From contig NZ_QLVG01000032.1 of the NCBI RefSeq assembly GCF_003382685.1, positions 1 through 64,000 of the forward strand: 64,000 bases of DNA, written 5' to 3'. This DNA comes from Halorussus litoreus (GTDB lineage Archaea; Halobacteriota; Halobacteria; Halobacteriales; Haladaptataceae). Under the pieces are notes generated by a model. It worked only from the letters and a program-made list of their open reading frames with translations, did not search any database and had not been told where the DNA came from. Shown here piece after piece: positions 1-64,000 of this stretch. The translations under genes and the position numbers were made by a program. Numbering within the stretch: the first letter of the stretch is position 1; every line of letters starts with the position of its first letter.

Positions 1-2
1 AC

Positions 3-131
3 GAGGCGTGTTCGTTCACTGCCTGCGCGCAGTTCGCACTCGTCGATCTTCTTCACGAAGAGGCGGACTCAGAGACGAGTCTCGTCCACGCCGGAGAGAT
101 CGACCCACTCGAGGCTCGATACCACCGATGA
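3..131 (+). CDS. C-terminal end of an unidentified protein
   Basis: An open frame runs in from the left edge and stops with TGA at 129-131, giving about 42 residues ending EIDPLEARYHR. The start lies outside the window and no domain is recognisable. The frame is credible because the codons are strongly haloarchaeal (GC-rich third positions, acidic residues). An inverted repeat begins one base after the stop, as it does after other genes here. Confidence 0.5.
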   Translation, partial: EACSFTACAQFALVDLLHEEADSETSLVHAGEIDPLEARYHR

Positions 132-132
132 G

Positions 133-173
133 TTAACCAACATCAGAAGCGGCTAGCTCTTATTGTTGGTTAA
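133..173. repeat. 41-bp inverted repeat, copy 1
   Basis: Left arm TTAACCAACA at 133-142, right arm TGTTGGTTAA at 164-173, with a 21-nt unconserved spacer. It starts 1 nt after the upstream stop and ends 81 nt before the next start codon. Four more copies exist in the window with the same arms. The fixed spacing suggests a protein-binding site. Confidence 0.85.
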
Positions 174-192
174 GATTGGCGTCTGCTCGTGG

Positions 193-225
193 TTTTTTCT
201 CGCCCCGAGAGCGAGCGCGGGGCGA
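193..225 (+). terminator. T-tract followed by GC hairpin, element 1
   Basis: Six T residues (193-198) are followed by TCGCCCCG (200-207) and its complement CGGGGCGA (218-225). The T-run could terminate the upstream transcript, as archaeal RNA polymerase does at U-rich tracts. The hairpin would lie in the leader of the next gene. Similar elements occur at 1269, 1692, 2758 and 63243. Confidence 0.45.
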
Positions 226-254
226 TCAACCCTGCATCTTCTGGGTGATTCGAG

Positions 255-1256
255 ATGGCGCTCTCAGCACGTCCGACCAGCAGCATCGCGACTGAAATTA
301 CAGCCGCTCGGCAGGCTGACCACCTGGCGTTCCTCCACCGGGTTCCATTTGCGCTTGACGCATTCCGGCTCGGCTTTCTCACGGGCTTTCGCGAGGACTG
401 TACCTACCAACAACAGCAGTACACAGACCTGGACCTACCGGTCGGGATGCTCGACAACGATTTTCGAAATCCCGACCTCGATCGGTATATCGAGCGCTTC
501 TTCGAATACGAACCGGAGGTCGGTGTGATTGGCGACGCCTACGACGTCGACGAGGTCGACGAATACGTTGCTGCTGCCTGCGAGATCCAGGGAAGTTACC
601 CGGACGCAGACCCCGTGATCGTCCCGAAGTGCCAGGCAGCGATCCACGCTGTCCCCGATGACCTCGTCGTCGGGTACTCCCGGGGATACGCTGATCGACT
701 CGCTCACGAGTTCTCTGATCCTGCTGATTGGCGCGGGCGGCGCGTCCATATTCTCGGTGGCAGTCCACCCAAGCAACTCGATGTGATCGAGCAGCTCACC
801 CGACCGACGCTGACGGGTGACCCACCTGCCGACATCGTCGGCCTCGACTGGAACGGGCTGCATCGTGGGGCGCAGTTCGGCGAGTTCTGGACGTCGGACG
901 GCTGGGACGACAGCGGTCGCGACGCCGAGCACATGACAGTTCGGAAGACCGTTCGCCATGGCCTTGCCCAGATTCGCGAGTTCTGGCAGGCACACGGCGT
1001 CTGGCCCGAGTCGACGCCCCAAGAGGATGGACTTGAACTCGAGTATCATGGCCCGTCACCGACCCATCTCGATGGTGCTGCATGTACTGAATGTGAGGCG
1101 AACGTCTGGATGACCCGGCGCAGCCCCTACATCGCTGAGTACGACACGGGCGAGATCTGTGGCTACTGCAGCTATGATTGCTACTTCGCACATCGTCATC
1201 GGAACAATCTCGAGGAGCTCGCCGGCGAGCAGAGCGTGTACCTCCCGCCCGCATGA
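255..1256 (+). CDS. DUF6610-like plasmid protein, possible TGT/DpdA-like barrel
   Basis: A 333-residue acidic protein. It resembles the haloarchaeal plasmid family I remember as DUF6610; this is from memory and not searched. Visible features are a central alternating hydrophobic pattern with VGMLDND near residue 63, VVGYSRGYAD near 139 and VHILGGSPPKQLDVI near 163, then DIVGLDWNG. This order recalls the TIM barrel of tRNA-guanine transglycosylases and of the DNA-modifying DpdA proteins, but that is an inference. The C-terminus carries CTEC near residue 275 and CGYC near 302, a probable zinc ribbon. The ATG at 255 follows the hairpin leader at 193-225; no good Shine-Dalgarno is present. It heads a run of accessory plasmid genes. 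Confidence 0.75.
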   Translation: MALSARPTSSIATEITAARQADHLAFLHRVPFALDAFRLGFLTGFREDCTYQQQQYTDLDLPVGMLDNDFRNPDLDRYIERFFEYEPEVGVIGDAYDVDEVDEYVAAACEIQGSYPDADPVIVPKCQAAIHAVPDDLVVGYSRGYADRLAHEFSDPADWRGRRVHILGGSPPKQLDVIEQLTRPTLTGDPPADIVGLDWNGLHRGAQFGEFWTSDGWDDSGRDAEHMTVRKTVRHGLAQIREFWQAHGVWPESTPQEDGLELEYHGPSPTHLDGAACTECEANVWMTRRSPYIAEYDTGEICGYCSYDCYFAHRHRNNLEELAGEQSVYLPPA

Positions 1257-1268
1257 CGCCACAAGCGG

Positions 1269-1296
1269 TTTTTCGTGCCCCCGGAGTGGGCGAGGG
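1269..1296 (+). terminator. T-tract followed by GC hairpin, element 2
   Basis: Five T residues (1269-1273) lie 13 nt after a stop codon and are followed by GCCCCC (1277-1282) and GGGC/GAGGGC sequences that can pair with it. Same architecture as the element at 193-225. Confidence 0.35.
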
Positions 1297-1330
1297 CTCG
1301 AAAAAGGCCTTCACACTGAGGTGAACTCCT

Positions 1331-1678
1331 GTGAGTCAACAACAGAGTACGAACGACGTCTCGATTGATGAGATTCCAGTCGATGTCGCGAACACCCAAT
1401 CCGGCGAGGTCGATTCCGGCGAGGTGCCCGAGGAAATCCGATCGGTTACTCGTGAGCTAGCCGGCGAGCAGCCACCGACGAATCCGCTAGTCGTGTTGAA
1501 GGCCGCCCGCTGGTGGTACATCCACGGAAAGGGCGGAGCCGATCCCGCGTTCCAGTGGGCCATCGAGTGGGTACGACACCTCGCGGCCGACACCCCCAGC
1601 GACGTGGAACAGTTCGATGAGTTCCTCGAGTACCTCGTGGCGGTCGGCTTCGCTGACGAGAAAGCAGCCTTGCGGTGA
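1331..1678 (+). CDS. Small unknown plasmid protein
   Basis: A 115-residue protein starting at GTG 1331, preceded by GGTGA about 8 nt upstream, which supports this start. Residues 1-45 are acidic and low in complexity. The rest looks like a compact helical domain containing AARWWYIHGKGG near 58 and WAIEWVRHLAAD near 75. I recognise no family. It sits between the DUF6610-like gene and the ArdC-like gene with 75-90 nt gaps holding T-tract/hairpin elements, so each gene here may be its own transcript. Confidence 0.65.
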   Translation: MSQQQSTNDVSIDEIPVDVANTQSGEVDSGEVPEEIRSVTRELAGEQPPTNPLVVLKAARWWYIHGKGGADPAFQWAIEWVRHLAADTPSDVEQFDEFLEYLVAVGFADEKAALR

Positions 1679-1691
1679 CCGCCGCCGCGAG

Positions 1692-1715
1692 TTTTTTATG
1701 CGCCCCAAGGGGTGC
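1692..1715 (+). terminator. T-tract followed by GC hairpin, element 3
   Basis: Six T residues (1692-1697) are followed by GCGCCCC (1700-1706), two loop bases and GGGGTGC (1709-1715). It lies 14 nt after the preceding stop codon. Confidence 0.45.
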
Positions 1716-1765
1716 GGCGCGTCCTGAACTGACGCAATCGCCGTGAATTCGATTCGGTGAACACT

Positions 1766-2692
1766 ATGGCTACGACCAGTGACCCGTCGGTCTCATTCGA
1801 GGAGACCGACACTCGACATGACGAGATGCACAGTACCATCGAAGCGTGGATCGACGAGCTCGTCGACCACGTTGACGATGCGCAGGCGAGCGAGGAGTTC
1901 CAGGAGTGGCTCGACGTCCAGAGTCGCTTCCACGACTATTCCCATCGAAACACGCTCCTCATCAATCTCCAGTGTCCCGAGGCGACGAAGGTCGCCGGCT
2001 ACAACACCTGGCGGAATGAGTTCGACCGGCACGTCCAGGAGGGCGAACAGGCCATCTGGATTTGGGCCCCGATCATCACCAAGCAGTGTCCCGAGTGCGA
2101 GAACTCGCCTAGCTACCATGAACAAAGCGACTGTGAGTACGACGAGACATCGCCTGACGAGTGGTCGAAAGGGCTTGTCGGCTTCAAGCCAACTGCTGTC
2201 TTCGACGTGTCTCAGACCGAGGGTGAGCCGCTTCCTGAGCTGGAGACTGAGGCGACTGGCGACGCCGACGACCTAGTACCCGCACTCGAGGATGCAGCCG
2301 CTGAGATCGACGTGACGGTCCGCATCGTCGACGCTGTCGACTGGGAGCATAGCGACGCCAAGGGCGTCTGCAAATACCGGAGTAAGCGTGATCTCCAACC
2401 AGTCGTCGAGGCGAAAGCCCGTACGAATCAGGCTGATCTCGCCGTGACACTCATCCACGAGTACGCTCACGCGCTCCTCCACGCAGACGTCACCGACGAG
2501 ACCGAGCGGGCGAAACGCGAGGTTGAGGCCGAGGCAGTCGCCTACATCGTCGGGCGGTATTTCGAACTGGATACGAGCGGGTCCGCGTTCTACCTGGCCG
2601 CGTGGCAGGACGACGACGCAGACGCAGTTCAAGAACGGCTTGGTCGAATCGGATCGACTGCGAAGGAACTCATCGAAACCGTCGATGGGTAA
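1766..2692 (+). CDS. ArdC-like antirestriction protein with metalloprotease motif
   Basis: A 308-residue protein from ATG 1766; GGTGA at 1756-1760 sits 5 nt ahead, and a GTG at 1757 is an alternative. The N-terminal half (about residues 20-130) matches the pattern of the ArdC single-stranded-DNA-binding domain, with FHDYSHRNTLLI and GYNTWRNEFDRHV. The C-terminal half carries the zinc metallopeptidase motif HEYAH near residue 231 with a downstream EVEAEAVAYIV that would supply the third ligand. ArdC proteins on conjugative plasmids protect incoming DNA from restriction, and that role fits the transfer genes at 49-61 kb. A CPEC/C motif near residue 110 may bind metal. Family call is secure; antirestriction activity is inferred. 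Confidence 0.85.
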   Translation: MATTSDPSVSFEETDTRHDEMHSTIEAWIDELVDHVDDAQASEEFQEWLDVQSRFHDYSHRNTLLINLQCPEATKVAGYNTWRNEFDRHVQEGEQAIWIWAPIITKQCPECENSPSYHEQSDCEYDETSPDEWSKGLVGFKPTAVFDVSQTEGEPLPELETEATGDADDLVPALEDAAAEIDVTVRIVDAVDWEHSDAKGVCKYRSKRDLQPVVEAKARTNQADLAVTLIHEYAHALLHADVTDETERAKREVEAEAVAYIVGRYFELDTSGSAFYLAAWQDDDADAVQERLGRIGSTAKELIETVDG

Positions 2693-2757
2693 CGAGTCTG
2701 TGTCTCTCCGGCAGACGAAGTAGCGGAGGTATCCGCGCTGGCGCGTTTCAGGAGTTG

Positions 2758-2803
2758 TTTTTCCGCCGACGAAGAGTGGCGGCGTGACCGAGTTCGTCAC
2801 GCC
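2758..2803 (+). terminator. T-tract followed by two GC hairpins, element 4
   Basis: Five T residues (2758-2762) are followed by CCGCC (2763-2767) pairing with GGCGG (2778-2782), and by GGCGTGAC (2781-2788) pairing with GTCACGCC (2796-2803). The two stems overlap by two bases and so are alternatives, which could act as a structural switch in the leader of the SWIM gene. Confidence 0.45.
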
Positions 2804-2823
2804 GGACAGACCCAGACCAATCC

Positions 2824-3363
2824 ATGTCCGGACGAAATGAGACAAGCGAGACTGAAGAGATGGATCGAGACGAACACGAACGAGATGGATTAGCCGCCGA
2901 TGGCGGCGTTGTTGCTGCCACCTCCACGACCACGACTCCCGGAGGAGATTTGCAGCAGCCGTCGATTAGCGATGAAGACCACCAGGAAGACAGCCAACCC
3001 CGTACCGAGCGCGCTCGAACTGAGGAGATGGACGTCTCATTGCTCAGGAAAGGTGGTGTGTACGAGGTGCAGTCGGCGTCGGGGAACACCTACGAGGTCG
3101 ACGTCGCGAGCAAGACGTGTACGTGTCCAGACTTCACGAAGCGCCGGCCGAGCGGTGGCTGTAAGCATCTACGGCGGGTCGACATCGAGATTCGGAGCGG
3201 AACCGCCCCACGTCCTGATGGACGGCTTCCGGCGACTGGAGACGTGACGGAGCAGCTTTCGGAGCGGATTCTCGAACTAGAGCAGGAAATCGACGAACGA
3301 GAAGCCCGGCGGAGGGAACTCGAAGCAACAGTAGCGGTTCTCGAAGAGCTCTCGATTCGATAA
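2824..3363 (+). CDS. SWIM zinc-finger protein
   Basis: A 179-residue protein. Residues 1-65 are an acidic, Ser/Thr-rich tail. Residues 75-115 form a SWIM zinc finger: YEVQSASGNTYEVDV, then CTCPDF near 99 and CKH near 112 give the CxC...CxH ligand set. Residues 138-178 are a predicted coiled coil rich in Glu and Arg. SWIM proteins bind DNA or protein; several haloarchaeal plasmids carry small ones of unknown role. The start ATG 2824 follows a double hairpin. Its stop at 3363 is 9 nt before copy 2 of the inverted repeat. Confidence 0.8.
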   Translation: MSGRNETSETEEMDRDEHERDGLAADGGVVAATSTTTTPGGDLQQPSISDEDHQEDSQPRTERARTEEMDVSLLRKGGVYEVQSASGNTYEVDVASKTCTCPDFTKRRPSGGCKHLRRVDIEIRSGTAPRPDGRLPATGDVTEQLSERILELEQEIDEREARRRELEATVAVLEELSIR

Positions 3364-3372
3364 ATACCCAGG

Positions 3373-3413
3373 TTAACCAACAGCACTAAGATTCCAGTGC
3401 CAGTGTTGGTTAA
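3373..3413. repeat. 41-bp inverted repeat, copy 2
   Basis: Arms TTAACCAACA (3373-3382) and TGTTGGTTAA (3404-3413), 21-nt spacer. It starts 9 nt after the SWIM gene stop and ends only 13 nt before the next ATG, so it would overlap that gene's core promoter. Confidence 0.85.
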
Positions 3414-3426
3414 CACGCCGTAATCC

Positions 3427-3750
3427 ATGTCTTTCTCGTCACCAACCCCACCGCAAGAAATCCCCGACGACGTCGTGGAGATGCTCAATGAGCAATCACC
3501 GGAGGTGCTCCAGCATATCGCCCAGTACGCCGAGGGGCTCGCCGAACATCGCGAACGCGAAGCCCGACTAGCCGAACAGGACGAGGAAGAACAGATCGAG
3601 GAGCGACCGGAGGATCTTCCGGACGACGTCCCCTCGAAGGCTACAATCACGATCAAGGAGATCAACGACAACCGCTACTACTACTGGCAGTGGCGGGAAG
3701 GCGAGAAGGTGCGCTCGCAGTACAAAGGACCGGTCAGTCCAGACGATTAG
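3427..3750 (+). CDS. Small unknown protein, DUF6788-like C-terminus
   Basis: A 107-residue protein starting at ATG 3427. Residues 1-65 are helical and highly acidic with a probable coiled coil (AEGLAEHREREARLAEQ). The C-terminal 35 residues, TITIKEINDNRYYYWQW followed by REG and a KGPV end, resemble the short beta-rich domain called DUF6788 in haloarchaeal and mobile-element proteins; this is from memory. The inverted repeat directly upstream probably controls it. Two ORB-like repeats follow its stop. Confidence 0.65.
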   Translation: MSFSSPTPPQEIPDDVVEMLNEQSPEVLQHIAQYAEGLAEHREREARLAEQDEEEQIEERPEDLPDDVPSKATITIKEINDNRYYYWQWREGEKVRSQYKGPVSPDD

Positions 3751-3774
3751 CTAACTTGGTTCTCTCGAGAACAA

Positions 3775-3840
3775 CCCCCCTAATTCGAAGTGAGCTTGTT
3801 CACTTCTCAGAAGATTTGACACCCCTGATTCGGAATGAGC
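3775..3840 (+). repeat. Two ORB-like repeats downstream of orc
   Basis: A C-run followed by TAATTCGAAGTGAG at 3775-3794 and by TGATTCGGAATGAG at 3822-3839. They match the ORB consensus seen at 5316-5710 and lie between the small upstream gene and the end of the convergent orc gene. Confidence 0.7.
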
Positions 3841-3885
3841 TTCAGCAGAAGGGTTCTAGGTAGAATGAACCCTCATGATGCTTAA

Positions 3886-5280
3886 TCAAATCTCGTAGGT
3901 GCCGTTGTGAAGTTCTGAAAGCCGTTCATCACTCTCTACAACTGCCTTCATCACTACATCTTTGTCCTTGATAAGCTGGTGTTCCAGGTAGACACCCTGT
4001 TTGTGTCCGCCACCGACCTGATGTGACTCAGAAATCCCCATTAGCGCGAGCGTGCTGAGAATTTGGCTCACTCGATCATATGAGAGAGGATCAGCACCGA
4101 CGTCGCCACAGGTCGTCTCGTATTGACTGTAGATACCAGAGGTGCGGAAGCGGCGATTATTCGAGCCAGTCAAGCGACCGAGAGTGTAGAGAACGAGTTT
4201 AGACTGGGGTGAGGTGCTCTCGATCGTCTCCTTGACTCGATTGACCTCTGCTCGCTTGACTGCTTTGTCGACATGTTCTGGACTAACGACCTCTGCATCG
4301 GCGTCGTCAGCGATATCACCAGCAATCCGCAAAACATCGACTGCCTTTCTCGCATCACCGTGTTCATCCGCCGACCGGTCGGCAGTCTCGGTTATGACGC
4401 CGTCTTGAACGACACCATCATGGAACGCGTCTCGTCGATACTCCAGGATCTGTTCGATCTGATCGCTTTGGTATGGTTCAAAGACGAAGTCCGTTGTCCG
4501 CATCGAACTCTGAACGCGTGCGTTGAGTTTTTGTCCAAAATCGATGTCGTTGCTGATAGCAATGATTCCGATATAGGCGTCGGTGTGACCAGCTTCTCGA
4601 GCCCGCGAGAGTTCATGGAGGAGGCCCTCAGCGTTATCAACCATGTCGATTTCGTCAAGGATGACAATGAGCCCATCGTAGTACTCGTCGATGATGTCGT
4701 AGGCGTAATCGTAGTACTCGGCGGAACCTAAACCGATACGAGGGATATCTATATCAGAATCAGATTTGTCGCTTAGCGCACGAGCGATTGTTCGGGCTAC
4801 TCGTGTTTCGGTATTATTCTTCTTGCACTCAACGTAGACGCTAGCAGCGGGAACGTTACGTGCCGTGGCAGTATCAACGAGACGGTCGGACACGTGTCGG
4901 CTGACAAGTGATTTTCCAGTTCCGGTTTCCCCATAAATGACGACGTGGTTTGGTTGTGATTCGTGAATGAGATGTCGGATTTCTCCAGCAACCGATTGGA
5001 TTTCCGTGTCACGACCGACGATGCGATCAGGGCCAGGAACTGTTCCAATTGAGAGTAAATCCCGATCTGCCCAGATATGAGTTGAAGAACCGTCTTCATC
5101 GCCCTCCCGAACGAACAACGGGTCATTTGCCGGATCGTTCGAGTCTTGTCGTTGGATTTCCTCCGAGGTCGACGAGATTTCAGAAGCAGAACTGCCCTCC
5201 CTGTTTGTATCGAAATCATCCAGCTGTTGGTCCGCGATAGACGAGTCACCTCCACCATCTGGTTCCTCGTTGTCTGTCAT
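3886..5280 (-). CDS. cdc6: Orc1/Cdc6 replication initiator
   Basis: A 464-residue AAA+ initiator. The N-terminal 60 residues are an acidic Ser-rich extension. Walker A GETGTGKS is at about 117-124 and Walker B VILDEID at about 206-212. GDARKAVDVL near 310 matches sensor 2, and the C-terminal 100 residues form the winged helix that binds ORBs. It would load the replicative helicase at the adjacent origin. The start at 5280 lies about 35 nt from ORB repeat 5316-5335, which abuts the likely promoter, so autoregulation is plausible. The protein is about 50 residues longer than typical because of its N-terminal extension. Confidence 0.95.
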   Translation of the reverse strand: MTDNEEPDGGGDSSIADQQLDDFDTNREGSSASEISSTSEEIQRQDSNDPANDPLFVREGDEDGSSTHIWADRDLLSIGTVPGPDRIVGRDTEIQSVAGEIRHLIHESQPNHVVIYGETGTGKSLVSRHVSDRLVDTATARNVPAASVYVECKKNNTETRVARTIARALSDKSDSDIDIPRIGLGSAEYYDYAYDIIDEYYDGLIVILDEIDMVDNAEGLLHELSRAREAGHTDAYIGIIAISNDIDFGQKLNARVQSSMRTTDFVFEPYQSDQIEQILEYRRDAFHDGVVQDGVITETADRSADEHGDARKAVDVLRIAGDIADDADAEVVSPEHVDKAVKRAEVNRVKETIESTSPQSKLVLYTLGRLTGSNNRRFRTSGIYSQYETTCGDVGADPLSYDRVSQILSTLALMGISESHQVGGGHKQGVYLEHQLIKDKDVVMKAVVESDERLSELHNGTYEI

Positions 5281-5315
5281 AGATTCATCCTGGGAAGGAA
5301 CCTACTTAGTCGTTA

Positions 5316-5710
5316 CCCCCCTGGTTCGGAATGAGATTCGTTGGATATCGGTGCTAAACAGCGGAAGATCGATAGGTGGCACCGCCATACCCGATGATAC
5401 CCGATTCAGAGTGAGGTGTCGTTCAAATCTGCGTCTCCTGATGACCTCACCCTCCTAATTCGGAGTGAGCTATTTCCTAGAACGAGAGGATTGCCAGCAG
5501 CTCAAATGATCAGCGGGTTCAGATCAACCCCCCTCGTTCGGAATGAGGTAGTACGAGTTGGTCCATCAGCCAAGAATCGGGAATGCTAAAGAGACCCCCC
5601 CTGATTCGGAGTGAGCTGTTCCCCGAACTAATGGACGATATTGATGCCAGCTTAAACAGGATGGATGGAGATTGGAGTTGGAGGGACACACCCCCCTGAT
5701 TCGGAATGAG
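5316..5710 (+). repeat. ORB-like repeat array, left side of ori
   Basis: Consensus is a run of 5-7 C, then TGATTCGGAATGAG. Variants differ mainly at the base triplet before TTCGG (TGA, TGG, TAA, TCG) and at A/G in GGAATGAG/GGAGTGAG. The C-run corresponds to the G-run of canonical ORBs. Confidence 0.9.
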
Positions 5711-6060
5711 ATCCCGTAAGACTGACCGTATGGGCGCGATCTTCCATCAATCAACTAGGCGGTTCTTAACTAGGACGAGCCATTCTCTCCAAACCGCAAG
5801 ATAGCGTAGACTTCGAAGGATCACTTGTCTAGTTACTACCCTAGCTTTATTACCTAGTTACGCTAAGAGCCCACTAAGTAGAATACGGCACTAGTTAGAA
5901 GTATTCGTGAATACGCCTAACACTGGAAGTACAGCTATTCTATCCTTTGAATCGAAGCAGTAGACCATACGTCGAGGGCGTATACCCAACGAATCCATTA
6001 CTGCAACCTTCTCATCGGGTGGAAACTCAGCTTCTAATCAGGTGGTATGGAGGGTATAAT

Positions 6061-6080
6061 CTCATTCCGAACGAGGGGGG
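6061..6080 (-). repeat. Inverted ORB-like repeat, right side of ori
   Basis: CTCATTCCGAACGAGGGGGG is the reverse complement of the ORB consensus and faces the left-hand array across the AT-rich core. Confidence 0.9.
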
Positions 6081-6117
6081 TGTGTGGTTCCAGCTGTATC
6101 TTGTTGCAACCGCAGGG

Positions 6118-8262
6118 TCAGAACGAGGTGATCTTAGTCGTTCGTGTCTTTGCTAACCTTCGTCGGATATCCGACCGATCCCATCCCAAGGGTGAGATAA
6201 TACTCTCGACAGCTCGGACCAGCTGCGTCTCATAGTACGATGGATCATACTGGTCCGTCTCTTCGTGAGCAAGGGCGACACGTTCTCGTGATGCCTTCTC
6301 GTCGTCGACGACCACGTACTCGACATCTTGACCGGGATGGACAGCGAGATCCTGGTCCCGAGCACGCTCGAGTGCCGCCACGTTCTGGGTGTACTGCGTG
6401 TACGCCTCGACAGGCTTGGAAACACGGTTCCGTTCGACGAGTCGGTCGGAATCGACATCGCCAGCGTGAAGCTCCGAAATCGCCCGTTCCAAGCGATTAA
6501 TTACCACATCCGGAGATTGCGTTTGACCGAGAATCTCGAGACAGTCGCGCTGGACGTCTTCGATGAATCCGGGCGTCGATCGTTGCCGGGCTTCGATGCC
6601 GCGTATCTTGAACTCGTCCTTGCCCGCAACCTTCCCGAAATATTTCGTCAGCGCGCCGGCGTCGCTCTCGCGCTGTGGCACGAACGCTACCCACTCGTAC
6701 TCGGCTTCATATTCGAGACGGATATCGACGGTGTCCGTAATCTCGGCGGCCAACGTCTCCAGTGATCCTCGTTCGTCGTCGCTGACGTCCGGGTCGGGCG
6801 TCACCCAGATCGAGTCGACGATCCCGTGAACGACGCGCCATCCGCCCGCTTCCAACCGCTGTTTCGCGATGAGCAGGATCTCCCGAGCGAACGCGTTAAT
6901 TGCTTCGTGGCACTCGATTCGGCCGAATTTCGCGTTACTGAATCCCTGATACCCAAAGCACGCGACGAGAATCCACTTTAGCGCGGCCGACCGCCCCTCG
7001 AGTTCGTCGAGACAGTCTTGGTCGGGGTTCTCCCGCTGTTCTTCGCGACGGATTGCGGTCTTGATCTCGTCGCGCGCATCGATGATTGGCTGGAGGACGT
7101 CGACGAGGTAGCCGCGGTCGTCACAGATCGCGTAGCCGAGGCCGGGCACATCGTCGCGGTCGCTGTGGCAGTCACACCGGATGACATCGGGCGAGACGTT
7201 CCGCGTGCAGATGATATTCGGATAGAGACTCGAAAAGTCGAGTTCGTGGACGTCCTCGTGGAGGCCGACTTCGGGCGCGAAGATGAAGCCACCGCGGTCA
7301 GCGTCGTGAAGCGTGGTCATCGGCTTGTAGAACTCGTGTCGCCAGGAGTTCCATGGCGTCAGCACACCGCGCTTGTGTGCTTCACAGATCTGGATGGCAG
7401 TGAGGACGTTCCCAATCGACGCCCACGCGAGTTCCTGGATTGGCTTTTTCGACCGAGTGACGAGGTCGAGGATGCCGTCGAGGTTCGTCTCACCGAAGAA
7501 GAACGCGTTCGACTCATCGATGATAGCCCGTCCCGGCACGTTGTAGCGGGCAGGGGAGTGTCCCACCCGGCCGTAACTCGAATACGTCGACCGACCGGCG
7601 AGCTGCTGGTAGTCGACGTTGGGCCACCGACTCAGCGTGAAGCCGTCGACGCCGGCGTCGCGAGCCATCGCGTAGAGCGTCGGGATGATCTCGCTCGTCG
7701 AGCACACAAGGACATCCGGGTCGCGTACGTCGAGCGCGTCCTGCACAGCAGCGAGGAGTTCCTCCGGCGGGCCCGTGACGGTCTCGCCGTCGACGCCGAG
7801 TTCGGTGTAGGTTTTACTGTTCGTCTCGGTCACCGGGATACTGAGGTGGAGCGTCGACAGCTCGTTCGCCGGCGTCGGATTGACGTTGTTCTCCAGACAG
7901 TAGCGGAACTCCCGCGAGAAGTCTACGTTGAAACAGGCGATATCGCCGATGGGGTATTCGGAGAGTTGGCGCGTCTGGCGGGCGAGCGCCGTCACCCGGT
8001 CGATGTGTGAAACGTCGACGGCAAGGACCCGCTCCAGGTCACGACGAAATCCAGGGTGTCGGTCGACGTACTCGGTCGCGACGACGTCCGGATGGCGCTC
8101 GTAGAACGCCTGAAGTCCAGAGAGATCGACGTCAGTCTCTGGCGAGCGAGCGGCGACATGGAACCGCGGTGTGTAGTCCCGGCGCTCAGTGGCCACGGCG
8201 CCGTCGGTCGTCGCTTCCCATTCGAGGACGCGGTCGTCGAGGAAGTCGATTTTGAACGGCAT
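6118..8262 (-). CDS. polB: Family B DNA polymerase (plasmid type)
   Basis: A 714-residue polymerase. Motif A DFSSLYPNI is intact near residue 342. Motif B is around K429 to YQG 438. Motif C, usually YGDTDS, reads HGIVDS near 479-484, so the first Asp is lost but the catalytic second Asp (483) is kept. The exonuclease domain looks inactive: the usual D-x-E of Exo I is absent in the strand STLHLSIPV near 136-144, and Exo II is replaced by DPDVLVCSTSEII near 181. It probably replicates the element, using the origin beside it. It is the last gene of an operon, 5 nt after the small gene upstream. It is shorter than the 780-900 residues of many archaeal replicative PolBs, as plasmid versions often are. 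Confidence 0.93.
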   Translation of the reverse strand: MPFKIDFLDDRVLEWEATTDGAVATERRDYTPRFHVAARSPETDVDLSGLQAFYERHPDVVATEYVDRHPGFRRDLERVLAVDVSHIDRVTALARQTRQLSEYPIGDIACFNVDFSREFRYCLENNVNPTPANELSTLHLSIPVTETNSKTYTELGVDGETVTGPPEELLAAVQDALDVRDPDVLVCSTSEIIPTLYAMARDAGVDGFTLSRWPNVDYQQLAGRSTYSSYGRVGHSPARYNVPGRAIIDESNAFFFGETNLDGILDLVTRSKKPIQELAWASIGNVLTAIQICEAHKRGVLTPWNSWRHEFYKPMTTLHDADRGGFIFAPEVGLHEDVHELDFSSLYPNIICTRNVSPDVIRCDCHSDRDDVPGLGYAICDDRGYLVDVLQPIIDARDEIKTAIRREEQRENPDQDCLDELEGRSAALKWILVACFGYQGFSNAKFGRIECHEAINAFAREILLIAKQRLEAGGWRVVHGIVDSIWVTPDPDVSDDERGSLETLAAEITDTVDIRLEYEAEYEWVAFVPQRESDAGALTKYFGKVAGKDEFKIRGIEARQRSTPGFIEDVQRDCLEILGQTQSPDVVINRLERAISELHAGDVDSDRLVERNRVSKPVEAYTQYTQNVAALERARDQDLAVHPGQDVEYVVVDDEKASRERVALAHEETDQYDPSYYETQLVRAVESIISPLGWDRSDIRRRLAKTRTTKITSF

Positions 8263-8267
8263 CGGTA

Positions 8268-8585
8268 TCAGTCGTCAGCTGGCTGTGGCTTGTCGTCCAT
8301 TTCGTCGTGCTGCTTTCGTAGCGCCTCGATTGCATCCTCGATATCGTCGAGGCGCTCGTCATGTGCGTCGAGGCGTGACTCCTGTTCGAGATCGACGCTG
8401 AGAAGCGACGGAAGCATGGGGTTCTGGTGGTTCAACAATCCGCTCGCGTCGGCGTGCTCGCGGGCGTACGTGAACAGCTGGTCGAACCGAGGTTGGTCGC
8501 GGCGCCGGAGCGCACGGCGATACTCTCCCCACCGCTCTTCGATAGCGCGAAGCGCATCCCGGAACGTCGGATTCGTCCGCCCCAC
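8268..8585 (-). CDS. Small PolB-linked protein (DUF8156-like)
   Basis: About 105 residues. The start is set at GTG 8585 because AGGAGGT lies 8 nt upstream in the end of the preceding gene, and the product then begins MGRTNPTFRDALR, the form I remember for this haloarchaeal family. An upstream GTG at 8612 is possible but has no ribosome site. The protein is helical and charged, with a C-terminal coiled coil (RLDAHDERLDDIEDAI). Its position between the RadA-like gene (ends 8588) and polB (starts 8262) suggests a polymerase accessory role. Function unknown. Confidence 0.75.
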   Translation of the reverse strand: MGRTNPTFRDALRAIEERWGEYRRALRRRDQPRFDQLFTYAREHADASGLLNHQNPMLPSLLSVDLEQESRLDAHDERLDDIEDAIEALRKQHDEMDDKPQPADD

Positions 8586-8587
8586 CG

Positions 8588-9556
8588 TCACCGACCTCCT
8601 GTGTTGGCCCACGCGTCAAGTAGTGGGTTCGTGGTGAGTGTCGTACTCGTGCCGTCGGCCATGACGCCGGTCCCGATATCGGTAGTTCCGCCGGAATCTC
8701 CTGGGGTAGGGGGTGACGCCGGCTGGAGGCCCACCTGGTCGGCACGGGCAGTGAGCATCTTCCGCCAGTACGCGAATGTGGTCTGGTAGTACGCGCCGCC
8801 GTCGACGGGATAGACGAGCGTCTCGAACTCGTCGCCAACGAAACGTGGCCCCATCCGCGTCTGTTCACACTCCAGATGATGATCGGCGGTCGTTTCGATC
8901 GGCGCCGTGAACTCGTTGGCAGTCGTGCGCGTGACGAGGACGGGGACATCGTAGCCCCGTGCATAGGTACTGAGACGAGCGAGAGCTCGCGCCTGGAGCG
9001 TCTGCGCGTGTTCTTCCCCCAGGGTATCGTCGTCCCAGTACTGGGCATCGAGCGCCGGGACAACGATGAGCGACGGCGTGTGTGGCGAGGTCTCCTGCTC
9101 GTGGCTCTGCCGTTCTCGGTGCGTTGCTACAGCGTCCGCGGCCGTGGCTTGCTGGACGTGCTGGTTGACGGCGTCGGGCAGGTCACAGAGCGCGCCGTAG
9201 TGCTGGTAGGCGGTGAAGCCGCGGGCGACGTGAATCCGGTCGAGTAAGCGCTGGCTGGGCGTGAGGCGGGCGAGTGAGGTGGTTGTCGCGTGGCCGTGGG
9301 CGTCGATCCAGAAGGCCGGTCCGTCGCTCAGCAGGAGGTGGTCGAGCACAAGCGACTGGAGAATGGGGACGCCACGCCCCCCCTCGATATCGAGGAGCGT
9401 GATGCCGTTATCGAGTGAGGGAAACAAGAACTCGTCAGGCGGCTGGTCGGCCGTCCCGGTGAGTGACTGCTGATTGCGGTCTGCGCCACGCGTCGGCTGG
9501 TTCACCGCCAGCTCGCTCTTCGTTGATCGCGACCTCGATGGAGATCCCTCGGACAT
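8588..9556 (-). CDS. RecA/RadA-fold protein lacking the P-loop, PolB operon
   Basis: A 322-residue protein with a RecA-like core: LLDIEGGRGVPILQSLVLDHLL near 54 stands where Walker A would be, but no GxxGxGK(T/S) is present; PSLIVVPALDAQYW near 163 matches the Walker B strand. The first 40 and last 60 residues are low-complexity. Proteins of this kind are found beside plasmid polB genes in haloarchaea and are annotated as RadA/Rad51-like; here ATP binding is doubtful. It is the first gene of the operon; a TATA-like CTTATCGG lies about 30 nt before the ATG, and GTGAGGT is just upstream. Confidence 0.75.
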   Translation of the reverse strand: MSEGSPSRSRSTKSELAVNQPTRGADRNQQSLTGTADQPPDEFLFPSLDNGITLLDIEGGRGVPILQSLVLDHLLLSDGPAFWIDAHGHATTTSLARLTPSQRLLDRIHVARGFTAYQHYGALCDLPDAVNQHVQQATAADAVATHRERQSHEQETSPHTPSLIVVPALDAQYWDDDTLGEEHAQTLQARALARLSTYARGYDVPVLVTRTTANEFTAPIETTADHHLECEQTRMGPRFVGDEFETLVYPVDGGAYYQTTFAYWRKMLTARADQVGLQPASPPTPGDSGGTTDIGTGVMADGTSTTLTTNPLLDAWANTGGR

Positions 9557-9767
9557 ACCTCACTAGACGGAGAAGTGTCCGATAAGGCGTGGCGTGTCGT
9601 TTCCACGTTTCATAGAACGATAGAGCTGGTAGTCTAAACGGCGTGCAGTATTCGGGTTATAGTTCTCTGAACCCACGTTTCCGGGTTGTTTCAAGAATAC
9701 GCTGGCTGACGGGGCGGAAAAGGGTCAACCACACAGATTTATAACTCGACTGCGAATGTGATTCTCT

Positions 9768-11792
9768 ATGCGGAATGTGAGCTTGGACGTCGATGACCGA
9801 CGTCTTGACGACGTAATTACTCAGGTCGGGAAAGGAAAATACCGCATTCCAGAGTTCCAGCGAGAATTCGTTTGGGACCGAACCGACGTCGTCGATCTCT
9901 TCGACAGTATCTACAAGAGTTACCCCATTGGGAGTTTCTTCTTCTGGCGAGTCCCGCACGATATGTGGGACTTCTTCCGAGATGTCGACGAACTCCAGCA
10001 GCCCTCACTTGAAGAAATCCAGCGGTCCGAATTCCCCGAAATCAGTTTCGTGCTTGACGGCCAACAACGGCTAACCTCGCTCTACGTTACGCTCAACGGA
10101 ATGAAATATGCGGACACGGACTACAGCCGCATCGTCTTTGACCTTGACGAAGAGACGTTCAAAGTTGCAGAAGGCAAAGCCGACCACCTTGTACGAGTCT
10201 GTGACATCTGGGACGACAAACGGGAGGTTCGCGACGAGTTAGAGGGCGATCGATATGAGGCGTTCACTGATTGCAACGATGCGCTGACGAAATACGAACT
10301 CCCGCTTATCATCGTCAAGACGAACGAAGTTGAGAGCGTCATAAACATCTTCGAGCGGATCAATCAGAAAGGGACGCGACTCAGCCGCTTCGATATAGTT
10401 AACGCCAACATCTGGTCAAGGGATTTCAATCTTCGTAGCCGCATCGACGAGGATATTTTCGAGCACTTAGACCAGATCGGGTTCGGGGAGATTGACAGAG
10501 GTACCGTGACCCAGACCCTGGCTCTCAACATTGATGGAACGTGCAGCACGGACGCTCAGAAGAATCTCGATCCCGATGATGTCAGAGAGAACTGGGAGGA
10601 TACCAAGGAGGCTATGATCTCCGCGATTGGCTATCTCAGAAAACAACACGGAGTGAAACGGTCCGAGTTCATTCCGTACGAAGGAATGATTCCTGTGCTC
10701 GCATATTATATGTATGAGACAGATCGCAGGAATGTCGACCCAGACCACCAGGAACAGATAGACCGCTGGTTCTGGCGGGTCGCTCTCTCGGGTCGGTACA
10801 GCAGTTCTGCACAGACCAGAATGACTGAAGATAGCAAACTGATCGACAGGATCATCGCAGGAGAAGATGTTGAAATCAACTTCACGCCGCAGATTAGCAC
10901 AGAACGCCTCAAAACGACCAATATCAAGCGGTCCACTTCAGGCCTCAGGAATGCATTCCTCTGTCTCCTTGCACGGAACCGACCTCTTCACTTCGAGGAC
11001 GGCTCAGAAATCGACCTAACGGAAAACGAGTACGCTGACTTCCGTCTCAACAAGCATCACATCTTTCCGAACGCCTATCTTCGGGGGTTAGACTACTCGA
11101 AAAAGGAGCGGAAGAGCATTATGGACATTACCTTCATTCCTGCCGAGCTTAACCGCCGTCTCTCGGACACCTCCGCAAAAGAGTACTTTGGAAGACTCGC
11201 AAATGATGTAAATGAGTTTGAGCGAATCATGGATTCGCACCTTATCCCCCATGACGAGGACTCGGGTATCTGGGACAACGATTATGATACGTTCCAGGAA
11301 CAGCGGGCGGAACTCGTATACTCCGAATTCATGGAACTAATCGGGGAGTATTCTGCTCTCGAGTCTGATCTCCGAAATGACCCTCAGAGCGCCGTCAAAG
11401 AGACGGAGGTTTTGGTTCGGGACTTCATTGATACAGAACTCACTCTAGCAAGCGATGGAGGCACGTTCTGGGGTGAAGTCCCGAACGATGTGAACTCGAA
11501 CGTTCAGCGGCGTATTAGCGAGGAGCAAGACAGTAATCCCGAGTTCACTGTCGACTCTGATCGAGACAAACTTGACTTCTGTAACGTGATGGACTACGCA
11601 AAGATTATCAACGCTCGCTGGGACGTTTTTGGGGATTATCTACCATCGAAATCAGCGGTTCAAACCCGGTTTGAGGACTTCGCAGAATTCCGCAACGCCA
11701 TCGCTCATCATCGAGAAATCGATCGATTCACCGAAATGGATGGCCAGGTCGCTATCGAATGGATAAACAGCTGCATTAGCGAAGAGTACTAA
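9768..11792 (+). CDS. GmrSD-like DUF262-HNH nuclease with C-terminal HEPN-like domain
   Basis: A 674-residue protein. Residues 10-250 are a DUF262 domain with the NTP-binding DGQQR motif at about 97-101. LNKHHIFPNAYL near 426 is the HNH of the DUF1524 nuclease domain, followed by the usual NRRLSDTSAKEYF helix. The last 150 residues end with FRNAIAHH near 640-647, the R-N-x-x-x-H signature of HEPN RNases. GmrSD/BrxU-type proteins cut modified foreign DNA; the added HEPN-like end could give an RNA-cleaving arm. A TATA box (TTTATAAC, about 9737) lies 25-30 nt before the ATG, so the mRNA is probably leaderless. It stands alone. Confidence 0.88.
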   Translation: MRNVSLDVDDRRLDDVITQVGKGKYRIPEFQREFVWDRTDVVDLFDSIYKSYPIGSFFFWRVPHDMWDFFRDVDELQQPSLEEIQRSEFPEISFVLDGQQRLTSLYVTLNGMKYADTDYSRIVFDLDEETFKVAEGKADHLVRVCDIWDDKREVRDELEGDRYEAFTDCNDALTKYELPLIIVKTNEVESVINIFERINQKGTRLSRFDIVNANIWSRDFNLRSRIDEDIFEHLDQIGFGEIDRGTVTQTLALNIDGTCSTDAQKNLDPDDVRENWEDTKEAMISAIGYLRKQHGVKRSEFIPYEGMIPVLAYYMYETDRRNVDPDHQEQIDRWFWRVALSGRYSSSAQTRMTEDSKLIDRIIAGEDVEINFTPQISTERLKTTNIKRSTSGLRNAFLCLLARNRPLHFEDGSEIDLTENEYADFRLNKHHIFPNAYLRGLDYSKKERKSIMDITFIPAELNRRLSDTSAKEYFGRLANDVNEFERIMDSHLIPHDEDSGIWDNDYDTFQEQRAELVYSEFMELIGEYSALESDLRNDPQSAVKETEVLVRDFIDTELTLASDGGTFWGEVPNDVNSNVQRRISEEQDSNPEFTVDSDRDKLDFCNVMDYAKIINARWDVFGDYLPSKSAVQTRFEDFAEFRNAIAHHREIDRFTEMDGQVAIEWINSCISEEY

Positions 11793-11797
11793 ACCAC

Positions 11798-11816
11798 CTT
11801 CGGTTAGGGGCCGAAG
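11798..11816 (+). terminator. Hairpin after the DUF262 gene
   Basis: CTTCGG (11798-11803) and CCGAAG (11811-11816) form a 6-bp stem with a 7-nt loop, 5 nt after the stop codon. No T-tract follows. Confidence 0.35.
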
Positions 11817-11908
11817 AAACGCTCTCCAATATTCAGATTCTGACTCTCGGAACGTACCGTCTAGAAGCGGTTCAGGAACTGGATTTAGGTACACGGCAGC
11901 CACCTGTA

Positions 11909-11949
11909 TTAACCAACACTCCGTAGGGTAACTCCTAACTGTTGGTTAA
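11909..11949. repeat. 41-bp inverted repeat, copy 3
   Basis: Arms TTAACCAACA (11909-11918) and TGTTGGTTAA (11940-11949), 21-nt spacer. It ends 81 nt before the SRAP start codon, the same distance as copy 1 from its gene. Confidence 0.85.
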
Positions 11950-12030
11950 CACTGTTGACGGCTTTCCTGCTCTCATTCTACGCCGCACAGCTACCATACT
12001 TTGATGCTCACTCTCCTCGAGAAGGGAGAT

Positions 12031-12720
12031 ATGTGTGGGCGAAACGCGCTGTTCGCCACCCAGGAGGACCTCGAGAAGCACCTTGAAGCGGAGGTCGTCA
12101 CGGATGGCGGATACGTCCCGAGATACAATATCGCCCCTGGAGAGCAGCTGGACGTCATCACCAACCGGGCCGCCGACGAGATCGACCAGTATCATTGGGG
12201 CCTCCTCCCGTCGTGGGCGGACGACCCCGGCGAGGGAATTATCAACGCTCGCTCTGAAACGGCAGCCGAGAAACGAGCCTTCCGCGATGCCTGGGATTCG
12301 CGCCCCTGTCTCGTTCTCTCGTCGGGGTTCTACGAGTGGCAGACGCGGGACAGCGGGCCCAAACAACCGTATCGAATCTACCGCGAGGACGCCCCGGCGT
12401 TCGCGATGGCTGGCCTCTGGGAGGTCTGGGAAGGAGAGGAATCAGCCATCCCGTGCGTGACCATCCTGACGACCGAACCGAACGATCTGATGCAACCGAT
12501 TCACGACCGGATGCCGGTAGTCCTCCCCGACGGCGCCGAGGAGACGTGGCTCACTGCTGGCTCGGATGAACGCGCAGATATGTGCCAGCCCTACCCAGAC
12601 GGCGACCTCAAGGCGTACGAGATTTCGACGCACGTCAACAGCCCCGACAACGACGGTCCATCAGTAATCGAACCGCTGGGACACGAACAATCCGGATTGG
12701 GTGACTTCACATCTGGGTGA
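12031..12720 (+). CDS. SRAP-domain protein (HMCES/YedK family)
   Basis: A 229-residue protein. The start is fixed at ATG 12031, not upstream TTG/ATG codons, because SRAP proteins need Cys at position 2 after Met removal, and this start gives MCGRNALF. The other conserved sites are present: NIAPGE, NARSET, the glutamate in GFYEW and the histidine in HDRMPVVL. SRAP proteins crosslink to abasic sites in single-stranded DNA and shield them. On a conjugative replicon it may protect single-stranded DNA during transfer. Inverted-repeat copy 3 upstream probably controls it. Confidence 0.93.
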   Translation: MCGRNALFATQEDLEKHLEAEVVTDGGYVPRYNIAPGEQLDVITNRAADEIDQYHWGLLPSWADDPGEGIINARSETAAEKRAFRDAWDSRPCLVLSSGFYEWQTRDSGPKQPYRIYREDAPAFAMAGLWEVWEGEESAIPCVTILTTEPNDLMQPIHDRMPVVLPDGAEETWLTAGSDERADMCQPYPDGDLKAYEISTHVNSPDNDGPSVIEPLGHEQSGLGDFTSG

Positions 12721-12762
12721 AGACTGGACGCACTGAAGATGTCTCTCTCAGCAAAGTAGTAT

Positions 12763-13788
12763 TCACCCAGGGGAGGGTACGGCTGCATTGGCGAGCGCGT
12801 ATTCCCGGTCACGACTCGTGCCCTCGGCAGTGAGGACGTTATATTGCGTCATCTTCGACAGATACGTGCGAATCGTACGTTTCGTCCGGGGATCATCGAC
12901 TTTCCGCTTGTAGTGGTCGTGAATCTCGCTCGGCCCAAGGGGCCCGTGTTCCTGGACGACGTCGTAGACAATCCGCTGGTGCGGCGTGAGTGAGTCGAGA
13001 TTCTTCTGCTTGATTTGTGCGCGAGCGTCTTCCGCAGCGTTGAGGAGGATATCATCGGTGATTCGCTCTCTGCTCTCGCGGTCGGCTTTGCTCGCGGCGG
13101 TCCGAAGGATGCCAATCGCGAGACGAGCATCACCAGCAGCGGCGTCGGCAATACGGTCGAGTTGGTTAGTCGTAATGACGTCCTGGTCGAGCCCTCCTTT
13201 CACACGAGCAGCGAGGATGTCGTGGAGTTGCTCGTCGTGATACTTGTCCATGCGGACGTGTTCGCTGGATCGAAGTCGACTCACGAGGCGGTCGTCGACG
13301 CGGCTGAAGAGGTCTTCTTCCTTGTTGGCGATACAGATCACAGCGAACTGCGGCAGGCTATGCAGGTCGTAGATAACGCCCGGATCTTCGAGCTGGTCGA
13401 CCTCGTCGAGGATGATGACTGTCCGTGGCCCGTCGTACTGTTGGAGCCGATCGATGAGTTCGTCGTGGGGTGTCGACTGGCGGTGGATATCGATGGTTTC
13501 GCCGAAATCGTCGAGAATCTGGTAGAGTGTCCGATAGCGAGTATAGTTGCGCCAGCAGTTGACATAGGTAGCTTCGACGTCGAGGACCTCTTCGCGAAGG
13601 CGCTCGGTGACGAACTGCGAGATGCAGGTCTTCCCCGTGCCGCTCGGTCCAGTGACGATGGCGGTGTCGGCGGGCTCACCGTTTGTGATGGGCTCAAGGA
13701 CGCTGGAAAGGTGATTGACTTCGGCGTCACGATGCTCGACTTCTCGAGGGACGAACCCGGCGCGGAGAACGCGAGCATCGCGTATCAT
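12763..13788 (-). CDS. cdc6: Second Orc1/Cdc6 protein
   Basis: A 341-residue AAA+ protein beginning MIRDARVLRAGFVP, the usual start of short haloarchaeal Orc proteins; a longer open frame to 13920 is rejected because TATA-like CATATAAG (13822-13829) lies inside it. Walker A GPSGTGKT is near 48, Walker B IILDEVD near 127, and a winged helix fills the C-terminus. It lacks the long N-terminal extension of the other Orc here. No ORB array like that at 5.3 kb is adjacent, but TTTCCGGAAA palindromes sit at its promoter. It may be a regulator or an initiator for another site. Confidence 0.92.
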   Translation of the reverse strand: MIRDARVLRAGFVPREVEHRDAEVNHLSSVLEPITNGEPADTAIVTGPSGTGKTCISQFVTERLREEVLDVEATYVNCWRNYTRYRTLYQILDDFGETIDIHRQSTPHDELIDRLQQYDGPRTVIILDEVDQLEDPGVIYDLHSLPQFAVICIANKEEDLFSRVDDRLVSRLRSSEHVRMDKYHDEQLHDILAARVKGGLDQDVITTNQLDRIADAAAGDARLAIGILRTAASKADRESRERITDDILLNAAEDARAQIKQKNLDSLTPHQRIVYDVVQEHGPLGPSEIHDHYKRKVDDPRTKRTIRTYLSKMTQYNVLTAEGTSRDREYALANAAVPSPG

Positions 13789-13842
13789 GAAATTCGGTAC
13801 AAAAGTGATTCTGCGGCAGGTCATATAAGAGTGACCGGGTCG

Positions 13843-13948
13843 TTTCCGGAAAGGAAGCACTTGTAATTGGGCTCTACCCGGATACTGTAACGCTGGCAGG
13901 CGATTCTGCTGGAATTGCACCTCATAGCTTTCCGGAAATTCCAGGAAA
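13843..13948. promoter_or_regulatory. TTTCCGGAAA palindromes at the second orc promoter
   Basis: Perfect palindrome TTTCCGGAAA at 13843-13852 and again at 13929-13938, followed directly by the near-copy TTCCAGGAAA at 13939-13948. The first lies just upstream of the TATA-like element on the minus strand (13822-13829). These could be Orc autoregulatory or origin sites. Confidence 0.5.
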
Positions 13949-14022
13949 CACGAGCCTTCCTGAATAGATACCTATCTTCGCGGAAGATAACCGATTAACT
14001 ACTCGGGGCTGTAGGTCGGCGT

Positions 14023-14460
14023 ATGGTTGAGGTTCCGGAGTCGCTCCAGAGTCTGTTTAGCGCAACTGTAGAAAAACAAGGCGAGACATATACGCTCGAA
14101 GTTCCGCAAACCGAGGTTGAACACGGCGCTATCTCTCCTGGTGAAACATATCGGATTGGCGTACTCACGCAACGACAATCCTCGACGAAGACAGCTGACG
14201 AACACACAGCACAGGAGCAGCCCGCTCCGTCCGAACGGAATTCTGGACCACCTACCCCACCGGTCACTGAAGGGGAAGTCCGTGACGTGACGATCGAGAC
14301 AGTCGGCGATCAAGGCGATGGAATCGCGAAGGTCGAACGCGGCTATGTCGTTATCATTCCAGGTGCGCAGCCCGGTGACGAACCGACCATCGAAATCGAT
14401 CAGGTCCAAGAGAACGTCGCATTTGCCAGCGTTGTCGATACCGGCCCTCAATCACTCTAA
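14023..14460 (+). CDS. TRAM-domain protein
   Basis: A 145-residue protein. Residues 1-45 look like a small beta domain, residues 50-80 are a Pro/Thr-rich linker, and residues 83-140 are a TRAM domain (GEVRDVTIETVGDQGDGIAKV, then GYVVIIPGAQPGD). TRAM is an OB-like RNA-binding fold; archaeal stand-alone TRAM proteins act as RNA chaperones or, in methanogens, cold-response factors. The two-part architecture (N-terminal piece plus TRAM) is common in haloarchaea. It is monocistronic between divergent orc and the AbiE pair. Confidence 0.88.
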   Translation: MVEVPESLQSLFSATVEKQGETYTLEVPQTEVEHGAISPGETYRIGVLTQRQSSTKTADEHTAQEQPAPSERNSGPPTPPVTEGEVRDVTIETVGDQGDGIAKVERGYVVIIPGAQPGDEPTIEIDQVQENVAFASVVDTGPQSL

Positions 14461-14552
14461 CTAGGTTCATAATCCGGTGTCTGTCCGGCAGAGTGGAGGA
14501 GGCGCAACGTTGATGCCTGCCGGGCTTCATATTCTATGCACGAAACGCAGGT

Positions 14553-15383
14553 ATGAGTTCCACACAAGAGACCCAAACTATACGGCAGGGACTTTCGACC
14601 CGTGAGAGCCGACTCCTCTCGCATCTCGCTGCTGAGGGCCACCAAATCATCTCGATCGACGACGTTGAGGCGACCCTCGAGGTCGCGCCGAATACCGCCC
14701 GCGAGATCGCCTCCCGCCTCACCGAGAAAGGGTGGCTGGATCGGCTGCTCCCCGGCCGATATCTCATCATCCCACTCGCTGCTGGCGAGGAGGCCGTGTA
14801 CACGACCCACGAGTATCTCATCGCCTCGCACGTCGCTGAGCCGATGTACATCGGCTACTACAGCGCCCTCAGCCATCACGGGCTGACCGAACAGGTTCCC
14901 CGAACCGTGTACGTCATCACCCCGACGCGAGCCCAGAGTCGCGAGATTCACGGCGTCCCCTATCGCGTCGCGACGGTCACCGAGCGGAAGTTCTTCGGCT
15001 ACGAGCCGACGTCCATCGAGGGAACTGTCGTGAACGTCGCCGACTTGGAGAAGACGCTCGTCGACTGTGCCGACCATCCCGAGTACTGCGGTGGCATCCG
15101 CGAACTCGCAACGGCGATGGTCGCGGCGGACGACCAAGACTGTTCGTGGGCGACGGTCGGCGAGTACCTCCAGCGGCTTGACAACGGCGCGGCGACCAAG
15201 CGAATCGTCTACTTGGCCGACCAGCTGAGTATCGACCTCCCAACGCGTGAGACGCTCGTCGAGTCGTTCACGAGCGGGTACTCGCTGCTCGACCCAACGC
15301 AGAGCGAGCAGGGATCATACGACAGTGAGTATGGCCTCCGAATTAACGTCGACCCGGGCACGCTCGGTCCGACGGAGTCCTGA
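14553..15383 (+). CDS. abiEi: AbiEi-type antitoxin of a type IV toxin-antitoxin pair
   Basis: A 276-residue protein with an N-terminal winged helix (residues 15-75, DDVEATLEVAPNTAREIAS) and a C-terminal AbiEi-like domain (YIGYYSALSHHGLTEQVP, then YRVATVTERKFFGYE and ADLEKTLVDC). AbiEi represses its operon and counters the AbiEii nucleotidyltransferase. The toxin gene starts 5 nt after its stop. ATG 14553 is used; a TATA-like TTCATATTC lies about 25 nt upstream. Type IV pairs give abortive infection and plasmid stabilisation; here the partition genes follow directly. Confidence 0.92.
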   Translation: MSSTQETQTIRQGLSTRESRLLSHLAAEGHQIISIDDVEATLEVAPNTAREIASRLTEKGWLDRLLPGRYLIIPLAAGEEAVYTTHEYLIASHVAEPMYIGYYSALSHHGLTEQVPRTVYVITPTRAQSREIHGVPYRVATVTERKFFGYEPTSIEGTVVNVADLEKTLVDCADHPEYCGGIRELATAMVAADDQDCSWATVGEYLQRLDNGAATKRIVYLADQLSIDLPTRETLVESFTSGYSLLDPTQSEQGSYDSEYGLRINVDPGTLGPTES

Positions 15384-15388
15384 TTCTA

Positions 15389-16192
15389 ATGATCAGTCAA
15401 AACCGACTCCGTGTCCTTGCCCGTGAGCTAGGTGTCCGCCAGGGCTATGCTGAGAAGAACTACGTCAACTCCTGGATTCTCTGGGGTATCTTCACGAGTG
15501 ACTTTGGCGAGAACCTCATGTTCAAAGGCGGAACGGCGCTGAGCAAACTGTACTTCCCCCAGTCGTGGCGATTTTCAGAGGATCTCGATTTCGGCGTCGA
15601 AGGTCAGTACAACGGATCAGAAGACGACCTCCGTGATGTCCTTGACACAGTTACCGAGCGCTCCGGGATTGAGTTCACCATCAGCGAGCACCACGAGTCC
15701 CGCCAGCAACACTATCCGACACACTACGTCGACATGAGCATCCAGTATCGGGCGGTGCTTGACCATCCGAATACGACCAGTCTTGACGTGATGGTCGACG
15801 AGTACGTCGCATTCGACTCGGTTCACCATACGCACTCCTACGAGGATATCCCGGAGTTCGAACTGCAGGCGTATAGTGTCGAAGAGATCTTCGCGGAGAA
15901 ACTTCGGGCGATCTTCCAACGGGGTGCTGCTAGAGACTACTACGATCTTTATCAGCTCTTAGAGACCGAATCTGTTGAGATTGAGTTCGACGTTGTCCTG
16001 CCTGCCTTCGAAGCAAAGTGCGACCACGACGACCTTGACGTCGATCTCACCACAGGTCTGCCGGGTGACCAGCGCGAGGACATTCAGCGCCAGTGGGAAA
16101 CCTCACTTCCAGACCTGACCGGTGATCCACCGCTGTTCGATACTGTTTGGAAGAGACTGGACGAGGCCGTCATTGACAAAGGGACGGAGTAG
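15389..16192 (+). CDS. abiEii: AbiEii-type nucleotidyltransferase toxin
   Basis: A 267-residue protein of the AbiEii/AbiGii family. MFKGGTALSKLYF near 46 followed by FSEDLDFGV near 64 gives the GG(x)nSxDxD nucleotidyltransferase motif; EEIFAEKLRAIFQR near 164 and AARDYYDLYQLL near 177 are the other conserved blocks. AbiEii proteins add nucleotides to tRNA acceptor stems and stop growth. The catalytic motifs are intact. Co-transcribed with the antitoxin, with a 5-nt gap. Confidence 0.92.
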   Translation: MISQNRLRVLARELGVRQGYAEKNYVNSWILWGIFTSDFGENLMFKGGTALSKLYFPQSWRFSEDLDFGVEGQYNGSEDDLRDVLDTVTERSGIEFTISEHHESRQQHYPTHYVDMSIQYRAVLDHPNTTSLDVMVDEYVAFDSVHHTHSYEDIPEFELQAYSVEEIFAEKLRAIFQRGAARDYYDLYQLLETESVEIEFDVVLPAFEAKCDHDDLDVDLTTGLPGDQREDIQRQWETSLPDLTGDPPLFDTVWKRLDEAVIDKGTE

Positions 16193-16310
16193 GTACGAAT
16201 CCTCTCGCCTGCGGCACGTACTAGCCCTGCACTATTAGGGGTATTCTGAAATCGGATACTATTCCAAGATAGCATCCTATTCATAGAGATTTTCTATCGA
16301 TACTACTTAT

Positions 16311-16409
16311 GCTATTCTAACAATTCAGGCTACCTTTGCTACTCATACTATTCATGCTATTCTTACTATTCAATCTATTCAGGCCATCTTGGCGATTTGG
16401 GCTATTCAC
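16311..16409. repeat. Centromere-like array, eleven 9-bp iterons
   Basis: Eleven head-to-tail 9-bp units with consensus GCTATTCNN run without a break from 16311 to 16409; several are degenerate (e.g. GCGATTTGG). They stop 10 nt before the parA TATA box (about 16419-16424). Tandem short repeats around a par promoter are typical of sites bound by ribbon-helix-helix partition proteins such as the omega protein of pSM19035. Confidence 0.85.
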
Positions 16410-16418
16410 TGCCCTTAG

Positions 16419-16424
16419 TTATAA
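16419..16424 (+). promoter_or_regulatory. parA core promoter between two iteron arrays
   Basis: TTATAA lies 30 nt before ATG 16454, giving a nearly leaderless transcript. An iteron array in one orientation lies upstream, and an array in the other orientation begins at about the transcription start. Confidence 0.7.
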
Positions 16425-16446
16425 GAGGGGATAGAGCACTATTCCA

Positions 16447-16509
16447 GAATAGCATGGCGGGAACGAATAGCGGGAATAGCATAGATAGCACGAATAGCCC
16501 AAATAGCCC
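16447..16509. repeat. Second 9-bp iteron array, overlapping the parA start
   Basis: Seven phased 9-bp units with consensus GAATAGCNN (reverse complement of the upstream iteron), the second one degenerate. Because the phase is a multiple of three they are translated into an N-S-x repeat at the ParA N-terminus. Another GAATAGCAT lies just after the downstream gene near 17808-17816. Confidence 0.85.
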
Positions 16510-17392
16510 GTACGAATCCGTGGATACAGCGGGGAATTCTCGGGCTGTCTCAGTCTGCATGCTGAAGGGTGGCGTTGGCAAGTCAACCATCGCAGTGAAT
16601 CTCGCGCGTCAACTCGCCACCCACGACCATGATGTCCTCCTCATTGACCTCGATCCGAATGGACACGCTTCAGTCGGTCTCGGGTTCGATGACCACTATC
16701 ACAATACAGACGAGGGCATCGGTGAGGTATTCTTCGATGAGGCAGATCCAACCTCAGTCGTCTACGATACCGAATATGAATTCGATATCCTTCCCTCGAG
16801 CGAGGATCTCGAGCAAGTCGAGCGAGAAATCGTCGTCGGTGACGTCTTCCAGCCGTCTGCTCTGTTGAAGCGCGAAGTCGTTGAGCCGCTGCTGGGCGAC
16901 GAATACGACTTCATCGTCACGGACTCGCCCGCATATCGCTCGCGACTGACCGACAACGCTCTCGTCGCGACGTCTAATCTTGTTCTTCCACTAGCGCCCG
17001 GCAACGAGGCGATGTCCGGACTGGAACGCACTATCGAGCGCCAGATTGCTCCGCTGCGAAAGCACATGGACGTCGACGTCCTCGCACTCGTCCCGAATAT
17101 GCTGGATGGGCGTATCGACCAGCAAACGCAAGATCGCCAGCTCCTCGAACGGCTGAACTCCCACAACAGCTTGCAGGACCGTATTCCGAACTTCGCTCGA
17201 ATCACGGATTGGGAGGCTGTGGGCAGCGGCGACATTAGTCCGACACCAGGTATCCGAGACCGAACGAGTATCACGAAAGCGTACGGTGAACGCAAACCGC
17301 TGCTGGACTACGACGCCAACTGTGATCAACTGAAGAATTTCGACGAACTCGCGCACATCGTCGAGGCCGGTGAGGTGGTCCGGCATGGCTGA
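16454..17392 (+). CDS. parA: ParA/Soj-type partition ATPase
   Basis: A 312-residue deviant-Walker ATPase. ATG 16454 is chosen because the TATA box is 30 nt upstream; the longer frame from 16397 begins before the promoter. Residues 1-20 are an Asn/Ser repeat encoded by the iterons. CMLKGGVGKSTIAVN near 37 is the deviant Walker A with its signature lysine, and LLIDLDPNGHASVG near 66 is Walker A-prime. It would form a DNA gradient that separates plasmid copies with the small partner encoded next, which overlaps by 8 nt. Confidence 0.93.
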   Translation: MAGTNSGNSIDSTNSPNSPYESVDTAGNSRAVSVCMLKGGVGKSTIAVNLARQLATHDHDVLLIDLDPNGHASVGLGFDDHYHNTDEGIGEVFFDEADPTSVVYDTEYEFDILPSSEDLEQVEREIVVGDVFQPSALLKREVVEPLLGDEYDFIVTDSPAYRSRLTDNALVATSNLVLPLAPGNEAMSGLERTIERQIAPLRKHMDVDVLALVPNMLDGRIDQQTQDRQLLERLNSHNSLQDRIPNFARITDWEAVGSGDISPTPGIRDRTSITKAYGERKPLLDYDANCDQLKNFDELAHIVEAGEVVRHG

Positions 17393-17804
17393 CGACGGTG
17401 ACCCGTTCGCAGATCTTAGTCAGACGCTGGATGACGATGCTGACGAGCAAGACGAGACGAAGAGTGAACAGGAATCGCGCGAGCCACCCGCCTCAGACAC
17501 GACAACCGAACACGTCGACGAACCGGATGAGGGGGACGTTGAGGAACTGGACCCGATGACAGACACTGCCTTTTCATACGAGGCAGCCAATCAACGGCCG
17601 TTTTACGCACGCGAAGAGACTATCGAGAACTTCGATTCCTGGTTGAACTACGAATTAGAGCGCGAGCTCAGTACCCGCGGCTATCAGAATATCGTTGTCC
17701 GTGAGATGACTGACGCGTTGCTGCGCACGGTTGTAGAGGAAGACTTGGTTGACGAGGTTGCTGAACGGTTTGAGCAAGAACGAAAGAATGCGATTTCAAA
17801 ATAG
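17385..17804 (+). CDS. Small partition partner (ParB-like role)
   Basis: A 139-residue protein from ATG 17385, overlapping parA by 8 nt; GAGGTGG lies about 9 nt upstream. Residues 1-65 are extremely acidic and probably disordered. Residues 70-139 are a helical C-terminal domain (FDSWLNYELERELSTRGY, then VVREMTDALLRTVVEEDL). It has no ParB/Spo0J nuclease-like fold. By position it should bind the 9-bp iterons and stimulate ParA; a ribbon-helix-helix fold would fit but cannot be proven by eye. Confidence 0.75.
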   Translation: MADDGDPFADLSQTLDDDADEQDETKSEQESREPPASDTTTEHVDEPDEGDVEELDPMTDTAFSYEAANQRPFYAREETIENFDSWLNYELERELSTRGYQNIVVREMTDALLRTVVEEDLVDEVAERFEQERKNAISK

Positions 17805-17889
17805 CTTGAATAGCATTCTATTTCCCTTTTAGGGAGGGGGACGGAGGGATGCCGATCTCTCTCCTCGGTTGTGGACATTCCAGGATCTG

Positions 17890-18507
17890 CTACTTCTGCG
17901 GAATTTCCAGTCGCTCGGCAACAAGTACGCCCACCTGGTCGTGAACGCGTTCGACCGCCGTCACCACGAATCCGGCGTCGGTGAGCTCGTCCACGAGCAT
18001 GCCGACGGTCGTTGCGTCAACCCCGTGACCGAATAACGGCTCCTCGGGGTTGGGCGAGCCGAAGAACATCGCGTCGCCGAGGACGAACCGGCGTGGGCTG
18101 AGACTGGCAATGACCTCGATGGCCTCGCGTTTCTCCTCGTCGGGAAGGTGGTGCATGGCGAAGTTCGAGACGACGATGTCTACCTCGCCGTCGTACTGCG
18201 GATCGCGGAACTCGCCGTCGCCGAACTCCACGTTATCGATGCTGCCGTCGTCGGCCTTCGCGCGGGCCTTCTCTAACATCCCCTCGCTGATGTCGCGTCC
18301 GACGACGTGCTCAGCGTTCTCGGCGAGCGCGAGTGCAATCAGGCCCGTGCCTGTTCCGAGGTCAAGTACCACGTCGTCGGGACGTGGGTCGGCGTGGTCG
18401 ATAACGAGCGAGGCGCATGCGTTGTACTCGTCGTTATGTTGCTTGTCGTCGTAGTCTGTGGCCATCTGCGAGAAGCGATTAGCGAGTTCCTTATGCTTCT
18501 TCTTCAT
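17890..18507 (-). CDS. Class I SAM-dependent methyltransferase
   Basis: A 205-residue methyltransferase starting at ATG 18507 (MKKKHKELANRF); the open frame further upstream has no start support. Motif I is DLGTGTGLIALAL near 51 in the VVLDLGTGTG strand, followed by VVGRDISEGMLEKAR and the motif IV stretch VDIVVSNFAMHHLP. The set resembles small-molecule methyltransferases of the UbiE/Methyltransf_25 type. The substrate cannot be told. It is convergent with the partition operon. Confidence 0.85.
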   Translation of the reverse strand: MKKKHKELANRFSQMATDYDDKQHNDEYNACASLVIDHADPRPDDVVLDLGTGTGLIALALAENAEHVVGRDISEGMLEKARAKADDGSIDNVEFGDGEFRDPQYDGEVDIVVSNFAMHHLPDEEKREAIEVIASLSPRRFVLGDAMFFGSPNPEEPLFGHGVDATTVGMLVDELTDAGFVVTAVERVHDQVGVLVAERLEIPQK

Positions 18508-18724
18508 ATCTACGACATTCGACCCTTGGGGCGGTAAACGACTCGGATACCCGCTCGCAATTCCGGTCTGCGAGCCGACTCCACCTGCGGCGTCCACACC
18601 GAACCTGTTCGGCCAAGAAACCGACGACTTTGTCGACCGCACGAGGACGAGTTCACTAGCTATCGCTCATTTCATTAGATCCACATGGTTCTTAACGGGG
18701 ACAGTAGGTCAAACTTCCATCTAT

Positions 18725-18761
18725 CGCTCAGTACAAGGGACTCAGGTATCGGTCAGTACAG
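18725..18761 (+). promoter_or_regulatory. CGGTCAGTACAG pair, 25-bp phase (copy a)
   Basis: CGCTCAGTACAA at 18725 and CGGTCAGTACAG at 18750, exactly 25 bp apart. The second copy is 73 nt before the ATG of the small membrane protein at 18823. Confidence 0.7.
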
Positions 18762-18822
18762 GTGAAAGCTGTATCGTCCAATATAGAGAAAAACTATTAT
18801 TTGGTAAAACGAATACACACGT

Positions 18823-19182
18823 ATGCCCTCTACTCTCAAATCGAATTCACACGATGATCAGTCGATACTCTTCGGTCTTTTTACCATCATCTGTTTTGCA
18901 ATTACTGGATGGGCTATCATAGACGGCCAAGACCTTGTTACGGTACTACTCTTGGGTGTGATGACGATGTATACACTTGGTAACACACTGCCTGCAGTCC
19001 AACGGCGTATTCCTCGGTTCGACCGACTCGCTGCATTGCCGCTCGGTGTCGTCGGTGCTATTGCGTATGCGATAGAGGTACCAACAGACCTTCCCATTTT
19101 CTTCATTTTTCTCGGTGTCGGGAGCCTTATTGACCTTCTTTGGGACCCAACTGGCAACGTGTACGAAGACGACTCGGAGTGA
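18823..19182 (+). CDS. Small polytopic membrane protein
   Basis: A 119-residue protein with about three or four membrane segments: residues 17-32 (LFGLFTIICFAITGWA), 38-52 (VTVLLLGVMTMYTL), 70-85 and 90-105 (PIFFIFLGVGSLIDLLW). The ends are polar and acidic. No family recognised. An AT-rich TATA-like ACTATTATTTGG lies about 25-30 nt upstream of the ATG, with the 25-bp-phased motif pair further upstream. It is the first of several small membrane-protein genes that share this upstream element. Confidence 0.7.
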   Translation: MPSTLKSNSHDDQSILFGLFTIICFAITGWAIIDGQDLVTVLLLGVMTMYTLGNTLPAVQRRIPRFDRLAALPLGVVGAIAYAIEVPTDLPIFFIFLGVGSLIDLLWDPTGNVYEDDSE

Positions 19183-19268
19183 CCCGCTATTCAGTTCGCA
19201 CACATACTGAGCGGCTGTTTCACATCAGATCAGTTAGTAAGAACCCCTCTCGATGTGGTGAGTTGCTT

Positions 19269-19305
19269 CGGTAAGTACAGAGGAACAGTATATCGGTTAG
19301 TGAAA
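19269..19305 (+). promoter_or_regulatory. CGGTCAGTACAG pair, 25-bp phase (copy b)
   Basis: CGGTAAGTACAG at 19269 and CGGTTAGTGAAA at 19294, 25 bp apart. The second copy is 67 nt before ATG 19361. A related head element, TTCGCACACATACTGAGCGG, begins 74 bp before the first copy. Confidence 0.65.
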
Positions 19306-19312
19306 ATTCGTT

Positions 19313-19360
19313 GTGTCACAGGGGACAAATCTTATTCTACAAGAAATTCTTCTGTGACAC
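19313..19360. promoter_or_regulatory. GTGTCACAG inverted repeat around a promoter
   Basis: GTGTCACAG (19313-19321) and CTGTGACAC (19352-19360) form perfect 9-nt arms 30 nt apart. The right arm touches the ATG at 19361; a TATA-like CTTATTCT lies between the arms. An operator is the simplest reading. Confidence 0.6.
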
Positions 19361-19471
19361 ATGGACCTGAGCTGGGCACTTCTCCTTGTTGTCGCCGTCC
19401 TCGTAATCGGGTACGGTCTTTACACTGTGTACAATCTCTCAAATTTCCTCGGGGACTACCTTCGTTCCTGA
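19361..19471 (+). CDS. 36-residue single-pass membrane peptide
   Basis: A 36-codon frame, ATG 19361 to TGA 19471, encoding MDLSWALLLVVAVLVIGYGL and then a short polar tail ending DYLRS. Residues 5-21 form one membrane helix. Support: TATA-like sequence about 30 nt upstream, an inverted repeat ending exactly at the start codon, and the 25-bp-phased motif pair upstream. Function unknown. It is too short for ordinary gene callers. Confidence 0.6.
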   Translation: MDLSWALLLVVAVLVIGYGLYTVYNLSNFLGDYLRS

Positions 19472-19586
19472 CAACCAAATTCTGGTGTTCTTGCTTCCGT
19501 ATACCCGGTACATTCGCACACCTACTGAACGGTTATTTCACGACGAATTCGCTGGTGAGAACCCGCCTCGTTGTGGTGCGTAGTTC

Positions 19587-19623
19587 GGTAAGTACAGGTT
19601 GGACAGATATCGGAGTCGGCTCT
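19587..19623 (+). promoter_or_regulatory. CGGTCAGTACAG pair, 25-bp phase (copy c, orphan)
   Basis: CGGTAAGTACAG at 19587 and the weaker CGGAGTCGGCTC at 19612, 25 bp apart. The segment 19512-19611 is a near-duplicate of 19194-19293. No gene follows: it runs into the convergent IPP isomerase gene, so it is probably a truncated copy. Confidence 0.5.
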
Positions 19624-19674
19624 CTCTTTCCCGCTGTTGTTCTATCCGTCCTGCTGAGACTGGGGAATCCGGGA

Positions 19675-20757
19675 CTACTCGCTACTGGTTCGTTGTTCCA
19701 CGTACTCGCGCGTCTTTCCGTGCAACACGTACTCCACCTGCTGGAGCTCGTCGATCGACCCCGAGCCGGTGACGAACATCGCTGTTCGCAGCTCGGCGAT
19801 CAGGTCCCCGACGCGTTCGATGACAGCGTCTGGCCCGTCTGTAGCTGGTTTCAGGAATGGTTTCGCCAACCCGCCGGCGCGGGCACCCAGGGCAATCGCT
19901 TTTGCCACGTCCAATCCCGTTCGGACACCACCACTCGCAATGACGCAGTCGTGTTCGGCAACACACTCGATCGTGCTTGCAGCGGTTGGAATGCCCCATT
20001 CTCGGAACAGGGTGCCGATTTGTTTCTGTCGCGGCGCGTTCGCGGCTGCTGCGCGATAGGCTTCGATCCCGGACCACGTCGTTCCGCCTTTGCCAGCGAC
20101 GTCGAGAGCGTCAACGCCTGCCGCAGTTAGCTCTCGGGCAGTCTCCCCGGAGATGCCGTTGCCCGTTTCCTTGACGATAATCGGCACCGAGAGTGCCTCG
20201 GACACTCGTTCGATCGCAGCTACACAGTTCCGGCCATCGACGTCGCCTTCTGGTTGGGTGGCTTCCTGGAGGAAGTTCAGGTGGACCGCGAGCGCGTCGG
20301 CGTCGATCATCTCGACTGCCTGCTCGACCATTTCGATGTCGTACTCTCGGAGCTGTGCAGCGCCGAGGTTCCCGTAGATGAACGCATCGGGTGCGGCATC
20401 GCGGACGACGGTGTACGATTCGAGGACGCGTTCGTCGTCGAGTTCGAGGCCTGCTCGCTGGCTACCGAGACCCATGGCGATACCGGTTTCGCTGGCGGCC
20501 CGGGCCAGCGCCCGATTGATCTCCGTCGTGTTGTGGTGCCCGCCAGTCATGCTCTCGATGAAGATTGGGGCAGAGAGGTCGTGACCCAGGAAGTCGATGG
20601 AGGGGTCGATCGCGTCGTAATCGAGTTCCGGAAGCGCGTTGTGGACGAGGTGGACGTCGTCGAAGCCCGTGCCTGTCGTTTCGACGTCCCGCTCTTGGAC
20701 GATTTGAAGGTGGTCGTCTTTTCGGTCTTCAGTCTGCGTGGAGTCCTGCGCCGTCAT
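19675..20757 (-). CDS. fni: Type 2 isopentenyl-diphosphate isomerase
   Basis: A 360-residue FMN-dependent isomerase that interconverts IPP and DMAPP for archaeal lipid and carotenoid synthesis. The start ATG 20757 gives [17 protein letters not shown], the family N-terminus. Family blocks are present: IESMTGG near 70, MGLGSQR near 97, the substrate loop HLNFLQE near 160, and the FMN-phosphate-binding [17 protein letters not shown] near 275. It is unusual on a mobile replicon; a second isoprenoid-type gene lies at 30383. It is convergent with the truncated small-gene element. Confidence 0.93.
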
Positions 20758-21072
20758 TAGTCGGGTTTGTACAAGAGATGGGAAAACAATACTGTTGTAT
20801 CGACTCTCCCCCATCCTAACTATTCTTGAAATGATAATATTCAGGGGTCGCTATGTGTCTGTATTCAGCATTGCGCTGCTATACGACGTAAATTGACAGA
20901 GATACCAGTGATAAGTTCGCGTCTCTACTTAATGGGCGTTGTGGGCGAGAGTAGTGTGTAATTAAGGCACGTAACAAAGCTATCCTCTGCGGTCGGGCCC
21001 GTTTGTAAACACTACAGTGACCCGGTTCCGTGGCAAACATTTATGGTTTCCAGTTTCGTAACTCTACACAAG
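20758..21072. other. Intergenic region between divergent fni and wHTH genes
   Basis: 315 nt without a credible gene. It should hold both divergent promoters. GTTTGTAAAC at about 21001-21010 is an imperfect palindrome upstream of the wHTH gene, and CAAACATTTATGG (about 21033-21045) contains its TATA box. Confidence 0.4.
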
Positions 21073-21696
21073 ATGAGTTACGATACAGAACACGTGCGAA
21101 ACGCGGGGGACACTCCAGGAACCATCACTGGAATTCCGACGTTCGCAGAATTACTTGAGAACCCGTCCCTCGCGGACCTCTATACATCGATTAGACAGGC
21201 AGAGACTGCAACAGGTCCCGAACTCGTCGAAACAACGACCGTCTCCAAAAAGACGGTGTACGACTACTTGCATAAACTGGAGCAGGCGGGCCTGATCAGC
21301 AAGGTTGGCGACGAGACCGGGACTGCCGTATACACCGCTCAGGAGTTCGAGCTAACGTTGACGGTCCGTGAGACGGAAGTCTCGATCACTCCCAAAATCA
21401 TCGAGGTAATCGCCCAGAAAAACGAGTACCCAGCGATCGAACGAGTCCTCGAAGACTACGGCATCGTCACGTTCGCGCTCGCATACGATCTCGTGAACGC
21501 ACACAGTGAGGGCGAGGTCACAATCCGGCAAATCGCGAGCCTCACAGATCTCTCTCCTGGAACTACGTATGATCTCGTCGAAGCGCTCTATTCGGTTCTC
21601 GACCTCGGTGATGACGATTCGACCCCGACGACGTACACACCGGATGAGTTCGATGCGGAGGGGGGCGATCTCCTCGAGGAATACGCCGATAAGTGA
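21073..21696 (+). CDS. Winged-helix regulator paired with a PIN protein
   Basis: A 207-residue protein starting at ATG 21073, about 30 nt after a TATA-like CATTTATGG; an upstream ATG at 21043 falls within that promoter. Residues 35-95 are a winged helix (ELVETTTVSKKTVYDYLHKL, then GLISKVGD and a wing). A second helix-turn-helix-like stretch lies near 160 (IRQIASLTDLSPGTTYDL). The next gene overlaps or abuts it, so it probably acts as the antitoxin/repressor for the PIN protein. Confidence 0.8.
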   Translation: MSYDTEHVRNAGDTPGTITGIPTFAELLENPSLADLYTSIRQAETATGPELVETTTVSKKTVYDYLHKLEQAGLISKVGDETGTAVYTAQEFELTLTVRETEVSITPKIIEVIAQKNEYPAIERVLEDYGIVTFALAYDLVNAHSEGEVTIRQIASLTDLSPGTTYDLVEALYSVLDLGDDDSTPTTYTPDEFDAEGGDLLEEYADK

Positions 21697-21707
21697 ACCG
21701 AGCGAGG

Positions 21708-22265
21708 ATGTATACTGCGAACATTGCGGACACGGTGATGTTTCGGAACTTGGGGAAGCACCCCAGTCCACACCTACAATCGCTCAAGAGTGCCGTAGAG
21801 GAAGCTGGAACTGAAGTTTGGGTGCCAGCAGCGGTCTACCACGAGCTGGCGGATACCGGGAGTGCCGACTCACCGACGAATCCATACCTCGATACGGCTA
21901 TCGAAGAAGGGTGGCTTCGGGTAGCCACACCGCTACCAGGTGATCGTACAGCGGGATTCGAGAGTAGTGCTGGACCGGTTGAGAAAGCACGGTTCGTTGC
22001 AGATGAGTTTCTCAACCAGCAGAGCAAGTATCCAGAGACGAACAACTGGCAGGACGCGGCGGTGGTCGCGTTGGCAGTTCGATTGTTCGATGCGAATGCT
22101 CGAATCCGTGTGATCACTCACACAGCGGACGAAAATCTGGCAAAGGCGTGCGCTCGTATCCCTCCGGAATTCGGATACTACGATATCAAGTCCCGATACT
22201 ACAACCCACCCCAAACAGCGAAGGTTGAGTTTCCAACCGTTGGCCAGCTCACGTGGAGTGAGTAG
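21708..22265 (+). CDS. PIN-domain protein, probable toxin
   Basis: About 185 residues with the PIN nuclease pattern: the first acidic site in IADTVMF near residue 6, a second in AAVYHELADTG, and a C-terminal NNWQDAAVVALAV followed by RVITHTADENLAKA. PIN proteins cleave RNA and are toxins of VapBC-type pairs. The start is uncertain: GTG 21693 overlaps the upstream stop by four bases (GTGA), while ATG 21708 is 15 nt later. The winged-helix partner is larger than usual VapB antitoxins, which makes the pair atypical. Confidence 0.8.
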   Translation: MYTANIADTVMFRNLGKHPSPHLQSLKSAVEEAGTEVWVPAAVYHELADTGSADSPTNPYLDTAIEEGWLRVATPLPGDRTAGFESSAGPVEKARFVADEFLNQQSKYPETNNWQDAAVVALAVRLFDANARIRVITHTADENLAKACARIPPEFGYYDIKSRYYNPPQTAKVEFPTVGQLTWSE

Positions 22266-22320
22266 AGAGCATTTTGGCGGTTAGACCAGTATTAGCACGT
22301 TTACGACTTTAATGTCAACG

Positions 22321-22590
22321 TCAGCGCGATGTACTGGTCGCCTTGGAATGGGTAGCTTCCCGGCTTTCTGTGATTAGAAGTAAAATCGACGAAAATGTCG
22401 AAGGATCACCTTGTCCATAGCCACAAACCAGTCCGAGAACCGTATGCATTGAGAAGGCCGGTCTCATCTTCTGCTCGTGCCTGATGTTGCGAAGATAGGT
22501 CCATGATGCATAGGCTTCACTGATATATGTTTGAAAGAAATAGCCGAGCAAATCTCGGAACGCGCTTCTGAGGAACCTGTCGGATAGCGC
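22321..22590 (-). pseudogene. Possible gene remnant, unidentified
   Basis: An open minus-strand frame of about 90 codons without a good start, reading RSAFRDLLGYFFQTYISEAY and onward. Codon choice is mixed and no family is recognised. It may be a fragment left by insertion of the adjacent transposase gene, or chance. The remaining 22266-22667 sequence shows no other feature; clear transposon ends were not found. Confidence 0.25.
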
Positions 22591-22667
22591 TCACAAATCC
22601 AGTGGAAAATCGGCGTTTAGGACAGCGCTGCCGCTCACGACCGAGCAAGCCCAGAGGAATGAGAGAG

Positions 22668-24644
22668 TTAGTCGGGCGGGTCGAGGCCGTAGCTTTTCTT
22701 GGCGAACGTCAGGAACGAGTTCGAGGACACTGCCGGCTGATCGCCGATCTCGCCGTACAGTTCCAACTGCACGAGGATGTCCACAAGTCGCCAGCAGTTG
22801 TACAGCACGCAGGCGAACGCGAAGTTGAAGTACCGGAACCGGTGGTCGGGCGACTGCGTCTCTGCGAGGAACGTCTTCAGTTTCTTGAAGCCGTTCTCGA
22901 TACCCCAACGCCGCTTGTATCGGGCCATCAGTCGCCCAATCTGGTGTTTCATCTCCTGCTGGTCGGCGGGATCGACATCCACCCACGGGAGATTCGTCTC
23001 AAAGGGCAGGGTCGGCGCTTCGACCCGCGCTGGCTCGTCGATCTCCTCCTCTTCGGCGACCTCATTGAGAAGGTTGCTCAGCGGCGAGTCGCCGTCGCGG
23101 TCCTCCGAGAGCGGCGTCGTGTTGCCGACGTCCTTGAAGTCCTCGATGAGTTCCTGTCGGATCGTCACATCCGTCCCGTCGTTGTCTTCGTCCTCGCGTT
23201 CCCACTCGCGCTTCGGGAGGTAAACCGCCTTCCGCGTCGGACCGTCGTCCAATCGCTCCTGCTTGATGACATCGAAGTCTTTGTCTTCACTGGCAAGCTT
23301 AGCGATCTGGTGTTCGTGGTCGCTGCTGGACCGGACGACACCGGGGTTGAGGTAGTGGACGTCGTGCGTCTCGCAGACGTCTTTGACGCCGTCCGGGGCG
23401 AACTCGCGGTCCATCATCACCAAATCGAGTCCAGGGACGATGTCGGTTGCGCCTTCGAGGAGATCGTTTACGATATCCGCTCGCTTTCGACCACGAACAA
23501 CCGGGACGGCATCAAGGATCAGCGGGACGTCGTGGCCGACGAGTTTGATGACTGCCCACTGGAAGAACGGCCCGTCATCGCCCTTGTAGCCGAGAATCCA
23601 CGGCTCCTGATTCTGTCCACTACTATCGCGTTCCACGTGGCCGCTCCACGGGTTGCCCTTCGTGAAGTCGATGGCCGTCATCTGCTTGCGCCCCATCTTG
23701 TCCTTCGATTTCGCTCGCGCCACAAGCGTCCGGCCAGTCTCCCGGAGCATCGTCCGGATGCGCTCAACGCCGAGCGTCTTCGTCTGCAACCGGTGGGAGT
23801 CGCCTGATGGCGTCTTTCTGCGGGTGGAGTCCGCAGCGAAGGACTGTGCGCCGTCGTTCGGGTGCATATCCGTTCGCATTCCGAGGTAGGACTGTTGCTC
23901 CCAGAACGCGCCCTCGGGAATCGAGGCGTTGTCGCTGCGGTCCAGATGGAAGGCGTCCTCGACGATGGGCTTCGCGCCCTTCCAGACCTCACGGGCTTTC
24001 TCACGGGCGAGCGTGTCCTTGCTCTTTGAGTTCGTCACCGTATCGGTTGGCTGATCGGGGAGGAACTCGGGTTCGGGCGCGGGGATGTCGTGGTAGCGGG
24101 CGATGTCCACGACGACCTCGGCGGCGTCTCGTACTGCGTCGTGGACATCTTCGAGACGGTCGTCCCACGCGCGGTAGAGTGTGGACTGGTCGGGAATGTC
24201 TTTGAAGCCCAACTGCGTGCAGAGAAACGGCTGCTGTTTCAGGTAGCGATGGAGCGCGGTCGCGTTCTTCCAGCCTTTGACGCATCGGAGGACGTGCGCG
24301 CGGAAGACGGCACCCCAGGGTTTCGGGTGGCCCTGATCGTGGTCGTACTCGTCGTAGAACCGGAGGTACGTGACGGGCACTTCAGTGACGAGGTCCTCTA
24401 ACGTGACCGAGCGGTTATGGCGGACTTGTTGTTCGCGGGGGTAGGTTTTGAGTGCGCCGTCCACCATCTCGCGGAACGTCATATCGAATGAGGCCGCGCG
24501 GACGAGAGTGCCGTCGTCAGAGCCGTAGAGGCCGTCTACGGGGTAATCTCTTGGTGTGGATTCGTAGCTGGCACTCTCGATATTCTTCGTTGGACCGAGC
24601 CACTTCCACCGGGAATTTGCGGGCGGACGCGCCGTCTGTGACAC
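22668..24644 (-). CDS. DDE transposase, IS4-like fold
   Basis: About 658 residues. GTG 24644 is preferred: a TATA-like TTTTATG lies 28 nt upstream (leaderless), while the upstream ATG 24746 adds 34 unconvincing residues. Homologous to the 557- and 558-residue transposases at 27119 and 31711 by shared blocks: DQSTLYRAWDDRL, TAIDFTKGNPW (first Asp), LDLVMMDREFAPDG (second Asp) and YKRRWGIENGFKKLK (catalytic Glu). It has about 100 extra residues, mostly acidic insertions before the last block. Terminal inverted repeats were not resolved, so the element limits are unknown. Confidence 0.85.
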   Translation of the reverse strand: MSQTARPPANSRWKWLGPTKNIESASYESTPRDYPVDGLYGSDDGTLVRAASFDMTFREMVDGALKTYPREQQVRHNRSVTLEDLVTEVPVTYLRFYDEYDHDQGHPKPWGAVFRAHVLRCVKGWKNATALHRYLKQQPFLCTQLGFKDIPDQSTLYRAWDDRLEDVHDAVRDAAEVVVDIARYHDIPAPEPEFLPDQPTDTVTNSKSKDTLAREKAREVWKGAKPIVEDAFHLDRSDNASIPEGAFWEQQSYLGMRTDMHPNDGAQSFAADSTRRKTPSGDSHRLQTKTLGVERIRTMLRETGRTLVARAKSKDKMGRKQMTAIDFTKGNPWSGHVERDSSGQNQEPWILGYKGDDGPFFQWAVIKLVGHDVPLILDAVPVVRGRKRADIVNDLLEGATDIVPGLDLVMMDREFAPDGVKDVCETHDVHYLNPGVVRSSSDHEHQIAKLASEDKDFDVIKQERLDDGPTRKAVYLPKREWEREDEDNDGTDVTIRQELIEDFKDVGNTTPLSEDRDGDSPLSNLLNEVAEEEEIDEPARVEAPTLPFETNLPWVDVDPADQQEMKHQIGRLMARYKRRWGIENGFKKLKTFLAETQSPDHRFRYFNFAFACVLYNCWRLVDILVQLELYGEIGDQPAVSSNSFLTFAKKSYGLDPPD

Positions 24645-24781
24645 TACTGTCAATTCTGGCGTTTTGGCATAAAAGCATTCGCCTACTGGGGGTACGCTAT
24701 TCGTTGATCCGCTACACCTCTTACCGGTAGTGAGGGTATCATCCAACCGTTCGCATTCCCCTTCTATCGATACTGTTACAC

Positions 24782-24818
24782 CGATAAGTACAGGGCAAGT
24801 AGATAACGTTCACCCAAG
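24782..24818 (+). promoter_or_regulatory. CGGTCAGTACAG pair, 25-bp phase (copy d, degenerate)
   Basis: CGATAAGTACAG at 24782 and CGTTCACCCAAG at 24807, 25 bp apart. The second unit overlaps the 3' end of the small minus-strand gene, so this copy has no gene in the usual place. Confidence 0.35.
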
Positions 24819-24950
24819 AGGTGTAGCTGGGCCGATAGCGCCTGCAATGAATACGTCAGCAACGAAGAGAAGGAATGCAAACCACGGTTGAAACTTGAGT
24901 TCAGACGTGGTAGCAGAAGCGTGGACATAGGCTGCTAAGCTGACAACCAT
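24810..24950 (-). CDS. 46-residue membrane protein
   Basis: ATG 24950 to TGA 24810, encoding 46 residues: MVVSLAAYVHASATTSELKF, a membrane segment (PWFAFLLFVADVFIAGAIGP) and the end ATPLG. The minus strand has TATA-like TTTTTATCG about 27 nt before the ATG, giving a leaderless gene. Composition fits the other tiny membrane proteins of this region, but it runs in the opposite direction to its neighbours' shared upstream element. Function unknown. Confidence 0.5.
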   Translation of the reverse strand: MVVSLAAYVHASATTSELKFQPWFAFLLFVADVFIAGAIGPATPLG

Positions 24951-25076
24951 ACTGATGAATTACAGTCCGTCGATAAAAATCTCGTTATATCGTTGTTCAG
25001 TTCGCACGTGTAGTGTGCAGTAGATTCACGGGGCTCTGTTGAAATCCTCAGCAAGTGATATATTTTGACCTGGTTG

Positions 25077-25113
25077 CGGTCAATACAGGAAGTGTAGTTA
25101 TCGAACAGTACAG
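25077..25113 (+). promoter_or_regulatory. CGGTCAGTACAG pair, 25-bp phase (copy e)
   Basis: CGGTCAATACAG at 25077 and CGAACAGTACAG at 25102, 25 bp apart. The second copy is 87 nt before ATG 25189, the same distance as in copy f. Confidence 0.75.
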
Positions 25114-25188
25114 GAAGTATAGCCCGGATGTGGGCCACGACTTCGACTTGACATAGACTTTTAATGCCTGAACACCAAATCGGGCATA

Positions 25189-25383
25189 ATGTCTGGCCAG
25201 TCATCCAATAGCAATTTACTCAAATCACGTCTTCTGTTCTTCATCGCTGGAATAGCCGTCGCAGTTCTACTGTCTACATTAGACATTGACGGAATATGGG
25301 TTATCCCCGCCAGTATTATCGCCCTCATCCTATTTGGTGAGGCTTACCTGTCTCTTACAGGTAATCGGTCATCCAGTCAGTAA
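25189..25383 (+). CDS. 64-residue two-pass membrane protein, paralogue 1
   Basis: ATG 25189 follows TATA-like CTTTTAATG by about 28 nt, so the gene is leaderless. Residues 12-32 (SRLLFFIAGIAVAVLLSTLD) and 36-57 (IWVIPASIIALILFGEAYLS) are membrane helices joined by a short DIDG turn; both ends are polar. It is a close paralogue of the protein at 26353, and their promoters are also alike. It lies within the IS6-like miniature element, which may move it. Function unknown. Confidence 0.7.
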   Translation: MSGQSSNSNLLKSRLLFFIAGIAVAVLLSTLDIDGIWVIPASIIALILFGEAYLSLTGNRSSSQ

Positions 25384-25878
25384 GCACTCTTCAGCGAACG
25401 GCTGTTTCAGGGGAGAATCTATCTGAAGAATGGGATTTCAACAGAGCCATTCACGGGAACAATTCTCTAAAGAAGAGGATTTCAACAGAGCCCTGCTAGC
25501 GGAAACAAATTCTCCCATTATTCTGATAAAATCAGACTATCCACTTGTGAGCAGGGGTACGCGAGGCCACTCAGTCCTGCGAGTGATCGTCGTCAGACCT
25601 GTGCATTATTCCCTATCTTCGCAACACGTCCTCGTGCTCTGGCGACCCAACTTCGCAGTTTGGATTTCTACAAATCAAAATTTAGGTGATAGGTCTGAGT
25701 TGGAGGGAAACAGCAGTGATGCTGACGTCTCTCGCAGCTTATGAATCGTGCTGGCGCTTGACTGCCACTCTCACCATCGAAAGTGAGACAGAGTGAAAAG
25801 AAACACCAGTCTTTGTTGAGGTCATCCCTCAGAAAATGTAGCGATTCAATAAACGAACATGAATTGGCGGTGACGACG
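25384..25878. other. Intergenic region after paralogue 1
   Basis: 495 nt with no credible gene. It holds the right end of the miniature element (25433-25448), its target duplication, a solo right-end copy (25477-25492), and near 25390 a CAGCGAACGGCTGTTTCA stretch like the head elements at 19194 and 19512. The rest shows nothing recognisable. Confidence 0.5.
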
Positions 25879-26142
25879 CTACGTGCGTATCAGTCGTCGC
25901 ACCCGGGACCACACAGCACTCAGAACGAGCATGCCTGCGATGACAACCGCGTAATGCAGAGGGTCAGCGAGAACCTCTGGAACCGATGCCAGCGAGTAGA
26001 CGACTATGAGTGCGCCGAGGCCGACAACCGCAGTTGCGCGAAGCGGCGGGAGTTCGCCGAACTGGTAGCGCCAGGAGGCGACGAACACGGCCAACAAGAC
26101 GAACGACAGGCCGAGCACGGGGGGCGAGGAGGGCGTGGCCAT
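25879..26142 (-). CDS. Small three-pass membrane protein
   Basis: An 87-residue protein starting at ATG 26142. Hydrophobic segments lie at about 8-25 (VLGLSFVLLAVFVASW), 37-53 (AVVGLGALIVVYSLA) and 62-78 (HYAVVIAGMLVLSAVW), followed by a basic tail RRLIRT, so the C-terminus is probably inside. Family unknown. Its codon use is much more GC-rich than the genes on either side. Its promoter region is shared with the divergent gene at 26353. Confidence 0.65.
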   Translation of the reverse strand: MATPSSPPVLGLSFVLLAVFVASWRYQFGELPPLRATAVVGLGALIVVYSLASVPEVLADPLHYAVVIAGMLVLSAVWSRVRRLIRT

Positions 26143-26240
26143 ATGGATACTCGGGGGCGGGCGTCCTTGGGCGTTCTGTACTCATCTTGTAGTCTGGAGC
26201 GTGTTACAGAATCGGTCACAGCGTTTGGTTCCATAGTGAA

Positions 26241-26277
26241 CCGTCAGTACAGACCCTGTAGTTCCCGGTCAGCGCAG
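26241..26277 (+). promoter_or_regulatory. CGGTCAGTACAG pair, 25-bp phase (copy f)
   Basis: CCGTCAGTACAG at 26241 and CGGTCAGCGCAG at 26266, 25 bp apart; the second is 87 nt before ATG 26353. Confidence 0.75.
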
Positions 26278-26352
26278 AAAGTATAGTTCGGATGTGGTCC
26301 TCGGTTTCGATGTGACATAGCGTTTTAATGCTTGAACACCATATCCAGCACA

Positions 26353-26547
26353 ATGCCCGACAAAACCTCCAAACCCGATTCACTCAAATCACGTCTTCTG
26401 TTCTTTATCGCTGGAATTACCGTCGTAGTTCTACTGTCTACATTAGATGTTGGCGGAATATGGGTCGTCCCCGTCGGTATTCTTGCCTTTGTCCTACTTG
26501 GCGAGGCCTACCTCTCCCTTACGGGTAAGCGACCATCAGGTCAATAA
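26353..26547 (+). CDS. 64-residue two-pass membrane protein, paralogue 2
   Basis: ATG 26353 follows TATA-like GTTTTAATG by about 28 nt; an upstream ATG at 26332 overlaps the promoter. The product (SRLLFFIAGITVVVLLSTLD, then DVGG and IWVVPVGILAFVLLGEAYLS) is nearly identical in design to the 25189 protein, with most changes conservative, which implies selection on the protein. No flanking IS6-like ends are seen around this copy. Function unknown; a toxin, an antitoxin or a membrane-stress peptide are all possible. Confidence 0.7.
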   Translation: MPDKTSKPDSLKSRLLFFIAGITVVVLLSTLDVGGIWVVPVGILAFVLLGEAYLSLTGKRPSGQ

Positions 26548-26631
26548 GCATCTTATCGCACAGTTTCAAAATCATTAGTTGTAAACCATTATCTGGAGTA
26601 GCCTCCGCTGTCAGTAGAGGGTTTACTTCCT

Positions 26632-26988
26632 ATGCATACGGAAGATGAAGTCGAATTCGGTGGTATTTGGGAGGGACTGAGCACCATCCTCGTCTCGGTG
26701 CTGGCAGTCGGCGTGTTCGTGATCGCGTCGGACCCAATCAACATTGGCGGCGTTGTAGCGAGTGTCGCCCTTGCCGCACTTGGGGTTGCACAGCTCATTG
26801 CGCCCCGAGTATTACCGTGGTATACGAGTCTCTCGCCTCGCTGGACTGGTCTGTTCTGGATACTCGTTGGAATCGGTCTCGCGGTGCTGGGTGTCGTCTC
26901 CTCGACTACGATTGGCAGATTCGGTGGTGGTGTGCTCCTTGGGGGCCTATTCGTTCTCTACGGATTCCTCACCGCACTTGACCGATAA
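26632..26988 (+). CDS. Four-pass membrane protein
   Basis: A 118-residue protein with a short acidic N-terminus and four hydrophobic segments: about 16-33, 38-57, 71-90 and 93-113. Gly- and Val-rich helices resemble many haloarchaeal membrane proteins of unknown role. ATG 26632 is used. It lies between the small paralogue and a transposase and may be its own transcript. Confidence 0.65.
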   Translation: MHTEDEVEFGGIWEGLSTILVSVLAVGVFVIASDPINIGGVVASVALAALGVAQLIAPRVLPWYTSLSPRWTGLFWILVGIGLAVLGVVSSTTIGRFGGGVLLGGLFVLYGFLTALDR

Positions 26989-27118
26989 ACACATCCCCTA
27001 CATCTAACGATTAGCTGCATCACCCCTGCTCGCGATTGAGGAATCCAGCAGAGCCACAGAACTCTCTATACTGGTCGGTTGGACGAACTCTTGAGCGTCT
27101 CCGGGCTATTCTTCTGTA

Positions 27119-28792
27119 GTGGTCGCGACTCGCGAGTCTCGGCGCAGCGTCTTTCGACGAATCGCACACCAACATATCGAGTGGCCCGCATATGACTCGA
27201 CACCGCTGTACGATCGCTCCTCACTCGGTGGGTTAGAATCGGACGTTCGAGTCGTCTCGAGTGTCTGGTTCACGCACCCAAATCATAACTCACTCGAACA
27301 GTGCGTCTGCGAACTTCCGCTGGCCTACTTCCGCTTCGAGGCCCACGACTGCTACGGAAGGTCAACACGCTACGAGATGGACACCCTCTTTCGCATGTTC
27401 TTGCTGAAAGAACTCCACGGATGGCAGCACGAAACATCTCTCGTCGAGTACCTCGATAGCCACCCCGAACTTTGTGAACGCCTCGAGTTGGAGACGGTGC
27501 CCGATCAATCGACATTGTGGCGCGGCTGGAACGAGCGCTTCACGCGCGATTTCCGTGAGACGATCCAGGAAGCGGCTCGAACAATCCTGATCAAAGCGCA
27601 GAACGCGGGTGTCGCTGTACCACGCGACCCAGAACGAAACCTCCCGGATCAAGGCGACGACGCAGACGAATCTGTCCCAAACGATCAGGCCATCCTCGAC
27701 AAGGCTGAGAGGGTCACCGACCACATCAGTCGCGTCGTATACCCCGCGTTCTCGCTCGATCGTGGTGAGGGCTGTGAGATTCCCGAGAACGCCTACTGGG
27801 GCTTACAGACCTACTTAGGGCTCCGTGAGAACTTGGCCGCCAACGAGGGCGCTCGGAGCTTCATCCACGAGTCGACGCGTGATCGAACACCACTCGGGCA
27901 TGGTCATCGCGACCAGATTCGTGATCTCTCTATCGAGCAGATTCGCGAGATGTACCGACAGGCGGTCCGACAGCTCATCAACGAGCTCGCAGAGACGGAA
28001 GAGTTCTTCCGGGCAGGTATTGTCGCGATCGACATCACCGAGGACGACCCCTTTACGGGCGACCGCACCGGCCACGAGGACGAGATCATCGGGACGAAGG
28101 AGAAGAATGACGAGTACGCCTACCAGTGGGCAACAGTCCAGCTGGTCGGCAACGCTATCCCACTCGTACTTGATGCGCGGCCAGTTCGGCGAGGCGAGTC
28201 ACGCAAAGAGATTGTCGAGGATCTGTTCAACTCCGCCGAGGACCTCGTTCATGTCGATAACGTGCTGATGGACCGGGAGTTCGATAGCCAGCACGTCCTG
28301 GAAATGATAAGCCGGCGCGGACTCTCCTACGTCGTGCCAAAGCGGATGCAAACCAGCGAAAAAGCCCAGGCGCAGCGATTACTCCGCCGTGGCCAAGACC
28401 GGTACGAGACCGACCGCAAACTCCATCTCGGCAAGAATGAGTGGCACGAGACGACGCTGATCTACCGCCGGAAAGAAGACTCTGAGTATGACGATCACCG
28501 ACAGTACTCGGTGTTCATGTCCAACCGGGGTGGTGGTTTTCTCAGTGAGTACAGCTACCGGTGGGAGATCGAAAGTGGTTATCGGTCGATTAAGCGGTTC
28601 ATGGCCGCGACGACGCCCACGGATTTCGGACTGCGGTTCTTCTACTTCGCGTTCGACTGTCTGTTGTACTCTATCTGGCGAGCGGCCGATCTACTCGTAC
28701 AGGTCGAACTAACCGGCGAGTACGAACATTCACCGATCGTGACGGCCGATAATACGCTGACGCTGCTGAAGAAGGAAACCGGAATTGGATAG
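27119..28792 (+). CDS. DDE transposase, left copy
   Basis: A 557-residue transposase starting at GTG 27119; the start is set by alignment with the 558-residue homologue at 31711, whose ATG aligns residue for residue. Shared blocks are DQSTLWRGW near 128, the first catalytic Asp in VAIDITEDDPF near 303, the second in NVLMDREFDS near 381, and the Glu in YRWEIESGYRSIKRF near 484. No frameshift or truncation is seen. A conserved non-coding segment follows its stop, and the same segment follows the 31711 copy. Confidence 0.87.
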   Translation: MVATRESRRSVFRRIAHQHIEWPAYDSTPLYDRSSLGGLESDVRVVSSVWFTHPNHNSLEQCVCELPLAYFRFEAHDCYGRSTRYEMDTLFRMFLLKELHGWQHETSLVEYLDSHPELCERLELETVPDQSTLWRGWNERFTRDFRETIQEAARTILIKAQNAGVAVPRDPERNLPDQGDDADESVPNDQAILDKAERVTDHISRVVYPAFSLDRGEGCEIPENAYWGLQTYLGLRENLAANEGARSFIHESTRDRTPLGHGHRDQIRDLSIEQIREMYRQAVRQLINELAETEEFFRAGIVAIDITEDDPFTGDRTGHEDEIIGTKEKNDEYAYQWATVQLVGNAIPLVLDARPVRRGESRKEIVEDLFNSAEDLVHVDNVLMDREFDSQHVLEMISRRGLSYVVPKRMQTSEKAQAQRLLRRGQDRYETDRKLHLGKNEWHETTLIYRRKEDSEYDDHRQYSVFMSNRGGGFLSEYSYRWEIESGYRSIKRFMAATTPTDFGLRFFYFAFDCLLYSIWRAADLLVQVELTGEYEHSPIVTADNTLTLLKKETGIG

Positions 28793-29083
28793 GGCGGTAC
28801 TCTGTCCGAGGCAATGCGGATTCCTGAGTGGCAACGCTGTCAGGAATCTAGGAAATCCCCCGATCTAGTTGGCAGTACGATACGAGAAGACCATCGAGAG
28901 GGGATTCGAAGCATCTTCCACTCACAAATCCGCCCGAAACCACGCATTACAGCCCCGCTAAACCCGCCGTAGTCTCAACTTCAGAGGAGAGTCAGGAGTT
29001 GAGACTGGCCTTCTCAATGCACAGAGGCAATATCGGTTTGAGTCAATTACATCACACCACGTCTTCCTCCCATCATCACTGTC
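28793..29083. repeat. 3' non-coding segment shared by two transposases, plus hairpin
   Basis: 28940-28980 (CCACGCATTACAG... ending GTAGTCTCAACT) closely matches 33535-33575. Matching patches occur throughout the preceding 150 nt, so the mobile unit extends at least this far past the stop codon. GTCTCAACT (28972-28980) and AGTTGAGAC (28997-29005) form a 9-bp-arm hairpin here only. Confidence 0.6.
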
Positions 29084-29872
29084 TCACTCAAGGAGGGGAA
29101 CAGCATCGGTCCACAGTCGTTGGAAGTACTGCTCAAACTCGGAGACTACTTGCGAATCTTTGATCCCGATCACACCGATTCTGTCTTCACCAGATACTGG
29201 ATGTAGCACATCGATCGTCGTCTCCACATTGTCCACGATATCAAACGAAAGCGCAATCTCAGGAGTCGTTCTGACAGTTATGTCTGCGGGCTGGTTTTCA
29301 ATTAGATGTGGGAATCGGTCGGGGAGTACGGTAACTGCTTTTTCACTGAAGAGGAGGTCTACAGACAAATCCGTATTAGCACCCTCGAAAAAGCCTTCCA
29401 CTTCAGATTGGAGTGTCTCCCACGTCGCATCCTCGTAGGGAGGCCCGACAGTTGCTTTGACAACATTCTCCGCGGTTCGCATATGCTGCTGGAGCGCTGT
29501 ACTCATTTCGTCACTCCCGAGCGATCCAAGCCAGAAACTACTCTCTGTTGGTGGTGTCGGCAAAAGGTTCGAACGAACTGTTTCTGCTTTCTCGCGATAA
29601 CGATCCCACTCTTGTTTCAGTTCATACGCTCGTTCAGCCAGAAGCCTGTCGACGACGGTTTCTGGCTGTACGGCCACGTACCGATTTGGGTCGCTTGACT
29701 GTCTCCAGATCAACTTGCGAGCTTCAAGGCCGTTTAGTACGTCGTAGATACGGCCTTTTGGGACTCCACTAGTATCAGAGAGTTCAGCTGCCGTCACTGC
29801 TCCTGTTACGAGAAGGGTTCGATAGGCCTTCTCCTCGTAACTTGAGAGTCCAAGCTCGCCCAATTCCGTCAT
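29084..29872 (-). CDS. TrmB-family transcriptional regulator
   Basis: A 262-residue protein. Residues 1-80 are the TrmB winged helix (MTELGELGLSSYEEKAYRTL, then VTAAELSDTSGVPKGRIYDV). Residues 85-110 are a coiled coil, and the rest is an effector or dimerisation domain with a phosphodiesterase-like arrangement seen in this family. TrmB proteins regulate metabolic and efflux genes in response to ligands. It is divergent from the SMR transporter gene with an 83-nt gap, so it probably controls that gene and itself. Confidence 0.9.
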   Translation of the reverse strand: MTELGELGLSSYEEKAYRTLLVTGAVTAAELSDTSGVPKGRIYDVLNGLEARKLIWRQSSDPNRYVAVQPETVVDRLLAERAYELKQEWDRYREKAETVRSNLLPTPPTESSFWLGSLGSDEMSTALQQHMRTAENVVKATVGPPYEDATWETLQSEVEGFFEGANTDLSVDLLFSEKAVTVLPDRFPHLIENQPADITVRTTPEIALSFDIVDNVETTIDVLHPVSGEDRIGVIGIKDSQVVSEFEQYFQRLWTDAVPLLE

Positions 29873-29955
29873 GCTTTGTCATTGTGCCTCCAAACAAATT
29901 GTAAGTGCTGTTTTGTTTCAATAGTCGTATCTCGGGGGCTTCGAAACCTAACGAT

Positions 29956-30288
29956 ATGCATCCGTACGTACTGCTCGCTGGTGCAATACTCTCCGAATTA
30001 TTCGGGACAACTGCCCTCAAACTCTCCGATGGATTTTCACAACCGGTTCCCAGTATTGGGGTTGTCCTCGGATATGGGGCAGCGTTCTATCTACTATCCC
30101 TGACGTTAGAAGAATTACCGATGGGTGTCGTCTATGGGACATGGGCAGCATTGGGTATTGTCGGTGTGGCAGGTATCGGGGCCGTTGTTTTTGATGAACC
30201 TGTTGATCTGGCAGGCCTTCTCGGAATTGGCCTCATTATCGGTGGCGTCTACTGCGTCAACGTGGTGTCACAGATGTCTGCCCACTAA
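29956..30288 (+). CDS. SMR-family multidrug/quaternary-cation transporter
   Basis: A 110-residue protein with four membrane helices. The start ATG 29956 (MHPYVLLAGAILSELFGTTA) puts the essential glutamate at residue 14, exactly as in EmrE; the upstream frame is rejected. The family blocks LPMGVVYGTWAALGIVG and LAGLLGIGLIIGGVY are present. SMR proteins exchange protons for cationic drugs or guanidinium. It is divergent from TrmB and 95 nt before the reductase gene. Confidence 0.93.
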   Translation: MHPYVLLAGAILSELFGTTALKLSDGFSQPVPSIGVVLGYGAAFYLLSLTLEELPMGVVYGTWAALGIVGVAGIGAVVFDEPVDLAGLLGIGLIIGGVYCVNVVSQMSAH

Positions 30289-30382
30289 GATGGTGGGCAC
30301 TGCCCCTGTGTAGAAACAACCGAAAAGTGGCACTGTGTTCCAACATCTTGTTCGTCCGCTCTTGAGTAGTTGTTCTCCAACG

Positions 30383-31630
30383 ATGTCAAACAGGTATGAT
30401 GTAATCATCGCTGGGGCAGGTCCAGCGGGGGCGCAGTGTGCACGAGATCTAGCTGGCCGTGGGTACGATGTTGTCGTCCTAGAAACCGAAGCAGAAGATG
30501 AATTCCCAGCTCAAAGTAACAAATCTACCGGCGGAACGTTTGCGTCAATGATGACCTCCTTCGGCATCCCGGACGACGTCGTTATGCACGCGACTGGATC
30601 AGTCGTTCTTGAATCTCCAAATGAACACTTTATCCAGGACCAGCCGGGCTTTGTCTTGGACTTCGAGGCGTTCAAGAAGTTCCTTGTCGAGGATGGTCGT
30701 CACAAGGGTGCTGAGTATCGGTTTGATGCTCGTGTTCGTGACCCGATCGTCGAAGATGGTGATCTCGTTGGTGTCCGTTATAATCGTGATCAGGAGGTCT
30801 TTGGCGAAATCGTTATTGATGCTACGGGTCCGGCTGCGCCACTGGCTAAAGATCTGGGGATAGCCAATCTTGACCGGGAGAATCACGCGATTGGTATTGA
30901 ATACTTATTCGAAGGCGTCGATCTCAATCATCCCGAGTTTGCTGATCTCACTGACGCGATGATGTTGCGGTTGGACCACGAGTACGCCCCTGGAGGTTAT
31001 TCGTGGATCTTCCATACGGGTGACGACACAGCAAAAGTCGGCATCTGTTATATCCAGAATGAACGCTATCAAGAAAACGCCATTCACGATCGCACCGTCG
31101 ACGGGTATCTCGAACATTGGCTTGATACTGACCCACGGTTCGAGAACGCCAGACAAATCGCAGAGAGTCCAGTTCGGGGATCAGCACATGTACAGCCCCC
31201 CGGATCGATGAGTACTGATTCGTTTATGGCGATCGGTGATACTGTCCCATCGGTTGATCCTGTCTGGGGAGAGGGAATCTACAAGTGTATGAAATCAGCT
31301 CGCGCAGCTGCAATGACAGCCGACCGCTGTCTGACGAGGACGAAAAACATCTCTGCTGAGGAGATGGGAGTCTACGACGACCTATGGAACGAGCAAGTTG
31401 CCCCCAGACAAGACCGTCGATTGATGATGACGAGGTTGCTATACCTTGCACCAAACGAACGGTACGACCGACTCATGCAAGATCTGAACAAGCTTTCTCG
31501 AGATACCCTTTCAGATATTAACGATGGGAGCAAGCGGGAAATTGTAAAACTGTTGTATCCTAGTGATATATCCTACCTCTGGAAATACTGGCGAGAAACA
31601 CAGTTTGGGAGTGTCTCTTACTCCAGCTAA
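30383..31630 (+). CDS. FAD-dependent geranylgeranyl-reductase-family protein
   Basis: A 415-residue flavoprotein. The start ATG 30383 gives MSNRYDVIIAGAGPAGAQCA, with the FAD-binding GxGxxG at residues 11-16. IVIDATGPAAPLAKDLG near 155 and FMAIGDTVPSVDPVWGEGI near 285 are the other FAD blocks of this family. Family members hydrogenate the isoprenoid chains of archaeal lipids, chlorophyll or quinones. Together with the type 2 isomerase it makes two isoprenoid genes here. It lies between two similar transposases. Confidence 0.9.
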   Translation: MSNRYDVIIAGAGPAGAQCARDLAGRGYDVVVLETEAEDEFPAQSNKSTGGTFASMMTSFGIPDDVVMHATGSVVLESPNEHFIQDQPGFVLDFEAFKKFLVEDGRHKGAEYRFDARVRDPIVEDGDLVGVRYNRDQEVFGEIVIDATGPAAPLAKDLGIANLDRENHAIGIEYLFEGVDLNHPEFADLTDAMMLRLDHEYAPGGYSWIFHTGDDTAKVGICYIQNERYQENAIHDRTVDGYLEHWLDTDPRFENARQIAESPVRGSAHVQPPGSMSTDSFMAIGDTVPSVDPVWGEGIYKCMKSARAAAMTADRCLTRTKNISAEEMGVYDDLWNEQVAPRQDRRLMMTRLLYLAPNERYDRLMQDLNKLSRDTLSDINDGSKREIVKLLYPSDISYLWKYWRETQFGSVSYSS

Positions 31631-31710
31631 CCACAACACTTCCGCTGATGAATCCAACTTCTATCAGATCTTGATCAACTGGTCTTGGACGTTTTGCTAT
31701 CAGTACCCAC

Positions 31711-33387
31711 ATGGCTACGACCCCCGAGTCGCGTCGAACAGTCTTTCGCCAAATCGCTCATTGTTCCTATGTCGATTGGCCAACGTATGGGTCTAGCCCG
31801 CTGTTCGATCGTTCGTCGCTTCCCGCACTGGAGTCGGATGTCCGCGTGGTCGCAAAAACGTGGTTCCAACAAGACGAACACGAGGGCGTTGAACCATTCG
31901 TCCACACATTACCGCTTGCATACGTCCAGTTCGATCCCCACGACCGGTATGCAGGATCGACGAGCTACGAGATGGAGACACTATTTCGCTTGTTCCTGCT
32001 GAAAGAATGCCATGGCTGGAACCACGAGACTGCCCTCGTCGAATACCTCACCCAGCACCCTGATTTCAGCGAACAGATCGGCTTGGAGTCGGTCCCCGAT
32101 CAGTCAACCCTGTGGCGCAGTTGGCACCATCGCTTCACTGCAGATCTCCGGAACACGGTCGAAACCACAGCGCGAACGATCCTCATCAAAGCCCAAAATG
32201 CGGGTGTCTCTGTTCCACGAGAACCAGAACGGCAGAGCCGCAGACACCATGACGAGAATGAAGAATCGGACCCCGCTGATCAGACCATATTAGAGCAGGC
32301 CGAGGCCGTCACTAACCGCGTCAGCGACGTTCCGTTCCCAGCGTTCTCATTGGACCGTGGTGAGGGCTGTGAGATCCATGAGAATGCCTACTGGGACCTT
32401 CAGACCTATCTGGGGCTTCGAGAGAACTTAGCTGTCAACGAAGGGGCTCGGAGTTTCATCCACGAATCGACCCGAGATCGAACACCTTTGGGCCACGCCC
32501 ATCGCGAGCATGTGCGGGATCTCTCCATTGAGCAGATACGCGAGATGTACCGCCAAGCCGTGAGTCGTCTCTTAGATCGAGTCGCAGAGACCGAGGAGTT
32601 CTTCCGAGCCGGTATTGTCGCGATCGACATCACAGAGTCCGACCCGTTTACTGGCAATCGTGCGGGTCACGAAGACGAGATTATCGGCACGAAAGAGAAC
32701 ACCGATGAGTATGCCTACCAGTGGGCGACAGTCCAACTGGTCGGGAATGCCGTCCCAATCGTCTTAGATGCGCGCCCAGTCCGGAAGGGGGACACGCGCA
32801 AGGAGATCGTCACGGACCTCTTGGATTCGGCAGAGGCGGCTGTTCATGTCGATAACGTGCTGATGGACCGGGAGTTCGACAGTCAGCACATCCTGGAGAT
32901 GCTGAGTCAACGCGGGCTGTCCTACGTCGTGCCGAAGCGGATGCAGACGAGTGAGAAAGCGCAAGCGAAACGGCTGCTCAAGAAGGGAAAAGATCGCTAC
33001 GAGGCCGATCGGAAATTACACCTCGGCGACAACGAGTGGCACTCGACGACGCTGATCTACCGACGGAAAGAGAACTCCGAACACACCGATCATCAGCAGT
33101 ATTCGGTGTTCATGACGAATCGAAATAGCGGGCTCCTTACTGAGTACGGATACAGATGGGAGATTGAGAGCGGGTACAAGTCGATCAAGCGGTTCATGGC
33201 CGCGACAACCTCGAAGCACTTCGGCCTCCGGTTCTTCTACTTCGCGTTCGCGTGTCTGCTGTACTCGATTTGGCGGGCTGTTGATTTGCTTGTGCAGGTA
33301 CAGTTGACCGGCGAGTACGAACACTCGCCCATTGTGACAGCCGACAATACGCTGACGCTGTTGAAGAAGGAAACCGGAATCGGATAG
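31711..33387 (+). CDS. DDE transposase, right copy
   Basis: A 558-residue protein closely related to the 27119 product over its whole length, in the same orientation. Catalytic blocks: VAIDITESDPF, NVLMDREFDS and YRWEIESGYKSIKRF. ATG 31711 starts it. No clear terminal inverted repeats were found at the ends of either copy, but the shared 3' non-coding segment (33535-33575) marks a common right side. The pair brackets the TrmB, SMR and reductase genes. Confidence 0.87.
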   Translation: MATTPESRRTVFRQIAHCSYVDWPTYGSSPLFDRSSLPALESDVRVVAKTWFQQDEHEGVEPFVHTLPLAYVQFDPHDRYAGSTSYEMETLFRLFLLKECHGWNHETALVEYLTQHPDFSEQIGLESVPDQSTLWRSWHHRFTADLRNTVETTARTILIKAQNAGVSVPREPERQSRRHHDENEESDPADQTILEQAEAVTNRVSDVPFPAFSLDRGEGCEIHENAYWDLQTYLGLRENLAVNEGARSFIHESTRDRTPLGHAHREHVRDLSIEQIREMYRQAVSRLLDRVAETEEFFRAGIVAIDITESDPFTGNRAGHEDEIIGTKENTDEYAYQWATVQLVGNAVPIVLDARPVRKGDTRKEIVTDLLDSAEAAVHVDNVLMDREFDSQHILEMLSQRGLSYVVPKRMQTSEKAQAKRLLKKGKDRYEADRKLHLGDNEWHSTTLIYRRKENSEHTDHQQYSVFMTNRNSGLLTEYGYRWEIESGYKSIKRFMAATTSKHFGLRFFYFAFACLLYSIWRAVDLLVQVQLTGEYEHSPIVTADNTLTLLKKETGIG

Positions 33388-33829
33388 TAACGAAACTCTC
33401 TCCGTGAGAGCGCAGCGTCTGAGTGGCGACACTATCCAGAGTCTCGGAAACCCCCCAAATTAGTCGATTGGAGAACAAGAACGGTCGTTCAGAAACCGAC
33501 CTGAAGCAGATTCTGGTTGTCGATTCGGGCGATACCACGCATTACAGGCCCGCTATACCTGCTGTAGTCTCAACTTTCCAGGCACGAGCAATTAGTATAG
33601 TGGTATGTAGTTTATGCCTGCGGGTATGGCGGCATAACAGGCTGTACTTGCTGAATTTGGCCAATATACCGTTATTAGCTACTGGACGTGATTAGTATAG
33701 TAATCACGACCACATTCAAGTACCCCGCCGCTGTCGGGTAAGCACGAATGCTACACCCGCCTGATGACGCCGCTTCCCCCGGGGTAGAGCCCGAGAAACG
33801 GTACTCGCACGAGTACGGAGGTAGACTCG
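33388..33829. other. Intergenic region before the integrase
   Basis: 442 nt with no credible gene. It contains the transposase 3' segment (to about 33580) and a perfect inverted repeat CGTGATTA-6-TAATCACG (33687-33708). GTACTCG-CA-CGAGTAC (33801-33816) overlaps the approach to the integrase ribosome site GGAGGT (33817-33822). Confidence 0.6.
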
Positions 33830-35077
33830 ATGTCTGAGCGCACGCGAGCAGCACCACTCGACGAGACGTTCGAGCGCTACCTCCAGGACAAGGGGAAGGG
33901 TCGCGGCGGCGAGGGTGGGAACTACCGACGGAACGCAACGCGCGAACTCGAACGCTTCCGCGAATGGGCTGCTGGTGAGCGTGGCGACGACAGCTGGACC
34001 GGAATCGGTTCCGACGACGTCGACCGCGAACCGACGTTCGCCGCTCTCGACGAGCAAGTCTTTCGTGAGTACGCCCGACACCTCGCCGGCGATCGCGGTC
34101 TCAAGCAGAACACGGTGCAGACCTACTACGCGTACATCTCTGCGTGGTGTGGATGGTGCGTCAATGAGGGCTATCTCGAATCCCACCACGCCCAGCGGGC
34201 GAGCGCGACTGCACCGCTCCCTGAGGACGATGGCCGGAAGCCAGGGGATCAGCAGGCGTGGACCTCTGAGCAGAGACACGCCCTCTCCAGGTACGTCGAC
34301 GAGGAGGCGCGCACCGCTATCGAACAGTTCACAGGACTACCGGACGACGTCGACCACCTCGAACGCGAGCGAGCCCGCTACGCGGCACTCAGAGCAGCCC
34401 GTGACCGAGCGCTAGTCTGCGTTCTCGCCTATACAGCTGTCCGCGTCGGTGAACTCCTTCGTGATCCAGACGACCCACGCCGGCGCGGTGTCCGGTGGGA
34501 GGAGATCGACCTCGAGGATGGGAGTATGCACGTCTACCGGAAGAAACAGCAGTGGGACTCGGCGAGCCTTCCCGACCCGGTCATCTCGCCGCTTCGGAAC
34601 TATCAGCGTCTCCTCGATCTCCCGACTGAGCGGTGGCCGGTCTTTCCGACGTTCGACCAGCGAACGCTCGCTACCCTCGTCAGCGAAGAACTGGCAGATC
34701 AAGGCCTGAAACCTGCAGAGATCGATGATCAACGAAGCACCTATGCACGTGACCTCCTCCTCGCCATTGACGAGGATATCCAGCCGCCGTCGCTCACGAC
34801 TGATGGCGCACGGACCGTTCTGAGACGGATAACTGCCGACGCTGACATCGATATCGACCATCCGAAACACGAGTACCTTGCGCCGCATGGTGGGCGGAGA
34901 GGGATGGGAGAAGTCCTCGTTCGAGCGTTCGGCTACACCGTCGCCGCACGATACCTCGATAACAGCGAGGAAATGGTCCGCGAACGATATTCACATATTG
35001 AGGCCGGTGAACTCGGAGATATCGCAGCTGAAGCGCTTGAAGAGGTAGACGGTGGACTCGCTTCTACTGCTGAGTAG
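33830..35077 (+). CDS. Tyrosine recombinase / integrase
   Basis: A 415-residue phage-type integrase. Residues 10-125 are a SAM-like core-binding domain. The catalytic domain shows TAVRVGELL near 202 (first Arg), YRKKQQ near 236 (Lys), HGGRRGMGE near 353 (H-x-x-R) and RERYSHIEAG near 383 (nucleophilic Tyr). Haloarchaeal plasmids often carry such XerC/D-like enzymes for multimer resolution or integration. The start ATG 33830 has a strong GGAGGT 8 nt upstream. The inverted repeats upstream may be its own operators or core sites. Confidence 0.92.
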   Translation: MSERTRAAPLDETFERYLQDKGKGRGGEGGNYRRNATRELERFREWAAGERGDDSWTGIGSDDVDREPTFAALDEQVFREYARHLAGDRGLKQNTVQTYYAYISAWCGWCVNEGYLESHHAQRASATAPLPEDDGRKPGDQQAWTSEQRHALSRYVDEEARTAIEQFTGLPDDVDHLERERARYAALRAARDRALVCVLAYTAVRVGELLRDPDDPRRRGVRWEEIDLEDGSMHVYRKKQQWDSASLPDPVISPLRNYQRLLDLPTERWPVFPTFDQRTLATLVSEELADQGLKPAEIDDQRSTYARDLLLAIDEDIQPPSLTTDGARTVLRRITADADIDIDHPKHEYLAPHGGRRGMGEVLVRAFGYTVAARYLDNSEEMVRERYSHIEAGELGDIAAEALEEVDGGLASTAE

Positions 35078-35280
35078 GGACCCTGTGCATCAGACTAGTA
35101 CGAGTACTGGCCTCAGGTGGCGGCCGTTTCTCTATATGTGGCTGATCAAGATAGCCCTCTATACCCACGTAAAGAGCATCTATAAAACACGTTGAAGGTA
35201 TAAACTGTAGGCCACGATATAGCAATCCCCTCGCTCCATTCGATAAACACTTGGTCAAGGATTCTATTGGGTTGCATAAT

Positions 35281-36297
35281 ATGGTCGATGTCGAGACAGT
35301 AGCCGTGTTCAGTTGTGAAATGGAGGAAGATATCGAAGATCCGACTCCAGAGCTAGTCGGTACACTTGACGAAGACGATTTAACTACAGAAGCGGGTACC
35401 GAAGCCGAGCGAATTGTCGCAAGTATGCTTCGGGATACCCTCGGCAGGCGTTACGACAGCGACGAAACCAAGAATGCTCGCAATCATGAGTTTACCGACG
35501 CCGCGCAGAGTGCATCTGTCAACCTTGAAAGCGAAACCCGAACGACTATCGAACTGCTAGATTCAGTTCGAGACGGGACCGATCTGGAACGTGCTGGCGA
35601 ATCCCTTTCACAGCTCTATCTTAATGAGGCACGTTCTGTCTCTGATCTTCTGATTTATACTCAATTTGAAGAGTATGACGAGACGTTCGCTGGAATTCTC
35701 AAGACACCCTATTTGGAAGGGGCACACGAAATTGACCTTGATCACGAAGATACAGAAGCGGTGTTCACTGAGAATGAGCGCGTCATCCAGGAGGAGACCG
35801 ACAAGAGTGCCGTTTACCCGAAATACGATCAGTATGAAGACGTTTTCGACAATAATAGTGTGCAGCTGTATCAGGAGGGAGGAGCACAACATTATGCTAA
35901 ATATTGGCATGGTTTTCTGAATTCCAAGGCAACTCCCCACCCTGACGAACTAGTTGAGGCCGCTATCAAGCAGCGTGCCAACGAAAGTGAGACAGAGGCA
36001 GCCTATTCGACATACGGGGAGTTCACAGATGGGGCGGATATCACTCTAGATGATGAGAGCGAACCTCAAATGGACATTGACCAAGGCGGTGTGAGCGTCC
36101 GAATTGCCGGAAAATCAATCCGAGTATCTATAAAAGAATTGCGTGAAAGCGATAGCGTTCAGCTTGCACGCGATGGTGACCAGTTCTATCTGCTATTATC
36201 CGATCTCCAACCTGAACTCACAGTTGGAAGTGGGAACTCAAAGCGTTCGCTCGTAGATAATCTCTCTAGCGTACCGAACATCCAAGAATTATTCTGA
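35281..36297 (+). CDS. Unknown soluble protein of a candidate defence pair
   Basis: A 338-residue acidic protein starting at ATG 35281; an upstream TTG at 35251 is less likely. The sequence looks alpha/beta with FAGILKTPYL near 141, YPKYDQYEDVF near 182 and a C-terminal beta-rich domain (VSVRIAGKSIRVSIKEL near 273). No family is recognised with confidence. The membrane-protein gene starts 9 nt after its stop, so they are co-transcribed. Position between an integrase and a methylase-helicase pair suggests a defence island. Codon use is more AT-rich than the flanking integrase. Confidence 0.75.
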   Translation: MVDVETVAVFSCEMEEDIEDPTPELVGTLDEDDLTTEAGTEAERIVASMLRDTLGRRYDSDETKNARNHEFTDAAQSASVNLESETRTTIELLDSVRDGTDLERAGESLSQLYLNEARSVSDLLIYTQFEEYDETFAGILKTPYLEGAHEIDLDHEDTEAVFTENERVIQEETDKSAVYPKYDQYEDVFDNNSVQLYQEGGAQHYAKYWHGFLNSKATPHPDELVEAAIKQRANESETEAAYSTYGEFTDGADITLDDESEPQMDIDQGGVSVRIAGKSIRVSIKELRESDSVQLARDGDQFYLLLSDLQPELTVGSGNSKRSLVDNLSSVPNIQELF

Positions 36298-36306
36298 GTG
36301 TCCTAA

Positions 36307-38133
36307 ATGACACCATCCGAGTTTATTGAAAGAGTCTTTGCCGCTGCCAATAGCGACTCGGTGAGCGATGAGGCGGTATCGAATCTCTTCATCGAGGCCG
36401 AGGCGACAACTCTGTCTGAGGAAACGTTTATCGAACTCTTGGAGGCTTGGGATGCGTTTCCATCCTATTTTAGCGGCTTTCGATTGATTGCCGACGATCA
36501 ACGGTTGTTCGAACTGTCTGGTAGAGAACTACGCGCAAACGATGAAGGCCTAACGGCGCTCGCAGAAAGAGAGATAGAACCATCAGTAGATGTTCAACAT
36601 CACCGAGGAGGATTCGACAGGTACTATCCAGACAACATCAGCGAGACTGCGCGCGTACTCTACCAATTTGCAACAGAACTCGATAACGCTGGTATTACGG
36701 TCACTATTGGATTCGGACTACAAAAGAAACGAATTGCCTCTGATCTTCTCACCGAGGAAACTCCGGACCCGGTGAGTTCGGATCTGAACCCAATTCTGTG
36801 GTGGACGCCGACGGAGTTATTCCAATGGATTGGAACGCGAGAACCTGATGAAGTAGCAACTGAGCTATTTGACTATGATTCAGCTCCTATATTCTTATTC
36901 TTCCAAGGCGCTCCTGATAGCCTCTCTCCAATTCCGATGTGGACGGCCACAGACGTTGATACACTACCGAGAGAGGATATCGAGCAGGCAATTGACCAGT
37001 ATCTTGATTCGATGACTTCATCTCGGAAGTACACACACTGGCGTGGAGATCTCTCCCCGATCCATCCTTGTCTAGTAGAAGGATTATGGGATGAATGCAC
37101 AGGTGAAGAGGTCGATACTCTCTATGTGTATGCCTTGCTGGGAGTTCTCTCTGCTGCTGTAGACCGGAATAGTCCTCACATTCAATTTCATTTCTCTAAT
37201 GAACCTGAATTCGCGCCTAAGATTGACCTGGAGGAGCAGTGCGCAGTATGGGGAGAGGATGGGATTAGAGCGATTCAAGATCTTTACCAGTCATTCCAAG
37301 GTGAAGAGGAGAAAGATGCATTTCGGGATCTTTGGCAGTTGGCGATCACCGAACAATGTCGTGGCACGGAGCGAGGTATCGAAATACTCCCAGAGGTCAT
37401 CGAGGATATAAAATCGAGCTACCAGGATCTCCAAGTATCTGCCGTTGAAGAGAATTTCGAGGCCCTTAGCGATGTGCTGGAAGATACGCAGACATTGATG
37501 GCTGGATTAACTGACCGGCTATCATCGGCAGCAAATGAGACTTCTCAAGACATCCAGCGATTGACGTTCACACTTCTCGGAGCGATTGTTGCAAATATCT
37601 TCCTTGTTCTTCGATGGAGTGACCGAAGCCTCGTGCCACCCTTCTCTCTCTTTGTTCTTATCGTTATTGTCGGGTTCTACCTTCCGCTTATTCAGGGACG
37701 AATTGAGGACTTGGATAACACAATCACGGAAGTCAAAAACGACTACGAGTTTTATGAGAAGCACATACGCAGGTTCAACAAGGATCTTTTCCAATTTGGG
37801 GATCTAGAGGACCGAAAATCGGCATACGTGACCTTAGCTAAGAAACAGCGGAAACGTGCACAAACTCAGCTACAAAGAGTATTCTATGCACTATTGACTG
37901 TTTGGAGCGGGTTAGCTATCTGGTCAGGGATTGCGTATCCATTCGGCCAATCGCAATCTCTGGCACTGGCTGTTTCTGGGGTAGTGCTCGGAATTCTTTT
38001 CTTCGGACCAACGGAGGGACCGTTCGGCCACAGAGGCTACGAATATTTCAGTAATCGGGCTGCAACAGCCACAATTGTTATCATCGTATTATCATTCCTG
38101 CTACCATTGTTCACGCCATTTCTAACGATTTGA
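36307..38133 (+). CDS. Unknown five-pass membrane protein with large cytosolic domain
   Basis: A 608-residue protein. Residues 1-410 are soluble and acidic. Two membrane helices lie near 418-437 (LTFTLLGAIVANIFLVLRW) and 444-465, then a charged coiled-coil-like stretch (470-515), then three more helices near 522-543, 548-567 and 585-606. A large soluble part joined to a membrane part suits a sensor-effector. Co-transcribed with the 35281 gene. No family recognised. Confidence 0.75.
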   Translation: MTPSEFIERVFAAANSDSVSDEAVSNLFIEAEATTLSEETFIELLEAWDAFPSYFSGFRLIADDQRLFELSGRELRANDEGLTALAEREIEPSVDVQHHRGGFDRYYPDNISETARVLYQFATELDNAGITVTIGFGLQKKRIASDLLTEETPDPVSSDLNPILWWTPTELFQWIGTREPDEVATELFDYDSAPIFLFFQGAPDSLSPIPMWTATDVDTLPREDIEQAIDQYLDSMTSSRKYTHWRGDLSPIHPCLVEGLWDECTGEEVDTLYVYALLGVLSAAVDRNSPHIQFHFSNEPEFAPKIDLEEQCAVWGEDGIRAIQDLYQSFQGEEEKDAFRDLWQLAITEQCRGTERGIEILPEVIEDIKSSYQDLQVSAVEENFEALSDVLEDTQTLMAGLTDRLSSAANETSQDIQRLTFTLLGAIVANIFLVLRWSDRSLVPPFSLFVLIVIVGFYLPLIQGRIEDLDNTITEVKNDYEFYEKHIRRFNKDLFQFGDLEDRKSAYVTLAKKQRKRAQTQLQRVFYALLTVWSGLAIWSGIAYPFGQSQSLALAVSGVVLGILFFGPTEGPFGHRGYEYFSNRAATATIVIIVLSFLLPLFTPFLTI

Positions 38134-38203
38134 GATTGTATCTGAGGAATCTAGTTGTGGTAACCTGGTAGCTATAGCCCTGAGTTTTGGAGGAAAAATA
38201 AAA

Positions 38204-38383
38204 ATGGAGACGAGGACTGCATCGGTAAGTAGAGAATTCATAACTCAGAACGGGATTCGTCGATATTACAAGAGGGTGAAGGAAGGTCGAGACGGGATGA
38301 ACAGGACGCTATACATCTCTGGATCCTTCGAACATGGATTGAGCGAGGGTTCCGGATACGACGAGTATATCTCTAACTCTTAA
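38204..38383 (+). CDS. Possible 59-residue basic protein
   Basis: ATG 38204 to TAA 38383 encodes 59 residues (METRTASVSREFITQNGIRR, then YYKRVKEGRDGMNRTLYISG). GGAGG at 38190-38194 lies 9-10 nt upstream, the best ribosome site in this region, and the gene follows the membrane-protein stop by 70 nt. It could be a third operon member. It is unusually basic for a haloarchaeal protein. Family unknown. The rest of 38134-38457 holds only the methylase promoter (TATA-like ATTATGTATT near 38405). Confidence 0.4.
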   Translation: METRTASVSREFITQNGIRRYYKRVKEGRDGMNRTLYISGSFEHGLSEGSGYDEYISNS

Positions 38384-38457
38384 GAGGGTTGACGAAGCAT
38401 GGGTGATTATGTATTCCGATACGGGTTTCAAATCAACCTACGGTCATATTACTATCC

Positions 38458-41400
38458 ATGTCTGACACTCAACTTGACGAGATTCGTCGCCAGCTCGATA
38501 AAGAACTCTCCTTAGAGAAGTTCGAAGATGATGCTCGGGATACTGAAGAGGCCGCTACGCAGTTCTTCCAAGATCTCTTCGTCCAACTGCTCAACTTCGA
38601 CATGAGTGTCTCAGCAACTGGACAGGATACATGGCACGAGCTACCGGCACACAGATGGCGTGATAGTGCTCGGGCGAACGCTGCACGTCTATTCGCTGAG
38701 GCGAGGAACTTCCGCGTTGTCTACGTCGAACTTGATAGGCTGACCCGTACTGCCGAACGAAATGCTATCCAGAGTCTCACGCGCTCCGACCGAAGAGGAG
38801 GATGGGCTATTGAGGGGTCCTTCCTCACGGTTTTCCACGCACCTGACGAGGAAACCTGGCACCTTGTGACGCCCTATGAGGAAGGAACTGACGACATTAC
38901 TACCGGACGACCGGTACTCCGCCGGTATACACTGGGCGAAGGAGAAACACACCGGACAATCGCTACTGCGCTCCAGGGCATGGATGCGAGCCAAGGACGG
39001 CTCGCAGAACGGATTGACGAGGCGTTCAGTGTCAAGCCGGTTACTGAGGACTTCTACGAGGACTACAAGAGCGTTTACGATACTCTTAGTGATGAACTTC
39101 GCAATAAGGGGCTTGACATCGAGGAAGCGGACCAGTACGCACACGTCACGCTGAACCGGCTGATGTTCTTCTATTATTTGCAGAAGAAGGGCTGGATCGG
39201 TGACCGGAAAGACTTCGTCCACTGGTTCCTCGAGCAGTACGAGGACTCTGCTGACTCGGAAGAATTACACGAAAAGTGGCTTTCAACCCTGTTCTTCGAC
39301 GGGATGAATCAGCCGGCTGGCGAATCGATAGATGCTGATCTGCCAGAGCCTGTCGAAGAAGCGATCTCGGGGATCCCTTACATGAACGGTGGGCTGTTCC
39401 AATCCACAGGACTCGATAAAAACGATACGTTCCTCTCGGACGCTGCTCTGAACACGGTCATTCGTGGCTTCCTCGAACAATACAACTTCACCGTCACAGA
39501 AGAAAGCGCGTACGATATTGACGTCGCTGTTGACCCGGCGATGCTTGGCAAAATCTATGAATCTCTCATCGCGGAAGAAGATCGGGGAGATTCTGGTATC
39601 TTCTACACGCCTCGGACCGAGGTTGACCTTATGTGTAGGTTTGCAATTTACGAGCAACTGACCGAGGAAGCAGAGATCTCGTCAGATGCGGGTCGAAAGA
39701 AAATCACCGATTTTGTCTTCTCCGAACCGGACGCTTGGGAAGGGGGTGTAGAGGAAACGTCAACTCTCGAACAGTACCTCGAGGGACTGGATATCGTCGA
39801 TCCCGCATGTGGTTCAGGTGCCTTCCTCGTTGGCATGGTACAGGTACTATCAGAGTTGTATCGCAAATGTGACACCGACCTCGGATTCGAGGAGAAACGG
39901 CGTATCATCAACTCAAACATCTATGGAGTCGATATCAAGGATTGGGCGGTGCGCGTTGCTGAATTCCGTCTTTGGTTGTCGCTCATCGAGACCTCGGATA
40001 CGGTCCCAGACGAACAGCCCGTGCTTCCAAACTTCTCATTTAATCTTCAGACCGGCGATAGCATCATTCAGCGTGTAGGTGATCGCCGGATCTCTGTTCG
40101 ATCTCTTATTCAGTCCCCGAGTGACGACGTACAGAGAGGACTCAGTGAGGTTGAGGAACTGAAACAAGGATACTTCGAGGGAGAACGGAGTGACGAGGAC
40201 GCGATCAAACGAAGACAAACGGAGCTTCTGAAACAGCACATCTCGGAAGTCATTCGACGTAAGGATTCGGGGGAACAACAGACTCTAACCGGGGACGTAA
40301 GCGATTCCGAGACGGGTCGACAGACGCAGGTCGAGATCGAACGGCTGACTGAAGTTAAGGACCGACTCGATTCGTCTGGCAGTGAAGCGTTCTTCCTTTG
40401 GGAATTGAGTTTTTCCGAGGTTATGCTGAACGGGGGATTCGACATTGTTATCGGCAACCCTCCGTACATCGGGAACGAATTCATAACCGATCCGTCAATC
40501 GCTCAAGAGCGTCTTGACCAGATGGACGACGACCAGCGAGAAGAAATACAAGACAGATACAAGCAGCAACTAGGTGAGTACGTCGAAGAGACCTATGGAT
40601 TTGAACCCGATGGGCAGAGCGATTACTATGCCCATTTCTTCTTTAAAGGATTAGAGATTCTCGATCAAAATGGGACCCTCAGCTACATTACTTCTGATAA
40701 ATGGTTGGATCGAGGATACGGCTCTGATCTTCAGGAGGTCTTCCTGACCCACACCGATTTGAAATCAATCCTCGCAAACCGGACGAAGCGATCTTTCGAG
40801 GAAGCGGACATTACGACGGCAATTACGACAGTGGAGAAGCGCGACTCAGACGCCAGACAGCTTGGTGGGATGCCAAGATTCATTTCCTGTTCAGAACCTT
40901 ATAGCCAGATTGTTACCACGGAGAACATCCCGTCGTTGCTCTATGGAAGCCACAATAAGGAAGCGGAATATCGATCCGAAACGCTCTATCTTTCCACTCA
41001 GCCGTACGCACGCGTCGTTTCTATCGATGCGGCGAGCCTATGGCAACTCGGTGGTGGTCAAATCAATGAAAACGGTATCGACAGTTCCGGGAAAGTAACT
41101 CCTCAGGGAAGCTACGACGGTGATAAGTGGGGGAGTATGTATATCCGTGCACCTGACACAGTCTTCGAGATCTTAGAAACGCAGGGCGACCGTGTACAGA
41201 CACTGGAGAATTACGGCGTTACGAGCTATCTTAACACAGGTGGCGCGAAAAAGTTCTACGTCGTAGAGCGTGTTGAGGAGATAGGAGACGGCTTGTCCCG
41301 AATTCGGAATCGGGAATACGACGAAGAATTCGTGGTGGAGAATCAGTTCCTGAAACCGTTCCTCGGATCCCCAAGAGACACGACATCGCTTCGTATCACC

Positions 41401-42057
41401 ACCGACGATCCCGGCGACGTTCGAATCCTATCAATCCCTCCAGAAACGGATATTGATTCGTTTGAAGTCCACGATTACATCCAGTTTGGCGAAGAGAAGG
41501 GTTACAGTGAACGGTCGGGTCCCAGTCGCCGTAGCCCTTGGTGGAAGCCCCCTTCCAAGGCGGCGAACGGGGCCAGCATTGTTCTGCCACGTACTCACAA
41601 CGACAACCATCGGGCATTTTACAATCCGGAGAAAGTAATCACCGGTCGGTTCTACCGTGTGGATCCAGAAGATAGCGAGTACATATCCCTGATATTAAAT
41701 TCCACGTTCGGGAGTCTCTTCTTCGAAATCTACGGAGATCCACGAGGCCAGGGAGCACTGGATCTCTACACTGGCGATTACGGGAAATTACCGGTAATCG
41801 AACCAGACACAGAAGGCGAATCCGTTCCGGACGCTGCCTTATCGATGCTCGACCGAGAGCCCGAATCAGTGTTCGAGGAGTTAGGAGCGGAAACTCCCGA
41901 AGCGGTTGAATTGGCGGGGGTGAAGGAAGACCGCCGGGAGCTCGATCGGTACGTAATGGCTGACGTGATTGGTCTCTCCGAACAGTCGCAGCTAGATATT
42001 TATAAAGGCCTGCTTAGACTTGTTGACGAGCGACTCAGTAAAGCAGATAGCGTCTGA
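38458..42057 (+). CDS. Eco57I-type N6-adenine DNA methylase
   Basis: A 1199-residue protein. Residues 20-400 are a helical N-terminal region of the type II-L/PglX kind; no PD-(D/E)xK nuclease motif was seen. The SAM site DPACGSGAFLVGM is near 448 and the catalytic NPPY (VIGNPPYIG) near 663. The remaining 500 residues are target recognition. The PLD-helicase gene begins 9 nt after its stop. The pair resembles the methylase-plus-helicase logic of DISARM and BREX, in which host DNA is marked and unmarked DNA attacked. Confidence 0.92.
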   Translation: MSDTQLDEIRRQLDKELSLEKFEDDARDTEEAATQFFQDLFVQLLNFDMSVSATGQDTWHELPAHRWRDSARANAARLFAEARNFRVVYVELDRLTRTAERNAIQSLTRSDRRGGWAIEGSFLTVFHAPDEETWHLVTPYEEGTDDITTGRPVLRRYTLGEGETHRTIATALQGMDASQGRLAERIDEAFSVKPVTEDFYEDYKSVYDTLSDELRNKGLDIEEADQYAHVTLNRLMFFYYLQKKGWIGDRKDFVHWFLEQYEDSADSEELHEKWLSTLFFDGMNQPAGESIDADLPEPVEEAISGIPYMNGGLFQSTGLDKNDTFLSDAALNTVIRGFLEQYNFTVTEESAYDIDVAVDPAMLGKIYESLIAEEDRGDSGIFYTPRTEVDLMCRFAIYEQLTEEAEISSDAGRKKITDFVFSEPDAWEGGVEETSTLEQYLEGLDIVDPACGSGAFLVGMVQVLSELYRKCDTDLGFEEKRRIINSNIYGVDIKDWAVRVAEFRLWLSLIETSDTVPDEQPVLPNFSFNLQTGDSIIQRVGDRRISVRSLIQSPSDDVQRGLSEVEELKQGYFEGERSDEDAIKRRQTELLKQHISEVIRRKDSGEQQTLTGDVSDSETGRQTQVEIERLTEVKDRLDSSGSEAFFLWELSFSEVMLNGGFDIVIGNPPYIGNEFITDPSIAQERLDQMDDDQREEIQDRYKQQLGEYVEETYGFEPDGQSDYYAHFFFKGLEILDQNGTLSYITSDKWLDRGYGSDLQEVFLTHTDLKSILANRTKRSFEEADITTAITTVEKRDSDARQLGGMPRFISCSEPYSQIVTTENIPSLLYGSHNKEAEYRSETLYLSTQPYARVVSIDAASLWQLGGGQINENGIDSSGKVTPQGSYDGDKWGSMYIRAPDTVFEILETQGDRVQTLENYGVTSYLNTGGAKKFYVVERVEEIGDGLSRIRNREYDEEFVVENQFLKPFLGSPRDTTSLRITTDDPGDVRILSIPPETDIDSFEVHDYIQFGEEKGYSERSGPSRRSPWWKPPSKAANGASIVLPRTHNDNHRAFYNPEKVITGRFYRVDPEDSEYISLILNSTFGSLFFEIYGDPRGQGALDLYTGDYGKLPVIEPDTEGESVPDAALSMLDREPESVFEELGAETPEAVELAGVKEDRRELDRYVMADVIGLSEQSQLDIYKGLLRLVDERLSKADSV

Positions 42058-42066
42058 TAACAAATC

Positions 42067-45000
42067 ATGAGTGATCTCAATATCATAGATAACCGTCGCT
42101 ATTCACACCTCGATGAGGTGCTAAAGACGGGGCTGGACAACGACAGCGTAGATCGAGTTCGAATAGCGGTCGGGTATCTCTACATGAGCGGCCTCAAGCG
42201 CCTCCGACCCGAACTCGACGAGTTCCTCGATAACGGTGGCACGCTTCAGATCCTAATGGGAAATCCAGACCAGCAGGGGCTGGACGAACTTATCGAAGCC
42301 CACCAGAACCGACGTCTCACGGAAACGAAATTCCGACAGGCGAGTAACGTTCAATGGAGTGAACGTCCCGAAATTCGCGCCAATACTGCCGATAACTATT
42401 CGCATCAGCTACTCTACGAGGACCCGACGGCGGAGAATCAAGCGTTCTTCACGAAACTCGTAGACTGGCTGGAGCAGGGCCGCATTGAGCCCAAACTCTA
42501 CCTAGAAGAGCGATTCCACGCGAAAGCCTACCTCTTCGAGAAGGACGAGGGTGACATCTTCGAGCCAAAAGACGTCGGCGTCGTCGGGTCATCGAATCTC
42601 AGTCTCAGTGGGCTTCACAGTAATACGGAACTCAACGCCCCGGTATACAACGAGAAGGTCCGACAGCTGAAGGAGTGGTTCGACGACCTATGGGACGACG
42701 CCGTCGAGTTCGATGCTGAACTCCTGGACGTGTTTGAGGACTCGTGGGTAGCGAATAACCCAGGCCATGTGACCAGCGAAGGCGACACTCCCGCAATTCC
42801 CGGTGATGAACTCCCGGACGATACCACCGAAACCCTTCAGGAGGTCAGCAGTGGGACTGGCCTACCGGCACCGTACATCGTGTACGTCAAAATCCTGTAC
42901 GAGCTCTATAAGGAGACGTTGGAAACCGCCGAAGATTACCTCCAGTCGTTCGACGTCTACGAAGATCTCTACGACTTCCAGCAGTGGGCCGTGAACCGTG
43001 GCATCCGCATCGTCAACAAGTACGACGGCGTGGTCGTCTCCGACGTCGTCGGGATGGGGAAGACGTTCGTCGGGCTCGGTCTCCTCGAACACTTCCATGC
43101 CCGCAATCGATTGCGTGGTGAGAAGGGGAAGATGCTGATTATCTCCCCAAAGCATCTCCAGCCGATGTGGGAACGGATGGTCAACCGGCGCTACAACTTC
43201 AACGCCGAGGTCATCAGTCTCGGGCATGTCTCGAAAGAGGACTACCAAGAGGTCCTCTTGGAGGAACACGACGATACGACAGTCTGCCTTATCGACGAGG
43301 CCCATCACTTCCGAAACGACGACACAAACCGGTACGATAACCTCCAATCCTTCCTGCCGACGGTCAACCAGACCATCCTGCTGACTGCGACGCCGTATAC
43401 GAAGAGCGCGTTCGACGTCTACAATCAGATTAAACTCTTCCACATTGAGGATATCACACCGATTCCGATTACGCCGCCGAACCTCCAGGAGTTCACGAAG
43501 CTGGCGGAGAATGGTGAGAAGGACCTGTCGAACCTGCTCAGCCACGTGATGGTTCGTCGGACTCGCCAGGACATCATCGACCAATACGGTGAAGAAGACG
43601 ATGATGGACGAGAGTATCTTCAGATGGATGGCGAACGTCGATACCTCCCAGATCGCCACCTCCAGACGGTTAACTACAATCTGCACGACACCTATTCAAC
43701 CGGTGATGGAGTCAGCAATTCGCTCTATGTCCCCATTGTGGATACTCTCGAGGAGCTCACGTTCGCGCGGTATTCGCTTGGCCAAGAGGACTATCTGAAG
43801 AACGAGTTCGCTCATCGCGATCCGTATCAAAATCTCTCGTCGATGGGGCGGAGCATTCGTGGACTAATGAAGTCCAACCTACTGAAGCGATTAGAGAGCA
43901 GCGTCCACGCGTTCTATACCTCGCTGAACCGAATGCTCCAAAGTTATCGGATATTCCGTGATCTCCTAGACGAGGGAACAGTAGCGGTCGGTAGCGATGT
44001 CTCGGAGCTAATCAACAGTGGCGAGCAGATCGATTATATACTCGAAGAAATCGACCAAATGGTAGAGGATGAGGAATATGCAGAGTACGAAACTAATGCA
44101 TTTCATCTCGACGATTTAAAGCGCGATCTCGAAGCCGACATTCAGCTCCTCTCCGATCTCCAGTCGACACTCGAACCCTTCCACGAAGAGATCAAGCACG
44201 ATTTCTCGATGGACGACAAAGCAGAGCAACTACGGCAGCTGCTCACCGAACTTCGCTTCGGATCACACGAAATCCTGGAACGCGGTGACAATGCCGAGAA
44301 ACTCATTGTATTTACACAGTTCACTGATACCGTAGAGTATCTGGAATCTGCATTCGAACAGTTTCAGGATAACGGACAGCTCCCTGGCGATGTGCGATTT
44401 GCGAGTGCGAGCGGCGATTCCTCGAACGTCGAAGACACCATACAACGGTTCGCACCTGAGGCGAACGATGCTCGGGACAGCGTGGACCCAGGTGATGAGA
44501 TCGATATCCTGTTCGCAACAGACGTCGCCGGCGAGGGTGTGAACCTTCAGGATGCCAATCTCGTCATCAACTACGATCTACACTGGAACCCGCTTCGTCT
44601 TATACAACGTATCGGTCGCGTTGATCGCCTTGGGAGCGGCCACGATCATATCTATGCGCTGAATTTCCTCCCCGAAACCGAACTCGAGGAGGAATTAGGG
44701 ATTGTCGAACGAGTCGAGGGTCGTGTCCAAGAGATCGGCCGTGTCCTTGGGGAAGATGGGGCGATTCTGAGTCCGGAGGACAATATCAACCGGTCGTACA
44801 TGGAAGATATCTATGCCGAGGAAGACATCGAGAAGGTCGAAGATGACGTGGACGAGATCATTGGCAGCGACGACCTGATTGGTCCAGCATCCAATCTCCA
44901 GGATCTTAAACGAAAGCACCCGGACTTGCTGACCTGGCTCGAAGACCGCGACGGCATCAGGAGTGCGATGGAGTGGAATCGAGACTACGATGGCGTTGTC

Positions 45001-45567
45001 ATCGTATATCGGCAGGGTGAGTATACGACGCCGTACTTGGTGGCTTTCCCATCTGAGGGTGGAAAGTCCCTCGAATCAGAGGAGAAGGATGCTGTCGTTG
45101 AGACAGTTGTTTGTCCCGTTGACGAACCGGTTGCCGACGTAGATGCCGAGACCTTTGACGAACGGTACGAGCAAGCTGTCCAGGTCGCTCGAACGGAGTT
45201 CGGCGAAGACATGGGTGAACGACGTCGTTTCCAACAGGAGGCACAACGAGGAGCGAGTGTCGACCGTGAGTACGTCATTGAAGAGCTCGGGGAAATCTCG
45301 GCATCGGTCGAGAATCCTGATCAGCAGCGGACTCTCGCACGGTATCAGGATATAGTGGAGACTGTTTCAGCCGACCAGATTCTCGATGAATTTGGTACGC
45401 TTCGTGATGAAGGGGTCACTGGCGATGAACTCGTAGATGCAGTTGTAGAGATCATGTCCCGGTACAACCTCGAGGAGCGATATGAAGAGCGACAACAGTG
45501 GGCCGAAGAACAAGAGGAACCACCACACGTCGTGGCGGGGATGTATCTCAAGGGAAGCGCTGACTAA
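42067..45567 (+). CDS. PLD-nuclease / SNF2-like helicase fusion
   Basis: A 1166-residue protein. Residues 1-220 are a phospholipase-D-type nuclease: HAKAYLF near 151 and GSSNLSLSGL near 174 form an HKD-like motif. VVGMGKTFVG near 327 is Walker A, CLIDEAHHF near 407 the DEAH box, and FATDVAGEGVNL near 816 with RIGRVDRLG near 848 are helicase C motifs of SF2/SNF2 translocases. The C-terminal 250 residues are of unknown function. With the methylase upstream it would be the restriction arm. DISARM uses separate helicase and PLD proteins; here they are one chain. Confidence 0.92.
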   Translation: MSDLNIIDNRRYSHLDEVLKTGLDNDSVDRVRIAVGYLYMSGLKRLRPELDEFLDNGGTLQILMGNPDQQGLDELIEAHQNRRLTETKFRQASNVQWSERPEIRANTADNYSHQLLYEDPTAENQAFFTKLVDWLEQGRIEPKLYLEERFHAKAYLFEKDEGDIFEPKDVGVVGSSNLSLSGLHSNTELNAPVYNEKVRQLKEWFDDLWDDAVEFDAELLDVFEDSWVANNPGHVTSEGDTPAIPGDELPDDTTETLQEVSSGTGLPAPYIVYVKILYELYKETLETAEDYLQSFDVYEDLYDFQQWAVNRGIRIVNKYDGVVVSDVVGMGKTFVGLGLLEHFHARNRLRGEKGKMLIISPKHLQPMWERMVNRRYNFNAEVISLGHVSKEDYQEVLLEEHDDTTVCLIDEAHHFRNDDTNRYDNLQSFLPTVNQTILLTATPYTKSAFDVYNQIKLFHIEDITPIPITPPNLQEFTKLAENGEKDLSNLLSHVMVRRTRQDIIDQYGEEDDDGREYLQMDGERRYLPDRHLQTVNYNLHDTYSTGDGVSNSLYVPIVDTLEELTFARYSLGQEDYLKNEFAHRDPYQNLSSMGRSIRGLMKSNLLKRLESSVHAFYTSLNRMLQSYRIFRDLLDEGTVAVGSDVSELINSGEQIDYILEEIDQMVEDEEYAEYETNAFHLDDLKRDLEADIQLLSDLQSTLEPFHEEIKHDFSMDDKAEQLRQLLTELRFGSHEILERGDNAEKLIVFTQFTDTVEYLESAFEQFQDNGQLPGDVRFASASGDSSNVEDTIQRFAPEANDARDSVDPGDEIDILFATDVAGEGVNLQDANLVINYDLHWNPLRLIQRIGRVDRLGSGHDHIYALNFLPETELEEELGIVERVEGRVQEIGRVLGEDGAILSPEDNINRSYMEDIYAEEDIEKVEDDVDEIIGSDDLIGPASNLQDLKRKHPDLLTWLEDRDGIRSAMEWNRDYDGVVIVYRQGEYTTPYLVAFPSEGGKSLESEEKDAVVETVVCPVDEPVADVDAETFDERYEQAVQVARTEFGEDMGERRRFQQEAQRGASVDREYVIEELGEISASVENPDQQRTLARYQDIVETVSADQILDEFGTLRDEGVTGDELVDAVVEIMSRYNLEERYEERQQWAEEQEEPPHVVAGMYLKGSAD

Positions 45568-45635
45568 GCAGCTGGCACTGGCTGTTGCGCTACTCTTGCT
45601 GAAGTTCAAATAGCAATAGGAGCAAACTCCTAGAT

Positions 45636-45986
45636 GTGACCGAACTGAGCCAGCTTCCCACGACAGAATCGGGACACGTAGTGAAACGGCACTCAATGCA
45701 GTGGCTGGAAGGATTGACAGAGCGAAGCGAGAAGGAGTTCAAAGCTGCAGTAGTGCCGAAGCCTGCCGAATTCTCCGGGAGTAAGTACCCAACGGAGATC
45801 TCGACTGTTCGGATTACAGGGGGACCAGAATTTATTGAAGCTGCTGGTAGCCTTCTCAAACCACTGCTTGATTTCGAGAACGATACAACTCGTGTGGAGA
45901 TCAATCTTCAGCAGACAGAAGATCGGGACACTGGAAATTTGACCGATAACTACGCACTCTATATCTCGATAGCAGAGCGTGGATAG
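45636..45986 (+). CDS. Small unknown protein
   Basis: A 116-residue frame starting at GTG 45636; an internal GTG (VKRHSMQWLEG) is another possible start. The middle reads YPTEISTVRITGGPEFIEAA, a beta-alpha pattern that may be a small ferredoxin-like domain, ending IEINLQQTEDRD-like strands. It follows the helicase by 68 nt and may be read through. Family unknown. Confidence 0.6.
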   Translation: MTELSQLPTTESGHVVKRHSMQWLEGLTERSEKEFKAAVVPKPAEFSGSKYPTEISTVRITGGPEFIEAAGSLLKPLLDFENDTTRVEINLQQTEDRDTGNLTDNYALYISIAERG

Positions 45987-46033
45987 GCGTATTCAGCTGG
46001 TTTAAACCATAATAGCCGAAATACAAGGACGTC

Positions 46034-46258
46034 ATGGAGAATATCGAGAAAGAGGATTGCGTCCGAATAGATATTCCCGATGAGACAGATCCTGATCATG
46101 GACATCACGGAAAACATGGCACAGTGGTTGACGTGCTCACTGATGATGCAGGACGTGAAACAGGAGACCCACGAGATTCACATCTCTACCGGGTGCGCTT
46201 AGAATCTGGAGAAATACTTGACATTCGGTGGCGTGACATTCGGCCACCGATTCAGTAA
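46034..46258 (+). CDS. Small KOW/SH3-like protein
   Basis: A 74-residue acidic protein from ATG 46034. HGKHGTVVDVLTDD near 25 and HLYRVRLESGEILDIRWRDI near 50 give a five-strand SH3/KOW-like barrel, as in translation-associated or DNA-end proteins. The role cannot be told from sequence. Confidence 0.6.
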   Translation: MENIEKEDCVRIDIPDETDPDHGHHGKHGTVVDVLTDDAGRETGDPRDSHLYRVRLESGEILDIRWRDIRPPIQ

Positions 46259-46420
46259 CTGGATGTCGTCCTATGGTTGTTCTACAACTTTCACAAACCC
46301 CAAAGACGATATTATTTCGCGCACCGAGATTTATCGGTTCCATACGGTTGCGCTGGACGTCAACCGACATCAACGAGATAAAATTATAAAACCGTGCAAG
46401 AAATCTGAGTAGATATATCG

Positions 46421-47221
46421 ATGACGAGCATTGAGGAACCAGACAATATTGGTGGTGCTGACATTCATCGTGCGTCTGAACTTGAGGGATGCAAGGTCGT
46501 ATTCACCGGTCGACTCTCAGAAGTCACTCGATCTGAAGTGAAGACCCTTGTTGAAAACCACGGCGGAAAGGTCACGAACAACATCTCTCGTCAGAGCGAC
46601 GTTCTCGTCGTTGGGGAGAATCCAGGCACTGAGAAAATCGAATTCCTCGATGACCACGATATCTCGACTCTCACCGAGGCCGAGTTCTACAGTTTGTTCC
46701 CGAGCCGCTTTGACGACGTGGATGGTGTTACAGCCAGTAAGCCAGCTCAGTCCACGTTACCCGACGATGAACTTGGCACACTTACTATCGAGATCGAACC
46801 CCTTGTCCTCCAGGTCGCTAAATTCGAAGCCGAGAACAAGGGTGAAAAGCTAAACTCGTTAATTGAACGTTCAACCCGAGGGCTTCTCAAACAGGTCATT
46901 GACGGAGAACCATTACGTATGGCCGAATTCAACGACAGGGAATCCCTCGATATATCACTACCGCAGAATCTGCTTGCAATGGTCGAGACGGCAGTCGAAA
47001 CGACGCCAAGAGTGGAAACAGCAGAGGAGTTCGTCGTCAGAGCACTCCATTCGGAACTTGGATTCGAAGCTTCAGAGATGCAAGAGCTAACGTTGACACT
47101 TCCAGGGAGTATTGTTTCCTCCCTCAACTACCTCTCAGAGGCGGAGAACGATTGCGATGTGAACGAGCTTGCAGTTCAACTGCTCTATACTGGGCTGCCA
47201 GAACGTTTTAAGACCGAATAG
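46421..47221 (+). CDS. BRCT-domain protein
   Basis: A 266-residue protein. Residues 18-95 are a BRCT domain like the C-terminus of bacterial DNA ligase: LEGCKVVFTGRLSEVTRSEV, then GGKVTNNISRQSDVLVVGE and KIEFLDDHDISTLTEAEF. The rest is helical, with repeated LPGSI/LLYTGL-type stretches. BRCT domains bind phosphopeptides or DNA ends. TATA-like AAATTATAAAACC lies about 35 nt before ATG 46421. Confidence 0.85.
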   Translation: MTSIEEPDNIGGADIHRASELEGCKVVFTGRLSEVTRSEVKTLVENHGGKVTNNISRQSDVLVVGENPGTEKIEFLDDHDISTLTEAEFYSLFPSRFDDVDGVTASKPAQSTLPDDELGTLTIEIEPLVLQVAKFEAENKGEKLNSLIERSTRGLLKQVIDGEPLRMAEFNDRESLDISLPQNLLAMVETAVETTPRVETAEEFVVRALHSELGFEASEMQELTLTLPGSIVSSLNYLSEAENDCDVNELAVQLLYTGLPERFKTE

Positions 47222-47287
47222 AGTGAACCAACGACTGACACATTATATAGGGCGATAGAAGTATTCTCGACCACGAAGGTTTTCACA

Positions 47288-47836
47288 ATGGTACAAGTCG
47301 TCAACGTCGTTGCGTCGGGGGCCTTAGACGTCGAACTCGATCTGGAGGTAGTCGCCCGAGACCTTGTCGATATCGTCAACTACGATCCCGAGCTATACCC
47401 TGGCGCCTACTTCCGGTTCGATGACGACGCGCCGCTGATAACACTGTACCGCACCGGGAAGTACATCATCACCGGAGCGTCATCGGAAGCCGAGGCTGGA
47501 AGATTCCGGAATGAATTCCTCGCCTTGTTGAATCGCCACGGGATCGTATCGGATGCTGATGATGCATGGTTCACAGTCCAGAACTACGTGTGTATGGCGA
47601 ATATGGAGCGATCGTTCAATCTGTCAGCCCTTGCGATCGGTTTAGGGCTTGAGGTGACAGAATACGAGCCTGAGCAGTTCCCCGGCCTGGTGTACCGACC
47701 CCACGACCACGCATGCGTACTACTGGTCTTTGCCACTGGCAAAGTAGTGATCACTGGCGCTCCAGAGATTGCTGCGGCTGAAGCAGCCTTCTCGGCATTC
47801 CGTGAATCAATCGAAGCGCTACTTGCGGACGAGTGA
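47288..47836 (+). CDS. tbp: TATA-binding protein (extra, plasmid-type)
   Basis: A 182-residue TBP with the two direct repeats of the saddle fold: YPGAYFRFDDDAPLITLYRT and FPGLVYRPHDHACVLLVFAT, each followed by GKxxITGA. It is divergent from typical archaeal TBP: the phenylalanine-bearing stirrup PxAxxLxF is altered in both halves. Haloarchaea carry multiple TBPs that select promoter subsets, so this one may direct plasmid genes. CATTATATAG (about 47238-47247) is its own TATA box. An inverted-repeat copy lies 20 nt after the stop. Confidence 0.92.
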   Translation: MVQVVNVVASGALDVELDLEVVARDLVDIVNYDPELYPGAYFRFDDDAPLITLYRTGKYIITGASSEAEAGRFRNEFLALLNRHGIVSDADDAWFTVQNYVCMANMERSFNLSALAIGLGLEVTEYEPEQFPGLVYRPHDHACVLLVFATGKVVITGAPEIAAAEAAFSAFRESIEALLADE

Positions 47837-47856
47837 TCCTCTAATTCGCGGTTGTG

Positions 47857-47897
47857 TTAACCAACACAAACGAATTCCAGAGCCGGTTGTTGGTTAA
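47857..47897. repeat. 41-bp inverted repeat, copy 4
   Basis: Arms TTAACCAACA (47857-47866) and TGTTGGTTAA (47888-47897), 21-nt spacer. It starts 20 nt after the tbp stop and ends 90 nt before the BNR-repeat gene. Confidence 0.85.
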
Positions 47898-47987
47898 TCT
47901 GACACCACCGTAACTCGGTCCACATTCGAGGAACGACTCCCAACAAAACTCCCCGGAGGTTAATCAGACGGCGAACGTAAGCCAGCC

Positions 47988-48923
47988 ATGGCAGTACTCA
48001 TCGGTACTCGTGATGGCGTATTCCGCGCAACGACCATCCCCGTCGACGACGTCGAACAGGTACTTGATAGCGGCGACGTCCCGAGAGTCCGGACGTTTCC
48101 GGAAGTCGACGGCGTGTTCGCCGCCACCAAGACGGGGCTGTTTCGATCGATGGATGAGGGACAAACGTGGGCGGATCTCGGCGTCCCGCAGGAGGAGGTC
48201 TACTCGGTCGTCGCCAGTCCAGATGGTGAGCGGCTCTATACGGGCACCCATCCTGCACATCTCTACGTATCGACCGATGGCGGTGAGACGTGGGACGAGC
48301 TTGAAGGCTTTCAGGAGCTTCCGTCACGGGACGAGTGGCATACGCCGCGCCACCGCAATGAAGCCCACGTGCGGAGTCTCAGCGTGCATCCGGAGACGCC
48401 TGACCGCGTGATCGCCGGCGTCGAGGTCGGTGGCGTCCACATCAGCGAGGACCAGGGCGAGACGTGGACAGAGCGTCGCGACGGCGTCCACGACGACGTC
48501 CATCACGTGCTCGTCCTCGGGCCAGACGAGTACGTTGCCTCGTGTGGCGACGGGTTCTACCGAACGCGTGATGCCGGGCAGTCGTGGACGCGACTCGACA
48601 CCGACCTCGATCATCGGTACTTCCGCGAGGCGTTCGCGTTCGACGGCCGCCTCTATGCTGCGGCAGCCCGAAACTCACCAGGGACGTGGAGCGGCGAAAA
48701 TGGTGCTGACGCGATACTGGTGGAGTCGACGGATTTCGGCGAGACGATTGAGACCGTCTCTTACTCCGGTGAACCAGCCGAGGTCATCCTCGCGTGGACT
48801 GCCGTCGACGGGCGCGTGCTAGCGGGGACGAACGACGGTCGACTCATCAGCCGCGATGCAGACGGGACGTGGGCTGATGCTGGAATGATACCAGCGGGGA
48901 TCCGATCGTTGGAAGTCTACTAA
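47988..48923 (+). CDS. BNR/sialidase-like beta-propeller protein
   Basis: A 311-residue protein with at least four Asp-box repeats (S-x-D-x-G-x-T/S-W): SMDEGQTW, STDGGETW, SEDQGETW and TRDAGQSW. These mark a six- or seven-bladed propeller of the sialidase/Ycf48 type. No signal peptide is seen, so it is cytosolic. Catalytic residues of true sialidases are not evident; a binding role is more likely. Its promoter lies downstream of inverted-repeat copy 4. Confidence 0.85.
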   Translation: MAVLIGTRDGVFRATTIPVDDVEQVLDSGDVPRVRTFPEVDGVFAATKTGLFRSMDEGQTWADLGVPQEEVYSVVASPDGERLYTGTHPAHLYVSTDGGETWDELEGFQELPSRDEWHTPRHRNEAHVRSLSVHPETPDRVIAGVEVGGVHISEDQGETWTERRDGVHDDVHHVLVLGPDEYVASCGDGFYRTRDAGQSWTRLDTDLDHRYFREAFAFDGRLYAAAARNSPGTWSGENGADAILVESTDFGETIETVSYSGEPAEVILAWTAVDGRVLAGTNDGRLISRDADGTWADAGMIPAGIRSLEVY

Positions 48924-48969
48924 ACAGAGCACTTCCTTGGTGATCCGTGATTTGAACGCGACTACCGTA

Positions 48970-49143
48970 TTACGCGTAGTGATCGAGCAGTGCCCATTCA
49001 TCACAGTGAGGGCATTTGTGCTTGGTGACGAGTAGACCCTTCGAGGGAAGATATTCGAAACAGTCCTCACAGGTGTAGTCGCCGCAATTATCGCAGCGAT
49101 AGCCGTCGAAGATTCCACCACCACAATCACCGCATCTATCCAT
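48970..49143 (-). CDS. Small zinc-finger protein
   Basis: A 57-residue protein starting at ATG 49143 (MDRCGDCGGG). Five Cys pairs or near-pairs (CGDC, CDNC, CEDC, CPHC with H near 45) give two zinc sites of the treble-clef/zinc-ribbon kind. Haloarchaea encode many such mini zinc-finger proteins. A longer start at 49155 adds MRHT. It is convergent with the BNR gene. Confidence 0.8.
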   Translation of the reverse strand: MDRCGDCGGGIFDGYRCDNCGDYTCEDCFEYLPSKGLLVTKHKCPHCDEWALLDHYA

Positions 49144-49383
49144 TGTATGACGCATTTCTTCTAGAGCGTCTTAACCTCCGGTGTAGAATACCTCCGCTAT
49201 AGGATTCGGTACCCCGTACATCGTATTTCCGTATTGCTATTCCGCTATTCGAGAGAACACAATAGACGATTGTTATATAAGCCTCAATAAATTTATTCAC
49301 CGAAGTCTTTCTCGTACAGAAAGCATATACAGGGCCAATCAACATCACAGATTATCGGTCAATCGCACATAACAAACTGACGA

Positions 49384-49653
49384 ATGTCACGGAACACCGT
49401 CAACACCACTGTGTCGATCATGCCCGCCGATGCGTTATTCCTCAGCTGGGCAACCGGCATCAACGCATCCGGGCTCTTCCGTGAGGCATTGGCCGAGCAG
49501 ATGGCTTACCGAGATATCGACCGCGACGAACTCTCGACGCTCACCGAGGAGGCGCTCACCGATACTGACCGAGACCTCGATGATCTCCTCGAACAGACCT
49601 CCAGCATGGAGGATATGAACGCCCTGCTCGAAGCAGACCCTTCCACCGACTAG
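49384..49653 (+). CDS. Small unknown protein heading the transfer operon
   Basis: An 89-residue acidic protein from ATG 49384. The start reads MSRNTVNTTVSIMPADALFL and the rest is helical and charged (LSTLTEEALTDTDRDLDDLL). No membrane segment. It is 17 nt before the VirB2-like gene, so it is probably the first gene of the secretion operon. A TATA box (TTATATAAG, about 49274) lies about 100 nt upstream. Family unknown. Confidence 0.7.
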   Translation: MSRNTVNTTVSIMPADALFLSWATGINASGLFREALAEQMAYRDIDRDELSTLTEEALTDTDRDLDDLLEQTSSMEDMNALLEADPSTD

Positions 49654-49670
49654 CTCCCCAGAAAACGTCT

Positions 49671-50156
49671 ATGAGTCAAGCACCCTCTGACCCCGCGAGC
49701 GATGCACCGTCAACTGAAACAGCCCCTACTGACGACCAGACCGCCGAGTCGACGATCAGCCACCGTCTCAAAACAGTCCTCGCCCGAGCGCCCCCGCGGT
49801 TTGTCTCCCTCACGATGGGGCTCGCGTTCCTCGTCGTCGCTGTTGGCCCGGCTGCCGCACAGAGTCAGGTCGGCGACGTGTACTGTAACACTGGCGTCGC
49901 GACAGGGATTGACCTCGTGTTCGGCGCGGTCGCTGGTCTCGGCCTTCCCGCAACCGGTTTCTACACCGGGAAGGCTGGCCTTTCGTACATGCGGGCCGGC
50001 GGTAACCCCGAGAAGAAAAACGATGCCAAGGAAAAGCTCGTCATGTCCGGCATCGGCTTCGGCATCGTCACCCTCGCACTCGTCTCGCCAGAACTCATCG
50101 ACAAGGTCGGTAGCCAGATGGGATTCGGCTTCTCAGACTGCGTCAAACCATTTTAG
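49671..50156 (+). CDS. VirB2/TrbC-like pilin subunit
   Basis: A 161-residue protein. A polar N-terminal 38 residues precede a hydrophobic stretch (SLTMGLAFLVVAVGPAAAQ near 43-61) that looks like a cleavable signal with AAAQ end. Two more hydrophobic segments follow (DLVFGAVAGLGLPATG and GIGFGIVTLALVSP), the VirB2 pilin layout. The two Cys residues (VYCNTG and SDCVKPF) may pair outside. Order in the operon (VirB2-, VirB6-, VirB4-, VirD4-like) supports the call. Confidence 0.7.
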   Translation: MSQAPSDPASDAPSTETAPTDDQTAESTISHRLKTVLARAPPRFVSLTMGLAFLVVAVGPAAAQSQVGDVYCNTGVATGIDLVFGAVAGLGLPATGFYTGKAGLSYMRAGGNPEKKNDAKEKLVMSGIGFGIVTLALVSPELIDKVGSQMGFGFSDCVKPF

Positions 50157-50208
50157 GCCCATCTGAGATCGACAGCGAACTATCCCCGCGTCCCTTGCCC
50201 CGTACATC

Positions 50209-51969
50209 ATGTACTCCCTCCGCACGATGGCTGCCGTGCTTGCCCTCTTTCTCGTGAGCAGCAGCGCTGTAGTTGTCGTTGCGGGAGGCATGGCTCCCGC
50301 CACAACACCCGATTCCGGATCCGCTGTTCCTGATGATGGTCCCGACTACGGCGTGAATAACAGTACGTTTCAGCGCCTCTGGTCCGAGGATGCCGACAAC
50401 GGCAATCTCTCAGCCGACGATTTCGACGGTGCAAACGTTTCATCGCGTGCCGAGTTCGCACACCGACTTGCTCGGTCGACGGACATCCCGTTCGATCAGC
50501 CACCACAGGCTGCTGAGGACTGGAATAATGGAGATTTCGGTGATTACAGTCCTGGTAGCCGAGATTCATCTATCCATCCTGAAAGCGCAACCCTCGAAGA
50601 CGGTGTGTACATAAAGGATGCGTATGTTAGCATCTTCGCCACCCAACCGTCGACGATCCTCCACCAAGGGAACGAGACGACGCAATACGTTGCCCCAGAC
50701 GGCCAGGTCCGCGCACTCAGTGACTACCGCGTTGCTGTTCCCCAGGGTGATCAGAACGGGTCACAGCGAGAACACTGGTCGATCGACCAAACTAGTATCG
50801 AGTCTGTTGAGCTCTCCGCTGATGGACGAACCATCGACACTGGGAGCGGCCATCAGGCAACGCTCCAGTATACCGGCCTCTCGGGTTCGCCGCAGCTGAC
50901 CGTCGAGGCCAATATCACGGTACAACTCCGTCACGTCACGCTGGATTGCCCAGACTGGAACTCCTCGATATCCAGTTGTGACGGGAATTGGAATCGCGAT
51001 GTCGAAACCCCTGAAGCATCGAAAACGGTGTCGACATCACAGACAGTCGTTGTTAATCAGCTCTCCGGTATTTCTGGGAACCGCGTCCAGTTCGAGGCAC
51101 ACGAGAACCAGGTCGGCGCGGTCGTCCATCCAAACACTGAATGGTCGACGATTACGGTCGACGGCAACGTTCGGGCCCGAAGCAATTGGTGGTTCTACAC
51201 GGCCGGCCGAGCCGGCTGGCAGACGATGGTCACAAGCACCGCGACCAACACGTCGCGTGCTGAGTCGTCGGTACGTCCCGTCCAAGTTCACGCATTCCCG
51301 AGCCAGCAAGCACCGTACGTGCCGACTGAACCGACCGACGCCGGGAAGCGACCACTCGCCATCGAGGAAACGTGGGGGACAGAGCAGTCAGGGCCATCGC
51401 TGCCGGCGAATATTGACCTCGAGTCTGCCAATCCGTACGTGAACGCAGATTCGATAGCTGTGAGTTCTACAACTCTCGACAAGAGCGCCTTCAGCGAGGT
51501 TACGGTCCAGGGCATCGTCCGCGGGCAATCACGAACGGTTTCGCTCTCCGAACAACAGACCGTCCGCGAGACGAATCTCACCTTGACCGTCACCGAAGCC
51601 AACGCTACCCACGCGGTCGTCCGGGCGATGGTCACGGAGAACGCGACCGATGACGCTGTCACGACTGGCCGCGTGACAATTCGGAACCAGACCGCGGCGC
51701 TCAACAGCAGCGGAATGGCCGTCGTTACCATCTCGAATCCGTCCCTGCTCGTTCGAGGCCAGTACACCTCGGATGCTTGGTGGCGGACTGACCAGCCCTA
51801 TGCAGCGTCGGAAGATGTCGCGAAGACCCCTGCGAACTTCCCCGACGTCCAGACCCTTATCCAGCTCGTCGTCGTGACAATTCTCTGGTTCATCCCCGTC
51901 GTAGTCCTGGTCTTCGGCTTTGACTATATGACCGGAGGCGCGCTGCTTGGACTCACAAACCGAACATGA
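50209..51969 (+). CDS. Secreted, C-terminally anchored surface protein of the transfer operon
   Basis: A 586-residue protein. Residues 1-26 are a Sec-type signal (MAAVLALFLVSSSAVVVVAG), the middle 500 residues are extracellular, Asn-x-Ser/Thr-rich (many N-glycosylation sites) and beta-rich, and residues 553-575 (LIQLVVVTILWFIPVVVLVF) are a C-terminal membrane anchor. Repeated DCPDWNSS/SCDGNW cysteines suggest disulfides. It may be the cell-contact or envelope component of the conjugation apparatus. It overlaps the next gene by four bases (ATGA). Confidence 0.8.
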   Translation: MYSLRTMAAVLALFLVSSSAVVVVAGGMAPATTPDSGSAVPDDGPDYGVNNSTFQRLWSEDADNGNLSADDFDGANVSSRAEFAHRLARSTDIPFDQPPQAAEDWNNGDFGDYSPGSRDSSIHPESATLEDGVYIKDAYVSIFATQPSTILHQGNETTQYVAPDGQVRALSDYRVAVPQGDQNGSQREHWSIDQTSIESVELSADGRTIDTGSGHQATLQYTGLSGSPQLTVEANITVQLRHVTLDCPDWNSSISSCDGNWNRDVETPEASKTVSTSQTVVVNQLSGISGNRVQFEAHENQVGAVVHPNTEWSTITVDGNVRARSNWWFYTAGRAGWQTMVTSTATNTSRAESSVRPVQVHAFPSQQAPYVPTEPTDAGKRPLAIEETWGTEQSGPSLPANIDLESANPYVNADSIAVSSTTLDKSAFSEVTVQGIVRGQSRTVSLSEQQTVRETNLTLTVTEANATHAVVRAMVTENATDDAVTTGRVTIRNQTAALNSSGMAVVTISNPSLLVRGQYTSDAWWRTDQPYAASEDVAKTPANFPDVQTLIQLVVVTILWFIPVVVLVFGFDYMTGGALLGLTNRT

Positions 51970-52853
51970 ACGAAAATACAAGCTCATCCAGTCACGAGAG
52001 GTGTATCGACCGTCGAACAGTCCTTAGTGGACTCAGCGGAGTCCTCGTTGCGCTCGCTGGCTGTTCCTCCTCGCCATCCGATACTAACAGCCCTAGTTCC
52101 GGGACATCGCCACCTCCCGAAGGTGAAACCGATACCTTTGCGAGCGTCGCGATGAACGAAACCGACCTCGTCGTTGAACTCGCCAGCGACACCGACGTGG
52201 ATTCGGTGAATCTCATCAACCCGAATGGTGAGATGAATTCGCTTCAGCGGGTCCAAGAGGGAGCGACACAGGTCACATTTCAGCTGCTCGGTGAAGCTGA
52301 AGACGGGTACACGCCTGGTGACTACCGCGTCGTCGCTGTCGCTGATGACGAGACAATCGGCGAGACGACGATCTCCCTCCAGCCCGAGGTCACGATTACA
52401 GATGTCATGTGGGCGCAGAACCACCCAGATCTAAACTGGGATAAAGACCGGTCAACGTGGCGGCAATTCGCCGCTCTTACTGTCGAGAACACAGGGAATG
52501 CGCCGACGTATCTCACGGCACTTCAGTGGGCAAATTCGCCGCATACCAAGGTATCTCCGTCGGAGACGCTGACGCACAATCCTACTACCCTCATACCTCC
52601 TGGAGAGACAACTATCTACTCTGCCGCTCCGATATATCAGACGGAAGATCCTACTGGTGTTCACGGGGCCATCGATTGTGGCAACCTGGAAACGGATACG
52701 CTCACCGTCACAGGAGTCGTCCAGGCCGGGACGAATCCGTCGTACTCACAGACAATCGAGTATGGTGGGGCGAAATACTCGTGTGAACTAACCATCGTGG
52801 ACGGCAGCCCGACTGAATCGTCCCAAACGACATCGAACGAGAGTGATACCTGA
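51966..52853 (+). CDS. Tat-dependent lipoprotein of the transfer operon
   Basis: A 295-residue protein. RCIDRRTVLSGLSGVLVALA followed by GC gives a twin-arginine signal and lipobox, so it is exported folded and lipid-anchored at Cys33. The rest is two immunoglobulin-like beta domains with DTDVDSVNLINPNGEMNSL and EVTITDVMWAQNHP. No enzyme motif. The next gene begins on the base after its stop. It may be an envelope-spanning accessory of the secretion channel. Confidence 0.85.
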   Translation: MNENTSSSSHERCIDRRTVLSGLSGVLVALAGCSSSPSDTNSPSSGTSPPPEGETDTFASVAMNETDLVVELASDTDVDSVNLINPNGEMNSLQRVQEGATQVTFQLLGEAEDGYTPGDYRVVAVADDETIGETTISLQPEVTITDVMWAQNHPDLNWDKDRSTWRQFAALTVENTGNAPTYLTALQWANSPHTKVSPSETLTHNPTTLIPPGETTIYSAAPIYQTEDPTGVHGAIDCGNLETDTLTVTGVVQAGTNPSYSQTIEYGGAKYSCELTIVDGSPTESSQTTSNESDT

Positions 52854-54050
52854 ATGGGGTGGATGGAAGAGCAGGTTGAGGACGCCATCGAGAATGTACT
52901 CACGAGCATTAAAGAAGCGCTCCTTGGGTTCGCGAATGACATCTTCGAGGCACTTCTCAATCCGATTGTCGGTGTCCCTGCGCCGGAATCCAGCTCCCGG
53001 TACATCGTCGTTGGCACACCGGATAATGATCCATGGCAGAGCCTGTACGCGGACTTTTACGTATCGTACATCCTGCCGTTGACGATTATGTTACTGGTCG
53101 TCGGGCTCGCGTACATCGGCCTCCGGTCGGGATCGATCAGTAGCTACCGTCGCAAGCGGCTCCTCCGACGTATCGGTCTCGTGTTCATGGGCACGTTTGT
53201 CTGGTTCCCGCTTGTGTCGCTCCCGCTCCAGTTTGTCGATGCACTGGGACTCACGCTTGCCCCGATCGACAGTATGTCGGCCGGATTCGGGAGTCTCATC
53301 GAATCAGCAGTCGGTGGCCTCTTCGTCGTTCTCGCCATGGTGATCATCTCGAACTTTCTGCTCATTGTCGCTGCCATCGTCTACGGTCTTCGCTGGCTGG
53401 GAATCCTCGTACTGACGCCGTTGATGCCGTTGCTCGGCGTCTTCTGGGCCCTCGACGTGTGGCCGCTCAGTCCGGCCTCGGAGATCGCTCGCCGCGCTGC
53501 TGGCATCTATCCTGGTCTCGTTCTCGCGGGACTTCCTGCTGCAGTCCTCTTCCGAATCGGCTGGCAGATGAATCTCACAGCGAGTGCAGACGGAATCTTC
53601 TCGCTATTCCTCGGGCTCGTGCTCATCCCGGCGGCCTGTCTCGCCTCGATAATGACCGTCTACTGGTCTGCCCCTGCGGTCCAGACAATCGCCCGACAGG
53701 GAGCGGGAAAGACGAACCCCGTGGCTGCCGCCTCAGCTGCGAAGAAAGGCACCGGGAAATCGGTTCGCGGTGCCCGCAACGTCCATCGAGGGTACGCGCA
53801 GAACGGCCACGGGCCGGTGACAAAGAGCGGGCAGACCCAGCTCGGTAGCGGTGACTCAAAAGCCTACAAACTCGGCTCGTCTGCGCAGTCAACGAAAGAC
53901 CACGCAGGCCGCTACAACAACCTCCGGAAATCGAGGACGGGGCGTATGCGCGATAAGACGAAAGAAGACGTGAATCAGGCCACACAGGCGGCGAAGGCCC
54001 GGTCGAAGCAGGCGTTCAGGAACACGAAAAACAAGGTTTCGCGGTGGTGA
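52854..54050 (+). CDS. VirB6/TrbL-like polytopic membrane protein
   Basis: A 398-residue protein with about six or seven membrane helices between residues 70 and 275 (ILPLTIMLLVVGLAYIGL, FMGTFVWFPLVSLPL, SAVGGLFVVLAMVIISNFLL and others) and a 110-residue basic, Gly/Lys-rich cytosolic tail. This is the VirB6/TrbL inner-membrane channel layout. The basic tail is atypical for haloarchaea and may bind nucleic acid or membranes. It is 6 nt before the VirB4-like gene. Confidence 0.82.
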   Translation: MGWMEEQVEDAIENVLTSIKEALLGFANDIFEALLNPIVGVPAPESSSRYIVVGTPDNDPWQSLYADFYVSYILPLTIMLLVVGLAYIGLRSGSISSYRRKRLLRRIGLVFMGTFVWFPLVSLPLQFVDALGLTLAPIDSMSAGFGSLIESAVGGLFVVLAMVIISNFLLIVAAIVYGLRWLGILVLTPLMPLLGVFWALDVWPLSPASEIARRAAGIYPGLVLAGLPAAVLFRIGWQMNLTASADGIFSLFLGLVLIPAACLASIMTVYWSAPAVQTIARQGAGKTNPVAAASAAKKGTGKSVRGARNVHRGYAQNGHGPVTKSGQTQLGSGDSKAYKLGSSAQSTKDHAGRYNNLRKSRTGRMRDKTKEDVNQATQAAKARSKQAFRNTKNKVSRW

Positions 54051-54056
54051 CGATTC

Positions 54057-57000
54057 ATGAGTACAAACACTGACGATCACGAGTACAGCGCACGACGAAT
54101 TCATCAATCTCTCGGCGGGACGACCGCGTTCTTCCAGGGGTATACCATCGGCGAGATCATGCTGTTCGTCGGCGTGGCGTTCGTCACGCTCATCGGCGCA
54201 GCACTCGTCCCGGCTACCTTCACGATCCCAATCCTCGGGTTCGGTATTATGCTCGGACTCCTCCTGGGATTACTCCACAAGGTGAAGCCCTCCTACCTCT
54301 GGCTGACCGAGTGGCTGGCCGCCCGGCTCGGCTGGGCGGTCAAGAACAAGGAGTACACGCACGGTGAGAATAACAGCGAGGTCCGCTACTTGACCCGCGT
54401 TGGGCAGGTCTTCCCGCACGCCATCGAGCGGTCAGACGGCGCGCTCGTCGGCGCAATGAAAGTCGAACCGGCGAATATGGCGCTCGAAGACGACGAGGCG
54501 TGGGCGAAAGCCGTCCAATCACTCTCCGAGTTTGTCAACGCGACCATCGACTTCCCCGTGAAGTTCTATCTCACTAGCCGGGAAGTCGACCAGGACGATG
54601 TCGTCCGCGACCACCAGCGTCGCCTCGGTGACGCCGACGTCCGCTCGCGGCCCGTCCTCAAACGGCTACTCGAAGAGTACATCACCACCAACACTGACCA
54701 GAACGGCGATATCGACTCCGAAAGCACGACCATCCGCGAATACTACATCATCACCGCCGTTCGCGACGCCGACGTCGAACAGCTCGACGAAACCGGTGAC
54801 AGCGTCCTCGCCTACCTCGCCGACATCCCTGTCCTGGGGCGCGTGTTTGGTCGATTCCAGTCCGACGGTCTCTCCGAGGCCGAACGCGACCGCCTCAAAG
54901 AAGACAAGCTAGAGTCCCGCCTCGGCCAGATTCGCCGCGGGGGGTCCTCGCTCTACCGCTGCTCAGTCAGCCCGGTCGACGCCTACGATCTCACTCGTGT
55001 GACCAAGGAATACTGGACGGGGCACACCGAGGAATACGGCGATATCACTGACGCAATCGGCACGTTCCCGGTCGTCGCACACGGCATCAGCGATGACGTG
55101 CCGTCGACGCCCGACCCGGATGACGTCGTCGATGCAATTGACAACGGCCAGTACAGCAAACGCGACACTACGACCAACAGTCACGACCAGGAGAGCGACA
55201 AGTGGGACGTCTCCGTCGATGACCTTGATGGTGAGGACAGCAAGGCGTCAGAAACGGATGACGAGACGGATATCGCCTACGAGGACCGGCTTGACGACAC
55301 GTCGACGATTCACCAATCAATTATCGCGCCGTCGACAGTCGACTGGGAAACGACCTACGCCGTCATCAACGGCGAAACGTACGTCCGGACGTTCTGGATC
55401 GAGCAGTTCCCGGAGAAACCTGCCGACGGGATGCTCGAGCGATTGCTGCTGGAGACTGACCTACAGACGGACATCAGCATCCATCTCGATCCGTTTGACA
55501 ACCAGTCGGCCGAGGACATGATGGCCGACTGGATTTCGGATTTGAAGGTCAACCAGCACGACTCGAACAGCCTCAAAGCCGAAGACCTCCAAGACGACAT
55601 CGACCGTGGGAAATTCATGCGGTCACTCGTCCGGGCGAACAAAGCGTCGTTCTACCGTGGCGGCGTCTTCATCCGGCTTTCTGCCGAGAGCAAGCAGGAA
55701 CTCGATAACCAATCGACGCGCCTGCGCTCGATTGTCAAGGACGCGCCAGCGAACTGTACGCTCAAGGTGGCGAACCGCTGGCAAGAGAAGGGCCTTGCGA
55801 CTGTCTCACCCCTCGGTCGGAATGAGCTTGGTCGTGATCGGATGTCGACACTCACGAATCAGGCGGTCGGCGCGATGTTCCCCTTCTCATCGAACTACAT
55901 GATGATGGACGAGGGCGTCGAGTACGGCTACCACGGCCACAACGGGTCACCCGTCCAGATCAATCCCTGGGAGCTCGAAACCGGCCATAGCGAACTCGTC
56001 GTCGGAATGCCCGGTGCGGGGAAGACGTTCGGGGATATCATGCGCCACCTGCGGATGATGAAGCGCCAGCAGGAGACGATGCTCGTGATGATCGACCCGG
56101 TTGGTGGGTTCAAAGGCATCGCCGACGCGCTGAACGCGAAGACGATCTCTGTCGGGGGCGACACACAGCTGAATCCCCTGGAGATCCGTGAGACGCCCCA
56201 GGAGGTGCTCGAATCCGAGGACGGTATCTCACCGTTGTCCGCGAAGAAAGACGAGATCTACGCCGTCCTCGAGAACTTCCTGACCGCTCGCGATATCAAC
56301 CTCGGAACCGAAACGGGCGTTCTCTCGTACGTCATCGACGAGGCGTACCGACAGGCCGGTGTCGTCGAGGACGACGTCAGCACTCACACCCCGGAGAACT
56401 CGCCGACGATGACGGACGTCCATCGTATCCTCGCGGATGTTGCCGACCATCCCGACGAGCACAACATCGCAGCGTCCGAATCTGCCCGCGAGCGCGCCGC
56501 AAAGTACGCCGACGAGCTCGCCATTGCATTCCAGCCGTTCCGTGATGGTGGCGCGTACGCCAACCTCTCTGAACGGTCGGAGATCGACATCCTCGAAGGC
56601 GACAACAAGGTCGTTTACATCGATCTCGGGCAGATCGAGGGGAGTGCGTCGGGAATCGACCGCCAGACGTTCCTGATGCAGCTGCTCTTGTCGACGGTCT
56701 ACCAGCAGGCGAAAAAGACCGATCGAAACGTCGAACTCGCCATCGACGAGGCCCACTATCTGTTCGAGGATCAGGCGAATCTCGATTTCCTCGAAACGGC
56801 GTTCCGCCACCAGCGCCACGCCGGCCTGCGGATGGTACTGCTGTCCCAGACTGCCCAGGAGTTCTACGAGACCGACCAGGCCGAGAAGATTCTCGGTATG
56901 TGCCCCATCAAAGTCTTCCACAAACTGCCCGACTTGGACGACGAGACAGCCGACAAGGTCGGGCTCACGCGCGAACAGCGCCAGTACGTCCGTGGGGCCG

Positions 57001-57404
57001 ACGCAGGCAAGGAGGACCTCGGATACAGTCAGGCACTCGTCCGTGTCGAAGAACACGGCACGTACCCGCTGCACGTCGTCGCTGACGAGTTCGAAAAGCG
57101 CGTCATTGACTACGAACCCGACGATCGCGAGTTCATCCAGCAGACCATTAGTGCTGAGCCCGAGGACCTCGTCGACTTCGAGGGGTTCGTGGAGGATCAG
57201 GCGCAGATGAACGCGCTCACCAACCGTTACGACCTCTGCGAGGAAGAGGCCACTCGCATTCTTGATGAGGGGTTCACCGAGGACGAGCTCATCGAAGCGG
57301 TCGTCGCGAACGCACGGCGGAACGGTACGGTAGAGACGTCCGCCCTCGCTGACGGTGGAGACGACGCTGTCCAGTCCAATGAGGAGGGCACCGACGATGT
57401 TTAG
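54057..57404 (+). CDS. VirB4-type ATPase with VirB3-like N-terminus
   Basis: A 1115-residue protein. Two N-terminal membrane helices (residues 33-72) precede the cytosolic part, resembling a VirB3 fused to VirB4. Walker A GMPGAGKTFG is near 648 and Walker B ELAIDEAHYLFE near 892; HRHAGLRMVLLSQT near 918 is the sensor block. VirB4 ATPases power assembly of type IV secretion channels. An acidic insert of about 90 residues lies near 360-420. It ends with a 4-nt-scale overlap with the next gene. Confidence 0.92.
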   Translation: MSTNTDDHEYSARRIHQSLGGTTAFFQGYTIGEIMLFVGVAFVTLIGAALVPATFTIPILGFGIMLGLLLGLLHKVKPSYLWLTEWLAARLGWAVKNKEYTHGENNSEVRYLTRVGQVFPHAIERSDGALVGAMKVEPANMALEDDEAWAKAVQSLSEFVNATIDFPVKFYLTSREVDQDDVVRDHQRRLGDADVRSRPVLKRLLEEYITTNTDQNGDIDSESTTIREYYIITAVRDADVEQLDETGDSVLAYLADIPVLGRVFGRFQSDGLSEAERDRLKEDKLESRLGQIRRGGSSLYRCSVSPVDAYDLTRVTKEYWTGHTEEYGDITDAIGTFPVVAHGISDDVPSTPDPDDVVDAIDNGQYSKRDTTTNSHDQESDKWDVSVDDLDGEDSKASETDDETDIAYEDRLDDTSTIHQSIIAPSTVDWETTYAVINGETYVRTFWIEQFPEKPADGMLERLLLETDLQTDISIHLDPFDNQSAEDMMADWISDLKVNQHDSNSLKAEDLQDDIDRGKFMRSLVRANKASFYRGGVFIRLSAESKQELDNQSTRLRSIVKDAPANCTLKVANRWQEKGLATVSPLGRNELGRDRMSTLTNQAVGAMFPFSSNYMMMDEGVEYGYHGHNGSPVQINPWELETGHSELVVGMPGAGKTFGDIMRHLRMMKRQQETMLVMIDPVGGFKGIADALNAKTISVGGDTQLNPLEIRETPQEVLESEDGISPLSAKKDEIYAVLENFLTARDINLGTETGVLSYVIDEAYRQAGVVEDDVSTHTPENSPTMTDVHRILADVADHPDEHNIAASESARERAAKYADELAIAFQPFRDGGAYANLSERSEIDILEGDNKVVYIDLGQIEGSASGIDRQTFLMQLLLSTVYQQAKKTDRNVELAIDEAHYLFEDQANLDFLETAFRHQRHAGLRMVLLSQTAQEFYETDQAEKILGMCPIKVFHKLPDLDDETADKVGLTREQRQYVRGADAGKEDLGYSQALVRVEEHGTYPLHVVADEFEKRVIDYEPDDREFIQQTISAEPEDLVDFEGFVEDQAQMNALTNRYDLCEEEATRILDEGFTEDELIEAVVANARRNGTVETSALADGGDDAVQSNEEGTDDV

Positions 57405-58524
57405 TCAACTCCTGGGTGGCAACCCGCAGTACGACGCAACACAGCTGGAGTTCGAAGAGCCGTTCGTCCAGCACCCGGAGAGTGCGCCGGGTATCCTGCT
57501 CAGGATTCGTCCGTTCAAAGAGAATCAGGGAGTCGTCGACGGTGCCGGACTGCTCCAGTCAGTTCACGACGTGACGACGAACTTCCGGGGGAAGAACACG
57601 AGCGACCACCACTCCTTCGAGGTCTGGTTCGACGAGGGGAAGATCAAGTTCTATATGCACGCTGCGACCGAGGCGGCCGCCGACAAGTTCCGCCGCCGTG
57701 TCGGGAACAACTACGCCAACAGCGAGGTCTTCCCCGTCGAGGGAGGATCTGCCTTCCCCGTCATCGAGCCCGACGAGTACGTCGCCGGTGCGTGGCTCGA
57801 AATGGAGAAGCTCCCCTATTACCCGATTCGCCACCACAACAGCGAGGAGTGGGAGACGGATCCATATGGCGAGATCACGAGCGAGATGCTCTCGCTCGAC
57901 GACAGCAAGGTTGTCACGCAGGTCGTCTTTCGACCGGCCAAGCAGTCCTGGACCGGTGGCGACCGGTTCAAGCACAACAGCGTCGACGACCTCGCCCACG
58001 CGCTTCGACAGGGAACGTCGGTCGGCTGGCTCAATCCCCGCACGCGGCCAGCGAGCGAGAAGGACAAGCAAGCGGCGAAAACCATCGAGCAGCAGCGCGG
58101 CCAGCAGGCGTTCCACGTCAACATCCGTGTAGTCGCGATCTCATCAGATAAGGACGAAGCCGAGGCCCGTGCCCGTGGGGTGGCCGGGATGTTCAGAAAG
58201 TACTACAACGCGATCACCGAGCAGGGTCTCGACGATACGCCGGTGTGGCATCGGAAGGACGGCAAGCGTGCAAGTCAACTCCGTCAGCACGTCACCCGGA
58301 TGGCCGATCGCGAATGGACCGACCGGCGCATGATCATGACCGTCGACGAACTTGCCGGCGTCGCCCACATCCCGAACAACGAAATCGAGACGCCGAACAT
58401 CGACTGGCGCTACACGCAACGCGGTGACCGCGTGCCCGCCGACGCAGGCCAATACGAACCGCCCACCGACAGCGGAGATGCCAACGAACGCAATGCTGAC
58501 AACAGAGGACACAATGGTGTTTGA
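57397..58524 (+). CDS. T4SS accessory protein, N-terminal-domain-of-coupling-protein type
   Basis: A 375-residue protein. The start is ATG 57397, inside the end of the VirB4 gene (overlap of 8 nt); an upstream frame has no support. LLRIRPFKENQGVVDGAGL near 30 and WFDEGKIKFYMHAATEAAAD near 69 match the domain that, in actinobacterial coupling proteins, precedes the ATPase. Here it is a separate gene, 11 nt overlapping the VirD4-like gene. No ATPase motif. It probably forms the membrane-proximal part of the coupling protein. Confidence 0.75.
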   Translation: MFSQLLGGNPQYDATQLEFEEPFVQHPESAPGILLRIRPFKENQGVVDGAGLLQSVHDVTTNFRGKNTSDHHSFEVWFDEGKIKFYMHAATEAAADKFRRRVGNNYANSEVFPVEGGSAFPVIEPDEYVAGAWLEMEKLPYYPIRHHNSEEWETDPYGEITSEMLSLDDSKVVTQVVFRPAKQSWTGGDRFKHNSVDDLAHALRQGTSVGWLNPRTRPASEKDKQAAKTIEQQRGQQAFHVNIRVVAISSDKDEAEARARGVAGMFRKYYNAITEQGLDDTPVWHRKDGKRASQLRQHVTRMADREWTDRRMIMTVDELAGVAHIPNNEIETPNIDWRYTQRGDRVPADAGQYEPPTDSGDANERNADNRGHNGV

Positions 58525-61500
58525 CCGATTCTTCAACAGTAGCGACTCTGAGGAGTCACCCCCAGCGTCCGAGAAGCCCACAGAAGACGAGGAAGTAGGT
58601 TCCAATTCACAAACCAACGGAGACGCGCGTTCAACGTCCGATTCACCAGCGGCTTCCCAGACCCGGCTCGGCGAGACATACAATATCAGTGAGCTGGACA
58701 CAGCCTACATCGGTGGGAAGTCCGTCATCACCGAAACGGCCAGTGAGGGAACTGTCGCAGGTTCGCACGTCCGCGAGATGTTCGAATCAGGTGTCGACAC
58801 CTCGCCCGCCCCGCTCTGGATTGGCTACGACGAGGACGCCCAACGTGGATTCCGTGAAGCACCGCTCCGCTTCGAGTCGCTGTTCCGGCATATCTGGATT
58901 ACGGGCACCACCGGCTATGGGAAAACCACGGAGCTCCTGAACATGATGGTCCAATGGGCGTATGCAGGCTATGGCTTCGTATACTTCGACCCGAAAGGTC
59001 GTGACTCCCGCGAACTCCTGCGGAAGCTCCCCGAAGACCGTCTGGACGACGTCGTCTGGATCGAGCCAGGATCGTCAGAACACAATAAGACGGTCGGGCT
59101 GAACTTCCTCGAGGTTCCCGATTGCAACACCGAGGAGGAACGCGAAAACGAGATTGAGAATCGCATTGAGAATCTGAAGGCGATATTCGATACGGACGAG
59201 TACTGGGGGATCAACATGGAGTCGATCACCGAGTCGATGGGGCGAGCGATGATGCAGTCCGAGAAACCGTTCTCGGTGATCGATATGTACTTCACCCTCT
59301 TGAACGCCGAGCGACGCGAAGAGTTTGCTCTCGACGTCGACGACCCCTATGTGCGTGAATTCTGCCTCGAAATCGCACGGATGGACGACGAGACAGTCCG
59401 ACCGCTGCTCAAGCGGATCAAATCGTGGGTCGAAAATTCGGTCATCCGGCGAATCATCTCCCACCGCGAGAGCACGATCGATTTCCGCGACATCATCGAC
59501 AACGACCGAATCGTCATCGTCCGCACGCCCGTCGAGAACACGGACATCAAGAAGATGGTCACGCTCGGTGTAATGCGGAACCTCTGGAGTGCAATTCAGC
59601 AACGGTCATACGAACGTGATACTGACCCAGACCCCTATTTCGTCCTCTGCGACGAGTTTGACGACATCGCTAGCGACAATCTCGATATCGAATCGATGCT
59701 CGCCCGCGCCCGGTCGATGCGTCTCTCCGTGACGCTTTCCTCCCAGTACCCGTCGCAGTTCGACGAGGATACGCTCAAGGCGATGCAGAACAACTGCGAC
59801 AACCTCATCGCCTTCTCGGTGAACGACGTCGACGACGCCCAGCTCTTGATGAAGCGGTTCCGAGACTACACGGCAGAGGACCTCATCTCGACCGACCAAT
59901 ACCAGGCCTGGACGAAACTGCCACTTGACGGCGGGCGGTACTCCGAGCCCGTCCTTCTCCGCTCGTTCCCGCCGTATCCACCGCTTCGGTCGGCTGATGC
60001 GGTCGACGATATCATCGAGCAGAGTTTAGACCGGTACGGGACCGACCCGCTGACCGACGCTGAGATTATGCAGAACCTCATCTACAGCGACGCCAACGAA
60101 GCAGTGAACCCGACGAAGATACTGGATGAAACGATGGCGGAGGCGATTCGCGCAGTGCAAATACGGGAGGACGTACGGACGGAGAACGGTTGGGTAGACG
60201 TCACCGCCGTCGACGAAGAACTCTCCGTACGCCTTGGGAACAGCCATCCCGACATTAACTTTGAGTACGAGGACTTGCCGGACGTGCGTGAAACGTCACG
60301 GTTGCTCGAAGTCGAACTGAAGAACGACGACATCGTCGCCCGTCTCTCCGACGAGGGGGAAACGACGGTACAACCTGAGACTGGGGCTGTCGGATCGGCA
60401 GGAGGAACGAGCCACGATGCAGTACTCATGGATACCGAGACGGCGCTCACCGAGCGCGGGTTTAGCGTCGATATCCTCGAACAGGACGGGAGCGAGCAAC
60501 CCGACGCCACCGCGACCCACCCAGACCACGACGGCGTGTTCAATATCGAGGCCGAGACGACGACACCTGACCGACCCGCGAAAGTCTTGCAGAACCTCAA
60601 ACGAGCCCACGAGGCCGACCGGATACCACTCTTCGTCGTCCGTCCTGGTGATTCCGACACGAAGTGGGCCAAGCGAATCGAGAACATCCTCTCGCCGCCG
60701 CTGAAAGAGCGGGCCGACGGCACCGAGCAGTTCTATAATCGCGACGAGATCGTGATGTTCGGCGGTGGCGCGACGGCTCACGGTGGGGTAACCGCTGTTC
60801 GGCCACGCACCGCAGACACAAATCGGACTGTCTGGACGCGAGACGCTGACGAGCGCGTGCTTTCAGACGGCGAGATGGAGTTCGCTCGCGTTCCAGACGA
60901 GGGAACGCTTTCCAAAGACGGCGTTCCGGCCTACTACAGCCACGACCGAGAAACCGGCCAGTACACCGTCCACAAACCCGGAGATACCTGCGTCTATGAC
61001 TCGAAAGACGGTTTCGAGGCGGATTGGACCCCGATTAAACGCCCATTCATCCCCGACGTCGATCTACCAGATGCAGACGTTTCGCGCGACAGCTACATCA
61101 TACTGATTCTCCCAGCCGACGGCAGTCCCATGATTTTCCAGCATGGCGAGACGTATGCGCTGTCCGAGAACCCCGACACCGAGGAGCTGTGGCCGGACGA
61201 TTCCACCGGTGATTCAGGCCGGGTCGAGGTTTCGACGACCGACCCTATTGGGGATGCTCCACTAGATGCCGATGCATCTGATTCGCCATCGAAAGACGAA
61301 TCGATGGACATCGACCCGGACGGCGACGGTGTTGAAGCGTTTACAGCGATGTACGTCAGGCAGGCCGATGGAGCCAAAGTTCCACAGGATGATCTGTTTC
61401 AGGCGTACGCCACCTGGACTGACCAGCACGAGATCGACGGGACAACCAAGGGCTGGTTCACCCGGAAGTTGCGGAACGTCGTCGACCTCGATACCGACCG

Positions 61501-61582
61501 GTCCAGAGTGGACGGTGACCGCGTACAGTTCTACATCGGGCTCACCCTGACAACAGAGGGGAAGAAACTCCTCGACCAATGA
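58514..61582 (+). CDS. VirD4/HerA-type coupling protein with extra C-terminal domains
   Basis: A 1022-residue protein. Start ATG 58514 (MVFDRFFNSS) overlaps the previous gene by 11 nt; ATG 58493 is an alternative. Walker A GTTGYGKTTE is near 132 and Walker B FVLCDEFDD near 376; ARSMRLSVTLSSQYPSQFD is the sensor block. Residues 620-860 are an added region with a nuclease-like EAETTT/LFVVRPGDSDTKW stretch. The last 90 residues (LFQAYATWTDQHEIDG to the end) resemble the winged helix that ends D5/P4 primases. It would bring transferred DNA to the channel. Confidence 0.9.
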   Translation: MVFDRFFNSSDSEESPPASEKPTEDEEVGSNSQTNGDARSTSDSPAASQTRLGETYNISELDTAYIGGKSVITETASEGTVAGSHVREMFESGVDTSPAPLWIGYDEDAQRGFREAPLRFESLFRHIWITGTTGYGKTTELLNMMVQWAYAGYGFVYFDPKGRDSRELLRKLPEDRLDDVVWIEPGSSEHNKTVGLNFLEVPDCNTEEERENEIENRIENLKAIFDTDEYWGINMESITESMGRAMMQSEKPFSVIDMYFTLLNAERREEFALDVDDPYVREFCLEIARMDDETVRPLLKRIKSWVENSVIRRIISHRESTIDFRDIIDNDRIVIVRTPVENTDIKKMVTLGVMRNLWSAIQQRSYERDTDPDPYFVLCDEFDDIASDNLDIESMLARARSMRLSVTLSSQYPSQFDEDTLKAMQNNCDNLIAFSVNDVDDAQLLMKRFRDYTAEDLISTDQYQAWTKLPLDGGRYSEPVLLRSFPPYPPLRSADAVDDIIEQSLDRYGTDPLTDAEIMQNLIYSDANEAVNPTKILDETMAEAIRAVQIREDVRTENGWVDVTAVDEELSVRLGNSHPDINFEYEDLPDVRETSRLLEVELKNDDIVARLSDEGETTVQPETGAVGSAGGTSHDAVLMDTETALTERGFSVDILEQDGSEQPDATATHPDHDGVFNIEAETTTPDRPAKVLQNLKRAHEADRIPLFVVRPGDSDTKWAKRIENILSPPLKERADGTEQFYNRDEIVMFGGGATAHGGVTAVRPRTADTNRTVWTRDADERVLSDGEMEFARVPDEGTLSKDGVPAYYSHDRETGQYTVHKPGDTCVYDSKDGFEADWTPIKRPFIPDVDLPDADVSRDSYIILILPADGSPMIFQHGETYALSENPDTEELWPDDSTGDSGRVEVSTTDPIGDAPLDADASDSPSKDESMDIDPDGDGVEAFTAMYVRQADGAKVPQDDLFQAYATWTDQHEIDGTTKGWFTRKLRNVVDLDTDRSRVDGDRVQFYIGLTLTTEGKKLLDQ

Positions 61583-61949
61583 TATACACCAGAAATATGA
61601 TATACTGTAATAGCGATTCTAAGGGTATTCCTGTTCGATGGCATCTAGTCTGCGATTCTCTCCGAAATAGCCCCCAACACAGCCAGAATCCAGCATTTGC
61701 TTCACCTGTCCACGCAGACTGTCCATCCAAGGAATCTCCACGGACACAGCTGTCCACGCAAAATCGCATGACGGGGGTGCTGTCCACGCAACATCCCCGA
61801 CCAAAACCAACTAGTATACACTGGGTTCCATCCGCAGAACGGTGCGGGGACAGGCAGGTCGGACAGCATATCAATTATCGGCAGTCGTATCGAGGTTATG
61901 ATATAGTTTGTTCGGAGGATTCAGTCGGTGGTCCTCGGAGAGATTAACG
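61583..61949. other. Repeat-rich region before the primase gene
   Basis: 367 nt with no credible gene. A 12-bp sequence (C/G)CTGTCCACGCA occurs at 61705-61716, 61749-61760 and 61779-61790, with a partial copy at 61719 and inverted GGACAG words near 61848 and 61861. TATA-like GATATAG (about 61897) serves the primase. Between a coupling-protein gene and a primase gene, this is a candidate transfer origin or replication iteron region. Confidence 0.6.
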
Positions 61950-63221
61950 ATGAGTTCTGACACCTCAATCGACATAGCAACGCTGCCAGCTAGCTTGCGA
62001 GAACGCGAGCAGTGGGTATGCTGGAAAGAAGAAGAGCGCGATGGCAAACAGACGAAGATACCGGTGACGCCAGGGACAGGAGCATTCGCCTCGTCAACGG
62101 ATCCAGATACGTGGGACAGCTTTGAGACAGCACTCGAGTACGTCGAAACAGGGAATGCTGATGGCGTTGGCTTCGTCTTTACTGACGATGATCCAATTGT
62201 TGGTGTGGATCTCGATGACTGCCGCGATCCCGAGACCGGGGACGTCGACGACGCGGCGCTGGACATCATCGAGCGACTCGACTCCTATACGGAGATTTCG
62301 CCATCCGGAACCGGCTACCACGTGCTCATCACCGGAGAACTACCGGAGGGCCGGAACCGCCGCGGGAGTTTCGAACTGTACGATACCGCGCGCTTCTTCA
62401 CCGTCACGGGCGACCACGTCGCCGAGACACCCACTCACGTCGCGCGCCGACAAGACGCGCTCGTGGCGATCCATCGCGAGTACGTCCAAGACACGGATAG
62501 CGATGTGAAGGCCGAGTCCGGGCAACGTGGCGCTACTGACGACCAATCAGCAACGAACGGTGGAGGCGGGGTTGACGTTGACCTCGAGGACAAGGAGCTT
62601 CTCGAGAAGGCAACGAACGCGTCGAACGGGACGAAGTTCGAGCGGCTCTGGAACGGGAACACGGTCGGATACGACAGTCAGTCGGAAGCCGATATGGCAC
62701 TCTGCTATCTGCTGGCGTTCTGGACCGGCGGCGACCACACGCGGATAGATCAGCTCTTCCGCCAGTCAGGGCTTCTCCGAGAGAAGTGGGACGATGTCCA
62801 CTACGCCGATGGATCGACGTACGGGGAGAAGACCATCGAGCGAGCGATTGCGAACACCTCGGAGTTCTATGATCCGGACTCTGGCGAGGAGTCCACGCAA
62901 TCCCACGTCAGTTCAGGCACGTCGACTACCGATGCCGGACGTGACGACTCGAACCGCAGTCGCGCGTATTTGATCGAGAAGAACCGACTATTGACCGACC
63001 GTGTCGATGAACTCGAGGCAACGCTCGAACAAAAGGACGAGCGTATCGACACACTCGAAGCAGAGATCGAGCGTCTCACAGCCGAACTTGCAGATCGTGA
63101 CCGAGAGGAAGGGCATACCCACGAAGAGCAAGCGGTCACTGCGAGCGAGAGCGATGAGGAGTCAGAGACAACGTCTGTTTGGGGGCGGACGAAACGGTTG
63201 TTCGGGAATGGCTCAAAGTAA
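61950..63221 (+). CDS. NrS-1-type primase-polymerase
   Basis: A 423-residue protein starting at ATG 61950. Residues 5-170 are an archaeo-eukaryotic primase-like domain: GVGFVFTDDDPIVGVDLDD near 72-90 supplies the D-x-D metal site and SPSGTGYHVL near 113 a conserved loop. Residues 215-310 match the helicase-binding domain of NrS-1-like polymerases (ADMALCYLLAFWTGGDHTRI). Residues 345-390 are a coiled coil. No helicase domain is fused. It gives the replicon a second possible initiation route beside Orc/PolB. Confidence 0.85.
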   Translation: MSSDTSIDIATLPASLREREQWVCWKEEERDGKQTKIPVTPGTGAFASSTDPDTWDSFETALEYVETGNADGVGFVFTDDDPIVGVDLDDCRDPETGDVDDAALDIIERLDSYTEISPSGTGYHVLITGELPEGRNRRGSFELYDTARFFTVTGDHVAETPTHVARRQDALVAIHREYVQDTDSDVKAESGQRGATDDQSATNGGGGVDVDLEDKELLEKATNASNGTKFERLWNGNTVGYDSQSEADMALCYLLAFWTGGDHTRIDQLFRQSGLLREKWDDVHYADGSTYGEKTIERAIANTSEFYDPDSGEESTQSHVSSGTSTTDAGRDDSNRSRAYLIEKNRLLTDRVDELEATLEQKDERIDTLEAEIERLTAELADRDREEGHTHEEQAVTASESDEESETTSVWGRTKRLFGNGSK

Positions 63222-63242
63222 CGCCGGAACCGCGACGGAGCG

Positions 63243-63264
63243 TTTTTCATCCCTGGGAGGGGTG
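63243..63264 (+). terminator. T-tract followed by GC hairpin, element 5
   Basis: Five T residues (63243-63247), then CATCCC (63248-63253) and GGGGTG (63259-63264), 22 nt after the primase stop. It is the same design as the four elements at the left end of the window. Confidence 0.4.
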
Positions 63265-63424
63265 ACGGGATTTTCGAACTGCCCTAGAGCAACATACGCA
63301 TTCTGAGCGACAGCACCAGCGAGACCGTGGTATCGACCCTTGGACTCAATCGCGAAGCGATTCGCGGTGGAGTTTGTCACCCCCAGGTGGGTGAGGGGGT
63401 GCAGTGAGTGCCCGCTGAACTACT

Positions 63425-63880
63425 ATGTCTTTAGAACACGAGCGACAGCAATCACGACTACGTAACGAGCAGACAGAGCAAGCAAAAGCGCCGTGGGCAG
63501 ATCTCGAGATGACGATTCCCAACGACAGAAGTCAGATCTCCATCGTTTCACTCGTCGAGTGCGTCCTCGTCGAGCTCACTCACGAGGAGGTGGGTGCGGA
63601 GTACGTCTCCGCGAACGTATGGGGAGCGAAGCGAACGCAGTTCATCGCTGTCGACGACGTCGGGGAGATGTTCCGGAAACGGCACTACGACGAGAGACAC
63701 GGGTGGCACGAGACAACCATCAGCCGGCAGGCTGTTCGCGACGAATTGATCGACCGACTCACGAACTCGATATCACTAGCGACGACCCGAAGCCATCCAA
63801 CGACCGTCGACGAACCCGATACGTTCAGGGTGAAGCCTACGCGGCAGCTGCGAACGGGCTCACAAAACGGCGGCTGTTAA
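63425..63880 (+). CDS. Unknown plasmid protein
   Basis: A 151-residue protein from ATG 63425. Residues 25-110 look like one alpha/beta domain (DRSQISIVSLVECVLVELTH, then KRTQFIAVDDVGEMFRKRH). The C-terminal 40 residues are basic. No family recognised. Its stop codon TAA (63878-63880) is part of inverted-repeat copy 5. The preceding gap (63222-63424) holds hairpins CGCGAA-GCGA-TTCGCG (63352-63367) and a CACCCCC/GGGTG-GGGGGTG stem near 63380-63400. Confidence 0.65.
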   Translation: MSLEHERQQSRLRNEQTEQAKAPWADLEMTIPNDRSQISIVSLVECVLVELTHEEVGAEYVSANVWGAKRTQFIAVDDVGEMFRKRHYDERHGWHETTISRQAVRDELIDRLTNSISLATTRSHPTTVDEPDTFRVKPTRQLRTGSQNGGC

Positions 63881-63918
63881 CCAACAGCCGTCGGTCTCTC
63901 GGTTGGTCTGTTGGTTAA
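63877..63918. repeat. 42-bp inverted repeat, copy 5
   Basis: Arms TTAACCAACA (63877-63886) and TGTTGGTTAA (63909-63918), spacer 22 nt. The left arm contains the stop codon of the preceding gene. The gene it would control lies beyond the window end. Confidence 0.85.
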
Positions 63919-64000
63919 CAACCGCCAGTATTAGTGCTATTTTCCGTTGCCTCCCAACCGGCCGTGCTTCCAGCAGTACGTTTGTCGGCGCCGTGAGGCG

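What the first reader, a model, noticed from the sequence alone, without database searches (positions are those of the whole stretch)
38458..45567. Compact methylase plus PLD-helicase restriction-like system
An Eco57I-type methylase and a single chain combining a PLD nuclease with an SNF2-like translocase overlap in function with DISARM (methylase, helicase and PLD as separate proteins). No drmB-like DUF1998 gene was seen nearby. This could be a minimal two-gene form.
Basis: partly seen in the sequence, partly recalled or inferred. Interest (0 to 1): 0.55.

Follow-up and report, generated by a model that had tools for sequence, protein, structure and literature searches.

The report
Two-gene motor-driven restriction-modification system in haloarchaea
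A salt-loving archaeon carries a two-gene DNA-defence unit, in which a methylase that probably chooses the DNA site works with a motor-plus-nuclease that probably destroys unmarked DNA, and a special TATA-binding protein that usually lives next to such systems sits close by.

Summary
In detail: an Eco57I-type methylase (1199 aa) and a PLD-SNF2 protein (1166 aa) lie 9 bp apart, with catalytic motifs intact. It is not a minimal DISARM: it misses the curated DrmD cut-off fourfold, has no DUF1998 gene on its contig, and in a tree 35 such helicases separate from DrmD and DUF499-system helicases. The pairing recurs in 33 of 39 loci examined, from haloarchaea to cyanobacteria and Bacteroidota, and was noted once in print (Lactococcus plasmid pLd8, 2018).

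Across nine close haloarchaeal loci the helicase is 92-96% identical (83-85% to the window) while the methylase's C-terminal third falls to 23-60%. This fits a motor restriction system whose specificity lies in the methylase. The Synechocystis relative is, by elimination, M.Ssp6803IV (GA-m6A-GGC). Cleavage is inferred.

Unexpected lead: the TBP gene 1.7 kb downstream belongs to a TBP variant (N-terminal intercalating Phe pair replaced by Tyr-Tyr). Of 40 such genes picked only by TBP similarity, 39 lie beside restriction-modification genes; a methylase-motif test rang in 1 of 20 housekeeping controls. Such 'tbpC-like' TBPs had no known role; they may be archaeal restriction controllers.

The parts
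38458..42057 (+). N6-adenine-type DNA methyltransferase with a variable C-terminal part, 1199 aa
   Evidence: Pfam Eco57I, MmeI_Mtase, N6_Mtase; no nuclease family hit; a methylase ORF is next to the helicase in 33 of 39 loci (plus the window)
39799..39825 (+). SAM-binding motif I, residues 448-456 DPACGSGAF
   Evidence: alignment of 18 methylases
40456..40467 (+). catalytic NPPY, residues 667-670
   Evidence: identical in 18 of 18 aligned methylases
40945..42054 (+). putative target recognition part of the methylase, residues 830-1199
   Evidence: 23-60% identity between loci whose helicases are 92-96% identical
42067..45567 (+). PLD nuclease fused to an SNF2-type ATPase motor, 1166 aa
   Evidence: Pfam PLDc_2, RE_NgoFVII, SNF2-rel_dom, Helicase_C; PADLOC C3a139 HKD+Snf2, 198.8 bits
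42517..42597 (+). PLD catalytic motif, residues 151-177, HxKx4E ... GSSN
   Evidence: H151, K153 and GSSN in 32 of 32 relatives
42964..44856 (+). SNF2 motor core, about residues 300-930, with Walker A/B and motif VI intact
45636..45986 (+). conserved 116-aa accessory ORF of unknown function
   Evidence: present in 8 of 9 close loci if L004 and L007 are two halves of one locus; the family also occurs away from such pairs
47288..47836 (+). variant TATA-binding protein (tbpC-like: Tyr-Tyr in the N-terminal repeat, Phe-Phe in the C-terminal repeat)
   Evidence: Pfam TBP; groups 100/96 with the TBP next to a related pair in G127; 39 of 40 relatives lie beside R-M genes

Best explanation
A two-component, ATP-dependent restriction-modification system of the Type I / Type ISP working kind. 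The methylase is modification and specificity subunit in one chain: its C-terminal part reads an (inferred asymmetric) site and marks one adenine. The PLD-SNF2 protein is the restriction subunit: recruited or activated at unmethylated sites through the methylase, it hydrolyses ATP, moves along DNA, and cuts with a PLD active site built from two protomers, as in SauUSI. Shown here: intact motifs, pairing, conserved motor with diversified methylase C-terminus, separate phylogeny. Supported from print by elimination: the Synechocystis homologue methylates GA(m6A)GGC. Inferred: complex formation, translocation, cleavage and phage defence. The nearby tbpC-like TBP probably controls expression of the system.
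For: Domains and motifs. Pairing in 33 of 39 loci (plus the window). TRD-like divergence among the non-window loci: helicase 92-96%, methylase residues 1-640 74-95%, residues 830-1199 23-60%. Halosimplex salinum holds two copies: helicase 94.5% over 796 aa, methylase N part 87%, C part 29%, as two specificities in one cell would look. At DNA level the genus relative G391 aligns over the helicase and the methylase 5' half but not the 3' half. Mobile, patchy setting: 4 of 391 genomes have a close copy; homologues on plasmids; defence-type neighbours such as McrBC; the window has conjugation genes. Synechocystis pSYSX has two annotated DNA methyltransferases; pSYSX encodes M.Ssp6803IV and V, V is Slr6095 of the Type I operon, IV makes GA(m6A)GGC, so IV should be the one beside the PLD-SNF2 gene. 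SauUSI precedent for PLD + SF2 translocase in one chain (PMC7913695, passages).
Against: No phage, cleavage or methylome data for any haloarchaeal member. AlphaFold models were useless (mean pLDDT 38.6 and 42.5), so there is no fold evidence for the TRD, for a dead N-terminal nuclease, or for contact between the two proteins. Two bacterial homologues (L008, L011) have another large ORF instead of a recognised methylase, one (L084) only a methylase fragment, and L066's methylase is 4.2 kb away. The M.Ssp6803IV assignment is by elimination, not read directly. The divergent C-terminus of the window's methylase could in part be plain drift, since its N part is also only 65-66% identical to the others.
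Confidence: 0.75

Rival explanations
1. A minimal DISARM: DrmM plus a fused DrmC-DrmD that lost DrmA and DrmB, sensing incoming DNA the DISARM way.
For: DrmD and DrmMI are among the PADLOC hits (115 and 70 bits). Same kinds of domains.
Against: DrmD model 144.5 of 610 bits needed. No DUF1998 on the contig. The tree splits the 35 PLD-SNF2 helicases from DrmD, with the caution that DrmD is a long branch. No loss intermediate was seen in the loci looked at.
Confidence: 0.06
2. A derived DUF499 BREX-related (Hma, type 2) system that lost DUF499 and DUF3780.
For: Type-2 BR systems use an HKD-SNF2 helicase with an N6-methylase (PMC12839542, passages and section 28).
Against: No DUF499 hit lies at any of the pairs of 25 genomes searched. 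NF042964, the PLD protein of such a system, scores 117.6 of 1100 bits. BR helicases fall on the other side of the tree. The Acinetobacter example carries a DUF1156 methylase; ours hits Eco57I, not DUF1156. The window's own genome carries a separate DUF499 locus with its own HKD helicase on C28.
Confidence: 0.06
3. The methylase is a stand-alone type IIG enzyme (cutting and marking in one chain) and the PLD-SNF2 protein an independent type IV nuclease like SauUSI; they are neighbours in a defence island only.
For: PADLOC's best hits call the methylase type IIG. SauUSI is a PLD-SF2 enzyme acting alone.
Against: Fixed pairing over great distance. No nuclease family in the methylase and no PD-(D/E)xK pattern kept in its N-terminus across groups. 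The helicase shows no block as variable as a separate recognition domain would be in these close loci.
Confidence: 0.08
4. An epigenetic regulator or repair module rather than restriction.
For: SNF2 proteins also act in transcription and repair (recalled; weak matches to RapA and chromatin remodellers).
Against: Patchy distribution, plasmid and defence-type setting, conserved PLD catalytic residues, changing methylase C-terminus.
Confidence: 0.05

Closest known systems
Lactococcus lactis plasmid pLd8 orf33/orf34 (putative type II R-M, PMC6098607)
   Same: Same two chains: PLD + SNF2 helicase, and a type IIG-like adenine methylase without nuclease domain; the authors also compared it with DISARM class I (section 10 read)
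   Different: Bacterial; the sequence was not in the collections under the accessions tried, so identity was not measured; no TRD, tree or TBP analysis in the section read
PADLOC family C3a139 'HKD+Snf2' (PDLC01075)
   Same: Best profile for the window's helicase and for 4 of 4 further helicases scanned
   Different: A single-protein profile; the scan output names no system with a methylase
DUF499-centred BREX-related type-2 system / Hma
   Same: HKD-SNF2 effector with an N6-methylase, proposed to act as R-M
   Different: Has DUF499 and DUF3780; no DUF499 at our pair; different methylase family; separate branch in the tree
DISARM class I / ARMADA
   Same: SNF2-type helicase plus Eco57I/PglX-like methylase pair
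   Different: No DrmB and no YprA-type helicase found beside our pair; the effector carries its own PLD domain; separate branch from DrmD
Type I and Type ISP restriction enzymes; SauUSI; CglI/NgoAVII
   Same: ATP-driven restriction; SauUSI has PLD + SF2 in one chain; CglI and NgoAVII pair a PLD nuclease with an SF2 ATPase
   Different: Type ISP is one chain and Type I has a separate HsdS (recalled); SauUSI is modification-dependent with its own TRD; in CglI/NgoAVII PLD and ATPase are on different chains
Halobacterium tbpC-like TATA-binding proteins (PMC4230888)
   Same: N-terminal intercalating Phe pair lost, C-terminal pair kept (here)
   Different: The passages read do not link them to restriction genes and leave their role open

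Membership tests
DISARM | DUF1998 protein DrmB (PF09369 region) in the locus | tested here: not met
   No PF09369 hit on contig C17 (87.8 kb); hits on C4 and C7 only
DISARM | DrmA helicase and stand-alone DrmC PLD | tested here: not met
   PADLOC scan of 17 window proteins (7, 10); only weak cross-hits of our own helicase; not every window ORF was scanned
DISARM | DrmD above curated cut-off | tested here: not met
   144.5 of 610 bits, 75.4 of 950
BREX | PglZ and BrxC present, PglX above cut-off | tested here: not met
   PglX models 43-74 bits against cut-offs 400-900; no PglZ or BrxC shown for the 17 window proteins scanned (lists cut at 25 rows for our two proteins)
DUF499 BREX-related type 2 (Hma) | DUF499 ATPase in the locus | tested here: not met
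   No DUF499 hit at the pair in any of 25 genomes
DUF499 BREX-related type 2 (Hma) | DUF3780 protein | not tested
   not searched by itself; the window neighbours scanned had no Pfam hit of that kind
Type IIG restriction enzyme | nuclease and methylase in one chain | tested here: not met
   No nuclease family in the methylase; no conserved PD-(D/E)xK in its N-terminus by eye on the alignment
Two-gene PLD-SNF2 + Eco57I-type methylase module (as on pLd8) | both chains, adjacent, motifs intact | tested here: met
ATP-dependent restriction-modification (working kind) | variable recognition part; conserved motor | tested here: met
   (sequence pattern only)
ATP-dependent restriction-modification (working kind) | cleaves unmethylated DNA with ATP | not testable with these tools
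   needs experiment
tbpC-like TBP (window 47288-47836) | N-terminal Phe pair lost, C-terminal pair kept | tested here: met
   Window Y,Y / F,F; definition read in PMC4230888

The most novel reading that the evidence does not exclude
Haloarchaea have domesticated the TATA-binding protein as a dedicated controller of restriction-modification. A variant TBP with Tyr-Tyr for Phe-Phe in its first repeat, the window's included, is carried next to many different R-M systems (Type I, MmeI-like + SNF2, PLD-SNF2 pairs, HRAMP-like loci). It would time methylase against nuclease expression when the system enters a new host, as C proteins do in bacteria, or keep the genes on when a virus shuts host transcription down. 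This would give the tbpC-like TBPs a role.
Probability: 0.45. Interest if true: 0.8.

Novelty: new variant of a known kind. Interest (0 to 1): 0.6.

Why it matters
The pair suggests that a restriction system can be reduced to two chains, with specificity carried by the methylase and cutting by a PLD-tipped motor, outside DISARM and BREX. The module is common (helicase matches at E <= 1e-30 in 67 of 391 haloarchaeal genomes, several sub-families together) yet the papers seen give it no system name. The TBP result matters more if it holds: it turns a known puzzle, why haloarchaea keep odd TBPs, into a direct test. Type I R-M operons with the TBP 12 bp behind hsdR are ready-made constructs.

Tried and rejected
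Minimal DISARM, DUF499/BREX-related origin and IIG-plus-type-IV neighbours were considered and set aside (see rivals). Genes 35251-36297 and 36307-38133 upstream were considered as parts: the 608-aa one occurs in 30 of 382 genomes and neither was found at the other loci fetched up, so they are left out. The 116-aa gene was first taken for a fixed third component; its family also occurs away from methylases in most of the 20 loci fetched for it, so it is listed as accessory only. MZB/DUF1998 genes 6.6, 7.6 and 13 kb from the pair in G033, G223 and G127 are separated from it by other genes, and 23 of 25 genomes have one anyway. Structure prediction failed to give usable models, so no fold search was run. 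Viral contigs gave no relative; phage records gave only partial, weak helicase matches. Inverted repeats between TBP and helicase genes in L001, L003, L005: one 10-nt pair in L003 only; the stretch is well conserved but no site was deduced. A PF00352 scan of 59 genomes listed only the best matches, so the TBP test was redone with the window TBP as query. A first TBP count, 14 of 19 divergent TBPs beside methylase, helicase or HRAMP-like genes against 0 of 8 controls (the 19 tallied by hand), came from genomes chosen for having the helicase and is biased; one search drew genomes without regard to it. In one search my stricter marker test gave 27 of 40 and 0 of 20; the looser motif test gave 36 of 40 and 1 of 20; three more (L160, L161, L188) abut an SNF2 helicase, giving 39 of 40; that helicase marker was also looked for in the controls, with 0 of 20. 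In the TBP tree 4 of 5 'unlinked' TBPs fall among the linked ones, and joins of long rows are unsure.
Full report
What is there. The methylase hits Eco57I and MmeI_Mtase in Pfam; the second protein joins a PLD domain (also NgoFVII type) to an SNF2 motor. They are 9 bp apart. The PLD motif reads H-x-K-x4-E followed by GSSN, the same spacing as the H(X)K(X)4E of SauUSI (PMC7913695, passages seen). H151, K153, GSSN and E188, and the ATPase residues K332, D410, E411, R851 and R854, are invariant in 32 of 32 aligned relatives. E158 is not invariant in that alignment. The methylase keeps motif I and NPPY. Its N-terminus has no Pfam nuclease and, by eye, no PD-(D/E)xK pattern kept across groups.

Not DISARM, not BREX, not Hma. 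Curated NCBIfam cut-offs are missed widely: DrmD 144.5 of 610, phospholipase D-like anti-phage protein 117.6 of 1100, DpdE 84.3 of 500, BREX PglX 43-74 of 400-900. The best PADLOC profile is C3a139, HKD+Snf2. No DUF1998/MZB gene lies on the contig and no DUF499 gene lies at the pair in 25 genomes. A tree of 39 helicases puts 35 PLD-SNF2 proteins on one side of a 100/100 branch and two DUF499-system helicases plus two DrmD-type helicases on the other. The root is a midpoint and the four outside rows are long, so nesting is not excluded in principle. The window's close group has Thermococcus profundus (plasmid) as its nearest outside row, 99/98.

How common and how fixed. Of 391 haloarchaeal genomes, 67 match the helicase at E <= 1e-30, 4 of them (with the window's own) at 83% identity or more over full length. 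At least four haloarchaeal sub-families exist, here called g1 (window) to g4. Of 39 helicase loci examined (38 plus the window) 33 have an adjacent large ORF with NPP[YFW], allowing overlaps and gaps up to 1.5 kb. The six others: L060 (contig start), L009 (contig end), L084 (methylase fragment only), L066 (methylase 4.2 kb away), L008 and L011 (a different large ORF). Bacterial pairs stand on plasmids of Synechocystis, Pelobacter, Rhodococcus and Parabacteroides. In the window's genus only G391 of 17 other genomes showed the helicase stretch in a DNA search; the contig length of G391 equals that of the Halorussus aquaticus plasmid NZ_CP100403.1, so the window is probably Halorussus (inference).

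The specificity signature. Helicases (8, L004 being cut) are 92-96% identical among the non-window loci and 83-85% to the window. Methylase residues 1-640 are 74-95% (65-66% to the window). Residues 830-1199 are 23-60% (24-33% to the window). L004 and L006 are two copies in one strain: helicase 94.5% (796 aa), methylase N part 87%, C part 29%. L004 ends at helicase residue 799 on one scaffold and L007 begins at 797 on another, so they are probably one locus. The pattern is that of a recognition part swapped or fast-evolving under a constant motor, and it locates specificity in the methylase.

Function of a relative. On Synechocystis pSYSX the annotated DNA methyltransferases are SGL_RS01600, behind the PLD-SNF2 gene with two small genes between, and SGL_RS19530 in a Type I operon. 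PMC6604393 (passage) says pSYSX encodes M.Ssp6803IV and V. PMC6560206 (passages) says V is Slr6095 of the Type I operon. PMC7296061 (passage) gives GA(m6A)GGC for IV. So SGL_RS01600 should be M.Ssp6803IV; I also recall the name slr6050 for it, which no call confirmed. Its site is asymmetric, so one strand is marked.

Mechanism. Most likely, methylase and PLD-SNF2 protein form a complex; an unmethylated site licenses ATP hydrolysis and movement; two PLD domains make one active site and cut. The last two steps are modelled on SauUSI and inferred. Type I and ISP logic (recalled, partly) is the same with other parts.

What was in print. PMC6098607 (section 10 read) describes orf33/orf34 of pLd8 with this architecture as a putative type II R-M and notes the likeness to DISARM class I. 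PMC12839542 (passages and section 28) describes DUF499 systems with HKD-SNF2 effectors. PMC12458937 (passages) describes ARMADA. I searched the library with the term sets and met no formal name for the two-gene module; most subscription papers are not held.

Company of the pair. A 116-aa gene follows the helicase in 8 of 9 close loci, counting L007 with L004; it is missing in L002. A divergent operon upstream of the pair in 6 of 9 (L001, L003, L004, L006, L045, L046) encodes proteins resembling Cas7 and Cas5 with RNase H-type and HNH nucleases (the Cas7/Cas5 likeness is partly by eye, with a weak Cmr3 match). This fits the published outline of HRAMP (PMC8730458, passages); the founding paper was not held, so the name is an inference. 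Its Cas7-like protein is in 100 of 382 genomes, not in the window's genome. In 16 such loci picked by Cas7-like score or nearness to a helicase, the slot beside the operon holds different large modules, among them g3 and g4 pairs; a g2 pair is in L047.

The TBP. The window's TBP lies 1.7 kb past the helicase. Its nearest row in a tree of 32 TBPs is the one next to the g2 pair of G127 (63%, 100/96), while 8 housekeeping TBPs lie in another starred set. In L001, L003 and L005 a TBP on the other strand sits between methylase and helicase; in L006 and L045 just upstream of the methylase. To test this without bias I searched 292 evenly drawn genomes with the window TBP, took the 40 best hits whose flanks I had not yet read, by TBP similarity only, and fetched flanks plus 20 housekeeping TBPs. 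An ORF of 400 aa or more with NPP[YFW] lies within 5 kb of 36 of 40 and of 1 of 20 controls. Three of the other four abut an SNF2 helicase; the last is on a 3-kb contig. Partners include MmeI-like methylase + SNF2 helicase and classical HsdM-HsdS-HsdR with the TBP 12 bp behind hsdR (L181). All 40 carry Tyr (38) or His (2) and Tyr (40) where the 20 controls carry Phe and Phe in the first repeat; 39 of 40 keep both Phe in the second. PMC4230888 (passages) calls TBPs of this kind tbpC-like and leaves their role open. Searches met no paper that links them to restriction. The 5-kb window and the motif are crude, the 40 are partly related by descent, and linkage is not function. Still, that a TBP variant with a fixed substitution travels with many unrelated R-M types argues for a shared job.

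Verdict. Real, restriction-like, and not DISARM: a member of a widespread but unnamed two-gene kind, new mainly in the evidence for where its specificity lies and in its TBP company.

Noticed in passing
window 47288-47836; L160-L199: TBP variant with Tyr-Tyr in the first repeat is linked to R-M genes in 39 of 40 sampled cases.
   Followed up: yes
L001 1-5254, L003, L004, L006, L045, L046, L047, L075-L090: Cas5/Cas7-like (HRAMP-like) operon beside an exchangeable slot that holds different methylase/helicase modules.
   Followed up: partly
window 35251-36297 and 36307-38133: Two adjacent genes (348 and 608 aa, the second with C-terminal membrane segments by eye) without any family hit; the second in 30 of 382 haloarchaeal genomes.
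   Followed up: partly
window 9768-11792: GmrSD-type restriction protein.
   Followed up: no
window 49671-63221: Conjugation genes (TrbL/VirB6-like, TraG/TraD-like) and an NrS-1 polymerase-like protein: the window looks like a conjugative plasmid or element.
   Followed up: no
G000:C28 (L091, L092): The same genome holds a DUF499 (BR/Hma-type) locus with an HKD helicase of 1308 aa.
   Followed up: partly
G000:C2 (L093, 9730-16820): MmeI-like methylase (1376 aa) + SNF2 helicase (988 aa) with a TBP beside them; the same trio recurs in several genomes with the TBP abutting the helicase.
   Followed up: partly
window 46421-47221: 266-aa protein with an N-terminal BRCT domain like that of LigA, between the pair and the TBP.
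   Followed up: no
L001 9790-10010, L003, L005: Well conserved intergenic stretch between the divergent TBP and helicase genes, a candidate control region.
   Followed up: no
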